From Arthonia radiata (lineage: Eukaryota; Ascomycota; Arthoniomycetes; Arthoniales; Arthoniaceae): 64,000 nt of DNA. A program made the translations under genes and the position numbers. Positions 1-64,000 of this stretch are shown here, piece after piece; positions within the stretch are counted from its first letter, which is position 1, and each line of letters begins with the position of its first letter. The DNA lies in assembly GCA_002989075.1 (NCBI GenBank), contig PSQN01000017.1, forward strand, positions 2,921,453 to 2,985,452, read 5' to 3'. The notes beneath the pieces are model-generated. The model worked only from the letters and a program-made list of their open reading frames with translations, was not told where the DNA came from and made no database searches.

Positions 1-2
1 AT

Positions 3-305
3 AACGTAACGATCGCAGAGCGCATCCAGCCGGGGCCTTACATGGAAGTACTGCCGTGCAAGGATCTCTGCTACGATTTGGTGAGGATGTGCCCTGCTGC
101 GCTGGGCTTTTCGTGCCCCGCGCCTGGAAGCTGGCTAGAGAGTGTCAATTATGGGACGAGGAATGTGGGGAAGGACGGGGCGCCGACTTGTAATGCGCCT
201 GGAGTGGTTTACTACCCTAATGCGGCTGGTAAGATCGCTGTTGAGCGCGCACTGCTCATGATCTGCGTGATCAGCATATCTGTTGTGATACAGTACTCAT
301 GGTAA
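3..305 (+). CDS. mid1: Stretch-activated calcium channel subunit MID1, C-terminal end (5' partial)
   Basis: The reading frame is already open at the left edge, so only the C-terminus is present. It carries the cysteine-rich block typical of fungal MID1, the partner of the Cch1 calcium channel at the plasma membrane: CKDLCYDLVRMCPAALGFSC near positions 57-116, then a YGT segment and TCNAPGVVYY near 189-216. In this family the Cys-rich C-terminus is needed for calcium uptake under stress and mating conditions. The open frame runs to a TAA at 303-305. A good 5' splice site (GTAAGA) at 229 with an AG near 274 would instead give a slightly different, shorter tail, so the last 25 residues are uncertain. 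It converges on the CBP3 gene. Confidence 0.82.
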   Translation, partial: NVTIAERIQPGPYMEVLPCKDLCYDLVRMCPAALGFSCPAPGSWLESVNYGTRNVGKDGAPTCNAPGVVYYPNAAGKIAVERALLMICVISISVVIQYSW

Positions 306-631
306 CATGAGTCTACTATCCAGCAAGTCAATGATGTTGTACGATACACAATAATGAGACATTTGATAACGATGTTGACTGCGGTGTGGCGCACCGACAA
401 GCACACACACACATTTTGCTATGCTTATTGCAACAAAGAGCTCCTCCACATGACTGTTCGTATGCCGTTTGATCGAGCAGCAGGCCGCTTGAGAGTTCTC
501 TTGCGCTGAGATCCATCTTGCACATTGGTCATCGTTTGGGCTCAAGGTTTCAAAACGGCCGCATTCGCGCCACGCTTCCATACCGCCATCAATCTGTACA
601 TTTGTAAAAGCACACCACTTCTTTGCTATGC
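306..631. other. Convergent intergenic spacer
   Basis: This is the 3' flank of both the MID1 and CBP3 genes. It has a short (CA)n-like tract near 399-413. I see no gene. Confidence 0.5.
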
Positions 632-1686
632 CTATTGCTTCTTCCCCTCCAGAAGCTCCTTCACACCCTCCTCATCCTCTTTCGCAAACCCCTTCCACAT
701 CCCCTGACTTGTCTTGCCAACAACCGCCTTCTCACTCGCCGGACTCCCAAACCTCACACTCGCACTCACAATCGTCTTATCCTGCGCCTTATCCAGCGCC
801 CTCAACCCCCTTCTCATAAAACTCGTCACCATCGCCACATCTCGCCAATCCACCTGCTCATCCGCCTTAAAAATATTCCTCCAAACAGCCGTTCCCAGCA
901 CCGCGTCCCCTTTTATCAGCCCCTCATCGTAGGCGCCGATCACGCCGCGCCATTGGTTGTATAGGTCTTTGAGGTTGCGGTTCCGAATGCTGCGGGAGGT
1001 CATGCCGTGGAAGATGGTCATGCGGTGTTCGCACTCGTAGAAGTAGTGGTCGTGGAGTTGTTGTTGCCAGGTTTGGGCGTGTTCCGGGGGGAAGTAGCGG
1101 AGGCGCGCGGTGAGGAGGTAGAGGTGCAGCATGGTGACTTGGGCCCAGGTGTTGAAGGTGGGGGTGAGTCTGAGGGCTGAGATGTGTTAGCTCTCACCTG
1201 ATGCTAAGGTGTGGGGTGTAAAGAATATAGGGGAGAAGGCCTGGACGTACTCTCATACCACCATCCGCTGCCCTCGCCTAGGTCCTCGCCGGTTGTGCTT
1301 TTGGGGATGTTGTTTTTGCGATCGAAGGCTTGCGGGATGATGTAATCGGCTTGAGAGGCGCATTCTTTGAAGAGTGCTTCTGTAGCGCCTTGAGCAACAT
1401 ATTGCTCGAAGATCGTACTGCCTTCTTCGCGGCCTGCATTGGCGACTTTGGCGCCGAGAGGTGCATCTTTAGGGAGTTCTAAATGGCCAGGTGCTGGGGC
1501 ATTGCCGGTAGCTGTCGCTGTAGAGGCGTAAGTCCTACTGCTGGGACTGAACGTCCGGTGTAGTAGATTAGGCTGAGAAAGTCTCGTTGCTATAAGCGCT
1601 TGAGGTGCACTCGGCTGGTGATGGTTTGCTCGTATTTGCAGGTGGAGGTTGCGCAAGCACGTTCGACAGAGAGATTTCGACGCCAT
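632..1686 (-). CDS. CBP3: Ubiquinol-cytochrome c reductase assembly chaperone Cbp3, mitochondrial
   Basis: Two exons: 1251-1686 and 632-1176, with a 74-bp intron (GTACGT donor, GCTAAC branch, CTCAG acceptor), giving 326 residues. The N-terminus (about 55 residues, rich in Arg/Ser/Thr, no acidic residues) looks like a mitochondrial presequence. The Ubiq_cyt_C_chap domain begins around the splice junction, which rebuilds the family pattern WYETLRLTPTFNTWAQVTML; it continues with HDHYFYECEHRM and ends near GMWKGFAKEDEEGVKELL. In yeast, Cbp3 with Cbp6 binds the mitoribosome exit and newly made cytochrome b for complex III assembly. Length and splice fit are as expected. It is divergent from the capping-enzyme gene. 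Confidence 0.93.
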
Positions 1687-2133
1687 GGCTGTATGTAGGC
1701 CCTCCAGGAACTTTGTTGTTTTCCGAGACAGATCTTTAAAGCTTCAATCTGAACATTGGACAAATCGTCTCACCAGAAATCGTGAGGTCATTTCGGCATC
1801 TCGCTTTACGGGTTATCAACCCTCATGTCTGAGCTTGGGCCAGCAGTTTGTGCTAGCGCGTCTTGGGATGACAGAAATTCAAACAGAAGCGTCGCTGCCT
1901 GCGACCACTTCAACTATGTGTTGAGTTCGAAAAGGCAGCTGCGATCCAGCGCGAGCTGGGATTCAGTCGCTTTTTACGTCTTTTCTCTTTCAATCCCAAG
2001 AGCGCTATTCAAGAGCCTGTACCAGCGAACAGGTGCATTGGCAAAATACAAATAGCAGAGCTCACAGCCCGGCGTTACTCCAATTGAGCAATTACTGGTC
2101 TAATTCTGTCAGTCGCTGGTAGCTCGCTCGATC
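1687..2133. promoter_or_regulatory. Shared divergent promoter region of CBP3 and the capping enzyme gene
   Basis: A 447-bp spacer separates two divergent start codons, so both promoters must lie here. I see no clear TATA box. Short open frames in it do not resemble proteins. Confidence 0.4.
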
Positions 2134-3557
2134 ATGGCCAATCCGACTTCCGTCCCAGATCTCGCTGCGGTCGGACTTCTACAGGCACCACCTGAACGCT
2201 CTGGTCCGCTCAAGCAGCACCTCAGTGAGGTTCTAGGGGTCGACGCCAACCGCTTCCCTGGGGCTCAGCCAATCTCGTTCGCGGGTCATCATATCAACGC
2301 CCTCAAAAAGCGTGATTTCTTCGTCTGCGAGAAGTCTGATGGTGTGCGCTGCTTGCTGTTCATGACCCATGATGTAAGCATATACCCCACTGCAGACGGC
2401 CTACTGGACTATTCACGTTGAACAATGCTAACAGGTACGCTGCAGTCCCAAAATGCAGAAGTCCAGTACTTCATCGACCGCAAGAATCAATACTACTACG
2501 TCCCGCAGACGTTGGAGTCTACAGGAATGCCGGCCTTCCATGCGCCTCGCGCTGGACCAGTAGGCAAGGACGGCAAGCCCACCGAACCTGATTGGGCCAG
2601 CTTTCACACCAGGACTGTGCTTGATGGAGAACTACTATGGGACACATATCCTAATGGCCGCCGAGTGCTCAAGTACCTGGTTTTCGACTGCCTTACGCTT
2701 GATGGGGAAGACCTTACGGTAAGTGGAGGAGTTAGAGCATGCATACATTTCGTTCTGTTACCCTAAACGATCGTCAGAGTGTCAGCGTACTGGCGCCGTC
2801 TCATTGGACTTTGTTTGAGACTGGAATAGATCTCGGAAGCGGCTGTGCTGACTAGTGTTTCTAGGCGCGTACCCTGGATAAACGCCTGGCATACTTCTTC
2901 GATTACCTCCTCAAACCCTATGAAGCTCTCCTCAAGACCTTTCCCAATGATAGCAAGTTCCTATTCAGAATGGAGAGGAAGGAAATTCAGTTGAGCTATG
3001 GCACAGAAATGATGTTCAACCAGATCATGCCGGCGCTCAAGCACGGCTGCGATGGGCTGATCTTCACATGCCGAGAGACACCGTACCGCTATGGTACCGA
3101 TGAGAACATCTTGAAATGGAAACCCGCAGAGGAGAACTCGGTCGACTTTCGCGTGTGCATGGAGTACCCACCGATAGAGCAGAATGGGATGTCTGATGAG
3201 GAGCCGGAATGGGACAGAGACTACGACGCCATGCCCCGGTTCCTCCTCCACGTCCATCACGGAAGTAACGAATACTCCTACTTCGCTGACATGTATGTCG
3301 AGCCTGAAGAGTGGGAGGCCATGAAGCGCTATGCGGTAGAGCGTGACGACGGCCTCGAAGCTGCGGTTGTGGAATGCCATAAGGACAAGCAAGGCCGCTG
3401 GCGTTTCATGCGCTGGCGCGAAGACAAGAACGAGGGTAATCACGTCACTGTGGTGAAAAAGGTGCAGCAGAGCATTGAGGATGGCGTTAGCAAGGAGCAG
3501 TTGATTAAGGAAGCCGCTGACATTAAGACGGCGTGGAAGGCTCGAGCAAAGAGGTAG
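2134..3557 (+). CDS. CEG1: mRNA-capping enzyme alpha subunit (GTP:RNA guanylyltransferase)
   Basis: Three exons, 2134-2373, 2446-2718 and 2865-3557, give 401 residues, normal for fungal Ceg1. The enzyme transfers GMP from GTP to the 5' diphosphate end of nascent nuclear mRNA through a lysyl-GMP intermediate. The nucleotidyltransferase motifs are in order: EKSDGVR (motif I, Lys about residue 67 forms the GMP adduct), DGELLWD (III), DGLIF (IV), LKWKP (V), and WRFMRWREDK, matching the WxxxRxDK motif of the C-terminal OB fold. Intron 1 has a GCTAAC branch and a second possible AG at 2434, which is out of frame; the acceptor at 2445 keeps the frame. Intron 2 (146 bp) restores LTARTLDKR, well conserved in the family. 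Confidence 0.95.
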
Positions 3558-4914
3558 GAGGAGCATGATGTGGGCCCGACGTGTAGCCTGAACATTCATT
3601 AATCGCGGCCGCTCCGCCGGCGTGGGCAAGAAATTAGGAATTAGGACACTAAGCGTGGACTGGTGATGGCTGATGATACCCTGGAATTGTGTCTCTTAGC
3701 GAGGAGTTGGGTGGCAGGCTTTCGGTAGCAGGATATGCGACAGGTCACAATGACAGGAATACCCATGATGAGAACTACAGCACAGCGCAAGCTTTTAGAA
3801 ATCTTTCTTCAAACTAGTATGCGTATCGGATCTCCGGCGTGGCAGACAAACGGCGATGCCAGAGTCGTCCTGAGAGGCCGTAGCCGCTGTATCGCTCTGA
3901 CCGTTATTGACCTGCTCTAGTATGTTCTCATAAGCGATCTTCAAGATATCAATGTCCGCAGTGGGTTTGTTGACTCCACCGTCTTCGCTAACAGCCCGAA
4001 CTTCCTCATCTTTCACACATGGTCATCTCCTCTTCTCGTGTCTCTCTCCGATCCGAGTCAGGTATTCAATTGCTTTATCATAATCGATCAACATCGCTAT
4101 AGGTGATATAGGCCCATCCTAATCTATAAGTCTTCGTTAATATTCTTGCGAGTGCTTCTTGCGATGTTTTGCTTCCTCATCAGTGCTCAAACCTCGGACA
4201 TGGCTTAATCATCCCAAGCATACGGCGCCAGTCATACAGACGTCCCTTGCCGGCGAAATTCAGCAACGACTTTCAGACCGGCACGTTCCTTCCTCATCCG
4301 AGCCAACGTAAGCTCATTACCTGGGCCTGAAAGACGCCGCGTCGTCTCTGGTCAATTTGCATATGCGAGACTGTCCGACTCGTCCGAAGTCTTTCTGGTT
4401 GCGCAGCCTAATCTCCCACAGCTGCTTCTCAGGCTGGGCGGATCCCCATTTTCTTACGTTGATGAGTTTACTCTTCTCCCACGACGTTCGGCGCCCATCC
4501 CGTCATGTCCTTACGAGCAGTTGACTCACTGACGAATGCTGTCAGCGAAGATCAGGCATTGGTAGCAAGTACCGTACTGGGCGCAGTCATCGCACGCACG
4601 TAATCCTTGTGACTCTGGGGTCGCAGGACCGGCGAGGCAGCATCTTTGTGGGATGATTGGCCTGCAAGTAGTCGCTTAGGTATCTGTTTCCATGCAGCAC
4701 ACCTAAGCAGAGCGTTCGAGCGAGTTTACCGGCGCTTCGATAGTCTCGATATCGGCCCGTCGATGCAGTACAGAGTACGATGGTCATACCGGGTGCGCGC
4801 GACAACTCAGACATTCTTGTACATACCTACCAAATTGTTCCTGTGCGTACCCTCCGTCATATATTTCATGATCCACGGCAATTCGATGTCTGCTGCCGCA
4901 TCTATCATTGCTTC
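3558..4914. other. Long intergenic stretch, no gene recognised
   Basis: Only short or low-quality open frames are present. A plus-strand frame of about 200 codons starting at 4646 runs over the opposite strand of the small gene at 4915-5359 and has no domain I know, so I treat it as a shadow. Confidence 0.4.
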
Positions 4915-5359
4915 TCAGCAGCACGTGCGCGGTTCCTCGTTCATTCGCACGCTGTCTTGGCACCGTTCCAAAAGCCTGTGCACCTTGAGCTCGGAAGAAG
5001 GCTGTGCTACCTCCTTTTTTTTGTTCGTAAACACAACGGTTACATCAATATGCACCGGGCCGTGCTCAATCTTTCTGGCTCATCGTCAGCAGTCGAGCGG
5101 CCTCGGGGTCAAGCGTCGCCTACGTAATGATAGCTTGATCCCTAGGCTTGCCGTCTTTCTTGGTCAGTCTTTTGGCCTCGGCGGCGAGCTTCTCCGTGAA
5201 CTCTTCGGATATGTTGTCGAAAATGTAAACCTGAACACCTATTCCGTCAGAGTGTATAGCTGACAGGCACTGGTGTTCGTCCAATGCGACGAGGGAGGCG
5301 TAGCGGTCGGCCGAGGCTTGGTTGTAGAATAAATGGTCGAAGCGTTCGAAAAAGTCCAT
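4915..5359 (-). CDS. Small hypothetical protein, two exons
   Basis: I do not recognise this protein. The proposed model has exon 1 at 5124-5359 and exon 2 at 4915-5074, joined across a 49-bp intron (GTAGGC donor, CTGAC branch, CCAG acceptor), giving 131 residues. The start is MDFFERFDHLFYNQASADRY. The product is soluble, mixed alpha/beta in character (IGVQVYIFDN, GPVHIDVTVVFTNKKKE), with no signal peptide or membrane segment, and ends NEEPRTCC. If the intron is not used, the protein stops after 79 residues. Support is the protein-like composition and the good intron; there is no family match, so confidence is modest. Confidence 0.4.
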
Positions 5360-6084
5360 TTTGAATGCTGCTCAGTGGCGATGTCGGCTTTGAGAAGAGA
5401 GAGAAGACTGCGACGGGAGGACAAACTGCTCTTATACGCATCGTTGTGTAGTATGTGGGCGTATCGAGGTCTGTTGTGTAGTTACAGGGTGGTCTTTTGT
5501 GTCGCACTCCCATGATGAAACCGGTTGACCAATCGCTTGTCAGCAGCCTGCCTTGAAGTCTGCCTTACGGACAGGTGGTTCGAAGAGACTGCTCAACGGG
5601 TGCAGCGGAAAATGAAATTGTCGCTGCAATGTGAAGAGATATCCGAACGGCCCGGATTGTCACAACTTCCATTAGCCTAGTTAAGAGATAGTCGCCTTGG
5701 TCAGTAACATACTTGTCTATTGTGAGGGAGATCGACCCAAGCTTGAGGCCTCACATATGTGATGCGATTCTCCTGTTTCACTGTGAGCGCTATCTGTGCA
5801 AGCTTCTTAGAAGTCTCGGCAGGTGAATCTGTGCAAAACTTGCCGTGCATTCTAAGGCTGACTTTCGAGAAGAGTCGGAACAACTGCACAGAATGCAATA
5901 TGTTCTTAGTATGTTCAATGAACTTCAGTATGCTAATTAGTAGCCAAGGTTATCAAAGTGCACACTATCTCACGGTGAACTTGACCAGGAAGGCGAATAC
6001 CATTCATTTGATGCCACCAACGCCAGGCTATCGCTTGACTGTTACCCTCGTTAGTATCATACACAGCATGTGCCCTCGCAAGGA
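5360..6084. other. Intergenic, no gene recognised
   Basis: This holds the promoter side of the small gene ending at 4915 and the 3' flank of the GABA transaminase gene. Open frames here are antisense shadows or have no protein character. Confidence 0.4.
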
Positions 6085-7724
6085 TCACTTCATCGATCCC
6101 AAGATCTGCTCCATGCGATCAAGCAAGATGTCCGCATGCTGCTTCTGGAAGATCAGCATCGGCCTCAATCTTACCGCACGCTCACCACTGCCACCGATGT
6201 TGATACCATGCATTTTACCCTTCTTCAGGAACTCGTCACGCTTTGGGCTGTCGAAGGCGATGAACGTGCCTTGATTCTCGCCTCGCAGGTTCTGGATGTT
6301 ACCGGGAAAGCGCTCTGAGAGTGCAGTCAGACCACCGTATAGGTAGTCACCTGTCACACGCGTGTTCTCGACGAGGTCCAAGCGCTCAATCTCCTGGACG
6401 ATAGCCCTAAACAGAATGCACTTCGAGGGGTCGCCCATCCAGGTGTTGAATTGTCTGTACGGCTTGTTTGGTCGCAAGTCTTGTCGTCCATAATAGTAAC
6501 CTGCTGTCTGTGCCTTCTTGGAGAAAGTGACCATGTCTGGGGGCTCGTCGAGGTTCCAATGGTCATGCGCCCAGAACTTGCCAGTAGCGCCGATACCTGT
6601 TTGGACTTCGTCGACAATAAAGAGAATGTCGTGCTTCTTTGTCAAGTTACGAAGGCCTTGGAAAAAAGCTGGCGAGGCGTGATTGTCTCCGCCCTCGGAC
6701 TGGATTGGCTCGACCATGACGGCTGCGGGCGGGTGCGGAAATGTCTTGATGAGGTTCTCAACCTCGTCGAGGCAGCGCTGCTCTTCTGCAGCATTCTCTG
6801 CTTTGAAGTTTTCAAGAGGGTATCTGAGGTGAGGGAAGGGTGCCTGTGGCCATGGGAATGCGGGAATGTCGAGCTTGTGGATGGGCTTGGAGCGGGTGGT
6901 TGACAGCGAACCAAACAGGCGGCCGTGGAAGCCTGTGGCGAATGACAAGATCGAGAGGTCAGGCGACCCAGGTTGTTCATTCTTCATCGACGACATCATC
7001 TCTTCTTGCGTGAAGTCGACATCACCGCCACCGCGCTCTTGCCGCCGTTTCCACATAAAGGCAGCCTTGTATGCAATCTCATTGGCGTCGCTGCCCGCCA
7101 TCGCAGTAAAGACTTGATCGAGTCCCTTCGGCGCAACAGCCAAAAGTCCGCTTCTCAGAATGTCGGCCCAGTCATGCGAGGGGAAGTTTCCAAGAGCAGG
7201 GCGATTAACCGTCGCGCTGGCCATCTCAGGAGTCATCGAAGCAGCAAGGAGGGACGGGTTGTTGTATCCGACCTGTTGTATTATATCAGCTGCAATGCTT
7301 CGTTGAAGCTCAGTCAGAGGTGACTTACGGGAATGGAAGCAATTTGAGCGTAAACGTCCAGCAGCAGGTTGCCATCCATGTCCGCAATATAGTTTCCAAA
7401 GCTTTGATTATAGTTCGCGATCATATTCAAGCTACGAGTGTCGAATACCTGGTCCAGGTCCTTGATAGCTTGAGTACTGATGGGTCCAGGTATGGATGTC
7501 TTTACTGAGGGACCTATCGGCTCCTCTGAGAAAAAGGGTGCAGACTCAAAGTCTGGCATGGGTTCCACAAAGTCAGCAAACTTTGGCATTGCAGCCGCTG
7601 TCGCCATTGGACGTTTCCATGTCGACGCTGATGCAGTCTGTGTGTACGAAGGCGGGGAGCGAACACTCTTGCAAGAACGTAGAGCTGGCCTCAACCGCGT
7701 TGAGTGCTTTAGTAGCGAGGCCAT
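6085..7724 (-). CDS. gatA: 4-aminobutyrate aminotransferase (GABA transaminase), mitochondrial
   Basis: Two exons, 7329-7724 and 6085-7272, separated by a 55-bp GTAAGT...CAG intron, give 527 residues. It is a class III PLP-dependent aminotransferase that converts GABA plus 2-oxoglutarate to succinate semialdehyde plus glutamate (GABA shunt). The first 45 residues are basic and Ser/Thr-rich, suggesting a mitochondrial presequence. Diagnostic segments follow: AMAGSDANEIAYKAAFMW, GFHGRLFGSLSTTRSKPIHK, the cofactor-binding DEVQTGIGATGKFWAHDHW, and the Schiff-base lysine in VTFSKKAQTAGYYY. The C-terminal domain carries NTWMGDPSKCILF and LRPMLIF. The length is typical with no damage. A large transposon insertion ends only about 120 bp upstream of the start codon. 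Confidence 0.95.
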
Positions 7725-7847
7725 GGTGAAGAGCCGCGATCTGAAGCTTCAATAGCACGTGGAGAGTGTGTATCGCTGTTGGGAAGCAAAGCAGTTTCGG
7801 GAGGCGAAGCCTGAGGTGACAAGAGAAAATGACGAAGAGGTGGGACG

Positions 7848-7916
7848 ATCTCTTCTCCTGCCAGGGCACCTGCCGGGGCATCCGTCCCCTCTCACCCCTT
7901 CCTTAATTAGGCAATT
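7848..7916 (+). repeat. Left terminal inverted repeat (69 bp)
   Basis: It begins ATCTCTTCTCCTG and ends TTAATTAGGCAATT. It matches the reverse complement of 26791-26859 with two C/T differences. It is GC-rich in its middle, unlike the TA-rich interior. It starts about 120 bp upstream of the GABA transaminase start codon. Confidence 0.9.
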
Positions 7917-8678
7917 AACTGTCCCAGTTCATAATATTGTTGCACTACGCGATAATGTTAATAAAGCTAACGACGGCGGTAAGGATCCTAAAGCATCTAC
8001 AGCGGCAACTTTGTGGTCTATTCGACTAGCTCTATACGCAAGGTATCTCGACGAGTCTTCTTTTAGCGTCTACCGTACACAGATATCGCTCCCAACACTC
8101 AGTATTGGCGCTAGGGCCGTAAAGGGTAATCTTACACTCTATACAGCCGAATTTAGTCTTAGAAGGGCGGTGTCAGTAGTTGCCCTAGCAGCAAGAGTTG
8201 CTACTAAGTTCTCTAAGCGGCTTGCGCGCCTCTATCTACTTAGCTTCAAAGCCGCTCTTACTATAATTATAGCAAGATGCTCCTTATTTATAAAGGCGGC
8301 TGTAGTAATGCTCCTCTACTACTAATAATATTATCTTATCTCTTATTAGCGTCTTCTTAATATACTAGTTATCCGCCTCTTTTTAGAACTTATAGTATAG
8401 TTATATAAGAGCCTCTATAATCCTTATCTATATACTCTTATATAGCTCTCTCTACTAACTAACGCTTAGTATATAGCAATTAGCGTAGAGATAGAGGATT
8501 ATAGTATTAATTAGTATAGTATTAAGAAGCTAATACTAAAGAGTTTTAATACCTTCTAATATATATATTAAGTATTATAACTTACTTATATTTAATCTAT
8601 CTAATTAACAGCGTTTATATAGCAAATATAGAGAAAGATAAAGTATAGAATTATCTACTTTTTAAGGTAAAACTTAAA
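7917..8678. other. Left arm of the inverted-repeat element
   Basis: The first 400 bp has normal base composition and an open plus-strand frame running through from the host flank to 8325; because that frame begins in host promoter DNA and crosses the repeat end, I do not call it a gene. From about 8330 the sequence becomes strongly TA-rich. No transposase motif is recognisable. Confidence 0.4.
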
Positions 8679-8853
8679 TGTAATCTGGATATAGGGCAGG
8701 AAGCAGTTAGGTGGCAAAAAGGGCCCAAATAGGCCCTACTGGTGTTCAAGCTAATTATTGAGGAGACCAGAAAGGAATGCGTCCACTAGAGGGAAGATAT
8801 CCTCCCAGGATCGTAGCCTTCCTAAATAGGCAACATTCTGTCCCAATTCGCCA
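8679..8853 (-). repeat. LTR of element A (left, 3' copy)
   Basis: It runs from TGTAATCT to TTCGCCA. The copy at 25351-25525 has the same length and most differences are C/T or G/A transitions, with the right copy the more TA-rich. Confidence 0.85.
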
Positions 8854-8856
8854 TCG

Positions 8857-9308
8857 TGTAACGCTGGTCGCTAGGAGGACCGAACTAAGGCTCACTTGCC
8901 TTGTGTACTTGTCGACCTTGGTAGTAGGTGTCTTGTGTGCTAGAGACTAAAAGGCAGGAGAGGCGAGACAGATTATAGAAGGTAAGAGGGGCTTAACTAG
9001 AGTAGACAGAAGGTGAAGTACGTTACTTAAATATAGTTAAGAAACTTATATTCAAATATTAAGTTAATAGACTAAAGTCTATTCTAAGGTCGGCTATTAG
9101 TCTAGCTATATAGTCTAAGGTATATAGGTATGTTCCTCTGTGTCTAACGGTCTTAACAATCCCTTTGTCGCGTAGTTAGGATCCTATTGCGATATAGCAA
9201 CGTCGCCAACGTCGCTATATCGGAGTCGTTGGGTATACTGTATAATGCTCTAATAAGGCTAGCTACGCTTAGCCTTGTACTAGCCTAATGTAGTAAGATT
9301 GTAATACA
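8857..9308 (-). repeat. LTR of element C (3' copy)
   Basis: It starts TGTAACGCTGGTCGCTAGG, the reverse complement of the end of the B LTRs, and ends at GTAATACA. The stretch 8857 to about 9125 aligns with B; the remainder (U3 part) does not align well. Confidence 0.75.
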
Positions 9309-12300
9309 AGGTCCTCTCTTTAAGGCTAGTTGTTCTTAACGGCCCTAGAGACATTAAAACCTCGTTGTTGCTCTATAGTAGATCTAGTTCTATAAGTCGT
9401 TATACTTAAAGTTAAGAAGGCTCTTAACGCTAATAAAGCGCTTAAGATTAATATTGTTCTTGCTAAAGTCTATAGTCGAGAGATACTTCTATGTTTCCGT
9501 TGCTCTTACCTAGGTAAGAAGTATATTTTAAAGTCTAGAAAGGTATTGTATTTTGTGTATACTCGCAACAAGAAGTTGTGTAACGTTCGTTCGTCGTTAA
9601 AGGATAGTTAGTTTCTATCTTACGTTTGTTTTTTGTGTTAATTTAACTTATTTTTAGCTTAAAGTATCCGTTCTTAGTACTTACGGGTGTCAGATGCCCT
9701 CTAGGAGCAACGCAAGCGTCTAGCGGAAGAGAAGGAAGTTATTTGTACGGCGAAAAGGAAGCGCGAAGCTGTTAAAGCGGTAGTAATAGATTTAAAGAAA
9801 GAGCTCGAAAGGTTGCGTATTTAGGCGTAGAATAAAATAGATTAAAATAACATATTGTTTAAGGAAGAATGGCTGGCGGCTATATCTAGTAGTAATATTG
9901 TAGATGTGCTAAGTAGCCTAAGTATAGATTTTTGTAATAATTCGTTCTTAGAGTTAGGTAGTAGGCCACTAACATAGTAAGCTGGTTCGTTTGTAGGTAA
10001 CCTAGGTACCGGCGAGGCGTATTAGATAGTAAATTAGGGTATTAGTGCTGTTACGACCAACTAATATTTTAGTTCTAATATTGTTAAATAGTATCTTTAT
10101 AGTTAGTTAGGTTTCGTTCTAGTTTCCATTAATTTTTATATTTAGAATATCTTTTCTATTTTATAAGATACTATCGTCTGCCTCGATATTGTCTATAAGC
10201 TTGAATCGTTTTAACCTTATACTCGGGTTCTTGGTTGTTAGAAAGGATTTCTAAGTTGAGTCGTTCTACCTCTTAGAAGTAGGCTAGTTTTAACAGCGCT
10301 ACGTAGAATATAGAATGTATTCTTATTGTTTTTAAGAATTTAAGTTTAAATGTTACGGATCTTAATTGCTATAAGATTTTAAACGGTTCTATCTTAGTAT
10401 AGTCGAGTTTCTTGCTTAATTTAATAGTTTTTATGTTTCTTATAAGTAAGTAAGCTCTTTCCCCCTCTTTTATGCCTGTATTTAAGGTAGTTCTTAACTT
10501 ATTATACTATTTTCTTGTTCGTTTGTTAATAAACTCGCTATTAGCCTTTAACTGCTAGTATAGGGTTTTTATATTCGTTACTATTCGCGTAGCAGTGTCG
10601 TTTTCTATAGTGTTTTGTAGTTGTTTACTCTAAAGAGGGTAATAGCCGTATAAGGCATAGAACGGTATAGTCTTGGTTATATCGTTCTTTATATCGTTGT
10701 GCGCTACTTGCGCTACTAGTAGTAATTATATCTAGTCGTTTTGCTAGTAGTTAATATATGCTCACAGATATTGTTTTAATGTTTAATTTGTTTGTTTCGT
10801 CTATCTATCTGTTTGCGGATAGAATAACGTAAATATCTTTTGTTTTGTTTCTAGTTGTTGTATTAGAGATGTCTAAAATCGTAAGACAAATTTTTAGTCT
10901 CTGTCTAAGACAATTCTTTGTGGTTGACTATAGTTTACTAGGATAATCCGAAGGAATGTATATATTAATTGTTCTAAATTGCTAGCTTCCCTGTAAGATA
11001 CGAAGTACGCGTACTTTGTTAGTTTGTCGTATATAACTAGAATAGCGTTGTAAGCTACTCCTATGAGTAGATCCTTGGAGATTAGCAATTTAGTAATAAA
11101 GTTTAGTAAGACTGTATACTATAGTCTCTTAGGTATTTCTAGTAGTTGTAGTTTACTATATAGTAAATGCCTTGGGTACTTGGTTCTTACGCATATATTA
11201 TACTCTTAGATATAATTCTCGATGTAGTGTCGGATTCTTGAGATATAGTAGGTTCGTATAATCTTTTTAATAGTATTGTCGATGCCCTTGTGTTCCTTTA
11301 TTGGGTTATTGTAAAAGTTACTAATAATATATTGGATTAGATTCTTTGGAACATAGATTTTGCCTTAGAATTCGTAATAGCCTTTGTTGTTCTTAGTTAA
11401 TCTTAGGTGTTGTTTCTTGTTTTCCTGGTAGGTCTTAGGGTCGTTTAGGATATCTAGAATTTAGCTGTCTAGTTCGATAATAAACTTAGTTGTTATAGCT
11501 AATTGATTGTATCTAATCTTATTATTGTATTCTTGAAATATTGTGTGTTCGACGTGTTCCTTGTTATTAAGGTAATCTAGACGTCGGCTTAGAGCGTCGG
11601 CTCTATTGTTCTTAGAACCCTTTTTGTAGGTAATAATAAAGTTGTATAGAGCTATAGTCTTTAACTATCTAACTTGTCTGCGATTAAGTTTCTTTGTTGT
11701 TGTAAAGTAAGTTAGGTTCTTGTAGTCTATATATACTATAATTGTATAGTTCGCTCCTTCTAGGTAAGCTCGCTATGTCTCGAATACTGCTATAATGGCT
11801 AAAAGCTCTTTGTCGTAGATATTATAATTCTGTTCTGTAGGTAATATCTTTCTTAAGTAGAAAGCTACTGGTCTAAGCCTTCTTTCTTTATTATTTTGAC
11901 TTATACACGCTCCAATTGTATAGTCTGACGCGTCTATTTCTATAATAATCGGTAGTTTGAGGTCGAATATTGCTAGTACAGGTCCGATCTTAAAAGCTTC
12001 CTTAAGCTCTTTAAATACTAATTGTTCTTTTTGCGTCTAGAAGAATTCTGTCGATTGTTTTGTCTATTGAGACAGCGGTGCTATAATTCGGTTAAAGTTG
12101 GATATCTATCGCCTGTAGTAGTTAATAAAACTAAGAAACTATTGTAATTGTTTTATATTCTTTAGTGTAGGCTAAGTTAGAACAGATTAAATCTTCGAAT
12201 CTTCTATTTAAAGACTATGCTCGGTAATTATAAATCTAAGAAATTTAACGGATTGTTAATAAAACTAGGTTTTCTTAATATTAATTTGTAAATCGGTACG

Positions 12301-12806
12301 CGCTAATCTTTCTAATATCTTTTTAATATGTTTCTTATATTCTTCTAGTATACGGCTATATACTAGGATATCGTCTAGGTAAGTAGTTATAAATATATTT
12401 AGGTAATTACTAAGTATGTTGTTAATTAGTTTCTAAAATGATGCTGGTGCGTTTATTAGCCTAAAAGGTATAACGCAATACTCAAAAAGTCTGTATCTAG
12501 TATAGAAGGCCGTCTTTTATTCTTCGCTCTCCTTTATATAGATTAAGTTGTAGGCTCTTTATAAATTAAACTTAGTAAACTATTGTACGTTATATAATCG
12601 GTCTATTATTTTGTCGATATGTAGTAAAGGGTACCGGTTTTTATTAGTTACTCTATTTAATTGTCTATAATCTACGTAAAGTTGTAGTTTGCTATTCTTC
12701 TTTAATACAAAGAGTATCGGGTATTTGGCTGGTAATGTTAATTTCTAGATAAATTTTTTCTTAAGATTTTCGTTAAGATAGTCGCGAAGCGCTTAATTTT
12801 CTGCTT

Positions 12807-12811
12807 CTAAT
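12807..12811 (+). repeat. Target site duplication of element B (left copy)
   Basis: CTAAT directly precedes the 5' LTR of B; the same five bases follow its 3' LTR at 19870-19874. Five bases is usual for Gypsy elements. Confidence 0.7.
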
Positions 12812-13285
12812 AGTATTACGAGCACCAGCCCTAGACGGCCTAGCGCACGTTTAAGCGTTAACTACTGCCAATTATCTTAGCTCTACCAGCATTATTCCCG
12901 ACTAAGCCTATAAACCTGCCGTAGGCATTATTAAACAAAACGGCTATAAGAGCCTATATTCCCTATAAACCCAATATAGGTATTATCGAGTTAGCGAACA
13001 TAAAGGAACTCTCTCTGTATACCTTAGACTATATAGCTAGACTAATAACTAACCTTAAGATAAACTTTAGTCTATTAACTTAATATTTGAATATAAGTTT
13101 CTTAACTCTATTTAGGTAACGTACTTTACCTTCTATCTATCTTAGTTAAGTCCCTCTTACCTTCTATAATCTATTTCGTCTCTCCTACCTTTTAGTCTCT
13201 AGTACACAAGACACCTACTACCAAGGTCGATAAGTATACAAGGTAAGTAAGCCTTAGTTCGGTTCTCCTAGCGACCGGCGTTACA
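12812..13285 (+). repeat. 5' LTR of element B (474 bp)
   Basis: It ends CGACCGGCGTTACA. It has the same length as the 3' copy; differences are mainly transitions. Confidence 0.88.
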
Positions 13286-16200
13286 AATAGGAAGTATCGC
13301 TACGAAAATAGAGAAAGTAGATTAATTATGTTTACTACTTCGGTACCTAACAGCCGCGACGCTACGGACAGGCTGGCCAGCAAAATGGCCGCTACAGGTA
13401 AGATATTGGACGTTAACACTAAGATAGGTAAAAGCTTCTCTAATAAACATTCTAAACTTATTTTATTTTTGACACGCTTGGCCGTATATTTTAAGACTTA
13501 TAAGGATTAGTTCCCGAATAACAGTACTATAGTTTTGTTTGCCGCATCCTGTATAGATAGCGAGGCATACAAATAGTTTAACTTTTATCTTAAAGACTAC
13601 CTTTACAAGACATCTAACAAATAACAAGAAGAGACTAACGAGCTCTTCTCTAGCTTTACTGCGTTTTAGCAAAAGCTCTGATAGGTGTACAGGGATATAG
13701 ATTTTAAACGTACTGCTGTACGTAAACTTAAGACACTCCGTTAGATAGGACCAGCTAGCCGATACGCCGCTAAGTTTCTATAGTATACTAACCAAACCGA
13801 ATAGAATAAAGGACCCCTAGTCGACGCCTTTTATAAAGGCTTAAAGGACTATATTAAGGAAATTATCTATATTCGTAGAGAAAAGTTTACTAAACTTAAG
13901 AAGTTTATAGAACGAGCCAAAGAAATTAACGACAGTAACTTTAAACGACAGTTAGAAAAGAAGAGAGCTAACTTAGGTAAGTTCGTTTAGATTCGAAGTA
14001 AGCACAATTTACGATAAGACCGGGGTAATCTAATAGAATTAGACTTTACAAAGCTCTATAGAAAACTAAATAACTAGGAACGAGAATACAGAATAAAGAA
14101 TAAGCTATGCTTGTATTACAGAAAACTAGGGTATTAAGTTAAGGAATGCCGTTCTAAGAAACAACAGTTCAATAGTACTGGCAGAAACGAGTACAACGAT
14201 CGACCTTAGAAACCTCGTTTTCTACGACAATATTTCAATATAACTACTTAGACACAGAAGGACACCTACTAGGTTACTTCTAACAAAAAGCACAACAAAT
14301 AAAACTTGTTTAACTTACACAAGAACTAGAATACGGACATTGAGTTATAGAAGAAAACAAAGAAACGATAAATAAAACAGGAACAATAAAACCTATAGAA
14401 CTGAAACAACATTAACTGTACTACTTCAAGACAGTAGATACGAGATACCGCTACACTACATGAAACACTATCTTAGACTGCATGCTACGATAATAATTAT
14501 ACGACCTATAAATCCAACAAATTGGAATTAGAATAGTAGCCAAAGAAACTAATATCTCTAAAACAAGGTTCGATACAAAAACTAGGCCTCACCCGAGGAC
14601 GGCCTAGGTCGTCTTACCTAGAAACCTAAGGGGAATCTAAGGAAGAACAGACCGTAGAGGCTAAGTGAGATAGCAGCTACAATGCGTTATAGACAAGACA
14701 ACGACTTAAAGACAAAAACATAGATTCTAATAGTACGGAATCCTTGCTCAAGGACAATACTAACTAAAAAGAACAAACTCTAATCTGTTGGGAAGGAATA
14801 ATATAGAGACTTTGTTAGTTAGCCTTTTATAATAGAAAGTTAAGCGCTAATAGAGAAATTAACGATATCCTAGGATATATTTACTTACGCCTACGACGAC
14901 TAGTAAACCACCTTATTAGGGGTCTAGAATTATATAGCCAGTACCAATATTTTCGACTAACAATATATAACTTATAGACACGATAGATTTTAACTAGCGA
15001 TAGTTGTATAATTAAAGCAGAGATCGTAAACAACAAACTAAACGTTATAATAAGAGCAGTACTAAGATACTTTATACAGGAATTCTTACAGCAAATTAAC
15101 CGACAATAGGTTCCGGTACCTAGATTACTCTAGAACGTATACGATTAACAGAGAAAAGACTAGGTCGACTACTCCGAGGGCAGCAGTACCGGCCCGTCCA
15201 ACGGTTAGACCCTCTAAAAGTCTAGCTCTATATAAGCTTGGCTTCCTATAGAACATATCTACACACTCGAGCAACAATAAACTACAGAAACATTAAAATT
15301 ATAATCGATTTAGACGCAACAGACAACTTTATCTTAATACGCTGCGTTAAGGAGTACTAGATATAAACACAAAAAAAGAAATTACTCTACATACTGTCTA
15401 GATTTCAAGGGGCAGAGGAAAGAGTCGACTATAAGACTTCGCTAATAGGTATAATAATTAGAAACTATTAGGAAGAAATTACTTATAATATCGTAAATAT
15501 TAACTAGTACTACGCCGTACTAGGTATACCCTAGTTGCAACAATATAATTTAGAAGTAGATTAGAGAACTAAGAAGCTTCTCTTTACTAAGTATAAGTAC
15601 TCTAAACAAGAGTCGTTCTACAGAACGAATACCCTACAAGCTATTTTTAGTAGTAAGGATAAAGAGTGCGATAAAGAACTTACGCGGGTTAGTACCACTA
15701 TACTCCGACATTCAGACATCTTACAAGAAGAGTCTAACGTAGTATCTCGTCTATAGCTAGCTACACGCAAGTATAAACAAGAGACGACTATACGTTAACA
15801 ATTCTATACGACGACAAGTACTTAGTTAATTACTAAGATACCTAAGAAATACGATTAATTCTAATATCTATTTAAAGAAGCTGAGTTAGACTCAGCTCTC
15901 CTAGAATACAAACCGTAGGATCACACAATACCTTTATAGGAGAGCAAAACGCCAACATTCGGTTCAATATATTCTCTATTAGAAGTAGAAAATTAAGAAC
16001 TCTGCGATTATCTTAACAAGAACCTTAAGAAAGGATTTATCCGAAAGTTAACATTACTAGCCGAATACCCGATACTCTTCGTACTAAAGAAGAATAGCAA
16101 ACTACGACTTTATATAGATTATAGACAACTAAACGGAGTAACTATTAAAAATTGATATCCTTTACTACGCATCGACGAAATAACAGACCGATTGTATAAT

Positions 16201-19200
16201 ACGCAATAGTTTACTAAGTTTAACCTACAAGGAGTATACAACCTAATTCGTATAAAGAAGGATAAAGAATAGAAAACGGCCTTCTGTACCAGATACAGAC
16301 TTTTTAAGTATTGCGTTATACCCTTTAAGCTAATAAACGCACTAGTATTATTTCAGAAATTAATTAACAATATACTTAGCGATTACTTAGACATATTTAT
16401 AACTACTTATCTAGACAATATCCTAGTATACAGCCGTACACTAGAAGAACATAAGAAATATATTAAGAAGGTATTAGAAAGATTGGCGCGTATCAATTTA
16501 TAAATTAATATCGAGAAAACTTAGTTTTATCAACAATCTGTCGAATTTCTTAGATTTATAATTACCGAGTACGGTCTCTAAATAGAAGATTCAAAGATCT
16601 AATCTGTTTTAACCTAGTTTACATTAAAGAATATAAAACAACTACAACAGTTTCTTAGTTTTGTTAATTACTATAGGTAGTAGATATCCAACTTTGGCCG
16701 AATTACAGCACCGCTGTCTTAACAGACAAAATAATCGATAGGATTCTCCTAGACGCAAAAAGAACAATCAGCATTCGAAGAGCTTAAAGAAGCTTTTAAG
16801 ATCGGGCCTGTACTAGCAATATTCGACCCTAACTTGCCGATTATCATAGAAACAGACGCGTCAGACTATACGATTGGAGCATGTATAAGTTAAAACAACA
16901 AGGAAAGAAAGCTTAGACCAGTAGCTTTCTACTCAAGAAAAATGTTACCTACAGAACAGAACTACGACATTTACGATAAAGAGCTTTTAGCTATTATAGC
17001 AGCATTCGAGACATAGCGAGCTTACCTAGAAGGAGCAAACTATACAATTATAGTATACACGGACTATAAAAATCTAACTTACTTCACAACAACAAAGAAG
17101 CTTAATCGCAGACAAGTTAGATAGTTAGAAACTATAGCTCTATACGACTTTATTATTACTTACAAGAAGGGTTCCGAGAACGACAGGGCCGACGCTCTAA
17201 GCCGACGACCAGATTACCTCAATGACAAGGAACACGTCGAGCATACAATATTCCGAGAACACAATAACAAGATTAGATACAATCAATTGGCTATAACAAC
17301 AGAGTTTGTTATCGAACTAGACAGCCGAATCCCAGACATCCTGAACGATTCTAAAACCTACTAGGAAAACGAGAAACGACACCTAGGACTAACAAAAAAC
17401 AACAAGGGTATCGACAACACTATTGAAAAAATTATACAAACTTACTATATTCCGAGAATTCGACATTACGTCGAGAATTACATCCAAGAATGCGACGTAT
17501 GCGCGAGAACTAAGCACCCGAGGCATTTACTATACGGTAAACTACAACTACTTGAGACACCTAAGAGACTATAATATACAGTCTTACTAGACTTTATTAC
17601 TAAGTTACCAATATCCAAGGATCTACTTATAGGAGTAGTATACGACGCTATCCTAGTTATATACGACAAACTAATAAAGTACGCGTACTTCGTACCTTAC
17701 AAGGAAGCTAGCAACTTAGAACAGTTAGTATATACCTTCCTTCGAATTATCTTAGCAAACTATAGCTAACCACAAAGAATTGTCTCGGACAGAGACTAGA
17801 AATTCGTCTTACGATTTTAGATATCCCTGATGCAACAGCTAGGGACAAAACAAAAAATATTAACGTTATTCTATCTACAAACAGACAGACAGACAGAGAA
17901 AACAAATTAAACACTAGAATAGTATCTCTGGGCATACATTAACTACCAGTAGAACGACTGAGTACAATTACTACTAGTAGCGCAAGCAGCGTACAACGAT
18001 ACGAAAAACAGTACGACCAAGACGACACCGTTCTATGCCTTATACGGCTATTACCCTCTTTAGAGCAGACAACTGTAAAACACTGCAGAAACCGACACTA
18101 CTACACGAATGGTAACGAATATAAAGATCCTATACCAGCAGTTAAAGGCTGACAGCGAGTTTATTACAGAACGAACGAAAAAATAGTATAACAAGTCAAG
18201 AACGACCCTAAACACAGGCATAAAAGAAGGGGGAAGAGCTTACTTGCTCATAAGAAACTTAAAAACTATCAGACTAAGCAAAAAACTCGACTATACCAAG
18301 ACAGAATCGTTCAAAATCCTACAGCAATTAGGACCCGTAACATTTAAACTCAAACTCCTGAAGACAATAAGAATACATCCTATATTCTACGTAGCGCTGT
18401 TAAAACTAGTCTACTCCCGAGAAGCGGAACAACCTAACCCAGAAATCCTTTCTGACAATTAAGAACCCGAGTATAAGGTCGAAACAATTCGAGCCTACAG
18501 ACAACACCGAGGTAAACAACAGTATCTTATAAAATAGAAAGGATATCCTAAACACAAAAATTAATAGAAACCAGAGTGAAGCCTAACTAACTATAAAGAC
18601 ACTATTCAACGATATTAAGACTAGAATATTAATCGGTCGTAGCAGCACTAACACCCTAATCTATTACCTAATGTACTTTACCGGCACTTAGGTTATCTAC
18701 AAACGAACTAGCCTACTACGTTACAGGACTACTACCCAACACCGAGTAGGGGTCACTCCAAAAGTCAACGGATAACCCGCTCAGACATTTAAATATATTA
18801 CTACCAGCTATCAACGCAGTAAGCTTCTCTTGCTTCAACAACTTATTTTAAGCTAACTTCGCTGCTACCCGCGTACGAGTCTTTTTAACCTCCTCTTTTA
18901 ACTTCCGGACCTTAGATCGGTTACGCTACACAGCCGCAACCAACGCTGCTGCCTGAGCCTTTAACGCACGTAGTTAGCTCTTCGCACGCTAAAGAGTAGC
19001 CGACTGAGAGGAATATTGAGAATAAACCGAACGCGCTGCAATCAAGTTAGTTCTAGTTACTACAAAAGGACACTAACAAGGCATATTATCTATTATTAAG
19101 ACCCGTAAATTACAACTCTTCCTATTCCGAGTATACACCGAACACGTCGCCTTCTTAAACTGAACCATACATCTTTCCTTAGTCGACACACATCTAGAAC

Positions 19201-19395
19201 AAGAAGGCATTTCGATACCGCAGGCTTCAATTAACAGGTATTAACTAAACTTTTTATTAGAACCCGTAGCAACGGACTTTATACGAGGCATAGCGACTTA
19301 CAGATTAGTTACAAAAAAGAAGGACGAAACGCAACTTATAGGTGTTTAAAAGGCTAAGGGTCAATCGAGAACAATTTAACTAGAAGAGGGGGGAT

Positions 19396-19869
19396 TGTAT
19401 TACGGACACCAGCTCCAGACGGCCTAGCGCACACCCAAGCATCAACCACCGCTAGTTATCTTAGCCCTACCAGTATTATTCTCGACTAAGCCTATAAACC
19501 CGCCGTAGGCATTATTGAACAAGACAGCTATAAAGGCCTACATTCTCTATAAACCCGATATAGGCATTATCGGGTTAACGAACACAAAGGAACTCTCCCT
19601 GTGTACCTTAGACTATATAGCTAGACTAATAGCCGACCTTAGGATAGACTTTAGTCTATTAACTTAACATCTGAATATAAGTTTCTTAACTATATTTAGG
19701 TAACGTACTTTACCTTTTATCTACTCTAGTCAAGCTCCTCTCACCTTCTATAATCTGTCTCGCCTCTCCTGCCTTTTAGTCTCTAGTACACAAGACACCT
19801 ACCACCAAGGTCGATAAGCATACAAGGCAAGTGAGCCTTAGTTCGGTCCTCCCAGCGACCGGCGTTATA
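19396..19869 (+). repeat. 3' LTR of element B (474 bp)
   Basis: It begins TGTATTACGGACACC directly after a purine-rich tract and ends GGCGTTATA, followed by CTAAT. Confidence 0.88.
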
Positions 19870-22800
19870 CTAATCTTTGTTCTTAACCTTAAAGCGAATC
19901 GCCTCAACGAGCTATTCTTTACTACTATCGACTTCGACCGGATTAGGCGGTTCCGTACCAGACCGACGGCGATATAGCTCTAGTAAGGATATATAGAAGA
20001 TAGAGTGAATGCGATAGAAGTTTAGTAGTGCTAGCTAGTAAGCTTATTTACCTACTTTCTTAAGGATCCTAAATAGTTCTAAGCTTCGATCGTTAAGCTT
20101 CTTTATTGACCTCTTTGTCTTAAGGTTCTTTAACGATAGTAGCACTAAGTTATCTACTATATAGTGTTTTAGTATATACTTAATGTTGTACTATTCTATC
20201 TATAGACGCTAAGCTTTCTCTAGCTGCTGCTTTATTTCTTGTTAGCGAAGAAGGCGTTCTTTTATATACTTAACTGCTATAGGATGTTCTAGTCTAGGCT
20301 ACCTTCCCCCTTAACGGGAGGTATCCTTACCGATAGAAAGGTTGTTCGGCTTAACTACGATACGGTACCGATCTAGCGGCGGCGCGCCGTCTAGTACGTC
20401 TGCAACGCAATCGAACGTACATTTAATTGGCAAAATTTTTGTCGATAAATAAACTTTTAAATTGTACGCAAAAGCAGCTTCTTTTAGATACTTATACCAA
20501 TTATCTTAATCCTAAGAGATATAGATACACAGGTAGTTTTTAAGCTTCTAGTTCTAACGCTCGGTTTGACTATCAGTTTGAGGGTAAAATGCTGTACTCA
20601 ACCTTCGTTTTAAGGCTAAATGCTGGCAGAAGGTACTTCAATATAAGCTAGTAAACATAGATCCTCTGTTAAATAAGAGGCTTCTTAAGAATCCCAATGT
20701 TTTTGCTTAATGTTTGTAAAGCACTTTTACTAGCTCTATAGCATCTATAGTTTTACTAACTAGAATATAGGTTACAAACTTAGAGAAGCGGTCTACAACT
20801 ACAAAGATTGAATTAATAATATCTCTGTTCTTTAAAAGAACTATCGGTAGTTTAACAACAAAGTCTAAGGATAGGTCCTTAAAGAGGCCAATTAGAACTA
20901 GCATTGCCGCTATTTCGCTGTATAACTTATACCTCTTTACGGCTATTCGTTAACATATATTGTATTTAGCAACAAAGTTCTTAATATACGTTGCTATCTT
21001 TTCTTACGTATATTTGTGTCTTAGAATTTTAAGGGTCTTCTTAACCTTAAAGTAGCCAGTAAGCTTATTATTATAATTTCTGCTTGTAATTTTAAGCTTT
21101 AAGGTAGAATATTCTAGTATCTAGATTTTACTACCTTAGCGCAACAATCTGTAGCTGTCGACTAACTATTCTGCGTACTTTAGAGACTTGAAGTCCGAGT
21201 TAGGCCCTATTGAGGCATTTAAGTCGATTCGACTTGTACGACGCTTTCTTATACCAGCTTAACGGCGATCTATTGCCGTTTTATTACTCTGCTGACCTTT
21301 AGTCTTAGTCAATAATTTTAACTCCGATACTTTCTGCTTTATAAAGGCGTCCCTCTGCTAGGCTTTAAGGATTAGGGCCGCAAGACCCCGAGAAGTATTA
21401 TTGTAAGCTGTTTTAAGAGCGATAGCTGTAACTACCTTAACTTGTAATACGAGAGCTACCGGAAAAGGCTCTGTATTAGTAGAAGAAGACGGACGCGTTT
21501 CTCGCTCCTAGACGTCCTATATAAGGTCTATATCTAACTCTAATTTACCCTCGATTTGGGTTATAGTCGCGTCCAGAGTTTTAGGTTGGTGGCTAAACTA
21601 CTAACAGTGTTTAAACTAATTTTTGAGTAATATAATTAAGGTAGTAATTATACCTTCTTCTAGGCTAGAAGACTCTTTCCTAGCACTAGATAAAGTAGCA
21701 CCTCTTCTAAGCTTCTACTATAGGCTTAGCAACATCTTGTTAGCGTTGTCTTTCTTTGCTCCACGTAAATTCTTGTAATCTAGACGGCGCGACGGCGCGT
21801 CTGCTAGATTCTTGCTATCTATACGGTATAGTATTTTAAAGTTAAATGCTAACAGGTCTTCTACCTAGCGCGCCTATCGGCGAGACAATACTTTTGTTGT
21901 TATAAAATACCGCAGATTATTATAGTCTGTTACAACCTTTACTAAGTACTGTATACTAATAAGGTAATAGCGCTAGTACTTAAAGCTAGTCTATATTGCT
22001 ATAAGCTCTTTATTATAAGTATTATATCTTAGCTTAGCGTCTATAAATTTCTTTAAAAAGAACGCTACCGGATATAGGTATATATCCGCCTTGTTATTAA
22101 TACTAGTTTAGACGGTGTCCGCTATATTTAGTATAGACAAGCCTAAGTTAATATTTAACGGCAATAGTAATCGACTATCTTCTCTTAGCTGAAGTAAGAT
22201 GCCTGCTATTATAAAGTCTAATGCGTTAGTTATTAAAACGATCGATAGTACCGAGTTAAAGTACGTTAGCACTAGTATATTTATAAAGGCTTTCTTTAGC
22301 GCTTTAAAAGCTTCTTGTTAGGCTTTGTTCTAAACAAACTTAATGTCTTTCGTTAGTGTGTTCATTGGCACTACGATGCGGCTAAATTTATAGATAAATC
22401 GCTAATAGAAGTTTACGAATTTTAGGAAGAATAGGATCTACTTTACGATAGTAGAGACTAGCTATTCGGCTATAGTCTGTACCCTTTTTAGGTTTATTTT
22501 AATACTATTAACTTCTACGGTAAACCCTAGAAAAGAAACCTTAGTAATATAAAATTAATACTTAAACAGCTTTGTAAATAAACCCTATTTATAGAGCCTT
22601 CGCAGAACTTCTTTAACACAGTCTTTATAGCTTTCCTTGTCTTTAGAGAAAATTAAGATATTGTCTATATAAACGATATACACGGTATCAACAAAATTAC
22701 CTATAGCTTTATAGATATATACCTGGAATGTAGTAGAGGCGTTTGTTAGTCTAAAAGGTATTATTAGATATTTATAGTGCCTATATTGGATATAAAACGC

Positions 22801-25350
22801 TGTCTTCTACTTATCTTCTTTACAAATACAGATACAGTAATAGGTATCACAAAGATTAAGCTTCGTAAATACCTTCGAGCCTTATAGACAATTAAGAATC
22901 TTAGAGACTAGCGGCAATGCGTAGCGATTCTTTATAGTTACATTGTTTAAACCGCGGTAGTTAACATATAGTCTCAACGATCCGTCTACCTTAAGCACAA
23001 ATAGAACTAAGACACCTGCTAAACTAATAGAGGGTTGTATCCACTCTTTCTTAATTATAGCATTTAGGTACTTTCGGAGCGTCTTTAGCTTATTCTACGA
23101 TATAGAGTAGATTAGCTTATACAGAGGTTCTATACTATCCTTAAGCTTAATCTTATAAGTATGCTTACTAAGCGGCGCAAGCTTACTCGACAGTTCTTTA
23201 GAAAAGATATCTTTATATTTAGTGTACTGAGGAGAAAGCTTATCTCACTTCTCTACTTTCTTAGGCTCGCTATTTAGAGTCTAGTCTAGCGGCAAACTAA
23301 CGTCTAATAGGACCGCTATTTAATACTTATAACGTCTATTCGCTTCTATCTATAGAATTGCGGAGTAGTACTGTTCGCCTCTTTATAAATATACTAAAAT
23401 TACGTCTTTATTAACAATCTTAATAGATTTAGCTTCTGCTACCCGTTCTTTAGGCGTAGAGAGGTTTTCCTAAGCAATTGTTCTTATCGCCCAGCTAATC
23501 TAAGGCTCAACTTGCTTAAGCTATAGGTATCCTAAGACGAGGCTATATTCTATAAAGTTAGTCGAATATAGATAGAGTTAGTAATACTGTTTCTCCTTAT
23601 ATACGTTTCTTACGGTTACGTTTACGTTATAAGCGTCGTAGAGCTACAGCTTATTTTTATTAAGAAACTTAGTATACAAGAGCTTTACTTTATATAATTT
23701 TTACTATCCTCTTTTAAGTATAATACAATAATTAATAAGGTTAATCTCTGTACTAGAATCTATCAGCGCGAGGACCTCTTACGGCGACCTGCCTAGCTGT
23801 ACCGAGACTTTAATTTGTCCTCGCTGTTAATTAACAGTCCTAAGCTTTAGAGACGCGAGGCTTATTCTCGGGGCCTATTGTTTCTCTGTCTAACTAGCGT
23901 CGAATTAACACCGGTTTAAAGTATAGTACATTTAGTAGTATAATGCCTTTTCTAATTGTATATAAAGTAGGTAATGTTTGCCTTACTGTATATCGACCCT
24001 AATTGCTCCTATGCAGCAGAGCTATTGTCTCTTTGTTGGACCGGTAAGTTGCCTCGTCCTCGGTATAAACTACCTTGTTTGCGGCTCGACCCCTGTAGAG
24101 ATGCTCTAGCGTTATAACCGCTATAGTTTGTACTCGATCCGCTACCGAAGCGATCTTAATTTATATTGGTATTGCGGGCGTCCTGCGATATACTACGATT
24201 AATATTTATATATTAATAAACTTTCTTTAGAAGCTTATTTATGTCTTTAAGTAGGTTTTTTAAGAGACTTTACTTAATTAGCTTCGCCTTAATCTATAAA
24301 GGTAAGCGCGTATAGTAAAATGCGGTCCGATTTAGGTCCGGTATCTTACTACCTAGCAACTTAGTTTCTTTATTCTGTAGAAAGCTTAGAAAGTCCTTAA
24401 GCTTCTACGTCGAACTCTACGTTAACGTAAAGAACTTTTCTGCGTTAGCTATAGTAGCTGTAGCTAGGTCGATAATATGTTTTATTACCTATCCTTTAAA
24501 GTACGCTTATACGTAGAGCGACGTCTTCTCTTTATTCTCTTCGGCGTAAGTTCGCTACCTATTTACTAGGTCTCTAGGGAGTTTCTAAACGTACTAGGTA
24601 ATAATACGAACGTTGTCGGGGTCCGACACATTAACTATCTAAAATCTTTCCTTAATAGTTTAAGTTTATTAAGTGCCTATAGAGTTTATAGCTCTCTTAA
24701 GCTTAGACGTCTCTTTCTTAAGGAGCTCGTTAATCTAGCTTTAAAGGCTTAAATTGCCCTGTAGCCGCTTGCTATCAGCTCTTAAATTGCAGATAGACTG
24801 GAGCTTAACTTTAAGCATTCGCTTTTCGAGCTTAAGCTTCTTAATAGTGTGCTGCTACTGCTATACTAGCAGTTCTTGTCTTAGCTTTCGTACCTTAACG
24901 CTTAAAGAGGCGCTAAAGAGGGATTCTTTGCGGTTAGAGCCTTAATAAGCCCCTTCGTCGTCGTTATTGTTTTGGTTTAGACTATCGTCCTTCTTAGTTT
25001 GCGATCTACTCGGCGTCTATTCGCTAGCTTATAAGCCCTCTTACTTATCGTCGTCGCTAGATCTTATATAAGGGTCCTAGTCTTCTTCGGCGTTGGCTAT
25101 ATTTTGCTACGCTCTATATTTTACTTGTGCGACGGATATAAAGCAACTACCGTCGCGTGCTTGGTTTCTTGCTCGTTCTCTTCGAATACGGTACTTGCTA
25201 GCACCGGCCATCAATTAATTTTAATATTATTTATTTTAACGTGTACGCGGAGTCTTAGCTATACTCGATTATACCGGATTGACCCCTAAGCGACGTTAAT
25301 AAGGTACCTTACTGCCGGCCGCCCCCCTCGTAGGTTTAAAATAATTAGGA
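19870..25350 (-). mobile_element. Main internal region of element A
   Basis: This is the gag-pol part of element A as laid out in its own entry. Short open frames such as 20707-20904 (integrase core) are remnants, not genes. It is TA-rich throughout, with local GC-rich islands. Confidence 0.75.
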
Positions 25351-25525
25351 TGTAATCTGAGTATAGGGCAGGGAGCAGTTAAATAGCAAAAAGGGCTCAA
25401 ATAGGCTCTACTAGTATTTAAGCTAATTATTAAGGAGACCAGAAAGGAATGCGTCTACTAGAGAGAAGATATCCTCCCAGGATCGCAGCCTTCCTAAATA
25501 GGCAACATTATATCCTAATTCGCTA
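25351..25525 (-). repeat. LTR of element A (right, 5' copy)
   Basis: It pairs with 8679-8853 and begins TGTAATCTGAGTATAGGGCA. It is more RIP-altered than the left copy. Confidence 0.85.
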
Positions 25526-26790
25526 TTGGGACGTTTATGCATTATATTAAAGTAGTATAGTTCTAAAGAAGGATTATGCTTATATATATACTAAATAAAG
25601 TTAGCTAGTAGTAATATTAAGCTTATAAACGCTACTAAATTCTTATTCTTTTAGAGGCTATATAAGACTCTATTTTTAGCTCTATTATAGTAGACGTCCT
25701 AGTTAAAAGCTTCTTTATCTTTTTATTAAAGGTAGTAGAGGCCCTTATTATAGCTACGTACACTATTATTCTAGATAGTACTAGCTATACTATAGTCTAT
25801 ACTAGCAAGCGTCTTAGTAAGTAGCTTTAATATAAAGAGATTGTCTATCTATACGATATAGTAATAGAAGCTGTTTATTTAGAAGCACTTAAGAAGAGTT
25901 AGGATAATTAACTATATTAATAAGAGCTTTATAGTAAATTTGGAATTAAGTTCTAGCGCCTCTACTTTGTTTATAGCTAAATAATATAGCTAATTAAAGA
26001 TATATTCTTCTATAGTAAGTAGCTAAACCTTAAAGCTAGTTAGTATAGGCTTATTCTTAAAAGTAATAGTATACTTAGAGCGGCCAGTTTAACGCTCTAT
26101 TACCTTATTAATTACTAGATAAGATCTAGAAGTAGTAAACTATTAGAATACTATCTATAGTTACTAAAAGAGAACCGCTATATAATTCTATAGTTTATAT
26201 TGCTAGCCGGGCTTAAGGTACTATACTTAGTAAAAGTAACTAAGCTACTAAAAGCGGTTATAGTCTATTATCTCTTTAACTAGCGTATACTACAATAACG
26301 GCTCTTACTCCTAGTAAGCCTTAATATATAACATATAGTAGATACCTATATATATCTAGATACTAACAAAAGCCTTTATTTTATTAATAGTAGTATTAAC
26401 CTAACTATAGGTAAATTTATACCTTTTTATTCTTTTACGCTTAGTATATCGATTAGTAGTATCTACTATCTTATACTAAGTATCTTCTCCTACTATTACT
26501 AGCTATATAGCTATAGGATCGCTAGTATTAATATAATCTAGGAGATACGCCTAGAAGTTAAACTCCTAGATTTTAAGTAGCGTAAAGTCGCTACTCTAGT
26601 ACAGCAATAGTAAGGGTAATTGCTTCTTATACTTCTTCTTAAGGGGTTCTAAAAGCTGTAAATCTAATGCTATATAAGTTAAATTAGTATTTAATCGTTT
26701 TAGTAGTATATACTTAGGTCGAAAGTTAGAGTAGCTTAGAGCTATTTGGGATTATGAGTCGGAAGCGCGGTGTCAGGATTAGGGTTAGAA
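25526..26790. other. Right arm of the inverted-repeat element, TA-rich
   Basis: This is strongly TA-rich sequence with stops in every frame. It is presumably the degraded interior of the outer DNA element, but no transposase signature is left that I can recognise. Composition returns to normal at about 26.75 kb, just before the repeat end. Confidence 0.45.
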
Positions 26791-26859
26791 AATTGCCTAA
26801 TTAAGGAAGGGGTGGGAGGGGACGGATGCCCCGGCAGGTGCCCTGACAGGAGAAGAGAT
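26791..26859 (-). repeat. Right terminal inverted repeat (69 bp)
   Basis: It starts AATTGCCTAATTAAGG and ends AGGAGAAGAGAT. It is the reverse complement of 7848-7916 apart from two transitions. Confidence 0.9.
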
Positions 26860-27105
26860 AGGGTCTCGGTGCGGGGTCTTGGCAACGTGGAGCCGCCGCC
26901 GCTAAAGCTTACTATATTGAGCTAAAATCACGTGTTGACAGCAAAAGGATAGCGGGTGAACAGCGGCTATGTCTTGTCTCGAAACGTCGACAGGACGCAA
27001 TAACATCATTTGGTAGTGGTAGAAGTGAAATAGTCTGGCGCAACAGCGCGGCTAAGTATCGACTCAACGCAAAACCTTGTGGTTCACGTCACATCGAGGG
27101 TACTT

Positions 27106-28220
27106 TTAATCACCACTCCCACTCCCACTACGATGACGCCAATGTCTTGAGTGACCCGTAGATGTCGCAGCTGCAGTCACTGCAGGTGCCGTCGTCGCAG
27201 TCTCTTCGGGAAACACATCCGAAGCCTGCGATGGCACCGCGCCTCCGCTCTGCACCGGCGGCACTTCCCCTCCAGCCGGCAGCGGCGCCGCGCCGCCAAC
27301 CTGCGAAAACGCCTTCGCTACATCTCCTACCATGCCAAACTCTTGATAGCAGCAATCGCTCGTGAAGTACATCATTGCGATCCCGGCATCCTTTGCCTTC
27401 TGGACTGCACCCACCAGATCGGCGCCTGCGGGCACATCATGAATCACGATCGCGCTCTTCTCTGGTGGCTGCAATTTCAGCGGTGTCTGAGACGGGTTGT
27501 AGTCCGCCCACGCGTCCTCGGCATCGAGGATGTAGTCGGCGAAGTTGAAGTAGTTGGCAGGTGCGATGGTGCCAGGATTGAAGATGTGCGTGGAGGGCCC
27601 GTTCTTAAAGGCGCCGCGCGCGAGCTTAACGGCGTTGGACATGTAGTCGCTGGAAGTGGTGGAAGTGTCGTATGGCGCTTCGTCGTAGAAGATGCCGTCG
27701 AGTGCGGAGGTGCCCGTCCATGAGGCGTAGGAGGTAATGTTGTTGGTGAGCTGGTGCATCGTCAGTGTGAGCCCTTGAGATTTACCATTTTTCGCATCCT
27801 CGATCGAATGCTTGGTGAGGATCGGGAGAAAGTGGTATTTGGTTAACATACTGTATCATAGGACTCCGCGGCATAATTGGTGTGGACGTAACCCAGCGTA
27901 TGAACATTTGGGTTGCCGTTCAGGGTAGCTACAGCGTCGAGGTATTCGCTACCAGGGCCATCTGTCACGCGTTAGCCTGTGAAGCGTTTGTGACTTGGCA
28001 GAGTAAACTCGGAGAGTCAGGATAGTTACTCACCGGCACCCCCTGGCCCAGAGTCTGGGTTGACGATAACATAGTACTGCACATTCTTGTCGGACGCAAT
28101 AGCATCATACACCGGTTGCCACTTGCCTGGCAGCGGGTACGTGTACAGAGGCAGAAGCACGGAGATAGAGTGAACGGACTTTGCGCACGCCAGCGTGCTG
28201 AGAATGGTAGAGTATTTCAT
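27106..28220 (-). CDS. Spherulation-specific family 4 (spherulin 4-like) secreted protein
   Basis: Three exons, 28034-28220, 27852-27961 and 27106-27750, give 313 residues. The start MKYSTILSTLACAKSVHS looks like a signal peptide. The spherulin 4 domain follows: SVLLPLYTYPLPGKWQPVYD, YYVIVNPDSGPGGADGPGSE (restored by intron 1), HTLGYVHTNYA, and the acidic motif ALDGIFYDEAP, which resembles the active-site region of related glycosidase-like (beta/alpha)8 barrels. The C-terminal 70 residues are low complexity (Pro, Ser, Thr, Ala), a likely glycosylated or wall-linked tail; no hydrophobic GPI signal is seen. Introns are 72 and 101 bp with GTGAGT and GTATGT donors. The family is named for a Physarum encystment protein; its enzymatic role in fungi is not settled. 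Confidence 0.88.
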
Positions 28221-28710
28221 CTTGGAAAAGGAACGACTTGGAAAAGAGAGTGACTGTTACGACGTTCGATGTCCCTTGAAAAGTTCTACGGCTTACGGCG
28301 GCGCCTTTAAGCAGGCATTTCTATTGCTTACGTTGACTTCGCATGGCATGTGTAGAACAAGCGTCCTCCCGCATGGGACGGATATTGCCCGACATGTTGG
28401 ACAAGGCGAAAGTCAGCAACAACAAGAGCCTAGCGTCTCCAAATGCTACGTTTTGGCAAGAGCGTTGCGGCTGCAGGCGAATAGCAGCTGACTTTGGGCA
28501 ATAATGAAGGGGTAAGAAGGTTGTGCGGCAGAGTTGCACCAAGAAAACGTTCTGGGCGCTGTTTCACCAGCCGCAAGTGCGGACCGTCAATGGTCCTTCA
28601 TCACGTGTTTGATAGTCGCATGACGTCCAACATGATTACTGTCTTTCGGTAATATGTATTGTCTTATAGTCATAGTTCAAGTAAGCTGTACAGCTCTCTG
28701 TACCTATCTG
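28221..28710. other. Intergenic, promoter of the spherulin-like gene
   Basis: No gene is recognised in this 490-bp stretch between the OPT stop codon and the spherulin-like start. Confidence 0.4.
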
Positions 28711-30966
28711 TCATGACCAGTCGTTCAAATGCGGCACACTCGCGCTCGCTAATCCAAGGTTCACAATACTCACCAAACCCTCGCCCAGAATCAGCCCACT
28801 GGCTATAACCACCACTCCAGTCTCCTCACCACCTTTTCTTCGCATCCAGTACCAGCTAATGAAACCACCAACAGCGCGTGCGAGTGTAAAGCTAGGCGTG
28901 TTGTACATGCCCACGGCTACAGCGATGCCACCTGGAACATAGTTGACCCACTTTGTACCTTTTCCTGCCATCCTCACGATGGTAAGAACCGACCAGATAG
29001 CGCCAGCCCAGATGGCGTACTTGGCTGCCATCGGCGGCAGTCCTTGGCCTGTCACTAGACGCGCCGTAAACACCCAGACGAATGCTGTTGGAATCTGGAA
29101 CTGAGGACCAGGTATTTCGTATGTCTGCACGTAAAGCTTGTATACGACGGCAGAGAGCACAGCACCGATGACACTGCCGATCATCTGACCCCAAAATTGT
29201 GCTGCTGGTGCCGCGCCGAGAAGGTGGCCTGTCTTGAGATCCTGTAGAAGATCGCCCGCTTGCAATGCCGCAGACTCGGAAATGGCTCCCGCAATGAGAT
29301 TGACGGGTATAGCATTCGGTGTCGAAGTAGCAGGAATGATCGCGGCGAAGAGAAGCTGTGTGAGCTTGCTAATGCCAGAGACTGGGTTGAGATCCGTCTC
29401 GCCGAGCGCGCGAACGCCCAGCAAAGACAGGAATAGCGCGAGAAACAGGGCCAGTGTAGTATGAGTGAATGTGAGCATACCTGGGAAGGCGAGGTGGACA
29501 CTGGCATAATAGATGACTACGCTGACCACCAACGTGATAAGAAACGTGCGCGTGCTGACAAGGTGACGGGAAGGAGCGTCGGCTTCCGATTCAGGATCTT
29601 GTGATGGCTGGAAGTCGGATCGACGGTGCTTATGCCGGCTTGAGATGGGTGCGTAGCCTTGGTTCTGCGGTGAGCTGAACATGTTGCGAGGTAAACTTCT
29701 AGCCGCAAGGCCCAGCAAAGGCCGCGTTATTAGCCACCCGAGACTGACAAGAGAGTCTGCCAGCATTATCGCAAGTGAGATCCAGATGATCCAGCCCTTG
29801 GATCCATTCTCCCAATCGTTGACTGGTCCTGGAGCCCACCCTTTTGCCTTTGCTGAAGGAGATAGGATACCCCAGCCAATGATTGCACCGAAGAGCATAT
29901 GCGCTGTTGTTGCTGGTCCCATGATGATGCCCTGGCCAACATACGCGGGTGAAGGGTTCAGTGTCCAAAGCCAGTTCTTTGCGAGTGGTCGACCAAAGAT
30001 TGGCAAATTTCGCAGGAAGGGCATGAAATATGTCGTGATGGTATAGCCCGCTGAGACCAGGAACGCAAGAAACATGTTGCGAATATTCTTGCGCCAGTCC
30101 GCTTGTCCACCCTTTTGTGTGTCCTCGCGTCCTCCTACTTCTGGCGCTGGTGCTGGTGAAGACCCGGACGATCGGCCTGATTCTTGACCAGCCATGAGGC
30201 TCTCGCGCTCTTCTTCTTCCTGACTCGCTCTCGCCTTCCGCGGCGCGCGCTCTTCTTGCTTGACAATCTGCGCCTCGCCCTTCTGTCCGTGCAGCACGCC
30301 GATCATGAGCGCCGTTGCCGTTCCGCTAGGGAACTTGAGCTTCTCCCGGATGATGACCTCTCTTCGCAATGGAACAGCAAACACTACTCCAAACAGACAG
30401 ACGCCTGCTGCCCAGAGCATGAGCCTCGGCAAAGGTATAGACATGCCTCCTGTACGCTCTCCATTTGGCTCGACTCCATGGAAGAAGAACGTATATGTCT
30501 CGCCTTCCTCGCCTCTTTTCAGCAAAAACTCAAGAGCCGGTATCACGCCCACGAAACCGCATCCGAGCGGCATGGTGCCCACTGATCCAGCAACAGTTTG
30601 TATCAGTACGTTTTCTACCGGGGAGAACTTCATTTTGAGGTAAGGCGACAGCGCTTTGAAGAAGCCAAACCCGAGCAACGCGCTTGGCATCGACATGCCA
30701 CTGATCCATCCCGTCTGCAGGCCGAAATACGTGTTGCTGAAGACGATGACCACGCCGACCAGGACTCCAAAGAGCACACCACGGAAGGTGAAGTTCTGGG
30801 GCTCATCAGCGCGCGCTGCTAGTCTTGCAGCGGCCGACCTCTCCTCGTCCGTCGCATCTCCCGAAGAAGAGGCCACAGGATCGGCTGGTTCGTCTCGAGT
30901 CTTTACAGGCGCTCTGAGGCGCCATCCGGAGAGAATACGTCGGAAGGGTCGCATTACCGCTGCCAT
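28711..30966 (-). CDS. OPT family oligopeptide transporter
   Basis: One uninterrupted frame of 751 residues. I start at the first ATG (MAAVMRPFRRILSGW); the open frame extends 27 codons further upstream but without an ATG. The OPT superfamily pattern is clear: FRGVLFGVLVGVVIVFSNTY and FGLQTGWISGMSMPSALLGF near residues 65-105, VENVLIQTVAGSVGTMPLG, and EKLKFPSGTATALMIGVLHG, followed by a charged cytosolic loop (about residues 250-320) and about a dozen more hydrophobic segments ending with SGLILGEGLVSIVNLGL. These are proton-coupled importers of small peptides or metal chelates. The sequence is closer to the Ygl114w-like branch than to Opt1, but the substrate cannot be read from it. Confidence 0.9.
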   Translation of the reverse strand: MAAVMRPFRRILSGWRLRAPVKTRDEPADPVASSSGDATDEERSAAARLAARADEPQNFTFRGVLFGVLVGVVIVFSNTYFGLQTGWISGMSMPSALLGFGFFKALSPYLKMKFSPVENVLIQTVAGSVGTMPLGCGFVGVIPALEFLLKRGEEGETYTFFFHGVEPNGERTGGMSIPLPRLMLWAAGVCLFGVVFAVPLRREVIIREKLKFPSGTATALMIGVLHGQKGEAQIVKQEERAPRKARASQEEEERESLMAGQESGRSSGSSPAPAPEVGGREDTQKGGQADWRKNIRNMFLAFLVSAGYTITTYFMPFLRNLPIFGRPLAKNWLWTLNPSPAYVGQGIIMGPATTAHMLFGAIIGWGILSPSAKAKGWAPGPVNDWENGSKGWIIWISLAIMLADSLVSLGWLITRPLLGLAARSLPRNMFSSPQNQGYAPISSRHKHRRSDFQPSQDPESEADAPSRHLVSTRTFLITLVVSVVIYYASVHLAFPGMLTFTHTTLALFLALFLSLLGVRALGETDLNPVSGISKLTQLLFAAIIPATSTPNAIPVNLIAGAISESAALQAGDLLQDLKTGHLLGAAPAAQFWGQMIGSVIGAVLSAVVYKLYVQTYEIPGPQFQIPTAFVWVFTARLVTGQGLPPMAAKYAIWAGAIWSVLTIVRMAGKGTKWVNYVPGGIAVAVGMYNTPSFTLARAVGGFISWYWMRRKGGEETGVVVIASGLILGEGLVSIVNLGLASASVPHLNDWS

Positions 30967-31575
30967 GAGCTGCTGAAGTGTGTGAACGCTGTGCAAATGC
31001 CCAGGCGGGCCTTGTGGAGGATTAGGTCCATGTGCAAGACAGGCCAATGACTAGAGAGCCGCAAAGCTTCACATGTCCAAATGACGCGACCAGAAACTGT
31101 CCCGAAAGCGGCAGGAGGATGGAATCCCCCTTGGCGGAATGCTTCCGTGCTTTCTTTTAGCCGTGGGGCAGATGCCCCTTTTGCAACCCCAAAGACTGGA
31201 GTATGCATCTTATTCCACGTCTATTTGCATGCGTAGAGTCTCTTGCGATTTAATGATGCTCGAGTGACCATGCGAAATATGAGTCCGCAATAGCTCGGGG
31301 ATAAGCTATCACGAGACTTGGACCACATTCCATCCTTCTAAGCCTCAGAACAGAAGCAAACATTGGCCAAAGTGGTCCAGCTATCGACCATTCTACAAGA
31401 TCTAAGTCTGAGAAAGTAAAAGGATTGATCTTAGTCAGCAAGGTAGAGCAATCAAATTCCTATGGAGACTCCATTATTACACGGCTTCAGGCTGCACCAC
31501 TACCCTCCCCTGCACACAAAACACTGACACCCATTCATTGTAATCTCATTCATCGTGATCTATTCACAGACAACC
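30967..31575. other. Intergenic, promoter of the OPT gene and 3' flank of the glucanase gene
   Basis: No gene is recognised. Confidence 0.4.
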
Positions 31576-34236
31576 CTATGCATCGGCCGACAACGAATAC
31601 TGCACCAACAACCCACCCCACCCCCCCGGATTCTCCCTCATCGTCGGATCATTCGCCCCATCCCTCACCAGCACATCCGCGCCCTTCGCATTCACTTGCG
31701 CCCAATGCAGGCCACTAACATCGCCGCTCACAACGTTCATATTCGTCTGGCAGCTTCCATCACAGCTGTTCAGATTCTGCATCACCATTAGCACATGCCT
31801 CGCACCAAAAAACGACCATAACTCACCGCCCCATGAAAGAAAGCCCAACTCGCCGTCCCATAAACATACAACTCCCTCCCCCCATTCACATTCACCGCCA
31901 TCGCCGTGTGACACTTCTGGTCGCCCTGCGCACACCAGCTGTAATCCGGGTCCCCGTACTCGCTGTTCACGGTCCACGGGGCGGGCGTCGTGACCGTCGC
32001 GCCCTGCCCCTGCATATACGGCGTCTCCGTCTGCAGCATGCCCGCGTACACGTTCTGCGCGCCGTGGAAGTTGAGGTTGTACAGCCAGTGGTGCTCGGAC
32101 CCGACGCCGGTGAGCCAGTTGGGCCCGGGGTTGGCTTCGACGAGCACGCCGCCGTGCGTGGCGATGACTTGGGACCCGCCGGTGAGGTCGAGCGCGTGGT
32201 CGGCTGTCCAGACCCAGCTGGCACAGATTCGTCAGTAAAAATACTGGGGAATTGCTGTAGAAGGTAGGTACTTACACATTTTCCACATACACCGAACTCG
32301 TCTTCGCTAGATGCAGACCCAGGAACGCGGCCTTGCAGTTCGTCGGATTGGAGTTGCCGCACTTCTGCGTCACCTGGCTGTCCGCCGCACCGCCAATATT
32401 GATGACGCTGTTCCAGATGCCGGCGTCGCCGGGCGCGGAGCCTGCGATGTTCCATTGCATAATGATGGCGCCGGGCAGGACGCTGGCGACGGTGAAGCGC
32501 ATGTCGGAGATAGTGGCAAGGCCTTTGTCGCCAGACTGGCCGACCTGGACTATTGGCGTGGGGTTCGATGCATCAGAGAAGGTGTCCCCACTGCCGGTGA
32601 TCGTGCTCCATGCTTCACCGATTACATGGGAATTTGGAGGGACGTTGATTGTTGACTTGACGAGGTACACGCCAGCCGGGAAGAAGACGGCTTTGCAGTT
32701 TTGAGCGGCTGAGGCTAATATGGCGTTGATGGATTTTGAGTCGTCGGTCTTGCCGTCGCCGGCGACTGGATTGGATGAGTCGGCTTTGACGTTGACGAAA
32801 TCGCTGGCGGAATACTGCTTGAAGCTGGGCGCCGGCACCGTTGCAAATTTGCCGTTGGCGAGCAGCGAAGGCGGTGGTATCACGGTCGAAGTCTGGCCCT
32901 TCGCAAACGCCTCGCTGCTGTCAGTGCTGCCCCAGAACCAACTAGTGACTTTAGAGGTTGCTTTGAGAACGGTGTTGCCATTGGCAGTCACGATATCGTT
33001 ATCAGTGTCATGGGATAAATTCTCGATATAAACTTGATTGTTCTTGGAGCCAGAGCTCTCGTCATTGATTTGTACGACAGTGCCAGAGTTCCGTGAGGTC
33101 CCATCGAGGATGGCTAGATTCGCCGTGCCGCCAGATGTCAGATCCGCGCCAATACCGCAGGTGTTGAATGTGGGATTTTGGAGGACAGCCGTGAAGCCGC
33201 CGGTGGCCTTGTAACCGGTGCCACAACCCGTAAATGAGATGGACTTGAAGTTGACCTGCTGATTGCTGTTTTGGATGCCAATCGCGCCACCGCTGATTTT
33301 CACATCAGCGACGACGACGGTCGAACCAGCGTCCAAGCTGATGCCGATGTGCCCTTGCGAGTTCATTGGCATGTTGATAGCGACGTTACTGGTTCCGCAC
33401 GCCTGAGAGTATGAAAGTCAGTACAATGTGCTCTGAACAATGTGCAAAACGCTCGTCTCTGGTAAGAAGAGAGCTCTATCAGAGCAGCGCCAGGCAGTGG
33501 ACCTCCAGCCAAAACATGATCTGGGAGGTAAGCTTGCGTGGAGGCTCCGGACATACCTGCGCAACACCCCATTGAAGTGCAATGAAAGACTGAGACTTGT
33601 CAATTGCAGTAGTATCAAGCATAACATTCTTCAGAAGGATGAAGAAGCTTTCCTCGTGCTTGCTTGTCGCATCGTCATAGCCATTAATCAGGGTGTCACC
33701 GTCGAAGTCAGCCCTCGCCTTCAACGTCGGCGGTTTATTCGGATCACCAACGAGTACCGTGCCTCTCTTCAGATTCAAGGTCGATCCCAGCGCATAGATT
33801 CCCGGAGGCAAGAAGACCGTACGTGGGTGCGTCGTCACAGTCTTTGGGCGATTACCAGCGTCGATGGCCTTCTGTATAACTGCGGTCTGATCGCCAGAGC
33901 CATCATTCGCCGCCTGAAAGTCTCTGACGACGTTTTGATACGTGACGTAGCTATCTGACTTGGAGAAGGGAGCACTGCCTTTCGCGGATGGGGAAGCGGA
34001 GGCATAGATGGCGTCCATGAAGTAGGTGGACGCTGTGCCCGATGGAGCCGGGCATGACTTGGCGCTGTTGGCAGGTTGATCTACGACGGTGGTGTTTAGC
34101 AGTCGTCGTGCATGTAGCGGAGACAGTATAGCGAGGATTGGTTTGAACTGCCTTATGTGTACTTACTCTGACGCTGGGGCACAGCCGCGGCAGCGGCAAT
34201 CGCGACTGTGGTAAATAGGGCTAATATGTGTTTCAT
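31576..34236 (-). CDS. Secreted exo-beta-1,3-glucanase (GH55)
   Basis: Five exons: 34167-34236, 33557-34080, 32276-33402, 31827-32217 and 31576-31776; total 770 residues, the usual GH55 size. Introns are 86, 154, 58 and 50 bp, all GT-AG and in phase. MKHILALFTTVAIAAAAAVP is a signal peptide. Two tandem right-handed beta-helix (pectate-lyase-3-like) domains follow: the first around YVTYQNVVRDFQAANDGSGD and TVFLPPGIY, the second around DFVNVKADSSNPVAGDGKTD and AVFFPAGVYLVKSTI. Later segments LHLAKTSSVYVENVWVWTAD and VLVEANPGPNWLTGVGSEHH are characteristic of the family. The product should release glucose from wall or reserve beta-1,3-glucan outside the cell. The last exon is short and its acceptor is inferred. 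Confidence 0.93.
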
Positions 34237-35280
34237 ATTGCTAAACGAATGACTGAATGGGAAGGGACCAAATGAATGAATGAGGGAAATGACGGTAGTG
34301 ATCACGACTAGGCCATGAGGATGGAGTTGAGATGCGATGGGGGATAATGACTACGTGGCGATGGGTAACGAGGATTACAGTGAGAAAGCTATGGACTCAT
34401 GTTGCAAGCGCGTTGCGGGCGCGAAGCTTTCTCATGAGCCCGCATATAGACCAGTCCGCGATGCGCAATTCGACTACGCCGGTAAGCTGCGAGAGCATCT
34501 CACCTCAATGAAAGCGAGAGGCCCGTAGCTTCCTCCTGTTGGTCACGTATACGCCAGTGGGCAAGGCGCACTGGCATGTATCTGTCAGTGCGCATCGATC
34601 AGCCGTGCAGATCGCCGGTGTTAGGCGCATGACTGAGCGTATAGATGATGAAACGTTGCTTGTTGGAGGTCGAGAACATGAAGGCCAAAGGTGAGATCTG
34701 GAAATGGATGTGCTTGGAATCCACGTTGCCGCTTAGAGATGGCCAAGAAATGACTGGCCCCAAGCGCCGTTTCACCTTTTTCAATGTACGCTAGCCTCTT
34801 TAGTCTTGCCTCTGTCGTCCGTAACGAACGGAGTATACACGTCGGCTGGATGCTTGGCAAACCTCGGCTAGATGGGGCCAAAAGATGATCTGGATTGAGA
34901 CAGTAGCACACATAGAATCTCAGTCAGGGCGCAAATATTCCCAACCCCCCGGCCCTCCGGTCACCTAGGTCCTCCCATAAGGCACCCCCTTCCTTCGCTA
35001 CGCTCCAGAGGGACCCTCTCTATAGGCCCCTTCCAGGTTCGCGTCGACTTACGTTTTTACAAGTTATACTAGCCCTCTGGGGGAAGGGGTTACGTAGTGT
35101 GTTTACGGGCACGGGGTAAGTCGGGTAAACCTCGTTTGGTGTTTCGGAGACTAATTGGGATTTTCGGACTCCAGCCGAGGTTTTGGCCCCATCCAGCCGA
35201 CCATCACACACTAACGATAGAGAGGTCCTTGGCGCTGCCTGTGTCTGCTCGTCGACTGTCAAGGAGACACTGAGAAAAGT
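34237..35280. other. Intergenic stretch containing a MITE-like repeat
   Basis: Promoter of the GH55 gene on its left. 34864-35200 is bounded by inverted repeats (separate entry). No gene is recognised. Confidence 0.45.
34864..35200. mobile_element. MITE-like inverted-repeat element, about 337 bp
   Basis: The ends TCGGCTAGATGGGGCCAAAA (34864-34883) and TTTTGGCCCCATCCAGCCGA (35181-35200) are inverted repeats with one mismatch in 20. The interior is unusual: C-rich on the left (about 34940-35035) and G-rich on the right (35080-35125), with internal complementary pieces. It has no coding capacity. No convincing target duplication is seen, so a simple hairpin-forming sequence is an alternative. 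Confidence 0.5.
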
Positions 35281-36411
35281 TCAATCGTCCACCTTCCACA
35301 ACCATGTCCCCAAGCACGTCGACAACGCGACCACGCCCTGCAACTCCTCCAGCGCTTTGTCAAGCGGCGCGGCGCCAACAGCAGTCCCTTCCTCCAAGTC
35401 CATCTCAACAATGAAAGTATACTCGAAAGCAACCTCTCCACCTTTCGGCCTCGCATTGATACTTGTGAGACTGAGCTGCTGCTTCGCGAAGACGCCAAGC
35501 GCATCTGACAGTCCTCCTGGACTGCCGTCTCTCGTTGGCGTGAGGATGAAGGTTACAAGGGCTTTCCTGCGGACTTTGGCGTCTGTAAGGTGCGGTAGTC
35601 GAGAAGGTGTCGTTTGAGACTGTGGCTGGATGATGAGGAAGCGCGTGACGTTCGTTGAGCTATCCTCGAGTCTATCGAGCAGGATCTCAGCGCCGTGGGC
35701 TTCGGCGGCCAGGTGCGAGGAGATTGCTGCGGTGCCACCTGATTTGTCGGCGGCAGCCAGAGCCGCAGCGGAGGAGGTAGAAGTGGCATCGTGGCATGTA
35801 ATGTCGAGCTGAAGACTGGGATTAGTGTTCTCTGTGTTAGTCAACGCGGAAGCCGTAGACACCGGTTTGGCTCCCGGAGGCGACAGCCCTAGTGCTTTCA
35901 AGAACTTCGTACATTGTCCCCATGCCTGTGGATGCGTGTATAGCTGCTTGATGTTGCTCAAATTAGGTAGCTGGTCTTTTCCGAAGGTCGGTGAGCTGAG
36001 CGCTTTCCTGCCATCTTGGGTTGCTGTTTCACGGCCATGCTGTCTGCGAGCGCCGAGCAGACAATGGCGGACGGGCACGCGCACCTCGCCGACTATGCGC
36101 AAGCAATTTGAGGTGTCAGGTAACGTTAGTTGGTCGAGCGTGGCTGCTACTGGTCCGTTGGTCGAGTTTTCAACGGGCACCACGCCATACGTCTCTTTTG
36201 ATGATGCTCTTACCGCTTCGAATATTGAGACTATGGTGGGATGAGGTGAAATTGGAGAGCTAGGAAAGGCCTTCAAAGCAGCCTACTCACGGTCAACGTT
36301 GTTTTCGCGATCTACCCGTTTTTGACCTCTCTTTATCAAATTATAACATACCTGATGAGTGTAAGATGCTTCAGGGCCGAGGTACGCCACCTCAATGGGC
36401 CCTGTGCCCAT
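35281..36411 (-). CDS. PHA2: Prephenate dehydratase
   Basis: Two exons, 36352-36411 and 35281-36282, with a 69-bp intron (GTATGT donor, TTGAC branch), give 353 residues. Exon 1 supplies the start MGTGPIEVAYLGPEASYTHQ; exon 2 continues AALKAFP. The enzyme converts prephenate to phenylpyruvate in phenylalanine synthesis. The catalytic domain includes GVVPVENSTNGPVAATLDQL and the TRF motif (NVTRFLIIQ), whose Thr is essential in the family. A C-terminal ACT domain (VTFILTPTRDGSPGGLSDAL, SINARPKGGE) is the expected phenylalanine-sensing part. A Ser/Thr/Ala-rich stretch between the subdomains is longer than in bacterial enzymes but usual in fungi. Confidence 0.93.
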
Positions 36412-36605
36412 CACACATTAGTCGTTCTGAATTGAGAGTTATTGTTGTATGGTAAGTTCGTCAACCGAGTAAACATGTGCAAATTGAGTACACGTGTGCG
36501 GATCGGCCCAGAGAATATATTGGAGATGTGCTGCAGGAGAGCGTCATATTGACCATTTGGCTCTCACGCTCTATACATGTGCTCTACATTGTATCGGCTT
36601 CTCAT

Positions 36606-37745
36606 CTACATCACCTCTGTCCTCGCCGTCCCCTTCACTGCCACGCCCCCCTCCGGCGTCTCAGCCCAAACATCCCACTTTGCATCCCCAACCCTCCTGC
36701 CACACAATCGTATCGGCTCATGACAATACAGGGGGCTCAAATTCCTGTATTCGATCACCTTCAGTTTCTCCCCATTCCCCTCACCTTCCAATTTCCGCTC
36801 CAATAGCGTCACCAAAAATGTAAAACTCAACGGTCCATGCACCAACATGCCCCGATGACCCTCCACGTTCCGACAATACTCCGGATCCAAATGTATCGCA
36901 TGCGCATTGTACGTCAGCGCGCTATACCGAAACAACAACTTCTCATCCGGTGTAGCCGTATGCTCAAAGCCCACAGGCAGGCCCTCCTCCTTCCCAGGCG
37001 GCGTCATCTGCTTCGTCCGCGCCGTCTCCATTTCCTGTGCTGCCTGCTCTTTGCTCCGCTCCCGCATAAACACGATGTTCCGCCTCTCGATCACACCAAC
37101 ATGCTCGCCAAAGTCTTCTTCGCTCTCTTGCCAGAGTCTCTGCCGCGTTGTGTCTTCGCTTTCGTCCTCTGAGCATGAGCCTACGCGCCGCTCTATGCCT
37201 ACGAAGATCTTCTCGGCGCCGGGCTTGCCTTTGATGGCGACATCGCGGATGCTTTCGAGGCAGGCGAAACGAGAGCCGTTAAGGAGGTTTGGACGTGCGT
37301 TGTTGAAGCGGACGGAGCCGCCGGCCCACATGCGGCGGATGAAGGGTGGGCCGGGGGATTGGAGGGGGTCGGTGCCATCAGGGAGGAGGTCGCGTGCGGG
37401 GATAGGAGGTGGGAAGTATATTAGATGGTGTGAGAGAGGGAGAGGCGTCGGATTAGATGTTGAGGGGAGAATGCGCGGAGCGTCGTTGTTGAACGCGGCC
37501 GATGGTGCGGGGAGGTGGTCGGCTAGAGCGATGTTGAGGAGATGCGAGGGCGTCGGGACTGCATAGTCGTAGACGATTGGTAGGCGGCGGACTGGTAAGG
37601 ACTGTTGCAAGTGTGTGAAATCGCCCCTCCGGCAATTGGTGGTCGAGAAAGCTCGAGCGCAAGAGGGCCTGCGACGGGGTTTCAATGAATGTCTCCCACG
37701 AGTGACCGCTTGCAAGATCAATGAAGACCTGCGAGAAGCGGACAT
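36606..37745 (-). CDS. Mitochondrial hydroxyacyl-thioester dehydratase, HTD2-like (hot-dog fold)
   Basis: A single exon of 379 residues when started at MSASRRSSLILQ; an open frame continues upstream but the chosen ATG is followed by a basic, acid-poor presequence that fits mitochondrial import. The N-terminal half carries the dehydratase MaoC-like features (PPFIRRMWAGGSVRFNN), the C-terminal half the second hot-dog motif: LLFRYSALTYNAHAIHLD, EGHRGMLVHGPLSFTFL. This matches fungal HTD2/mesaconyl-C4-CoA hydratase-like proteins, which remove water from 3-hydroxyacyl-ACP in mitochondrial type II fatty acid synthesis (and so support lipoate production). The exact substrate is inferred from the family. 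Confidence 0.85.
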   Translation of the reverse strand: MSASRRSSLILQAVTRGRHSLKPRRRPSCARAFSTTNCRRGDFTHLQQSLPVRRLPIVYDYAVPTPSHLLNIALADHLPAPSAAFNNDAPRILPSTSNPTPLPLSHHLIYFPPPIPARDLLPDGTDPLQSPGPPFIRRMWAGGSVRFNNARPNLLNGSRFACLESIRDVAIKGKPGAEKIFVGIERRVGSCSEDESEDTTRQRLWQESEEDFGEHVGVIERRNIVFMRERSKEQAAQEMETARTKQMTPPGKEEGLPVGFEHTATPDEKLLFRYSALTYNAHAIHLDPEYCRNVEGHRGMLVHGPLSFTFLVTLLERKLEGEGNGEKLKVIEYRNLSPLYCHEPIRLCGRRVGDAKWDVWAETPEGGVAVKGTARTEVM

Positions 37746-38185
37746 GCTGTGTTCAAGAGGTCTACGCAAGATCTCATGGACACAGAGCAGCAAATGCACA
37801 GGATGTATCAAGCGAGGAGCAATGGCCCGAGGGAGTGGGTGATCGCTGTGACCGGACTGTGTCACTGACTCGTGCTTCTGTTCGCAAATTGTGTTGGAAG
37901 AGCATGAGCTTCGTCTCAAAATTGCTCATGACATGCATTACTTTTTGTGTAGGGATACGCGGATTGTAGTAGTGGTAGCCATGGCTCTCATGCAAACCCG
38001 CCTTGTGCATCATGCCAGTGCCCCCTCTCCGCTGCCTTGACCAGTATTTTTAGCCATACGAGGGCCAGCTCGATCTCGCCAGCGCTCTTGCGAGCTCATC
38101 AATGTGTTCGTAACGGTCGTGAGAATGAGACGTGATTCGTATTTGATATGGCGGCTTCTTTGCGTAGAGGAGCCGCCGACTACTG
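37746..38185. other. Intergenic, no gene recognised
   Basis: This is the promoter of the HTD2-like gene and the 3' flank of the kinase gene. Confidence 0.4.
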
Positions 38186-39778
38186 TCAGAATCCCTCCTC
38201 GCCGGCCTTGCAAATTTTTATTTCTCTTCCCCATTCAGACTTGAGCGCCTGACTTGCCGTAATACGACGGCCAGGATTTGGGTCAAGTATGGAGTAGATG
38301 ACGTTGCGACAACGAGCCTATGGAGAGGTTAGCGCTGGTAACTCCCGCAAAACACAGGTGTGAGCACTTACTCTGTGTAGTGTCTCGATGGGACCATAAC
38401 CATCCTCGTCCCGGCGACCCTCGAGATACCGCTCATAGAACTCATCTTCATCTTTCTTCGCTAACCGCCAGAGATGCCGCCCAGTACGCATAGCCATGTA
38501 GATGACACCACAGGCCCAGACGTCCACAGCCCTGGGATCAAACTCGGTGTCGATGTACTCTTCCGGAGAAATGTAGGGAGCGCTGCCGCACAAGCCAGCA
38601 ACCATGTGTGGCTCTTTTTCCCAAGCCATGCGGAAACACTCGCCGTTGCCAAAGTCGGTGATTTTGAGGGAGCCATGGGTGGTGAGAAGCAGGTTCTCGG
38701 GCTTCAAGTCTCGGTGCGCGACGCCCATCTCGTGAATGTACTCGACGCCGCGCATGAGCTGCTTGAAGTAGCAGTCTGCCTCGACGACCTCGAGTTTGCC
38801 GGCAGCCAAGACAAGACTGTACAAGTCGCCACCCGCGCAGAACTCCATGACTTCGCAGAAGTCACCCTTGGCATCTTTCATTAGATCGAGGGTGTGGATG
38901 ACGTTGGGATGCCGCAAGGCTGAGGAGATGCAGAACTCGGAGGTGAGGCGTTTGTTGTACTTCTTTGGCGATTCCTGGGGTCTTCTGCGAAATTCCTTCA
39001 CCGCGTAGAGCTGCTCTTTCTTCGGGTCTTTGATGTCTGACTTGTGTGAGATGCGAACGATGCCGAACGCACCGCGCCCGACCACCTCTTGACATTTGCC
39101 ATACTTCTCAACAAGAGTATGCGCGCAGTTGGGTCCACCCTTCTCATCGTTGGCCACCTTTTCGCTCTTCACTTGCTCAACCCAGCTGGACATGAGTGAC
39201 AGCTGATGGTCAGGATTGTCGTCTTTCTTCTTCCCTAAGAGCATGCTGCGGAACATGTCGCCAAGCTTTTCTTGCCGCTTCTCCGACTTGAGAAGGTGCT
39301 CATGCTTCCCGTCTTGAGACATTGTGAAGCGCTTTGACTGTGGAGTGGGACTGGCAGGATCTGTTTTCTTGGAGCCGTCGGGGCCTGTACCGCCTACGCC
39401 ATTTGGCTGAGCCTTGAGAGTAGCAACGTTAGATGGTTCGCGACTAGGTGCTGCAGGGCGCACATTTGTTTTGGCCGGGTCGCCATCATATGAGGCTTTT
39501 CTTTCTCGGAGAAGGGCGGCATCGCCTTTGATGGAGAACATGCGCGTCAGCCGAGTCGAGAAAGGTGGCCTTTTCTGGTGAATTTGGTCTGCATTGACCG
39601 AGGAATTACGTGGGGGCTGCTGTTGCTGCTGATGCTCGGCGGTAGCCGGGGCCTCGCTGTTTGCGGAAGGCGGCAACGTAGTGAACTTCGCATCGTGAGA
39701 GCTTGAAGAATTGACAGATATGGCCGGAGATGCTGTTTTGGATTGGCTACCGGTGCTTGAAGCATTGGATGCTGCCAT
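38186..39778 (-). CDS. HAL4: Serine/threonine kinase of the Hal4/Sat4 type
   Basis: Two exons, 38372-39778 and 38186-38317, with a 54-bp intron, give 512 residues. The first 230 residues are Ser/Pro/Gln-rich and disordered. The kinase domain has GRGAFGIVRISHK (glycine loop), YAVKEFRRR (ATP lysine), HRDLKPENLLL (catalytic loop), ITDFGNGECFR (DFG) and GSAPYISPEEY (activation segment). Exon 2 adds the C-terminal part of the catalytic domain and the family tail SEWGREIKICKAGEEGF. In yeast Hal4/Hal5 stabilise the potassium transporters Trk1/Trk2 at the plasma membrane and so control salt tolerance. The frame is open 38 codons further upstream from another ATG, so the start is a choice. Confidence 0.9.
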
Positions 39779-41315
39779 GCGTGGATGAGAGAGCTGCTGA
39801 GGTTGCGATGAGACTGGAGGAGAATGGGTCGATCTACACGGTAGCGTGGGGAAATTGGTGAAAAGTGAGTCGGGTCGGAGCCTGAGCGGCAACGCCCTCT
39901 GGTGACCTTAATAGCGCCACAAACCAAAAATTGGAACTGATGCAATGGAATCTTTGCGATGTGAATGGGCGGCAGGAGTAAGCGGACGAGAAAATGACGT
40001 TCCGTGCGCAGGCGAGCTCTTGGCGGGTAGATCCTTTTTCCTGCGCGTCAGCAACGCCCAAGGTGGCGGTGCAGGAAAGATGTACCACGTGCTCAAACAC
40101 AGCTGACAAATGCTTGCTCTTCGAACTGTGTTTGGGCCTGTGACTTTCTGGAGGATGCTGTGGGTCGAGTCGCTGTGGCTGTCAAAGGAGCGAGAGAATG
40201 CTGGCGGCGTGTAGGCTTGGACGGATGCGGAAGGGGTCTGCTCGGTCAGTTGAGGAAACAATAGACCACGAGCGGACAGAGACAGCTTATGAGGGAGAAA
40301 ACGGGAGAGCGCGCGTGAGTGTGCGGGGCGACCTCAGGGTTGTCGACGACTAGGGAAAAGCCAAAGATGGGTCCAGTGCGCCGGCAATTGTGCCATTTGT
40401 GGAGTGGAGGAGCGGAAGGGAGGCTACTGACGAGGGACTAGTCAAGCACGCACGGCACGCACAACAGCTATGTAAGAGAAACCTGAGGCCCATTATTATC
40501 ATTCTAAGTCTTCTTCTTGCTCACCCTTTCTTGCTCGTCGCCGCACCAAAGGCGCTGCTCCACCATCTTCAATCGTGTGTCGAGCTACCTCCAATCGAGG
40601 GCCCATGTGCATGATTTGTGGCGAGCAGGTGAAGGGGGAAGCTGCTGGGCCTTGAGGCGGTCAGATTCATCATCAGAGCTATTTCGATCTCGACGCGTCT
40701 ATTGGAGCTAGAGAGTACTTCTGTGCGCGCTTCTCTGCACCACGCGCCCCCTCATTCCTCACTGGCTGCATCTCCCCTTCAAACTCTGTTTCACGGGCTA
40801 TCATAACATTTGCTGGCATTATCGATCGTCTTGACTCTTTGGTTCCACATCCATGTCATTTCTTGGCCTTCGACACCGCCGCAACGTTCGCCCAGAGTCA
40901 TCGACGTCTTAGCAAAAGCTTGGCTCGCTTCTTCCTGCGTGATCTCTTCTGGTCGACGCTCACGTTCGGCGTCGCTCCGATGGTGTCACGCTGACGGCGA
41001 GAAGTACTGCCACCCCGAGAGCTCGTGCCCCTGACCCGACAGTCCCACGCATGTTGACGCCATTCTGCATCGTCACATGCCACCCACCGATCTGGTTCAG
41101 CAGACGCATCGTACCTAGCCTTACCCTCGGGTTAGCCTTACCCTCGGGCTAGCCTTACCCTCGGGTTAGCCATACCAGTGAGTGGCCTTCGAAGCCTGAC
41201 TTGCCCTACGCGCTTAACCTTCCGGAAGTGTCGCTTTCGGTCCCACTGTTGATAAGCAGCATCACTTCGCTCACATATCCGCATATCAAAAGTCAGACTC
41301 CTTAACAGCTCAAGC
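39779..41315. promoter_or_regulatory. Divergent promoter region between the kinase gene and POP8
   Basis: A long (1.5 kb) spacer between divergent start codons. It probably contains the long 5' leader of the kinase gene. Apart from the 17-bp tandem repeat near 41.1 kb I see no structure and no gene. Confidence 0.4.
41116..41176 (+). repeat. 17-bp tandem repeat, about 3.6 copies
   Basis: The unit is TAGCCTTACCCTCGGGT. Units at 41116, 41133 and 41150 are complete (one T/C difference); a partial one follows at 41167. It lies about 140 bp upstream of the POP8 start codon. Confidence 0.9.
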
Positions 41316-41720
41316 ATGGCTTCATCCAACCATCAAATTCCCTCTGTTGCTCCCGCACCGCGCTTTCAACAGGTTCTGTCTGAACCTCGCTGGAGCTATT
41401 TCCGCCTGTCCACTCTCCCCACCGCTTCACCTTCTCGCCAGGATCTTGACGCGACGACTGTGCGACTCGCCCTGCTACAGGCATTGACAACTTATCTCGG
41501 CGATCATGGCGCTGCCATTCCCATAGATATCCTTCAGATCGAGCACGCGTCGCCGTCAAGCAGCGTGATTGTTCGCATCCCGCATGAAGACCGCAGCGCT
41601 TTTGCAGCATCTATCTCGACCGCCGGGGGAGCTACTCGAGCGCCTCTGCGCATGGCTGCGTCGGCTGATTGGCTCCCCGGTCTTACTGCCGCCTCCCCTA
41701 CCAGCCTGTTCGAGCACTGA
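41316..41720 (+). CDS. POP8: Ribonuclease P/MRP subunit Pop8
   Basis: A single exon of 134 residues. The Pop8 pattern is visible: WSYFRLSTLP near residue 26, then LDATTVRLALLQALTTYLGD, HGAAIPIDILQIE and SSVIVRIPHEDRSAFAASIS. Pop8 is a small ferredoxin-fold-like protein that pairs with Pop6/Pop7-type subunits in the nuclear RNase P and RNase MRP particles, which process tRNA leaders and rRNA precursors. The length fits. No intron is needed. It sits alone, divergent from the kinase gene. Confidence 0.78.
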   Translation: MASSNHQIPSVAPAPRFQQVLSEPRWSYFRLSTLPTASPSRQDLDATTVRLALLQALTTYLGDHGAAIPIDILQIEHASPSSSVIVRIPHEDRSAFAASISTAGGATRAPLRMAASADWLPGLTAASPTSLFEH

Positions 41721-43934
41721 GCGGACGAACGCACTCCCCAACCGTAGACTAAACGCGGCTCAATACGCTCCTATAGTCAACAGAGAGCCGTTTGAGATAC
41801 CATTCCCAAGGTAGTGAAGGCCCTGCTTGGTATTCACCAGGACGAGAATAACTCGGACCGGTGACAACAGGTATTTACCACATCTGACACCGCCTCATGC
41901 ATGTTCTTGAACTCTATTTGGCCTGTTCACCGTCGGCGGGACGCTATCTCATATCTTTCCCATCAGGACTTGCAGAAGCTATGCTCGAGGCTAGTGGAAT
42001 AAGTTTCCGCATTGGAAGCCACATCTCCGGCGGATCTGGCTTTTCAGACCAAAGGTGCCATTCTCTATCACGCAATACGTACATAGGTCCTTAACGGCCT
42101 CATGCACTTTGATCTATTCCAGACTATGGTATCGATAATCTCGCAGCTCTCCTCTTCTTGCTCGGCACACCCTCATGGTGCGAAAGCGCACACTCAGAAT
42201 CAAAGCGCAGCCTGCACTCATTGCTCTAGAGCCTTAACGATAGGCTTGCTGGGACGAGGGTCTGCGCTAAGCTTCAACCATGCTTGCACAACACTACACA
42301 ATAATTGCATAGAACGATGAATACCATGCTCAGCTTTCACTGGACAGCCTAGACTTTCCTCTGGTCTGGTCTGGACTGAACTCGTTATCTGGGATCTCAA
42401 CCGATGAATAAGCCCAGGCACAGCTGGAAATGCCGAAGATGCCGATACAAACGTGCTCGATATTACCTTCTGATCGCATCACCGAAAGCTGACCCACCCA
42501 CTCGTACAACCTCCAATGTTGACAGCGAAGCTGTAACACAGCCTCATCAAACTGCCGACAACCGTGCTGTGCACCCTCAAGGCTTATTGCAGCCGCGCTC
42601 GTCGTTCGTGCACTTCCGGCGGATTGCCGCATAGCCGCGGAACTTTGGCGGATAACCGTCGAGCCTTCCACTTGCACTACGTTCAGTGACAATGAGGCAC
42701 ACCGTTTCACAAGCCAGCAGTGCCGTGTCGTTTTGGCAACTAGTCCTTGCTGACGTCCCTTAACGCTGGTGGAGCGTAGGAATCTGGAGTCAATGGCACC
42801 GCCTCAGCTTCCATCGCGAACAGGTTGTACAAGCGAGTTTGTGTGCACGATAGCTAGTAGACGCTGCGAACAAGCCCCCAGCAAGAATACACTCAATATC
42901 GACGGTCAGTCAAACCATCCAGTATCATTGTCATGCCCTTAGAATGCAGCAAAATTGCCAATCGCCATCTTTGCATTCTCGATATTATGTGTGTGTCGCC
43001 ATTGCCATCAAGCTCTGAAGTGACCCGGTGGGTCGAAAAGAGTTCTGAGCACCAGAGCTACTCCGTAATGAGAGGCTAGTGAATCCGCAAGCGTGGGACC
43101 GATGGCACGGGCCTTCCGTGGCGGCTTGGCCGGCGGGCTAGCCTTTTCGGGCCATCAGAGAATAGTGGAAAAAATCTTTTTACTTCCTTACTTCCCAGAC
43201 AGGCTGGCGAGTATCGAAGAGGAGCGACTCGCAGACTTTTCTGGCTCTTATAGAGCCATACACGAGCTCAGACCGAGTTCAGAGTCCTGGGCGTTTCCGG
43301 CTGCTAGAAGTTTCCCATCCGACCATCCAAGATCTGCCGGTCACCTTGAACAGCGCGTCTCAGCTCCCGAACGCCTATTTCTCGCGTAGAGTAGGATTCT
43401 GTTTCAGGATATCCAACCCCCTTGCAGTCTCTGGATGAGCAGAAGACTGTCTGCTCGACAAGTGTCTTCCTATGAGCACGGAGGCGGGTCTACCAAAAGA
43501 GTAACGCTACGTGCTTACAGTCCACTGGCTCCATTTGATGCCGATTCTGCGCAACACTCCTTCAAAAATGACACTGAACGCGAGGGTGTGCTAGCTTTCA
43601 CGCTCCATCCCGGACACCACACTCATATCGCTGACGAGCACAGTTGTCATGAATGGAAGTGAGACGATGCTGCACTTACGCCGTATGGACCTGCTTGATG
43701 CTTCACCTGATATGGCATTTGACTGTATCCAGCTTGCCTGATCATCTATAGTAGATCCATCGCTTTCCGGCTGGACTTCCTTATTCAGAGCAAGCGTAGA
43801 GCGCGTTTGCATCTCATTAGGCTCCCGGCACGTGCCCAGAAAATTGCACACGCTCAATCTTCACCCTTTCCTCTCATTGCATCTCGGTTATTTCGCTCTA
43901 ATGCTGTCATCGACTTCAAATCAACAGAAGGGTC
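41721..43934. other. Long stretch without a recognisable gene
   Basis: About 2.2 kb. Several open frames of 60-126 codons occur on both strands (for example 42330-42710 minus, 43093-43389 plus), but none has a domain, plausible composition or matching splice structure. Base composition is normal, with no RIP-type TA enrichment. Confidence 0.4.
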
Positions 43935-45883
43935 ATGGCCTCAGAAGTTGATGCTCGCGACACGCAAGGAGCAGCGACAGCGCTCAAGAATCTCGACCTG
44001 GAGGCAAAAGACTACTGCGCGCCTTGCGCCAACACCACAACTGCGAAACATGACCGAACAGTCAACTGTCCTAACGACGGTACTCAAGTCTGCGGAAAGT
44101 GTAAGCTTGTTGCAGTGAGTCTAGCGTCATACCTATGTAACATTCACTTACACAAACACAGTATTGCTCTCTGAAATGTCAGAAAAACCACGAGCAACCT
44201 CACAAAGCCGACTGCAAAGCTCCACAAGCGCAACAGACATGGGTCCCGGCATGGGTCCGCGAAGGGCGGAAGCCAAAATTTGACGATGCAAAGAGTTTTT
44301 TAGGCCCAGGTTGGGAGAAGTCTCTGAATGACACTTGGGCTAATGTCCCTGCTGTTGATGTGCTAAACCTGACGGGCAACGAAGGCGCCGGTTGTGACTT
44401 AAATCTGGCGGTGTGCTTTGCTGGTGTGTCACTGCTTTGTTTCAGGCTTCTGAACTATCTATAGCTAACGTCCGACTCCAGCTCCCAACAGCTTCGCAAA
44501 CATGGTTAAAACGATCAAGGAGCTCCCCAGTGCCTTTAAGGGTCAACCCACCATCACCTTCAGCTCAAGCGACATGTACGCAGTAACCCGAAACTTTATC
44601 ACTCTCATGTTCCTCATTAAAATCGACAATGCTGCAGCCGCAGCGGACGCGGTGATGCACCTCCAATACTCAACTCGCATCAAACCGGTGCACAGATCCT
44701 ATCTCGAACGGTTTGTCTTCAGCGCTTTGAACGACGTGGTGAAGAAGACCAAAAACAAGCCTGCCGATGTACTGCAGGTCAAGTCTTTCCAAATGAGCCA
44801 TGGTACTCTGCGCGTCGCGCTTTGGAAGGCGCAATGGCAGAAAATGCAAGCGATCGTCAAGAAAGTGTGCGAGCCGGAGACTGCGGATGCGTCTCGACGA
44901 GCGACGACCATGGGTAACCAGGACCGCATCGATCGCGAGTTGTACCTCACACGGGTTCAATTGCATCGTAGGGTCAGTAAGCTCAAGTTCCGCGAGAGCG
45001 GAGTGCTCTTGGAGCATGGTGCGTCGCAGGACGACTTCAATGTCGTCAATCCGTACGTGGTCTAAAGCTGCTGCCTACCGGGATTTACTGACATCAATCC
45101 AGAACCATGTTTGACAGCAAGGGTCGTTATCTGCTATCAGACGGCTTCGAACCGCTCAAAGACTGGCATCCCCAAGATGTTGAAGACCATTACTATAAGA
45201 GCGGCGGGCACCTACCCGAAAACGATCTATACGGCCAGCTTAAGTCCTACTTGCTCAACGTCATTACCACCGCGCATCAAAAGCTGCGCCAACACAAGGT
45301 CACCTGCACCATATACGGTGTCGACCTAAAGAGCATACACACCGTCCTGCCCACCGTGCGCTTCGACCGCATCGACGTCTCGCACGCCGTCGACAACACG
45401 CATCTGGGCACCGGACCAGTCCTGAAAGCAACGCGCCCACTGCTCAACACCGCCAATCCTCATGCCACGGTCGTTGCGCTCTACCTCTCCGCGTTAGAGG
45501 AAGTCGAAACCTACAAGCGACTGCAGTGGCGTCCCGACGGAAGCCCAGATACACCGTTGGTCATATACCTACGTATTACCAAAGCAACTGGAAAAGACGA
45601 TGAGCAACTGATGCTATACAATCTCGGGAAGCGCATGTACGCGCCTGTGGACAAGTGGTTTGGAGAGTATCTCGAGACGAATCGATATAAGATTGGAGAT
45701 GTTGCGCAGAAGGAGGGAATGAGCATGAGGGAACACAATACGGTCGTTGCGAGGAATCCGCTGCGCTTGCGGAAAGGCTGGCAGTTGGGTGGCCAGGAGG
45801 AGTTCGATTTGATGTTTGCGGCTGGCCTTTCGGGGTTTGAGACGTATGTTGAATCGGTGCTGGATGACAAGGCCCGCGATTGA
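43935..45883 (+). CDS. MYND zinc-finger/DUF4470 protein, copy 1
   Basis: Four exons, 43935-44114, 44162-44423, 44482-45052 and 45103-45883, give 597 residues. A MYND finger is split by intron 1: CAPCANTT, then CGKCKLVA joined to YCSLKCQKNHEQPHKADC, with all Cys/His ligands present. DUF4470 follows (VDVLNLTGNEGAGCDLNLAV, then ANMVKTIKELPSAFKGQPTI). The C-terminal half (about 350 residues) has no domain I know but is shared with copy 2. MYND fingers bind proline-rich peptides; the role of this family is unknown, probably nuclear or cytosolic. In DUF4470 the usual NDRD element is replaced here by SSSDMY. Intron positions and phases match copy 2 exactly. Confidence 0.88.
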
Positions 45884-46196
45884 GAAGGCTGTCATCCTTG
45901 ACGAGAACGCGCAGCGTCTCGGCGAGACGTCTGCTTCAATCTTCTCCACGACCGGGTTTGACAAAGGCTGGACTCTAAGATCTGAACTGGTCCTATCGCT
46001 TCGACTGAATGCATGTAGCCGAGACTCCAGGCACCAATGCGGCATGCAGAAGCGACGTTTGCTTTCTGTTTGCTTCGCGTTTGCCTTCGGTTTATCACCT
46101 GCGTTTGCCAGAGGCTGAAAATTCCGACACCCCTCTGGACTCTTCTCCAGAACCCATCTTCTCTTGCACACAATCACTACTCTTCCTGAACTCAAG
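45884..46196. promoter_or_regulatory. Spacer between the tandem MYND genes
   Basis: 313 bp between the stop of copy 1 and the ATG of copy 2; it must hold the copy 2 promoter. No other structure is seen. Confidence 0.4.
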
Positions 46197-48125
46197 ATGG
46201 AGAGCTCACAAGACGCAGATGCCGTGGCATATATGATGACTGAAATGCAGTTGCACAACCGTGTCATTGCGCCATGCGCAAATACAACCGCCAGCTCAGG
46301 CGACAACAAGGCCAACTGCCCCAGCAAAGCCACTAAGATCTGCGGTAGATGTAAGCTTGTAGCAGTGAGTCAAGTCCTCAAAGGTCGACAGACTCTGCTG
46401 ATGAGGTGATAGTACTGTTCAAGCGACTGCCAAGCACAACACTGGGCAACGCACAAAGCAGACTGCAATGCACCTGTCACCAAAGCCGACTGGGTGCCTC
46501 GTTGGGCCCAGCAGCATCGTGGCCCGGACTTTGTTGTCGAAAGCGGGCCTCGTGTTGCCACGCACGGTGGAACGATAAAGGGATATCTCTGGGGAAATGT
46601 TCCAGCCTTGGATATCCTCAATCTCGAGCAGAACGAGGGTTCAGATTATCAGAGCGACTTGTCCCTCTGCTTCGCCGGTAAGCTTTTCGCTGCCGCACGA
46701 GCATCACGTTTGCTTATTTTTGCTAGCTTCTGGAAATCTTCGCAACCTGCTTGCGACGATCTTCAACTTACCATCTACCTATATCGGCCAACTGTCAGTC
46801 ACTCTCAACGACCGAGATGTCCGCATCGTTCTGCTGAACTTGACAATACTGTTGCTATTCGCCATGGAAGAGATTGAGGCCGCCGTCGACGCTGTCCTTC
46901 ACTTTTGGTATTCAGCACGGGTAAAGGAGTCACATACACTCTTGATGGAGAGGTACGTTCAACAGATCATTGATGACGTGGTGCCGAAGATCCAAAACAA
47001 GCGCAACGATCTCGTTCAGGCCAAAACTGTTCACATCGGATCTACCCGCGTGCGCATTGCCTTGGTCAAGAGTCAATGGATTGAAATGCAAAGCATATTA
47101 GCCCGGAAATACGAACTCGAGACCGCTGAGAAAAGCCGAAGGGCCACCGTTCTGCACAGAGAAGACCATCTCGACCGCAATCTCTTCGAGATGAGGAGAG
47201 ATACTCATCGAAGGCTTGGCAAGATTAGATATCGCGAGCGCGGTGTATTATTGCCGTTTGGAGACTCAGACTCTCAATATACTGATGTCAACCCGTGAGT
47301 GTCAATTCCTACCCTCTTTGCCCACGTACGCTAATCTCTGAGAGCAGAATGCTGGTGAACACTGACGGTGAGTGGATGCAAAAAGACTCCGCCGACCCGC
47401 TTCAAGGCTGGACACTGCGCGATCTGGAGGCATTCAGCAAAACTCAGAGCGATCAGTCCACTCTTTCAAATGATCTCTACGGTCAACTGGGCTTCTATCT
47501 CATGCACAAGCTCTCCAGACTCCACAAGCGCATGCGCAATCAGCGCCTTCACATCACTCTCCATTGTCTCGACGCTAAGGTCTTGAACACCTATGTCGAA
47601 CATGGCCAGATGGACAGGATCGAGGTGTCCAACATAGTCGACGGAGGATGGCTGGGTGCGCCGACAACGCTCAGAATTATGCGGCCGTTGCTGCGCGAGA
47701 GGAACAGACACGCGACGATCATCGGCTTGTTCATCAATGCGCTTCAAGAAATGGAGCATAGACATGAAGCGGACCGGGGCATAATTGCTTCCTCGATCTC
47801 GAGCAGTCTGCCGTTCCTCCAGCTCGATCCAGCGTCGGCGTCTCACAAAGACCGCCATAACCCGGAGTTCCGGCGCATGACATTCGCGAAACACATCTTT
47901 GCGCCCTTGGACCGCTGGTGGCTAGAGTACATGCAGCTCGTGCGGCTGGAACAGAACACCAGGAAAGAGGGAATGAAGATGAAGAACACGCACACGATCG
48001 TCGACAAGTGGTCATTCCGCTTGTTCAAGAAGTATGGAGAGCCCGGCGCGCAGGAGGCGTATGACTACTTGCTTGCGTCCGACGTTGCTGGATGCGAGCG
48101 GTACGTGGAGTGGGTTCGCGCATGA
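46197..48125 (+). CDS. MYND zinc-finger/DUF4470 protein, copy 2
   Basis: Four exons, 46197-46364, 46413-46677, 46727-47294 and 47348-48125, give 592 residues. The MYND finger is CANTTASSGDNKANC, CGRCKLVA, YCSSDCQAQHWATHKADC. DUF4470 is closer to the family consensus than copy 1: LDILNLEQNEGSDYQSDLSL, then LRNLLATIFNLPSTYIGQLS and VTLNDRDVRIVLLNLTILLL. The C-terminal region has DLYGQLGFYLMHKL, as in DLYGQLKSYLLN of copy 1. Introns fall at the same places and phases as in copy 1, showing tandem duplication followed by strong divergence. Function unknown. Confidence 0.88.
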
Positions 48126-48500
48126 GTGAAAGGCCAAGGACTTGGAACAGCTGCATTCACTCAATGCACTCCCGCGTAAGAGAGTAATTGAAACGTACCG
48201 GAAAGCGCACGAGAAGTCAGGGGATGGATAAGGAAAGAAAGCAGGAGGCGGGCGTCTGAAGAAACGAGTCTCGGTTCATGCACCGCCACACCTCACCCGC
48301 CACAGTTCATTGCTTTGCACGCGCGTCTTCGAGATTTCCTCCAAGCTTCACCATCATCTTCATTAGTTTAACGCGATTCCATGACCACCTTTGTCGCAAC
48401 CCGTTGGTCTAATCGGGAGAGTGCCATGCCAGCATCAATGCCAATATCTACAGCGCCGCCCCACGCTTGAAAGCTTCATTTCTCCTTCCTTCACATGTAT
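48126..48500. other. Convergent intergenic spacer
   Basis: Between the MYND copy 2 stop and the stop of the rhodopsin-domain gene. No gene is seen. Confidence 0.45.
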
Positions 48501-49925
48501 CTACACGTCCGCAAAGCCATACCTCCGGTCACTCTGGGCTGTTGCCGACCGCACCGGCTTCCCATTGCTGCTCGACAGATCATTCTCAACCGAGACTTCA
48601 GTCCTCTTCGTGATACCCCAATTGCTCCCATACCGCTCTGATCTCGCGACAGCGTCGTCATTGAAACGAGGCACAAGCTCCAGCCTATCACCACTCTCTG
48701 GCTTCTGCACGTAACGGCTGTAATGTTGATGGCTCGTGCCTCTGTTTGAGAGCCACGAGCGCAGACTCTTGCTTCGGATCTTGATCACAGACAGGTAAGG
48801 CTTTAGTGTTGGTATGCAGGCAGCCATGATGCCGCAGTTGGCTTCGATGCTGCGGTGCTGAATGTCAGCAAGTTGATAGTCCAGCTTTGATTGGGTCGGT
48901 GAGCTTACAGAGACCAGATGAGCGCTTGAGCGCTTGTGTCTGGATTTTGTCAGCGGCTTGCGAGTGCAGAGGTTTACTTGGACTTACATGTCAAGTCTTG
49001 CCGCTTGCCCAGGTCTACCAGCTTTGTGATCTTGACAAGCCCGACAGCTCCGGCTCTGTTGATCATTAGGACTAAGCGTACTACTGATAGCTTCTTTTCG
49101 AGGAACTTACATCCAGCCCAAGCTCATGATCTGCACATCCTTGTCAGCACACTGGTTTCTGAGAACAAATAGTGACACTTCAATAAGCACCTACGCAGCA
49201 GACACCGATCTTCTTTCTCGTGCTCATCTGAAGCTTCCAGAAGACGGTCACAGGATATATGGCGAGCGCAAAGTCCAAAAAGCACGCATAGGCTGATACG
49301 TCAGTGCTGCTTGCTTGTACTGGGGGCAATGGATCCGGGAACATACCTCCACCAGCATAGCCCACATTCACGACGATATCCGGTTTCCAACAGGTCGGAT
49401 GATACCTCTCCGGATCCCACTGGCCTTGTACAGGGGAGCACTGCGCGAACGTGACGACCACGTTGACGACCCCTAAAATGACCCCAAATGAGGCTGCTGC
49501 TATCAATGCAGCTGCGATGATTCGCTTGGGGTTCAACAGTCGCACCAGCAGCAGCGCCACAGACACTTTCGGCAAAACGATGTTCATGATGACCAGCGCC
49601 GTCGCGACAAGGTTCATGTGGCCTGCCTTGGGTAGATCTGATGGATTGATGTCTGTTACGTGTTTGCCGGTGCCGGTCGAGACAGCGACACTCATCATCG
49701 CGGAAGACGCCAGGTCGAGAGCCTAGTGGCACCACAGTCAGTCACGTTCTCTAAACGTTGTACACAGATTGATATCCTCACCCCGGCCAGCGCAATGAAG
49801 TAGTCCTCCCACCCTGCATTCTCGCGCTCAACAAACCGCAGATACAGTCGAAGCGCAACAGTCACCACCGCCACCCCACCAAACACCCACGTCAGAGCGT
49901 TCAGAGTCGGTCCTAGATCGTACAT
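48501..49925 (-). CDS. Rhodopsin-domain (PTH11-like) integral membrane protein
   Basis: Seven exons: 49782-49925, 49347-49722, 49195-49292, 49111-49130, 48988-49055, 48909-48939 and 48501-48849; all junctions are GT-AG and in phase, giving 361 residues. Seven hydrophobic segments are expected: LNALTWVFGGVAVVTVALRL opens the protein, then NLVATALVIMNIVLPKVSVA, AAALIAAASFGVILGVVNVV, and AYACFLDFALAIYPVTVFWK with KLQMSTRKKIG, a fungal rhodopsin-domain hallmark. After TM7 the tail carries ALIWSLIEANCGIMAACIPT and a soluble Ser-rich cytoplasmic end. There is no CFEM domain at the N-terminus. The family includes receptors such as PTH11 for surface sensing, but most members have no known ligand. Exon 4 is only 20 nt. 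Confidence 0.88.
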
Positions 49926-51635
49926 GGTCGGCGTACTGTAGGCGTTGTTGCTGGCATAGAGCGCGACTGAGCGTTGTGCAAAATGGCAACGGCCAAGCTT
50001 GTTAAGAAGAGAAAGCACTCTCACTCTTCTCCCTTGAACTCGGTTTCCATCGCTCAAGCTCAGCTGGGGCCGCGCTCTGACGATGTTCGCAAGCTCTTTC
50101 CAGGAGTAAGTGGCTCCGTGTCAGCAATAAGAAGCTCGCCCGCGATCTGGATTCCATCCGCCGCATCCGAACAAGCGAAGTCTGCTTTGCTGCTGAATTG
50201 GGGCCGAATACGCAAGTCACCTCACGCAACACTAAGCTTGACTCGCGTGTCTAGCGATCTCGCAAGTATTTACTACATCGATGGCTTATGCTCCTGAGCT
50301 GACTTCTTACATAAAAACTCAATACTGTCCTTCAAGCACCACAAAGGTCTATAGGTCTCCTCAAAGTCGGCGAAGCGTACACACAGACGGAAAGATCAGC
50401 AACCATGTGCGATGCTTGATCTTTAGCTACTCGAGCCAAGCGCAACTGGTAGGATCTTTGAGTGCGTGACAAACTGGGACAATGACCGATCGCCTTCAAT
50501 ACTACAGAGCATGTGTAAACACTGAGCTGCGGATGGCGTCCGCGATAGTATCCGGATACTTGGACATGCTGTGTGTTTGTGTGCTCAGAGCCAAGAAGAT
50601 GTAGTGGAACGAACAGCTTTGAAAACCGCAGCGCTGATAGCAAGACTGACGTTCGAGTCGACAAATGTCACCAGAAGGCCGCGGTTCATCCAAAAATCCA
50701 CCAGGGTTCTGAGCCATCCCGTCAAACATGGCCCCATTCATGGTTGTTTCAGCAGATTGGACGACTTCGTGAGCCCCAAGTACTTTCAAACATCTTATGT
50801 TTCCCAGATCACGTAGCCACGGCAGCCAAGGCTCAACTGCAAGCAAGCGGCTCTTTGATGCTCGCGCATCTGCAACGCGTTGCGAAACCCAAGTTCCCGG
50901 ATGAGATTCAAGAGGTACTATCTTACTAGCATAGCATTCATTAATACGCGGTTGCGGCCGCGCAATCGGCAAATTAGCTGATGGGGAGCTTGCATCTGCC
51001 AGGCATGCTCTCACTTGCGATCTTTGGCGTCATCCGAGCTGCTCACCTATTATGGCCGTTCGCGTATTGCGTGTTCCGGCGGTTTCTGGCAACGGAATTG
51101 GACTCCACCGACTCAAACCCGACCCCGTTTCATTCCACTCACGTCGTCCCGCTTATTTCACTATCAACAGACATGCGCTCGATCAGGCAGTAGATCAGTA
51201 AGCCTGGTGGCACAAATACTCCACCAGAATGGTGGCTCCAGTGGAATCCCGTCCACCTCACATCGGTCAATCCATTAACATCACGGCGTTTTAGTTGTAA
51301 GGCGACTGCACCTGTCGGCGTTCCGCTATTCGATGAAGCGCGTCAGGCATCCTCGCTACCTGTCTTCCACGCGACGATCAATTGCTACGGTGGGACTGAG
51401 CGGCTGCCTGATGCGGACTCCGATCTTCCTCACAACGCACGTGAGGCACGTACCAGACTCATGTCGAGCGGATACACTGCTGCGCTGCACGGACAGCAGC
51501 CGGCTGGCAGACTTGCAGTGATGCCACCTACATCTCTCATATTGAGTACGACTATAAGAATGTGGGCTGTGTACGCCAGTGTTGACCCCCTCGCTTTTGA
51601 CCGCACAGAAGCCGCTTCTCCAAATTGTCGTTTAG
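49926..51635. other. Intergenic, no gene recognised
   Basis: This 1.7-kb stretch has several overlapping short open frames on both strands near 50.5-51.0 kb with no protein signature. A first exon for the short-protein gene that follows could lie near its right end. Confidence 0.35.
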
Positions 51636-52039
51636 CCTCACCGTTCAGGTTCGACTTTCCAGGAAGACTATCCAGCACCTACTCCCGGTGAGTACCCGTG
51701 GGCTTCACGAGCGCAAAGCCCGTGGCTAATAGCGTCATACCAGACTTCGACAACATGCCCGGCGGCAACTGGCTCGCCAAACTGATGGAACTGTCAAAGT
51801 ACCATCAGGGCCAGCAGGAAGAGCATTTCGACGCGGCACAGCGGGGCGATCAAGCAGCTTACGACAAATATGACCATCACGTTAAAAGACAAAAGGACCT
51901 GGACACTGAACAACTTAACATGGAGCAGGACCCAAATTACGCGAAGAAGAGAGAGGCCGAGTGGGGAAACGCCAACAAGGGAGGCGCTTCGGACCATATG
52001 AAGATGAAGTGGTATCGCTTGGGTAAAAAGACTTACTAG
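51636..52039 (+). CDS. Short-protein family, member 1 (5' exon unresolved)
   Basis: Unrecognised. The second exon is 51744-52039. It joins an upstream exon ending at 51687 across a 56-bp intron (GTGAGT donor, GCTAAT branch, CAG acceptor), which creates YPAPTPDFDNMPGG, matching the PT-x(1-3)-[DE]F signature in the first exons of the three genes at 58.2-61.1 kb. The frame is open upstream only to 51636 without an ATG, so a further 5' exon or a start at the internal ATG 51755 is needed. The rest is charged and soluble, with EEHFDAAQRGDQAAYDKYDH and an ending ASDHMKMKWYRLGKKTY that recalls the HM-x-x-RK ending of the others. No signal peptide, no cysteine. It is the most divergent member. Confidence 0.5.
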
Positions 52040-52444
52040 ATTGCTCATCAGGGAGCAAGAGTAAGCAGCCAAGTAGAGAGCAAACGAGCCAGTATACTTC
52101 TACTGTGGTCGGCAAGAGAGATTAGCGCGGTGAGAGATTGTAAAGGAACAACACACTCGTCACATCCATTGCATGTCAACAAGTGGGTCTTCATGCCTTG
52201 CTTTGCAATGATGCGCTTCAGAGACAACACCTGTATGAACGACGCTGGCGCTAGTCAAACGACGCAGCATTGTGTAAGTCGTTGTTGGAGCTTGAACGCA
52301 TGTTGAACGCATGAGGGAAGACGTATATGCCTCGGTAGTGGGTACTATCATGCCCTCTCTCGTCCTGGGTATTGACGAGACCGATCAATTGCAATGGTAA
52401 GCTCATTTTCTAGGCTCTCATCAAGCTATATTTGATAACGCAAA
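52040..52444. other. Convergent intergenic spacer
   Basis: No gene is seen between member 1 of the short-protein family and the stop of the CoA ligase gene. Confidence 0.4.
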
Positions 52445-54389
52445 CTATAGCTTGGCCTTCGCCGGCGCCTCATCGCGATACAGCGCAATCTCCACACCCT
52501 TTGCATCTTTGAGGAATCGCCGCAGGATTTTTCCGGACGGCGACTTCGGGATCTGCGGCACGAACACAACGCCGCCGCTCAGCCACTTATACCTTGCTAA
52601 GCGCTGCTCTGTCCACTGCTTGACGTGCTGTGCCAGGTCAAGCAAGCCTGCAGATGCAAGCTCGTTCATCCCGCCTTCAACGCCGCGGATGGCTTGCGCA
52701 GCGAGTCCGGTGTTTGATGGTACAAGATATGCGCGAGGGTATTCGGACTGTGTCTCGTCATCCCAGATGGAAGTCACGCCGGCGTCTGAGATCTCTGGCG
52801 AGCCCATGAGAATGGCGTCTAGATCAACGGGTGAGACTTGGAAGCTGCCCGATGTCAGAATTCTTCGACGGAGATTCGTCCAGGACAGATCCGATAAGAC
52901 CTACCCTTTGACCTTGATCATCTCCTTCACACGATCTGTGATCCACAGCGACCCCGTCTCATCAATCTTGCCAATATCACCAGTATGATACCAGCCCTCG
53001 CCATCCAACACCTCACCCGTCGCTTTCCAATTATTCAAGTACCCAATAAAAACACCCGGAGACCTGCAATCAATCAGCAATCCCTCTCTCCACAACCACA
53101 TTCACCAAAACTGACCTCACACATATCTCACCCTCCTCCCCCACCTTCACCACCCGCCCCGGCTCCTGCACATTAACAACCTTCATCTCATTTCCCCTCT
53201 CAGGGACCCCCGTATCCCCCAAATGCGCCTTCAACTCCCCCCACCCCCGCGCACTCTGGTACGCCACACACCCCGCCTCACTAATCCCATACCCCATCAA
53301 CACCATCACGCCCAACCGCCGCCACACCATCTCAATCACCTCCTTCCCCAGCGGCGCCGCCCCACTCATCACGCACCGCACACTCCTCAAATCCCTTCCC
53401 TCCACCATCGGGCTCTTCGCCAGCAGCAATGCAACCGGCGGCGCTGTGTGCACCGCTGTGATCTGCTCCCGCTCGATCGTGTCTAACATCACGCCTGCAT
53501 CAAACCGCGGCATCACGAACACCGTCGCGCCACACGCCGGCGCCATCATAGCCACGACCGCGAACCCGAAAATGTGGTAGAACGGCGCGAAGCCCAGCCA
53601 CCGCTCATGGGAGGTGAAGTGCGGCGCCATGTTCCACATGACGAGGGTGTTGCGGACGACGTTCTGATGCGAGAGGCAGACGCCTTTGGACTTACCGGTC
53701 GTGCCGGAGGACCAGACGATGAGGGCTGTGTGGTGGGTGAAGGTGTGGGTGGTGAGGAGGGTGGCGCGAAAGGTGGAGGGGATGGGTTTGTGGAGGGTTG
53801 AGAGGGGTTGCGTGGAAGGTGGTGTAGGGGAGGTGGGGTCGTGGATGAAGATGCGGTTATTGGTGCTTAGTCCGGAGGCGAGCGCGGTGTCGGGCATGAG
53901 TTTTAAAGCTTCGGCGATGGTTTCATAGCCGGATGTTGTTGTGATGATGGCGGCGGGGTGTGAGAGCGAGAGCATGTGCTCGAGCTCCGTGGGCGTGAGG
54001 ACGGGGTTGACGAGGCAGGCGGTGTTGCCGCTGGCGAATATGGCGAGGATGATGGAGATGTAGTCGATGGAGTTGGGGAGATGGACGAAGACGACGGGGG
54101 ACACGGTGGGATATGGTCCCTTGTCCGAAGAGAGCAGCTCGCGGAGGCCGACTGCTAGGCTTGACGCATCGTCGTGGATGCGCTGCCATGTTATCGACGC
54201 GCCTGTGAGGGCGTCAACGAAGATTGGCGTAGAGTTCGGAACGGGCGGGACGCTATGATCTCGTTGCTGCTGCGTCGGTGCATCTCTAAGATATCTGGAG
54301 TCCTTCAAGAATGGCTGTGAGAAGGTGAAGTCAAATGCGTTAATCGGAGGTATGGGTTTCGGGGTCGAGCCGGTGATGGCGAGCGACAT
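52445..54389 (-). CDS. AMP-dependent acyl/aryl-CoA ligase (4-coumarate-CoA ligase-like), probably peroxisomal
   Basis: Three exons, 53116-54389, 52905-53063 and 52445-52844, give 610 residues; both introns (52 and 60 bp) restore conserved text (ICVRSPGVFIGYLNN and IKVKGFQVSPVDLD). It is an ANL-superfamily enzyme that makes an acyl-AMP and then the CoA thioester. Motifs: IVWSSGTTGKSKGVCLSHQN (P-loop), MGYGISEAG, GWYHTGDIGKIDETGSLWIT and the C-terminal catalytic lysine region PKSPSGKILRRFL. The protein ends AKL, a variant type 1 peroxisomal signal, pointing to peroxisomal activation of an aromatic or medium-chain acid. The substrate cannot be told. Confidence 0.93.
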
Positions 54390-55357
54390 GCTTGTTAGTG
54401 AATCCGTACGTACGCCAGTAAAAGACTAAGAGTAATCGCCTCGGGGTCACTGGTCAATCTCGAATCGATGAACGTTGTGGAGAGCAGTACCGAATCTCTC
54501 GTCAGCTCGTCTGGACAGGTCAGAGGGGATAGTAATCACCTCCCGTTCTCAGGTGAAGCAAATGCAGAATGTTGTGTTCCGCGAACCGCCCCAATCGAGG
54601 TGAATGTGGTCTTCAGCGCGGTGTTTGCGTCAACCAAGCTAACAGAGCGAATGAACGTCTGGACGAGGGTACGTATTGTGAGGTTGGAGGATGTCCGGTG
54701 GATTTGCAGGTGTAGGTTGACAAGGTGGACTCACTGCGCAAGGACGTGTCAGTCGCGTGGCTTACTGCTCGGGACGCACAGAGAGATGGGGCTACGGAAA
54801 GCTATCTCAGTCAGGCAGTTGTGGAGGTAGCGGGTGACTAGGGGGCGCAACGTGTTCCGTGGACCAAGGCAACATTATCCCATATTCATCTCGAAGCATC
54901 GCTTTCATACGCACGTTCTTATACGCACGTTAGGACGATGTTGATTCTGAGACAGCCCAGTGATGAAGATTCGTGGATGGGAACGGTCACGCTGTGGAAT
55001 TGCCGAGCAGAAATGCCGAAAATGGAAGGTAATGAGCTTTGTTTGGCCTACTACCAACCCCTAACCCGCCATTCTTTTGTGCACCTGAGACTGGATTAAC
55101 CACAACGATCCCCAAGTATCTCAACCTTGAGACAGTCGTGAGCTTCGTGAAAGACGTTGGTTCAAACGCTAGTAAGTGTGGTCGACAACTCCTTGTCCTA
55201 ACGCGGGCGCATTCCGTTTGTCAAAACACTACCGTTACCGTCCATGACGAGCTTTGAAACCCTCTGTGGCACCGGACTAAGATATGCAGCCCGAAGACTA
55301 TCATGTCTGGAAGCCAGCTCTGACTTTCACATCGTAACAGACTCTGCAGGGAGATGT
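54390..55357. other. Intergenic, no gene recognised
   Basis: Promoter of the CoA ligase gene on the left and 3' flank of the M48 peptidase on the right. Confidence 0.4.
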
Positions 55358-56421
55358 CTACAGATTATCGTCAAGCGCCGGTGAGCTGGGATGCTGTTCA
55401 CGTTTATCCTTCCATATCTCAATCGCCTTGGGCAGAACTCTGTTCAGAGCTTGCACTCTCAATGCCATCGATGGGTGGCTGGAACTGTTTCCGCGGTGGA
55501 CGAAAGGCATGTCCGGGCGCTCGTCCAGATTTTGCAGTTGGTCGCGTGCTAACCAGGGTCTGATCCCGGCTCGTGCAAGTATCATCGTCGCCATAGAATC
55601 AGCTTCATACTCGTGCCGATGCATCAGAGGCATGGATAGTATTTTTTCACACCATGTCTGATTCAGCCATTTCAATGTCCTGTACAGTAGCCATGTCCGC
55701 GGTACAAGGATGCTAAGTTCGTCAAGCGCAAGATGGAATCTGTCCCGTTCGTGCCCATGTCGAGCCAATATGTGGCCCAGTTCGTGCGCCAAAGTTGCAG
55801 GTAGAGTTGCGCCCATAAGATCACATTGGAACGCAACCGAAGATACCGTTATCCCAGCTTCAGTCTTCGGGCGTTCTGAAGTCGGCTCAGTCCATCCACT
55901 GGCTGCAACTGGCCTATATTGAAGATTAGCCGCGCGGTACATCATAGCATCAGGGCCATTCCAGGATCTTGTAGTGAGCAGTATTTTCGAACACCACAGA
56001 TGGAATGATGAAGGACAGGATATCCTGCTTACCGATCATCCTTTGTAAGACATATGTGAAGGCGTGGCACCGCCGGTAAGCCCAGAGATTCCAGCATGTA
56101 TACGACAAGCCCAAAAGCAATCGCATTCTGCTCATCGTTCAGATCTGACCCAGAGATGCTTACAGGTACGTCCGGGTTGGCGCCGCTACCTAGGGCCTGC
56201 AAAAGGTCTGGGCCCCATGAGGTCCCAATGTCTTTGACAACGACCTTCCTCCGCCTCCCAGCCACAGGACTGGTGTGTATTTCGCTGATGCTGCCGACCG
56301 AATAACAGCAGTATACACCCCAAAGTCGGAGTATGTCAGCGAGTTTCGCAATGAAAGTGCGCCCGCTGCATCCAATGTGTACGAAACGCCACCATTGGGG
56401 TAGCAGCTGATCCCAAGTCAT
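55358..56421 (-). CDS. Peptidase M48 family zinc metallopeptidase, copy 1
   Basis: Two exons, 56033-56421 and 55358-55967, joined by a 65-bp intron (GTAAGC donor), give 332 residues if the ATG at 56421 is used. The zinc motif HELGH is at about residue 191 (TLPATLAHELGHILARHGHE), followed by a hydrophobic stretch and the third-ligand motif HEYEADSMATMILARAG, then SSSHPSMALRVQALNRVL. This is the layout of M48 (Oma1/Ste24-like) metallopeptidases; Oma1-type members act at the mitochondrial inner membrane. The same frame continues upstream to 56883 apart from one TGA, described separately, so the true N-terminus is uncertain. Confidence 0.82.
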
Positions 56422-56883
56422 AGTATGATACTCTTGCAATAGCGCCTGCAACCTATCCACGTTGCTAGGCCATTCATGCCACTTCACCCTCCTGGAGCTT
56501 TTACGATGCTTGGATGGTCTCGGATGGCCGGGAAATACCGCGTTCAGTTCTGGGCGATCTCTCGCAGCATCTGATTGAGGATCTACCTTTCATTGTAGCG
56601 ACCATCCGCTTTTGAGCAGCTTCCACCTTGGCCCGCGCATTGAGGACATATGTTCGCGAGCGGAGTAACAGCATGACCTTTCATCGGTAACTTCTCGTCC
56701 GTGCGACGCGAATAAGCCTGTGGCGTGGCTGGACGTCAACAGCCAATTCGTCGCACCATGCACGGAATAGAAGATCGAGACTGCGCGAAGAGGTGACAGC
56801 TGTGGCAACTCGCAACACACGCTGGCTATACGCTTCAAAAACGAACGAAAGGCGAGATTCGCTTCAAGGCTCGTATGGAGCAC
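56422..56883 (-). pseudogene. Probable N-terminal extension of the M48 peptidase, interrupted by one in-frame TGA
   Basis: The frame of the M48 exon runs upstream through PELNAVFPGHPRPSKHRK to a TGA at 56590-56592, and beyond that stays open to an ATG at 56883 (MLHTSLEANLAFRSFLKRIA, basic and hydrophobic, presequence-like). Either the gene carries a premature stop, or an intron that I could not place removes the TGA, or the upstream part is chance. A working fungal Oma1-like peptidase would normally have such an N-terminal targeting region, which favours one of the first two. Confidence 0.4.
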
Positions 56884-58244
56884 GTTTTCTCAGCAAATAC
56901 GGGGACTGACTACTAATACAGTACTCCGAATCGTTGGTTACACAAGGCAAGAATGTCATGCCGATCTTCAGAACGGCCGTACGCCGCTGTTTAGACGCTA
57001 ACCGCCTTTCTTGTGCACGAAAAGGCAAGGACTAAGAGAACGCCGTTTAGAAGAATATGCTTTCGTCAGCTCCATTTGTGGTTTTATCCTTCTCCTTCGT
57101 CTATTCTCAGCAACCTCCGTTGAGCTGTTGAGGATATATGCACTGACGGCGATAACTGAGCAGCCCGCCGTCTGCATCAAGATGGACTGCCATCCGGACT
57201 AATCAGCAGAGCGCGTATTTTGGAGCAACAATTTCCTGGTGTTAGGCCGAATGAGCTGGGCCAGCTATGCGCAATCGATATGATCATCTGCAAGGTAGAG
57301 CAATCCTACGTGACTACAAGTCTTGTTGCGTAGACAAAATCACAAGCAGATAAGCCGGCAAACACTGTGGCAATTGCAGAAAGATGTCGAGAGCGATGCT
57401 CAGCGTCCTAATGCGCATCGTATCTTACCTCCTTCATATCGACAAACCACGGAACCACCCATGTCGCACCACAAGACTCCATTGTTAGTCCATCACTCAA
57501 TCAAGAAGCTCTGCATCGAAGGAAGATCATGCCTCTGCATGGTCAATGTCGCAACGCAAAGACAGCTCCGGCTTCGTCGAACTCCACACACGACGGTTTG
57601 TACACTATTGCAAAAGGGCCATCACCGCAAGGATCGCAGTCTTGGCGGGCTAGTCATCGCAAGCTTCGCTCAATCTGGCAATCGTCAAAAATCAGCGCCT
57701 TGGCAAGCCAGCGGGTCGCGTAAACAACCCTCACCTCGGGCCACCTCTTCTTCGCAACAACAGCAAGAATCGAGCTGGAATGCTCCCCAAAAGCGGTTCG
57801 AAAATAGTTTGTATCGTCGACAAAGGTGATTCAACGGTATGGCTACCAGTACTCACATGGCCGCGTTACCTTTATGCGCCTCACTGGTTTGTCCACCTCT
57901 TTTCTACCTTCCACTACCAACCAGTGGTGACCTTCTCGTCCGTAGTTGACGACGACGTAGCCGTCACTTGCCGGACACACGCGAGATAATCACACCTGTC
58001 TGTTTCACTAGGCTTGCGAATTAGCCTTAGCGCTGACTTCTCGCTCAATGATGTATTGGTACTCCATGGAAGGAATCGTGCACAGACAAAAGCTACCAGT
58101 CTTCCTCGCGAATATCTACCTGGCCATGCCTGAGCTCACAAGTGAGATGTGTCCCCTCTCTAGCATAAAGACAACACATGCCTTCTTCACGGTTGCCTGT
58201 TGGTAATCATCTAGCTGGATTAGATTTTCGTCAGAACCTACAAT
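56884..58244. other. Intergenic, no gene recognised
   Basis: A plus-strand open frame of 168 codons at 57323-57829 is rich in Gln, Arg, Ser and His with no domain or supporting splice structure; I leave it out as a gene. Confidence 0.35.
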
Positions 58245-58635
58245 ATGCCGCGTCGTGACGCTGAAGAGAAGCCGCAGCCAGTCGGTCAGCATGCTGATCC
58301 CACCCCAAAGGACTTTAGGACAGGACCGTATGTGAGTGGGTTGAGTTCCCAAGAAAGACAAGTAGGTCAACCTTCACAGCACTCAGTTGGCCAGCGATCT
58401 AATCCGGCAGGAATATCATGAAGAAAGCTATGATAAAATGGGTGGAAGAGAATTCGCCAATCACGCTCACAAAGAGCATCCGTGGTATTCCGCCTGGTTT
58501 GTCAACAACAAAGCCATGGAGTTCATTCTCAACGAGCGGCAACACGATCCACGCGCAGAGTTGAATCCAAACGACGGAGGCCACATGACTTATCGCAAGC
58601 ATCGCTTTGTCAAGTTTTTACATCATGAGGATTAA
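58245..58635 (+). CDS. Short-protein family, member 2
   Basis: Unrecognised family. Exons 58245-58361 and 58411-58635 with a 49-bp intron (GTAGGT donor, CTAAT branch) give 113 residues. The first exon contains ADPTPKDFRTGP; the second starts EYHEESYDKMGGREFANHAH and ends ERQHDPRAELNPNDGGHMTY followed by RKHRFVKFLHHED. The protein is hydrophilic, His- and charge-rich, with no Cys, signal peptide or membrane segment, so it is likely cytosolic or nuclear. Another donor at 58332 would shorten exon 1 by ten codons in frame; the longer exon fits the spacing in the other members better. Next to it, on the opposite strand, is the broken M48 copy. Confidence 0.68.
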
Positions 58636-58732
58636 ATGAGGCTCGAGTCCATGATCTGTTCGTGGTCAAAGCTTTATAAGACGCAGACTGTGCCTCTGTT
58701 CATGCCAGTCGCTCTGCCAAGCTTGGACGCCT

Positions 58733-59044
58733 CTATGACTGCTTCAAGTTGTCGCGCAGATGCTCCAACCGATAGAGGAGCGAACCGTGGTAGCTTTGTT
58801 CATCTGCCTGGGCCTGTAGATATCGCTCCATGGCCCGTGGGTCCAGCCCTCTCTCACGGAGCACAAAAGCGCCTGCAACATCTGCTTCGCACGCTTGATC
58901 ACATTTGACAAACCGATGCTGCCCGTCAACGAGGTAGTAGAGTATACCAAGCCATTCGTAGACAGGAAATGGCGCCAACAGACTGCAGACACCGAGAAAG
59001 TATCGCCGTTCCTCAAAGGCATGCAGGGCGAATCCGTGCCCCAT
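58733..59044 (-). pseudogene. Fragment of a second M48 metallopeptidase
   Basis: An open frame of 103 codons resembles the C-terminal part of the M48 gene at 55.4 kb: GHGFALHAFEERR lines up with the end of the HELGH helix, then a hydrophobic stretch, CDQACEADVAGAFVLRERGL (compare HEYEADSMATMILARAG) and LYRLEHLRDNL (compare ALRVQALNRVL). The HE pair of the zinc motif is absent: a stop lies two codons before the first ATG and no upstream exon is evident. The third-ligand region starts with Cys rather than His. It is therefore most likely a decayed duplicate, though a spliced, catalytically dead protein cannot be excluded. It lies between members 2 and 3 of the short-protein family. Confidence 0.5.
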
Positions 59045-59408
59045 CCCTTATCTGATAGGATTTCTCAAGACCTCTTCGCTTAGTGCGAGGTCGTCATCTG
59101 CCAAATCTGAGGTCGGCAGGCTTGCAGACAGGCGCTAGCGGTCAGCCCGCCAAGCAGACAGTGTCAGATGCACATTGAGGACAGCCATGCTGAGCTTTCT
59201 TTGAAAGGCCACTTGTAAGGTCCAGCTCTAACACTCAAGTGATAAAGCCTTGTGTAAGACAGGATACATGTCGTCTGAGGAAGACGTCAAAGATCCTCCC
59301 CAAACTCCTTCGTTGTAAAAGCAACCTGTATTAATTTTGTCATTCCATCGAAATACGCTTTTCACCGCACACCCGAGGATAGAACACTGGCAGTACGATA
59401 TTCATACC

Positions 59409-59817
59409 ATGCCAGCAAAGGAAACAAGTAAACAGGAACCAGGAGAACACGTCGAACCAACCGACGCAGACTTCGAAGAAGGCATCCCAGCAGACCGTCT
59501 GCGAGACACGCACAGATCGAAGGTCAGTTTCCTGGACTGAGCTCTTTGCAATACGGATCGCTAATGTTTTGGAAGTACCACAGGGATAACTGGCAAAACA
59601 ATGGGGCACGCAGCTCGCCCGGCGTGCGCATGGGCTTCGCTTTCATCTTTCTCCCAGATATGTGAACAAACGCGTTATGCAATGGTTGCATATAGAACAG
59701 AGAAGAGACCCGGATAATACATATAACCCCAAGAACGTGGCGCAGATGGGACATCGCAAGAGGGAGTTTGAGGGATGGCTCGAGCGCAAGCATCACCCTG
59801 ATCAGTATGAGAGATGA
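59409..59817 (+). pseudogene. Short-protein family, member 3, with a probable one-base frameshift
   Basis: Exon 1 (59409-59522, 38 codons) has GEHVEPTDADFEEGIP, nearly the same as member 4. After a 53-bp intron (GTCAGT donor, CTAAT branch) exon 2 starts at 59576 with YHRDNWQNNGAR, matching YHEESYDKMGGR of member 2. The match then continues in another frame: LARRAHGLRFHLSPRYVNKR aligns without gaps to member 2, followed by VMQWLHIEQRRDPDNTYNPK and QMGHRKREFEGWLE to a stop at 59817. One base appears to be missing near 59611-59616. Use of an AG near 59617 as acceptor would keep the frame but drop about 14 residues. It is either a recent pseudogene, a sequencing slip, or a shortened protein. Confidence 0.6.
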
Positions 59818-60696
59818 TGCACCGCAGGCTTAGCTTATGATGTTGAGTGTGTGCAGAATGAACCAAGGTTAGGTCTCACACGCGCATTATGGTAAAGTCA
59901 CGCGATTTCTGTCCATACTCCATGGCAACGTGTTGTCATACTGCATAAGCTTCGTTGCGTCGCGTCCGTCTCCCAGGTTAATCAGTATAGCTCTTGATCC
60001 TAGTCGGACTATGCCGGAGGAACAAGTGCTGCCAGTTAGTCATCGTATTAGCAAGTCCTCAGGTGGACGTGTCAGATGAAGTCAGAATTTGGCAAGCGCA
60101 TGTTGGATCTGACGCCCGCACAGACAACTAACTCCACTAGCGGCTGCGCATGTCTCTTGTTGAAGCCGTTGGTGATCGACAGTTCATGATTGCGGTCATG
60201 CGGCCTGAACACTTGGCCCCGAGTATGCTCGAGACAGGTGGCGTGGTGGACTAGAGCTCGCGATCAGCCAGTCAAGAGGACGATGTCCGCCTGTGGTATG
60301 AAACTGCGAAACTGCGAACGGCCAAAACGACCAATACCAACCTGACACCTAGTAGCTAGGAACGAAGCCAGAGTATACACGCAAGAGAGGCGGTCGTCAC
60401 CATCTGTTTCAATTCTTCCAATGCACAGGGTCAGCTGACAGCTAATGATTTTTCCTGCAGCGCTGAATGGCGTAGTCAAGGGACTCGAGACTGCGAGAAG
60501 GCACCAGCATCTAGTCGTCCCTGCACACTAGCTGAAACCTCGAGACCAAGACCAGGACTGCTCATTTATGTCACCAACAATGCTGGACACGTTGTCTTTC
60601 GAACCGCATAAATGACGCAGGAACCGGTCTTCAGCGTTCATCCAACCCCACTATACACCCAGGTATCATCGAGTGTTAATACTACCGACACCTTCA
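59818..60696. other. Intergenic, no gene recognised
   Basis: I searched by eye for a third M48 fragment on the minus strand here and found none. Confidence 0.35.
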
Positions 60697-61078
60697 ATGA
60701 AGCTAGAGAAAGAGAAACCCAACGAACACAGGGAGCCGACTGACGACGAGTTCGGGAAAGGTCCACAAGAGCCCTTGAACTATAGGACAGCCCAAGTAAG
60801 ATGGACGCCACACCCAAGTTTCTGACCGACACAGGTTGACACACATCTAGGAGTGTAACAAGGAGCTATGGAAAGAGCATGGTGGCTTAGTTTTCGCCAA
60901 ATACGGCCATAACCTCGAGGAACACTTTTCGGCGACACGCATGAATCGTCTCGTGATGCGAATGCTGCACAAGGAGCAGAAGGATGATCCCTCCCTGGCT
61001 TATGACCCGAAAGATAACGACCATATGAACCACCGAAAAAAGCGTCTTTTGAAAAACATTGTGTCCGAGAGCGGATGA
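60697..61078 (+). CDS. Short-protein family, member 4
   Basis: Unrecognised family. Exons 60697-60795 and 60851-61078 with a 55-bp intron (GTAAGA donor, TTGAC branch, TAG acceptor) give 108 residues. Exon 1 is MKLEKEKPNEHREPTDDEFG then KGPQEPLNYRTAQ; exon 2 starts ECNKELWKEHGGLVFAKYGH and has VMRMLHKEQKDDPSLAYDPK and DHMNHRKKRLLKN. The intron falls in the same place and phase 0 as in members 2 and 3. Soluble and strongly charged, with no targeting signal. The frame is intact, so this and member 2 are the best representatives of the family. Confidence 0.7.
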
Positions 61079-61628
61079 GGAGCAACAGCCGCTATGAAAT
61101 TTGCGCAAAGGAGACATGTATACATGGAGAGAAAGAACATTTATACGCGGAGAATGATGGACGATAGATCAGGCCATCCGCCACAGCTACGGAACAGACC
61201 TTCTCTTCAGATGTTGCTCTTTCTTTGATGAGATTCACATCCACTATTGCTTGTTGGTCTCTTGATGTAGTGATACAAGGACTGTCTTGCCCAGGTAAGC
61301 GCACAATATTGTGTTGGAAGTGTTTAATGCATATGGACGAGAAGCCGACGTCAGCTCATCAACGTGTCATCATTGGGATGCCGTGAAGCTATCATTGCAA
61401 ATGAGGACAGATGTCTTTTCTTCAAAGGTCGAACTGCGAAACAGCAATATTAGGAAAACATAGGGCAGTGCGAGCAGATAGCGTGTTCAGAGGAGGAGTG
61501 TAACCTGTTTGCGGAACTCTTGGGATAGAATCTCTCGGCCGAATTTGCTGTTATCTCCGAAATACTTTTATCTCAATGTCCTCGACTTCGCAAGTAAACA
61601 CGTCTGCATCCTGCCTTTTTTGAGCAGC
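61079..61628. other. Intergenic, promoter of the DUF2011 gene
   Basis: No gene is recognised. Confidence 0.4.
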
Positions 61629-62542
61629 ATGTTCGAGCTGCCAGACGCCAGACGGTAAGCTATCTTCACACATATGGCTGTCTCAGTACTGACGAGGGAT
61701 CTTACAGCGTCCGCCGCGAAGACCTCCACTCCCACAGCTCTCGCTCCTCCTCCCCATCCACCACTTCCAGCTCCTGGGACACCGATACACGCGCCACAAC
61801 CCTCGCAAGACTAGAGCAGACACAACACCTAAGTCTCGAGCCCGCCCCTCCTACCTTGCCCATCTCCAACAGGTCCCAGTCACCACCTCCACCCACCTCA
61901 TCAACCTCCCAAACCAACCCTCCACCCACCGAGACCGAGCCGCAGCCCGAAACCTACGCCTTCAAACTCTTCGCACCCTCCAAACCTTCCTCTACCAATA
62001 CTCACGCCCCTCTTACCTCCGAAAAACTCGCACACATCACCCTCTCCGACCCCACCATTCCGACTTCTCCAGGCTTCACAGCACCGCGCCCAAACGCTTC
62101 TCCATACTACAAGCCTACCGCTTCCCATCTATCAAACCTCAAAGCCTCAGTATTAGACTACGTCACCATCCGCAAACTCTCGCAGCAAGCATGGCCAGGC
62201 TGCTGCGTTCCATGGCGGGTCATACACCTGAGTCTGCCCGCTAAACTCCAACGCCGCAACCAATCGCACCTTTCCACACTTCTCCAACCTGCGGACTCAG
62301 CTGAACAAGACAAACGCAGATGCAGGAAAAGTAAAAAGACGAGGATAAAGCGTCGAGTGAGATTACGAGCGGAAGAAACGAAGAAGAAAGAGGCGGAAGA
62401 GAAGAAGGCGAATGAAGGGGAGGAGAAGGAAAGGAGGGAGAGGGTGAAGAGGGTGAAGGCCAATCGGAGGCGGTTAGAGAAAAGGAGGGAGAAGGCGAAG
62501 GAGGCGAAGGGTGTAGAGGTGGAAAGGGTGGAGAGGGGCTAG
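61629..62542 (+). CDS. DUF2011 fungal protein
   Basis: A 26-nt first exon (61629-61654) gives the family start MFELPDARRVRREDLHSHSS when joined across a 53-bp intron to exon 2 (61708-62542); total 286 residues. The DUF2011 core is ETYAFKLFAPSKP, LAHITLSDPTI and APRPNASPYYKPT. The last 90 residues are a highly basic Lys/Arg/Glu helix (KKTRIKRRVRLRAEETKKKE onward), probably a coiled coil or RNA/nucleolar-type tail. The function is unknown in the family; the composition suggests a nuclear or nucleolar protein. The assignment rests on the N-terminal signature and overall architecture. Confidence 0.75.
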
Positions 62543-64000
62543 GAGCGTGATGTGGGACCTATTATTTGATGGCTTGATGGATGGGCACTCCACTAGCATG
62601 GTAGGACTACGAGAAGGTGAAGTACAGGAAGTGATTGGGAAACCTCAAGCTTTGGCTCGTGTTCGAGGAATAGGTAGGGCAAAGTGAACGTTAAGATAGT
62701 ATTCGCTGGCGTGTCCAACATAAAATATGATCTAGTACTTCTATACATAATGTTATGAGCCCTAGGTGGTTTCCAGAGATCTAATAATAATCATCACATG
62801 GCTCACGACATCGGAAAGCCGCCTACTGTTCAGGTCAGCGCTGCCCTCAACAGCCTCATTCCTCCAAATTTACGACCATCTTGGTGCAATCTCTTTCTTT
62901 ATGACGCCCGGCTCCGCTGTGTGCTTCTCTGTCTCCACAACGTGAACTCGCTCACGCAGAATTCTGGACGGTCCTGCTGAAGCAACACTGCCTACATGTT
63001 CTAGAGGCCTCCGCGGACTGCGGATCCTCAGACACAGCCTTTGTCACGCGCTCGCTGATACGGTGCTGAGTGCAAGTAAAGATTCCGCGTCTTGGCATGC
63101 CACAAAACGTCTGTATGGGCCCACAGCCTCGCACTAAACTCATCTTCATCTTGTCCTACCACGCGGGTGACAAAATAAATGATACACCAAGCTGACCCCG
63201 CCCACTTCACCAAAAAAAGCGATTCTGCACCCTCTATAGCGCACGTTACAGTAGGCTAGAAAAAATAGAATTAATACAGTATACTCTAGAAGAAGCGCGC
63301 TATTTATTTATATGAAAGTTACTATCAGATTGTCGCATTTGGGGTATATCTGAGTAAATGTGGTAGAGAGGGTAGGGTAGCACAAGCATGTCTAGCGGAG
63401 AGCGGACGCTTCTATTAACAATATGTTTGTTAAGAGAGAATTTATTTATTAAAATTAAATAGGAATTGTCGCCTAACTCTAGCGAGTAATATGTATACTT
63501 TTGCGTACAAAATCGAGCGGTATTGGGGGTGCTAGGAGCGCTCGAAGTCGGCAATTTTGGTGGAGATCGGACATCTGTTTGGTGTATCCTTATTTTTGTC
63601 ACCCGCGTGCCTACATGCGCGGGCGCCTGTCACTAACATTTCAGGGCGTTCGAAATTCCCCGAGCCGCCGCTTCCTCGTCCCGTCCGATTTGGTACAGTC
63701 GGATGCGTTCATGACAGGCCCGGTGTGCACACGTATCTGCTTGTTCCTCATGTGAGGTGCTGCTCTCTTGTCGACGGACATAGAGCCGGAAGTGTGTAAA
63801 CACATTCGACGCAAAATCCGTCATCGTCCAGCGACGGGGTTTCATGACGTTCTTTCCAGCCAGATTGCATGAGCGTCCCCGGGACATTGCATCTTCGCAC
63901 GGACGCTTCTCCCACGATCGACGGGAGCTGCACTAGCCGTATGGCTTGTCAGCCGATTGCTGGCCGTCGTCCCCTCGAGGAACTTGGACAGGGCAAGATT
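62543..64000. other. Intergenic to the right edge, with an AT-rich patch
   Basis: No recognisable gene. 63240-63520 is clearly AT-rich compared with its surroundings and may be a small decayed repeat. Open frames near 63.5-63.93 kb overlap on both strands and have no family signature; one could belong to a gene beyond the edge. Confidence 0.35.

Follow-up and report, generated by a model that had tools for sequence, protein, structure and literature searches.

Three genes at 58.2, 59.4 and 60.7 kb of the window, the 64,000-nucleotide stretch of Arthonia radiata DNA analyzed here, are true paralogs of one small-protein family, as judged from their sequences. We call them members 2, 3 and 4, following a first-pass annotation that had described a four-member family with four copies in less than 10 kb. 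The relationship stood for members 2 to 4, with significant pairwise scores in both exons, but not for member 1 at 51.6 kb, and the real cluster consists of three tandem genes within about 2.8 kb (58245 to 61078), all on the plus strand. We give an even chance to the interpretation that these genes are old duplicates encoding non-enzymatic binding or adaptor proteins, each with a flexible tail and a three-helix domain.

Full-length Smith-Waterman comparisons, computed with the first splice model of member 2, gave z-scores of 13.6, 19.2 and 19.2 for the three pairs, and none of 1000 shuffles reached the score of any pair. With the revised model of member 2, no shuffle out of 5000 reached the exon-2 score of any pair, and the exon-1 scores of pairs 2-3, 2-4 and 3-4 were reached by 0, 4 and 0 shuffles of 5000, respectively. 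Identity between the exon-2 products is about one third. Thirteen of the 64 core columns are identical across the three proteins, a count that never exceeded 5 in 200,000 random triples; one of the 13 falls upstream of the open acceptor of member 3, leaving 12. The second-exon pattern seen in the initial description, written as E[QR]xxDP-x(3-6)-P-x(3-6)-MxxRK, proved specific, as it occurs in members 2 to 4 only, i.e., in 3 of the 1911 window open reading frames (ORFs) of at least 20 amino acids; 200 shuffled sets yielded no occurrence. The first-exon motif PT-x(1-3)-[DE]F, put forward as the family signature, was weak by itself: it matched 4 ORFs, including an unrelated one, where the null mean is 1.8. 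Searches of the 1911 ORFs revealed no additional copy of the family. The full-length pairwise comparisons, the window-ORF search, the codon-use and codon-position analyses, the pattern and profile tests and the NCBIfam search relied on member 2 as first modeled, or on a profile built from that version; the exon tests and the Pfam scan were repeated with the revised model.

The proposed member 1, an open frame at 51692 to 52039 on the plus strand, was rejected as a family member by pairwise, profile and exon-1 tests and by searches using it as the query. It might be a more distant relative, in which case all four proposed members would form one family. A loose pattern defined post hoc, E[QR]-x(0-3)-DP-x(5-30)-Mxx[RK], matches those four ORFs and no others (mean of 0.1 and maximum of 2 under the null), and the frame has coding-like codon use, with only 0.8% of 397 null segments scoring as high. 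Only 50 of 1000 shuffles attained its pairwise score with member 3, but that score comes from an out-of-register alignment; its scores with members 2 and 4 were attained by 522 and 485, and its exon-1 scores with members 2, 3 and 4 by 1572, 1106 and 3223 of 5000 shuffles, none of these being significant. Against the family profile it scored 0.4 bits, and 1515 of the 1998 scored shuffles did as well or better. Its intron would be in phase 1 and at another place than in members 2 to 4, and there is no in-frame ATG between 51500 and the proposed donor. A distant relationship thus appears very improbable to us.

The gene models of members 2, 3 and 4, built from sequence alone, each combine a predicted GT..AG intron in phase 0 with a fitting frame, and such an intron is likely in all three. 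In member 2, an exon 1 of 39 codons (58245 to 58361) carrying the DPTPKDF signature and homologous to the first exons of members 3 and 4 precedes a proposed 49-nt phase-0 intron (58362 to 58410) with a GTAGGT donor at 58362, a CTAAT branch-like site and an acceptor at 58410. Exon 2, stop codon included, spans 58411 to 58635 and encodes the predicted three-helix domain. The first models of this gene (donor 58332; exon 2 from 58387 or 58411) were dropped because the revised sites, which agree with homology, place exon 2 in exact register with that of member 4. The latter gene comprises an exon 1 of 33 codons with the EPTDDEF signature (60697 to 60795), delineated by pairwise homology, a proposed 55-nt phase-0 intron placed by splice-site fit (60796 to 60850) with a CTGAC branch-like site, and an exon 2 including the stop codon (60851 to 61078), supported by homology and AlphaFold2. 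In member 3, pairwise homology defines an exon 1 of 38 codons with the EPTDADF signature (59409 to 59522) and homology an exon 2 with its stop codon (59614 to 59817). They would be separated, if the gene works, by a 91-nt intron (59523 to 59613), the only open splice model. The acceptor at 59583 is nearer the family position (four residues off), yet GGA TAA follows in frame, and the frame is kept only by an acceptor located 30 nt beyond. As the best-placed acceptor runs into a stop, member 3 may be a decaying copy.

The present models amend several details of the first-pass annotation. The proteins are 113, 105 and 108 residues long for members 2, 3 and 4, respectively, rather than 108 to 118, and member 4 contains one Cys where the family was said to be free of it. 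The spacing reported to be kept, measured between the Phe of the signature and the invariant Ala, is indeed similar in members 2 and 4 (30 and 29 residues) but not in member 3 (17 residues in the one splice model that stays open).

Between members 2 and 3, on the minus strand (58733 to 59044), lies a broken fragment that weakly resembles M48 peptidases (Pfam, 12.2 bits; cut-off, 20.3) and is not a family member. It has a stop in frame, and its identity with the M48 gene located at 55.4 to 56.0 kb is 24% (E = 0.002).

The proposal that the duplication is not recent was supported. Pooled over members 2 to 4, 130 of 234 first, 134 of 234 second and 63 of 234 third codon positions are identical, the last value being about that expected by chance; the 78 codon columns of this comparison lie outside the stretch changed by the revised model of member 2. 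Third positions at chance level together with conserved first and second positions indicate old duplicates retained as proteins. The pN values are 0.43 to 0.47 and the pS values 0.85 to 0.93, and the members show conservation of protein over DNA. Their description as fast-diverging was not borne out, as synonymous sites are so saturated that no rate is obtainable. Between 54.4 and 61.6 kb, the only repeats are short: four direct matches, each in two copies, and one inverted pair, so that no duplicated DNA block is visible there. The RIP indices of the array are ordinary, and the array is an ordinary kind of tandem family.

Alternatively, these frames could be chance or decayed sequence and not genes. 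Codon bias is weak in some exons: codon use is mildly coding-like in exon 1 of member 2 and in both exons of member 3, where 15 to 24% of null segments, some of them possibly coding, score as high, and exon 2 of member 2 scores 0.117 in frame versus 0.116 in one antisense frame. The training set comprised 13 stretches totaling 4514 codons, of which one (27200 to 27855; about 5% of the codons) was in a frame with 4 stops. The in-frame stop past the best-placed acceptor of member 3 points in the same direction. Conversely, the homology resides at first and second codon positions while the third are saturated, and the exon 2 frame is open in all three members, so that we find this explanation scarcely credible.

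Structure prediction, which had been suggested as a check, yielded a three-helix domain from the sequences of members 2 to 4. With exon 2 of member 2 as the query, AlphaFold2 returned a helix bundle with a pLDDT of 84.7 and a pTM of 0.74, from only three sequences; the values were only 71.3 and 0.52 with member 4 as the query. In the model, the conserved residues (A, H, S, N, M, E, DP, P, M and RK) would map mainly to helices 2 and 3 and to the intervening DP...P loop. A Foldseek search of the PDB found no significant fold match for the three-helix model.

Relatives were sought in Pfam, NCBIfam, the PDB, viral contigs, prokaryote genomes and plasmids. In line with the initial view that no recognized domain fits, members 2 to 4 had no match above cut-off in Pfam or NCBIfam, catalytic families included, nor any match at E < 0.001 among PDB sequences. 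None of the four proteins matched NCBIfam (member 2 in its earlier model), the best PDB sequence hit of member 4 had an E value of 1.3 and profile searches of the PDB sequences gave none. Member 4 scored 12.3 bits against PF21649 (cut-off, 27). The only recurrent weak Pfam match, DUF2500 (PF10694), concerned member 2 alone, over 54 to 65 residues (E = 0.0065 to 0.014); at 16.3 to 17.4 bits for a cut-off of 33.5, and with no match for members 3 and 4, it was taken as chance. Two scans of GTDB genome contigs gave 45 and 280 pattern matches and two scans of IMG/VR contigs 144 each, none confirmed, and plasmids contained no relative of exon 2 of member 4, the sole query, at E values up to 0.1, as expected because the gene is fungal. 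No hit came from Rfam (50 to 64 kb, gathering scores) or from tRNA scans, and a literature search by general terms, the family having no name, found no account of it. It is possible, if doubtful, that members 2 to 4 represent a diverged branch of a described or annotated fungal family with a housekeeping role that Pfam profiles missed. Only three sequences were available, and searches of Pfam and of PDB sequences have little power for domains of 75 residues, but no match exceeded a curated cut-off and no PDB fold matched significantly.

Members 2 to 4 are very hydrophilic. The claim that they lack targeting signals holds as far as Kyte-Doolittle analysis goes: there is no hydrophobic stretch (highest 15-residue means, 0.41, -0.47 and 0.03), and thus no N-terminal hydrophobic signal segment of the kind used as a criterion for secreted effectors. 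The genes may therefore encode small, probably soluble intracellular proteins of 105 to 113 residues. Their charged and probably flexible N-terminal tail, which carries the linear motif [DE]PTxx[DE]F, would be followed by the compact predicted three-helix domain. Their size, charge and predicted fold alone suggest a binding or adaptor role, in which the tail motif might dock one partner and the domain another. The array would go back to an old process of tandem duplication in which copies are born and die, with member 3 perhaps in decay. More tentatively, members 2 to 4 could represent a new fungal small-protein domain, in which a [DE]PTxx[DE]F docking tail is joined to a three-helix bundle with no near counterpart among solved folds; it would have spread by tandem duplication, and its copies would have acquired different binding partners.

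A role in conflict, self/non-self recognition or host interaction, with fast-evolving proteins, would fit the tandem array, the low identity, the small size and the possible decay of a copy. In fungi that infect plants, orphan genes are frequently tied to such roles, mostly if secreted, according to an excerpt of one study (PMC4502367). The lack of a hydrophobic signal segment, the single Cys across three proteins, the conservation of protein over DNA (though saturation masks any rate), and an array with ordinary RIP indices and only short two-copy repeats make this role very improbable in our view. No result here favors conflict or self-recognition over other roles, and none favors a stress role.

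The cluster by itself opens no long-standing question. It does supply splice models, a seed for a profile and a fold that can be tested, and includes one copy, member 3, possibly caught mid-decay. Among known proteins, the LYR-type three-helix proteins of respiratory complex I are like members 2 to 4 in being small and helical. Complex I chains were among the Foldseek matches (E = 7.8 and 9.9; TM-scores to the query, 0.35 and 0.37), including 5xtb_E, which we take to be an LYR subunit of complex I. An LYR identity was rejected, as members 2 to 4 have no LYR tripeptide and the matches are not significant. In some fungal genomes, orphan genes account for a large and unexplained fraction. In Zymoseptoria tritici they number 1798, or 15.1% of the genes, and 95.5% of them have no assigned function, and four Zymoseptoria species have 15 families of duplicated species-specific genes, as stated in the same excerpt (PMC4502367). 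Compared with those families, members 2 to 4, read here from one window, are too diverged for recent duplication. As far as that excerpt describes them, the Zymoseptoria families are like members 2 to 4 in being duplicated, in having no known function and in residing in a genome with RIP-mutated transposons.

The first-pass annotation had described four paralogous small genes at 51.6, 58.2, 59.4 and 60.7 kb of the window (members 1 to 4). Members 2 (58245..58361 and 58411..58635), 3 (59409..59522 and 59614..59817) and 4 (60697..60795 and 60851..61078), all on the forward strand, proved homologous beyond shuffles, whereas member 1 remained at shuffle level. Full-length Smith-Waterman tests, run with an earlier member 2 splice model (donor 58332, exon 2 from 58387 or 58411), yielded scores of 113, 138 and 136 for the three pairs (z of 13.6, 19.2 and 19.2), reached in 0 of 1000 shuffles each. 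With the revised member 2 model, none of 5000 shuffles attained the exon-2 score of any pair, and 0, 4 and 0 of 5000 attained the exon-1 scores. The three exon-2 pairs were also recovered unaided by all-against-all BLASTP of stop-to-stop ORFs of at least 30 aa (E of 1.9e-8, 2e-5 and 1.3e-10). The exon-2 core is identical across members 2 to 4 in 13 of 64 columns, whereas 200,000 random triples taken from 312 window segments never exceeded 5 such columns; one of the 13 is a Gly upstream of the open acceptor of member 3, leaving 12 in its spliced product. A profile search of 1911 window ORFs of at least 20 aa found no further member (best other ORF, E 4.2). We are highly confident that members 2 to 4 form a genuine family.

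Member 1 was rejected as a relative. Paired with members 2 and 4, it gave scores that 522 and 485 of 1000 shuffles reached; for member 3 the count was 50 of 1000, in an out-of-register alignment. Its match to the family profile (0.4 bits) was equalled or bettered by 1515 of 1998 scored shuffles. The APTPDF motif, which had been taken as its version of the first-exon signature PT-x(1-3)-[DE]F, depends on a phase-1 splice, and the similarity of its exon-1 piece did not exceed that of shuffles (1572, 1106 and 3223 of 5000). No in-frame ATG occurs between 51500 and the proposed donor. A loose pattern matching all four genes was chosen late and given little weight. The open frame (51692-52039, forward strand) matched nothing in Pfam or NCBIfam. 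Its codon use looked more coding-like than that of any other exon tested (0.8% of 397 null segments scored at least as high), so this is probably a separate gene, unrelated to the family, with a 5′ exon that was not located.

Codon positions 1, 2 and 3 of members 2 to 4 were identical at 130, 134 and 63 of 234 nucleotides, the three pairs pooled, in an alignment built on protein that somewhat favours positions 1 and 2, with homology itself far beyond shuffles. Third positions are thus at chance level, and pS is 0.85-0.93 versus a pN of 0.43-0.47; therefore, the protein sequence was conserved as silent sites became randomised, and the genes are old duplicates under purifying selection. Codon use, tested with the earlier member 2 boundaries, was positive in frame for every exon, though not always outstanding: null segments were as high in 1% and 4% of cases for the exons of member 4, 15% and 24% for those of member 3, and 17% and 8% for exons 1 and 2 of member 2, the latter with one antisense frame at 0.116 versus 0.117 in frame.

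The intron said to be common to the three genes fits members 2 and 4 in exact exon-2 register, but in member 3 the best-placed acceptor runs into a stop; splice sites are predictions throughout. The predicted member 2 intron (donor 58362, acceptor 58410) is 49 nt long with CTAAT upstream of the acceptor, and that of member 4 is 55 nt with CTGAC. An Ala invariant across the family lies 15 residues from the exon-2 start in both (EYHEES... and ECNKEL...), and exon 1 extends beyond the signature's [DE]F by 15 residues in member 2 and 14 in member 4. The member 3 acceptor nearest the family position, 59583, follows a CTAAT and would leave 11 rather than 15 residues before the Ala, with GGA TAA next in frame; the sole open frame starts from a CAG ending at 59613 and is ten codons shorter. 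Either the acceptor may have shifted or this copy may be decaying.

Charged residues and His make up 40-45% of the proteins (113, 105 and 108 residues for members 2, 3 and 4). GRAVY ranges from -1.4 to -1.6, hydrophobic segments are absent, and the only Cys is in member 4. From three window sequences, AlphaFold2 predicted helices at 4-9/12-22, 28-45 and 56-73 with member 2 first (pLDDT 84.7, pTM 0.74) and at 4-22, 28-45 and 56-74 with member 4 first (pLDDT 71.3, pTM 0.52). Foldseek found no significant match to the better model in the PDB (best E 6.9), nor to the weaker one (best E 1.8 in the PDB and 1.3 in viral proteins). Composition, predicted fold and the absence of an enzyme signature make soluble adaptors the most likely reading, albeit a tentative one: a flexible tail would carry a linear motif beside a small helical binding domain. 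A role in conflict, suggested earlier beside one in stress, is favoured by no result here.

Fungal domains in the window (64 kb, 47.9% G+C) include a fungal rhodopsin domain (49.2-49.7 kb) and a DUF2011 (61.6-62.5 kb). An AT-rich block at about 8700-26000 holds decayed retrotransposon-like copies in inverted arrangement, judged Ty3/gypsy from domain names; reverse transcriptase or RNase H domains occur in two of four related pieces scanned, and its RIP-like indices are strong (TpA/ApT 1.74; (CpA+TpG)/(ApC+GpT) 0.50). Both indices are ordinary (0.66 and 1.28) in the small-protein cluster, which is not part of this block. The DNA probably comes from a RIP-bearing fungus (Pezizomycotina). Two tandem forward-strand genes (43902-45883 and 46119-48125) combine DUF4470, above cut-off, with MYND-like fingers, below it; they are 31-42% alike across matching parts and are retained paralogs near the cluster. 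Between members 2 and 3, a reverse-strand fragment (58733-59044) weakly resembles M48 peptidases (Pfam 12.2 bits, cut-off 20.3). It is 24% identical to the M48 gene at 55358-56035 (E 0.002), and all-against-all BLASTP of window ORFs gave no match between them at E 0.01; it is possibly a broken M48 relative, a weak assignment. It looks like a pseudogene because the places expected for the H and E of an HExxH site, immediately ahead of MGH, are taken by an in-frame stop and a Gly. Given the tandem pair and this possible second M48 relative, duplication followed by divergence may be a general tendency in this stretch rather than special to the small proteins.

Members 2 to 4 had no match above cut-off in Pfam, none in NCBIfam, and none below E 1 among PDB sequences, and searches of GTDB contigs, IMG/VR and plasmids confirmed no relative; such collections are ill-suited to a fungal gene, and "unrecognised" therefore means absent from these libraries. 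Overall, this is a real, old tandem family of three small proteins, ordinary in kind.
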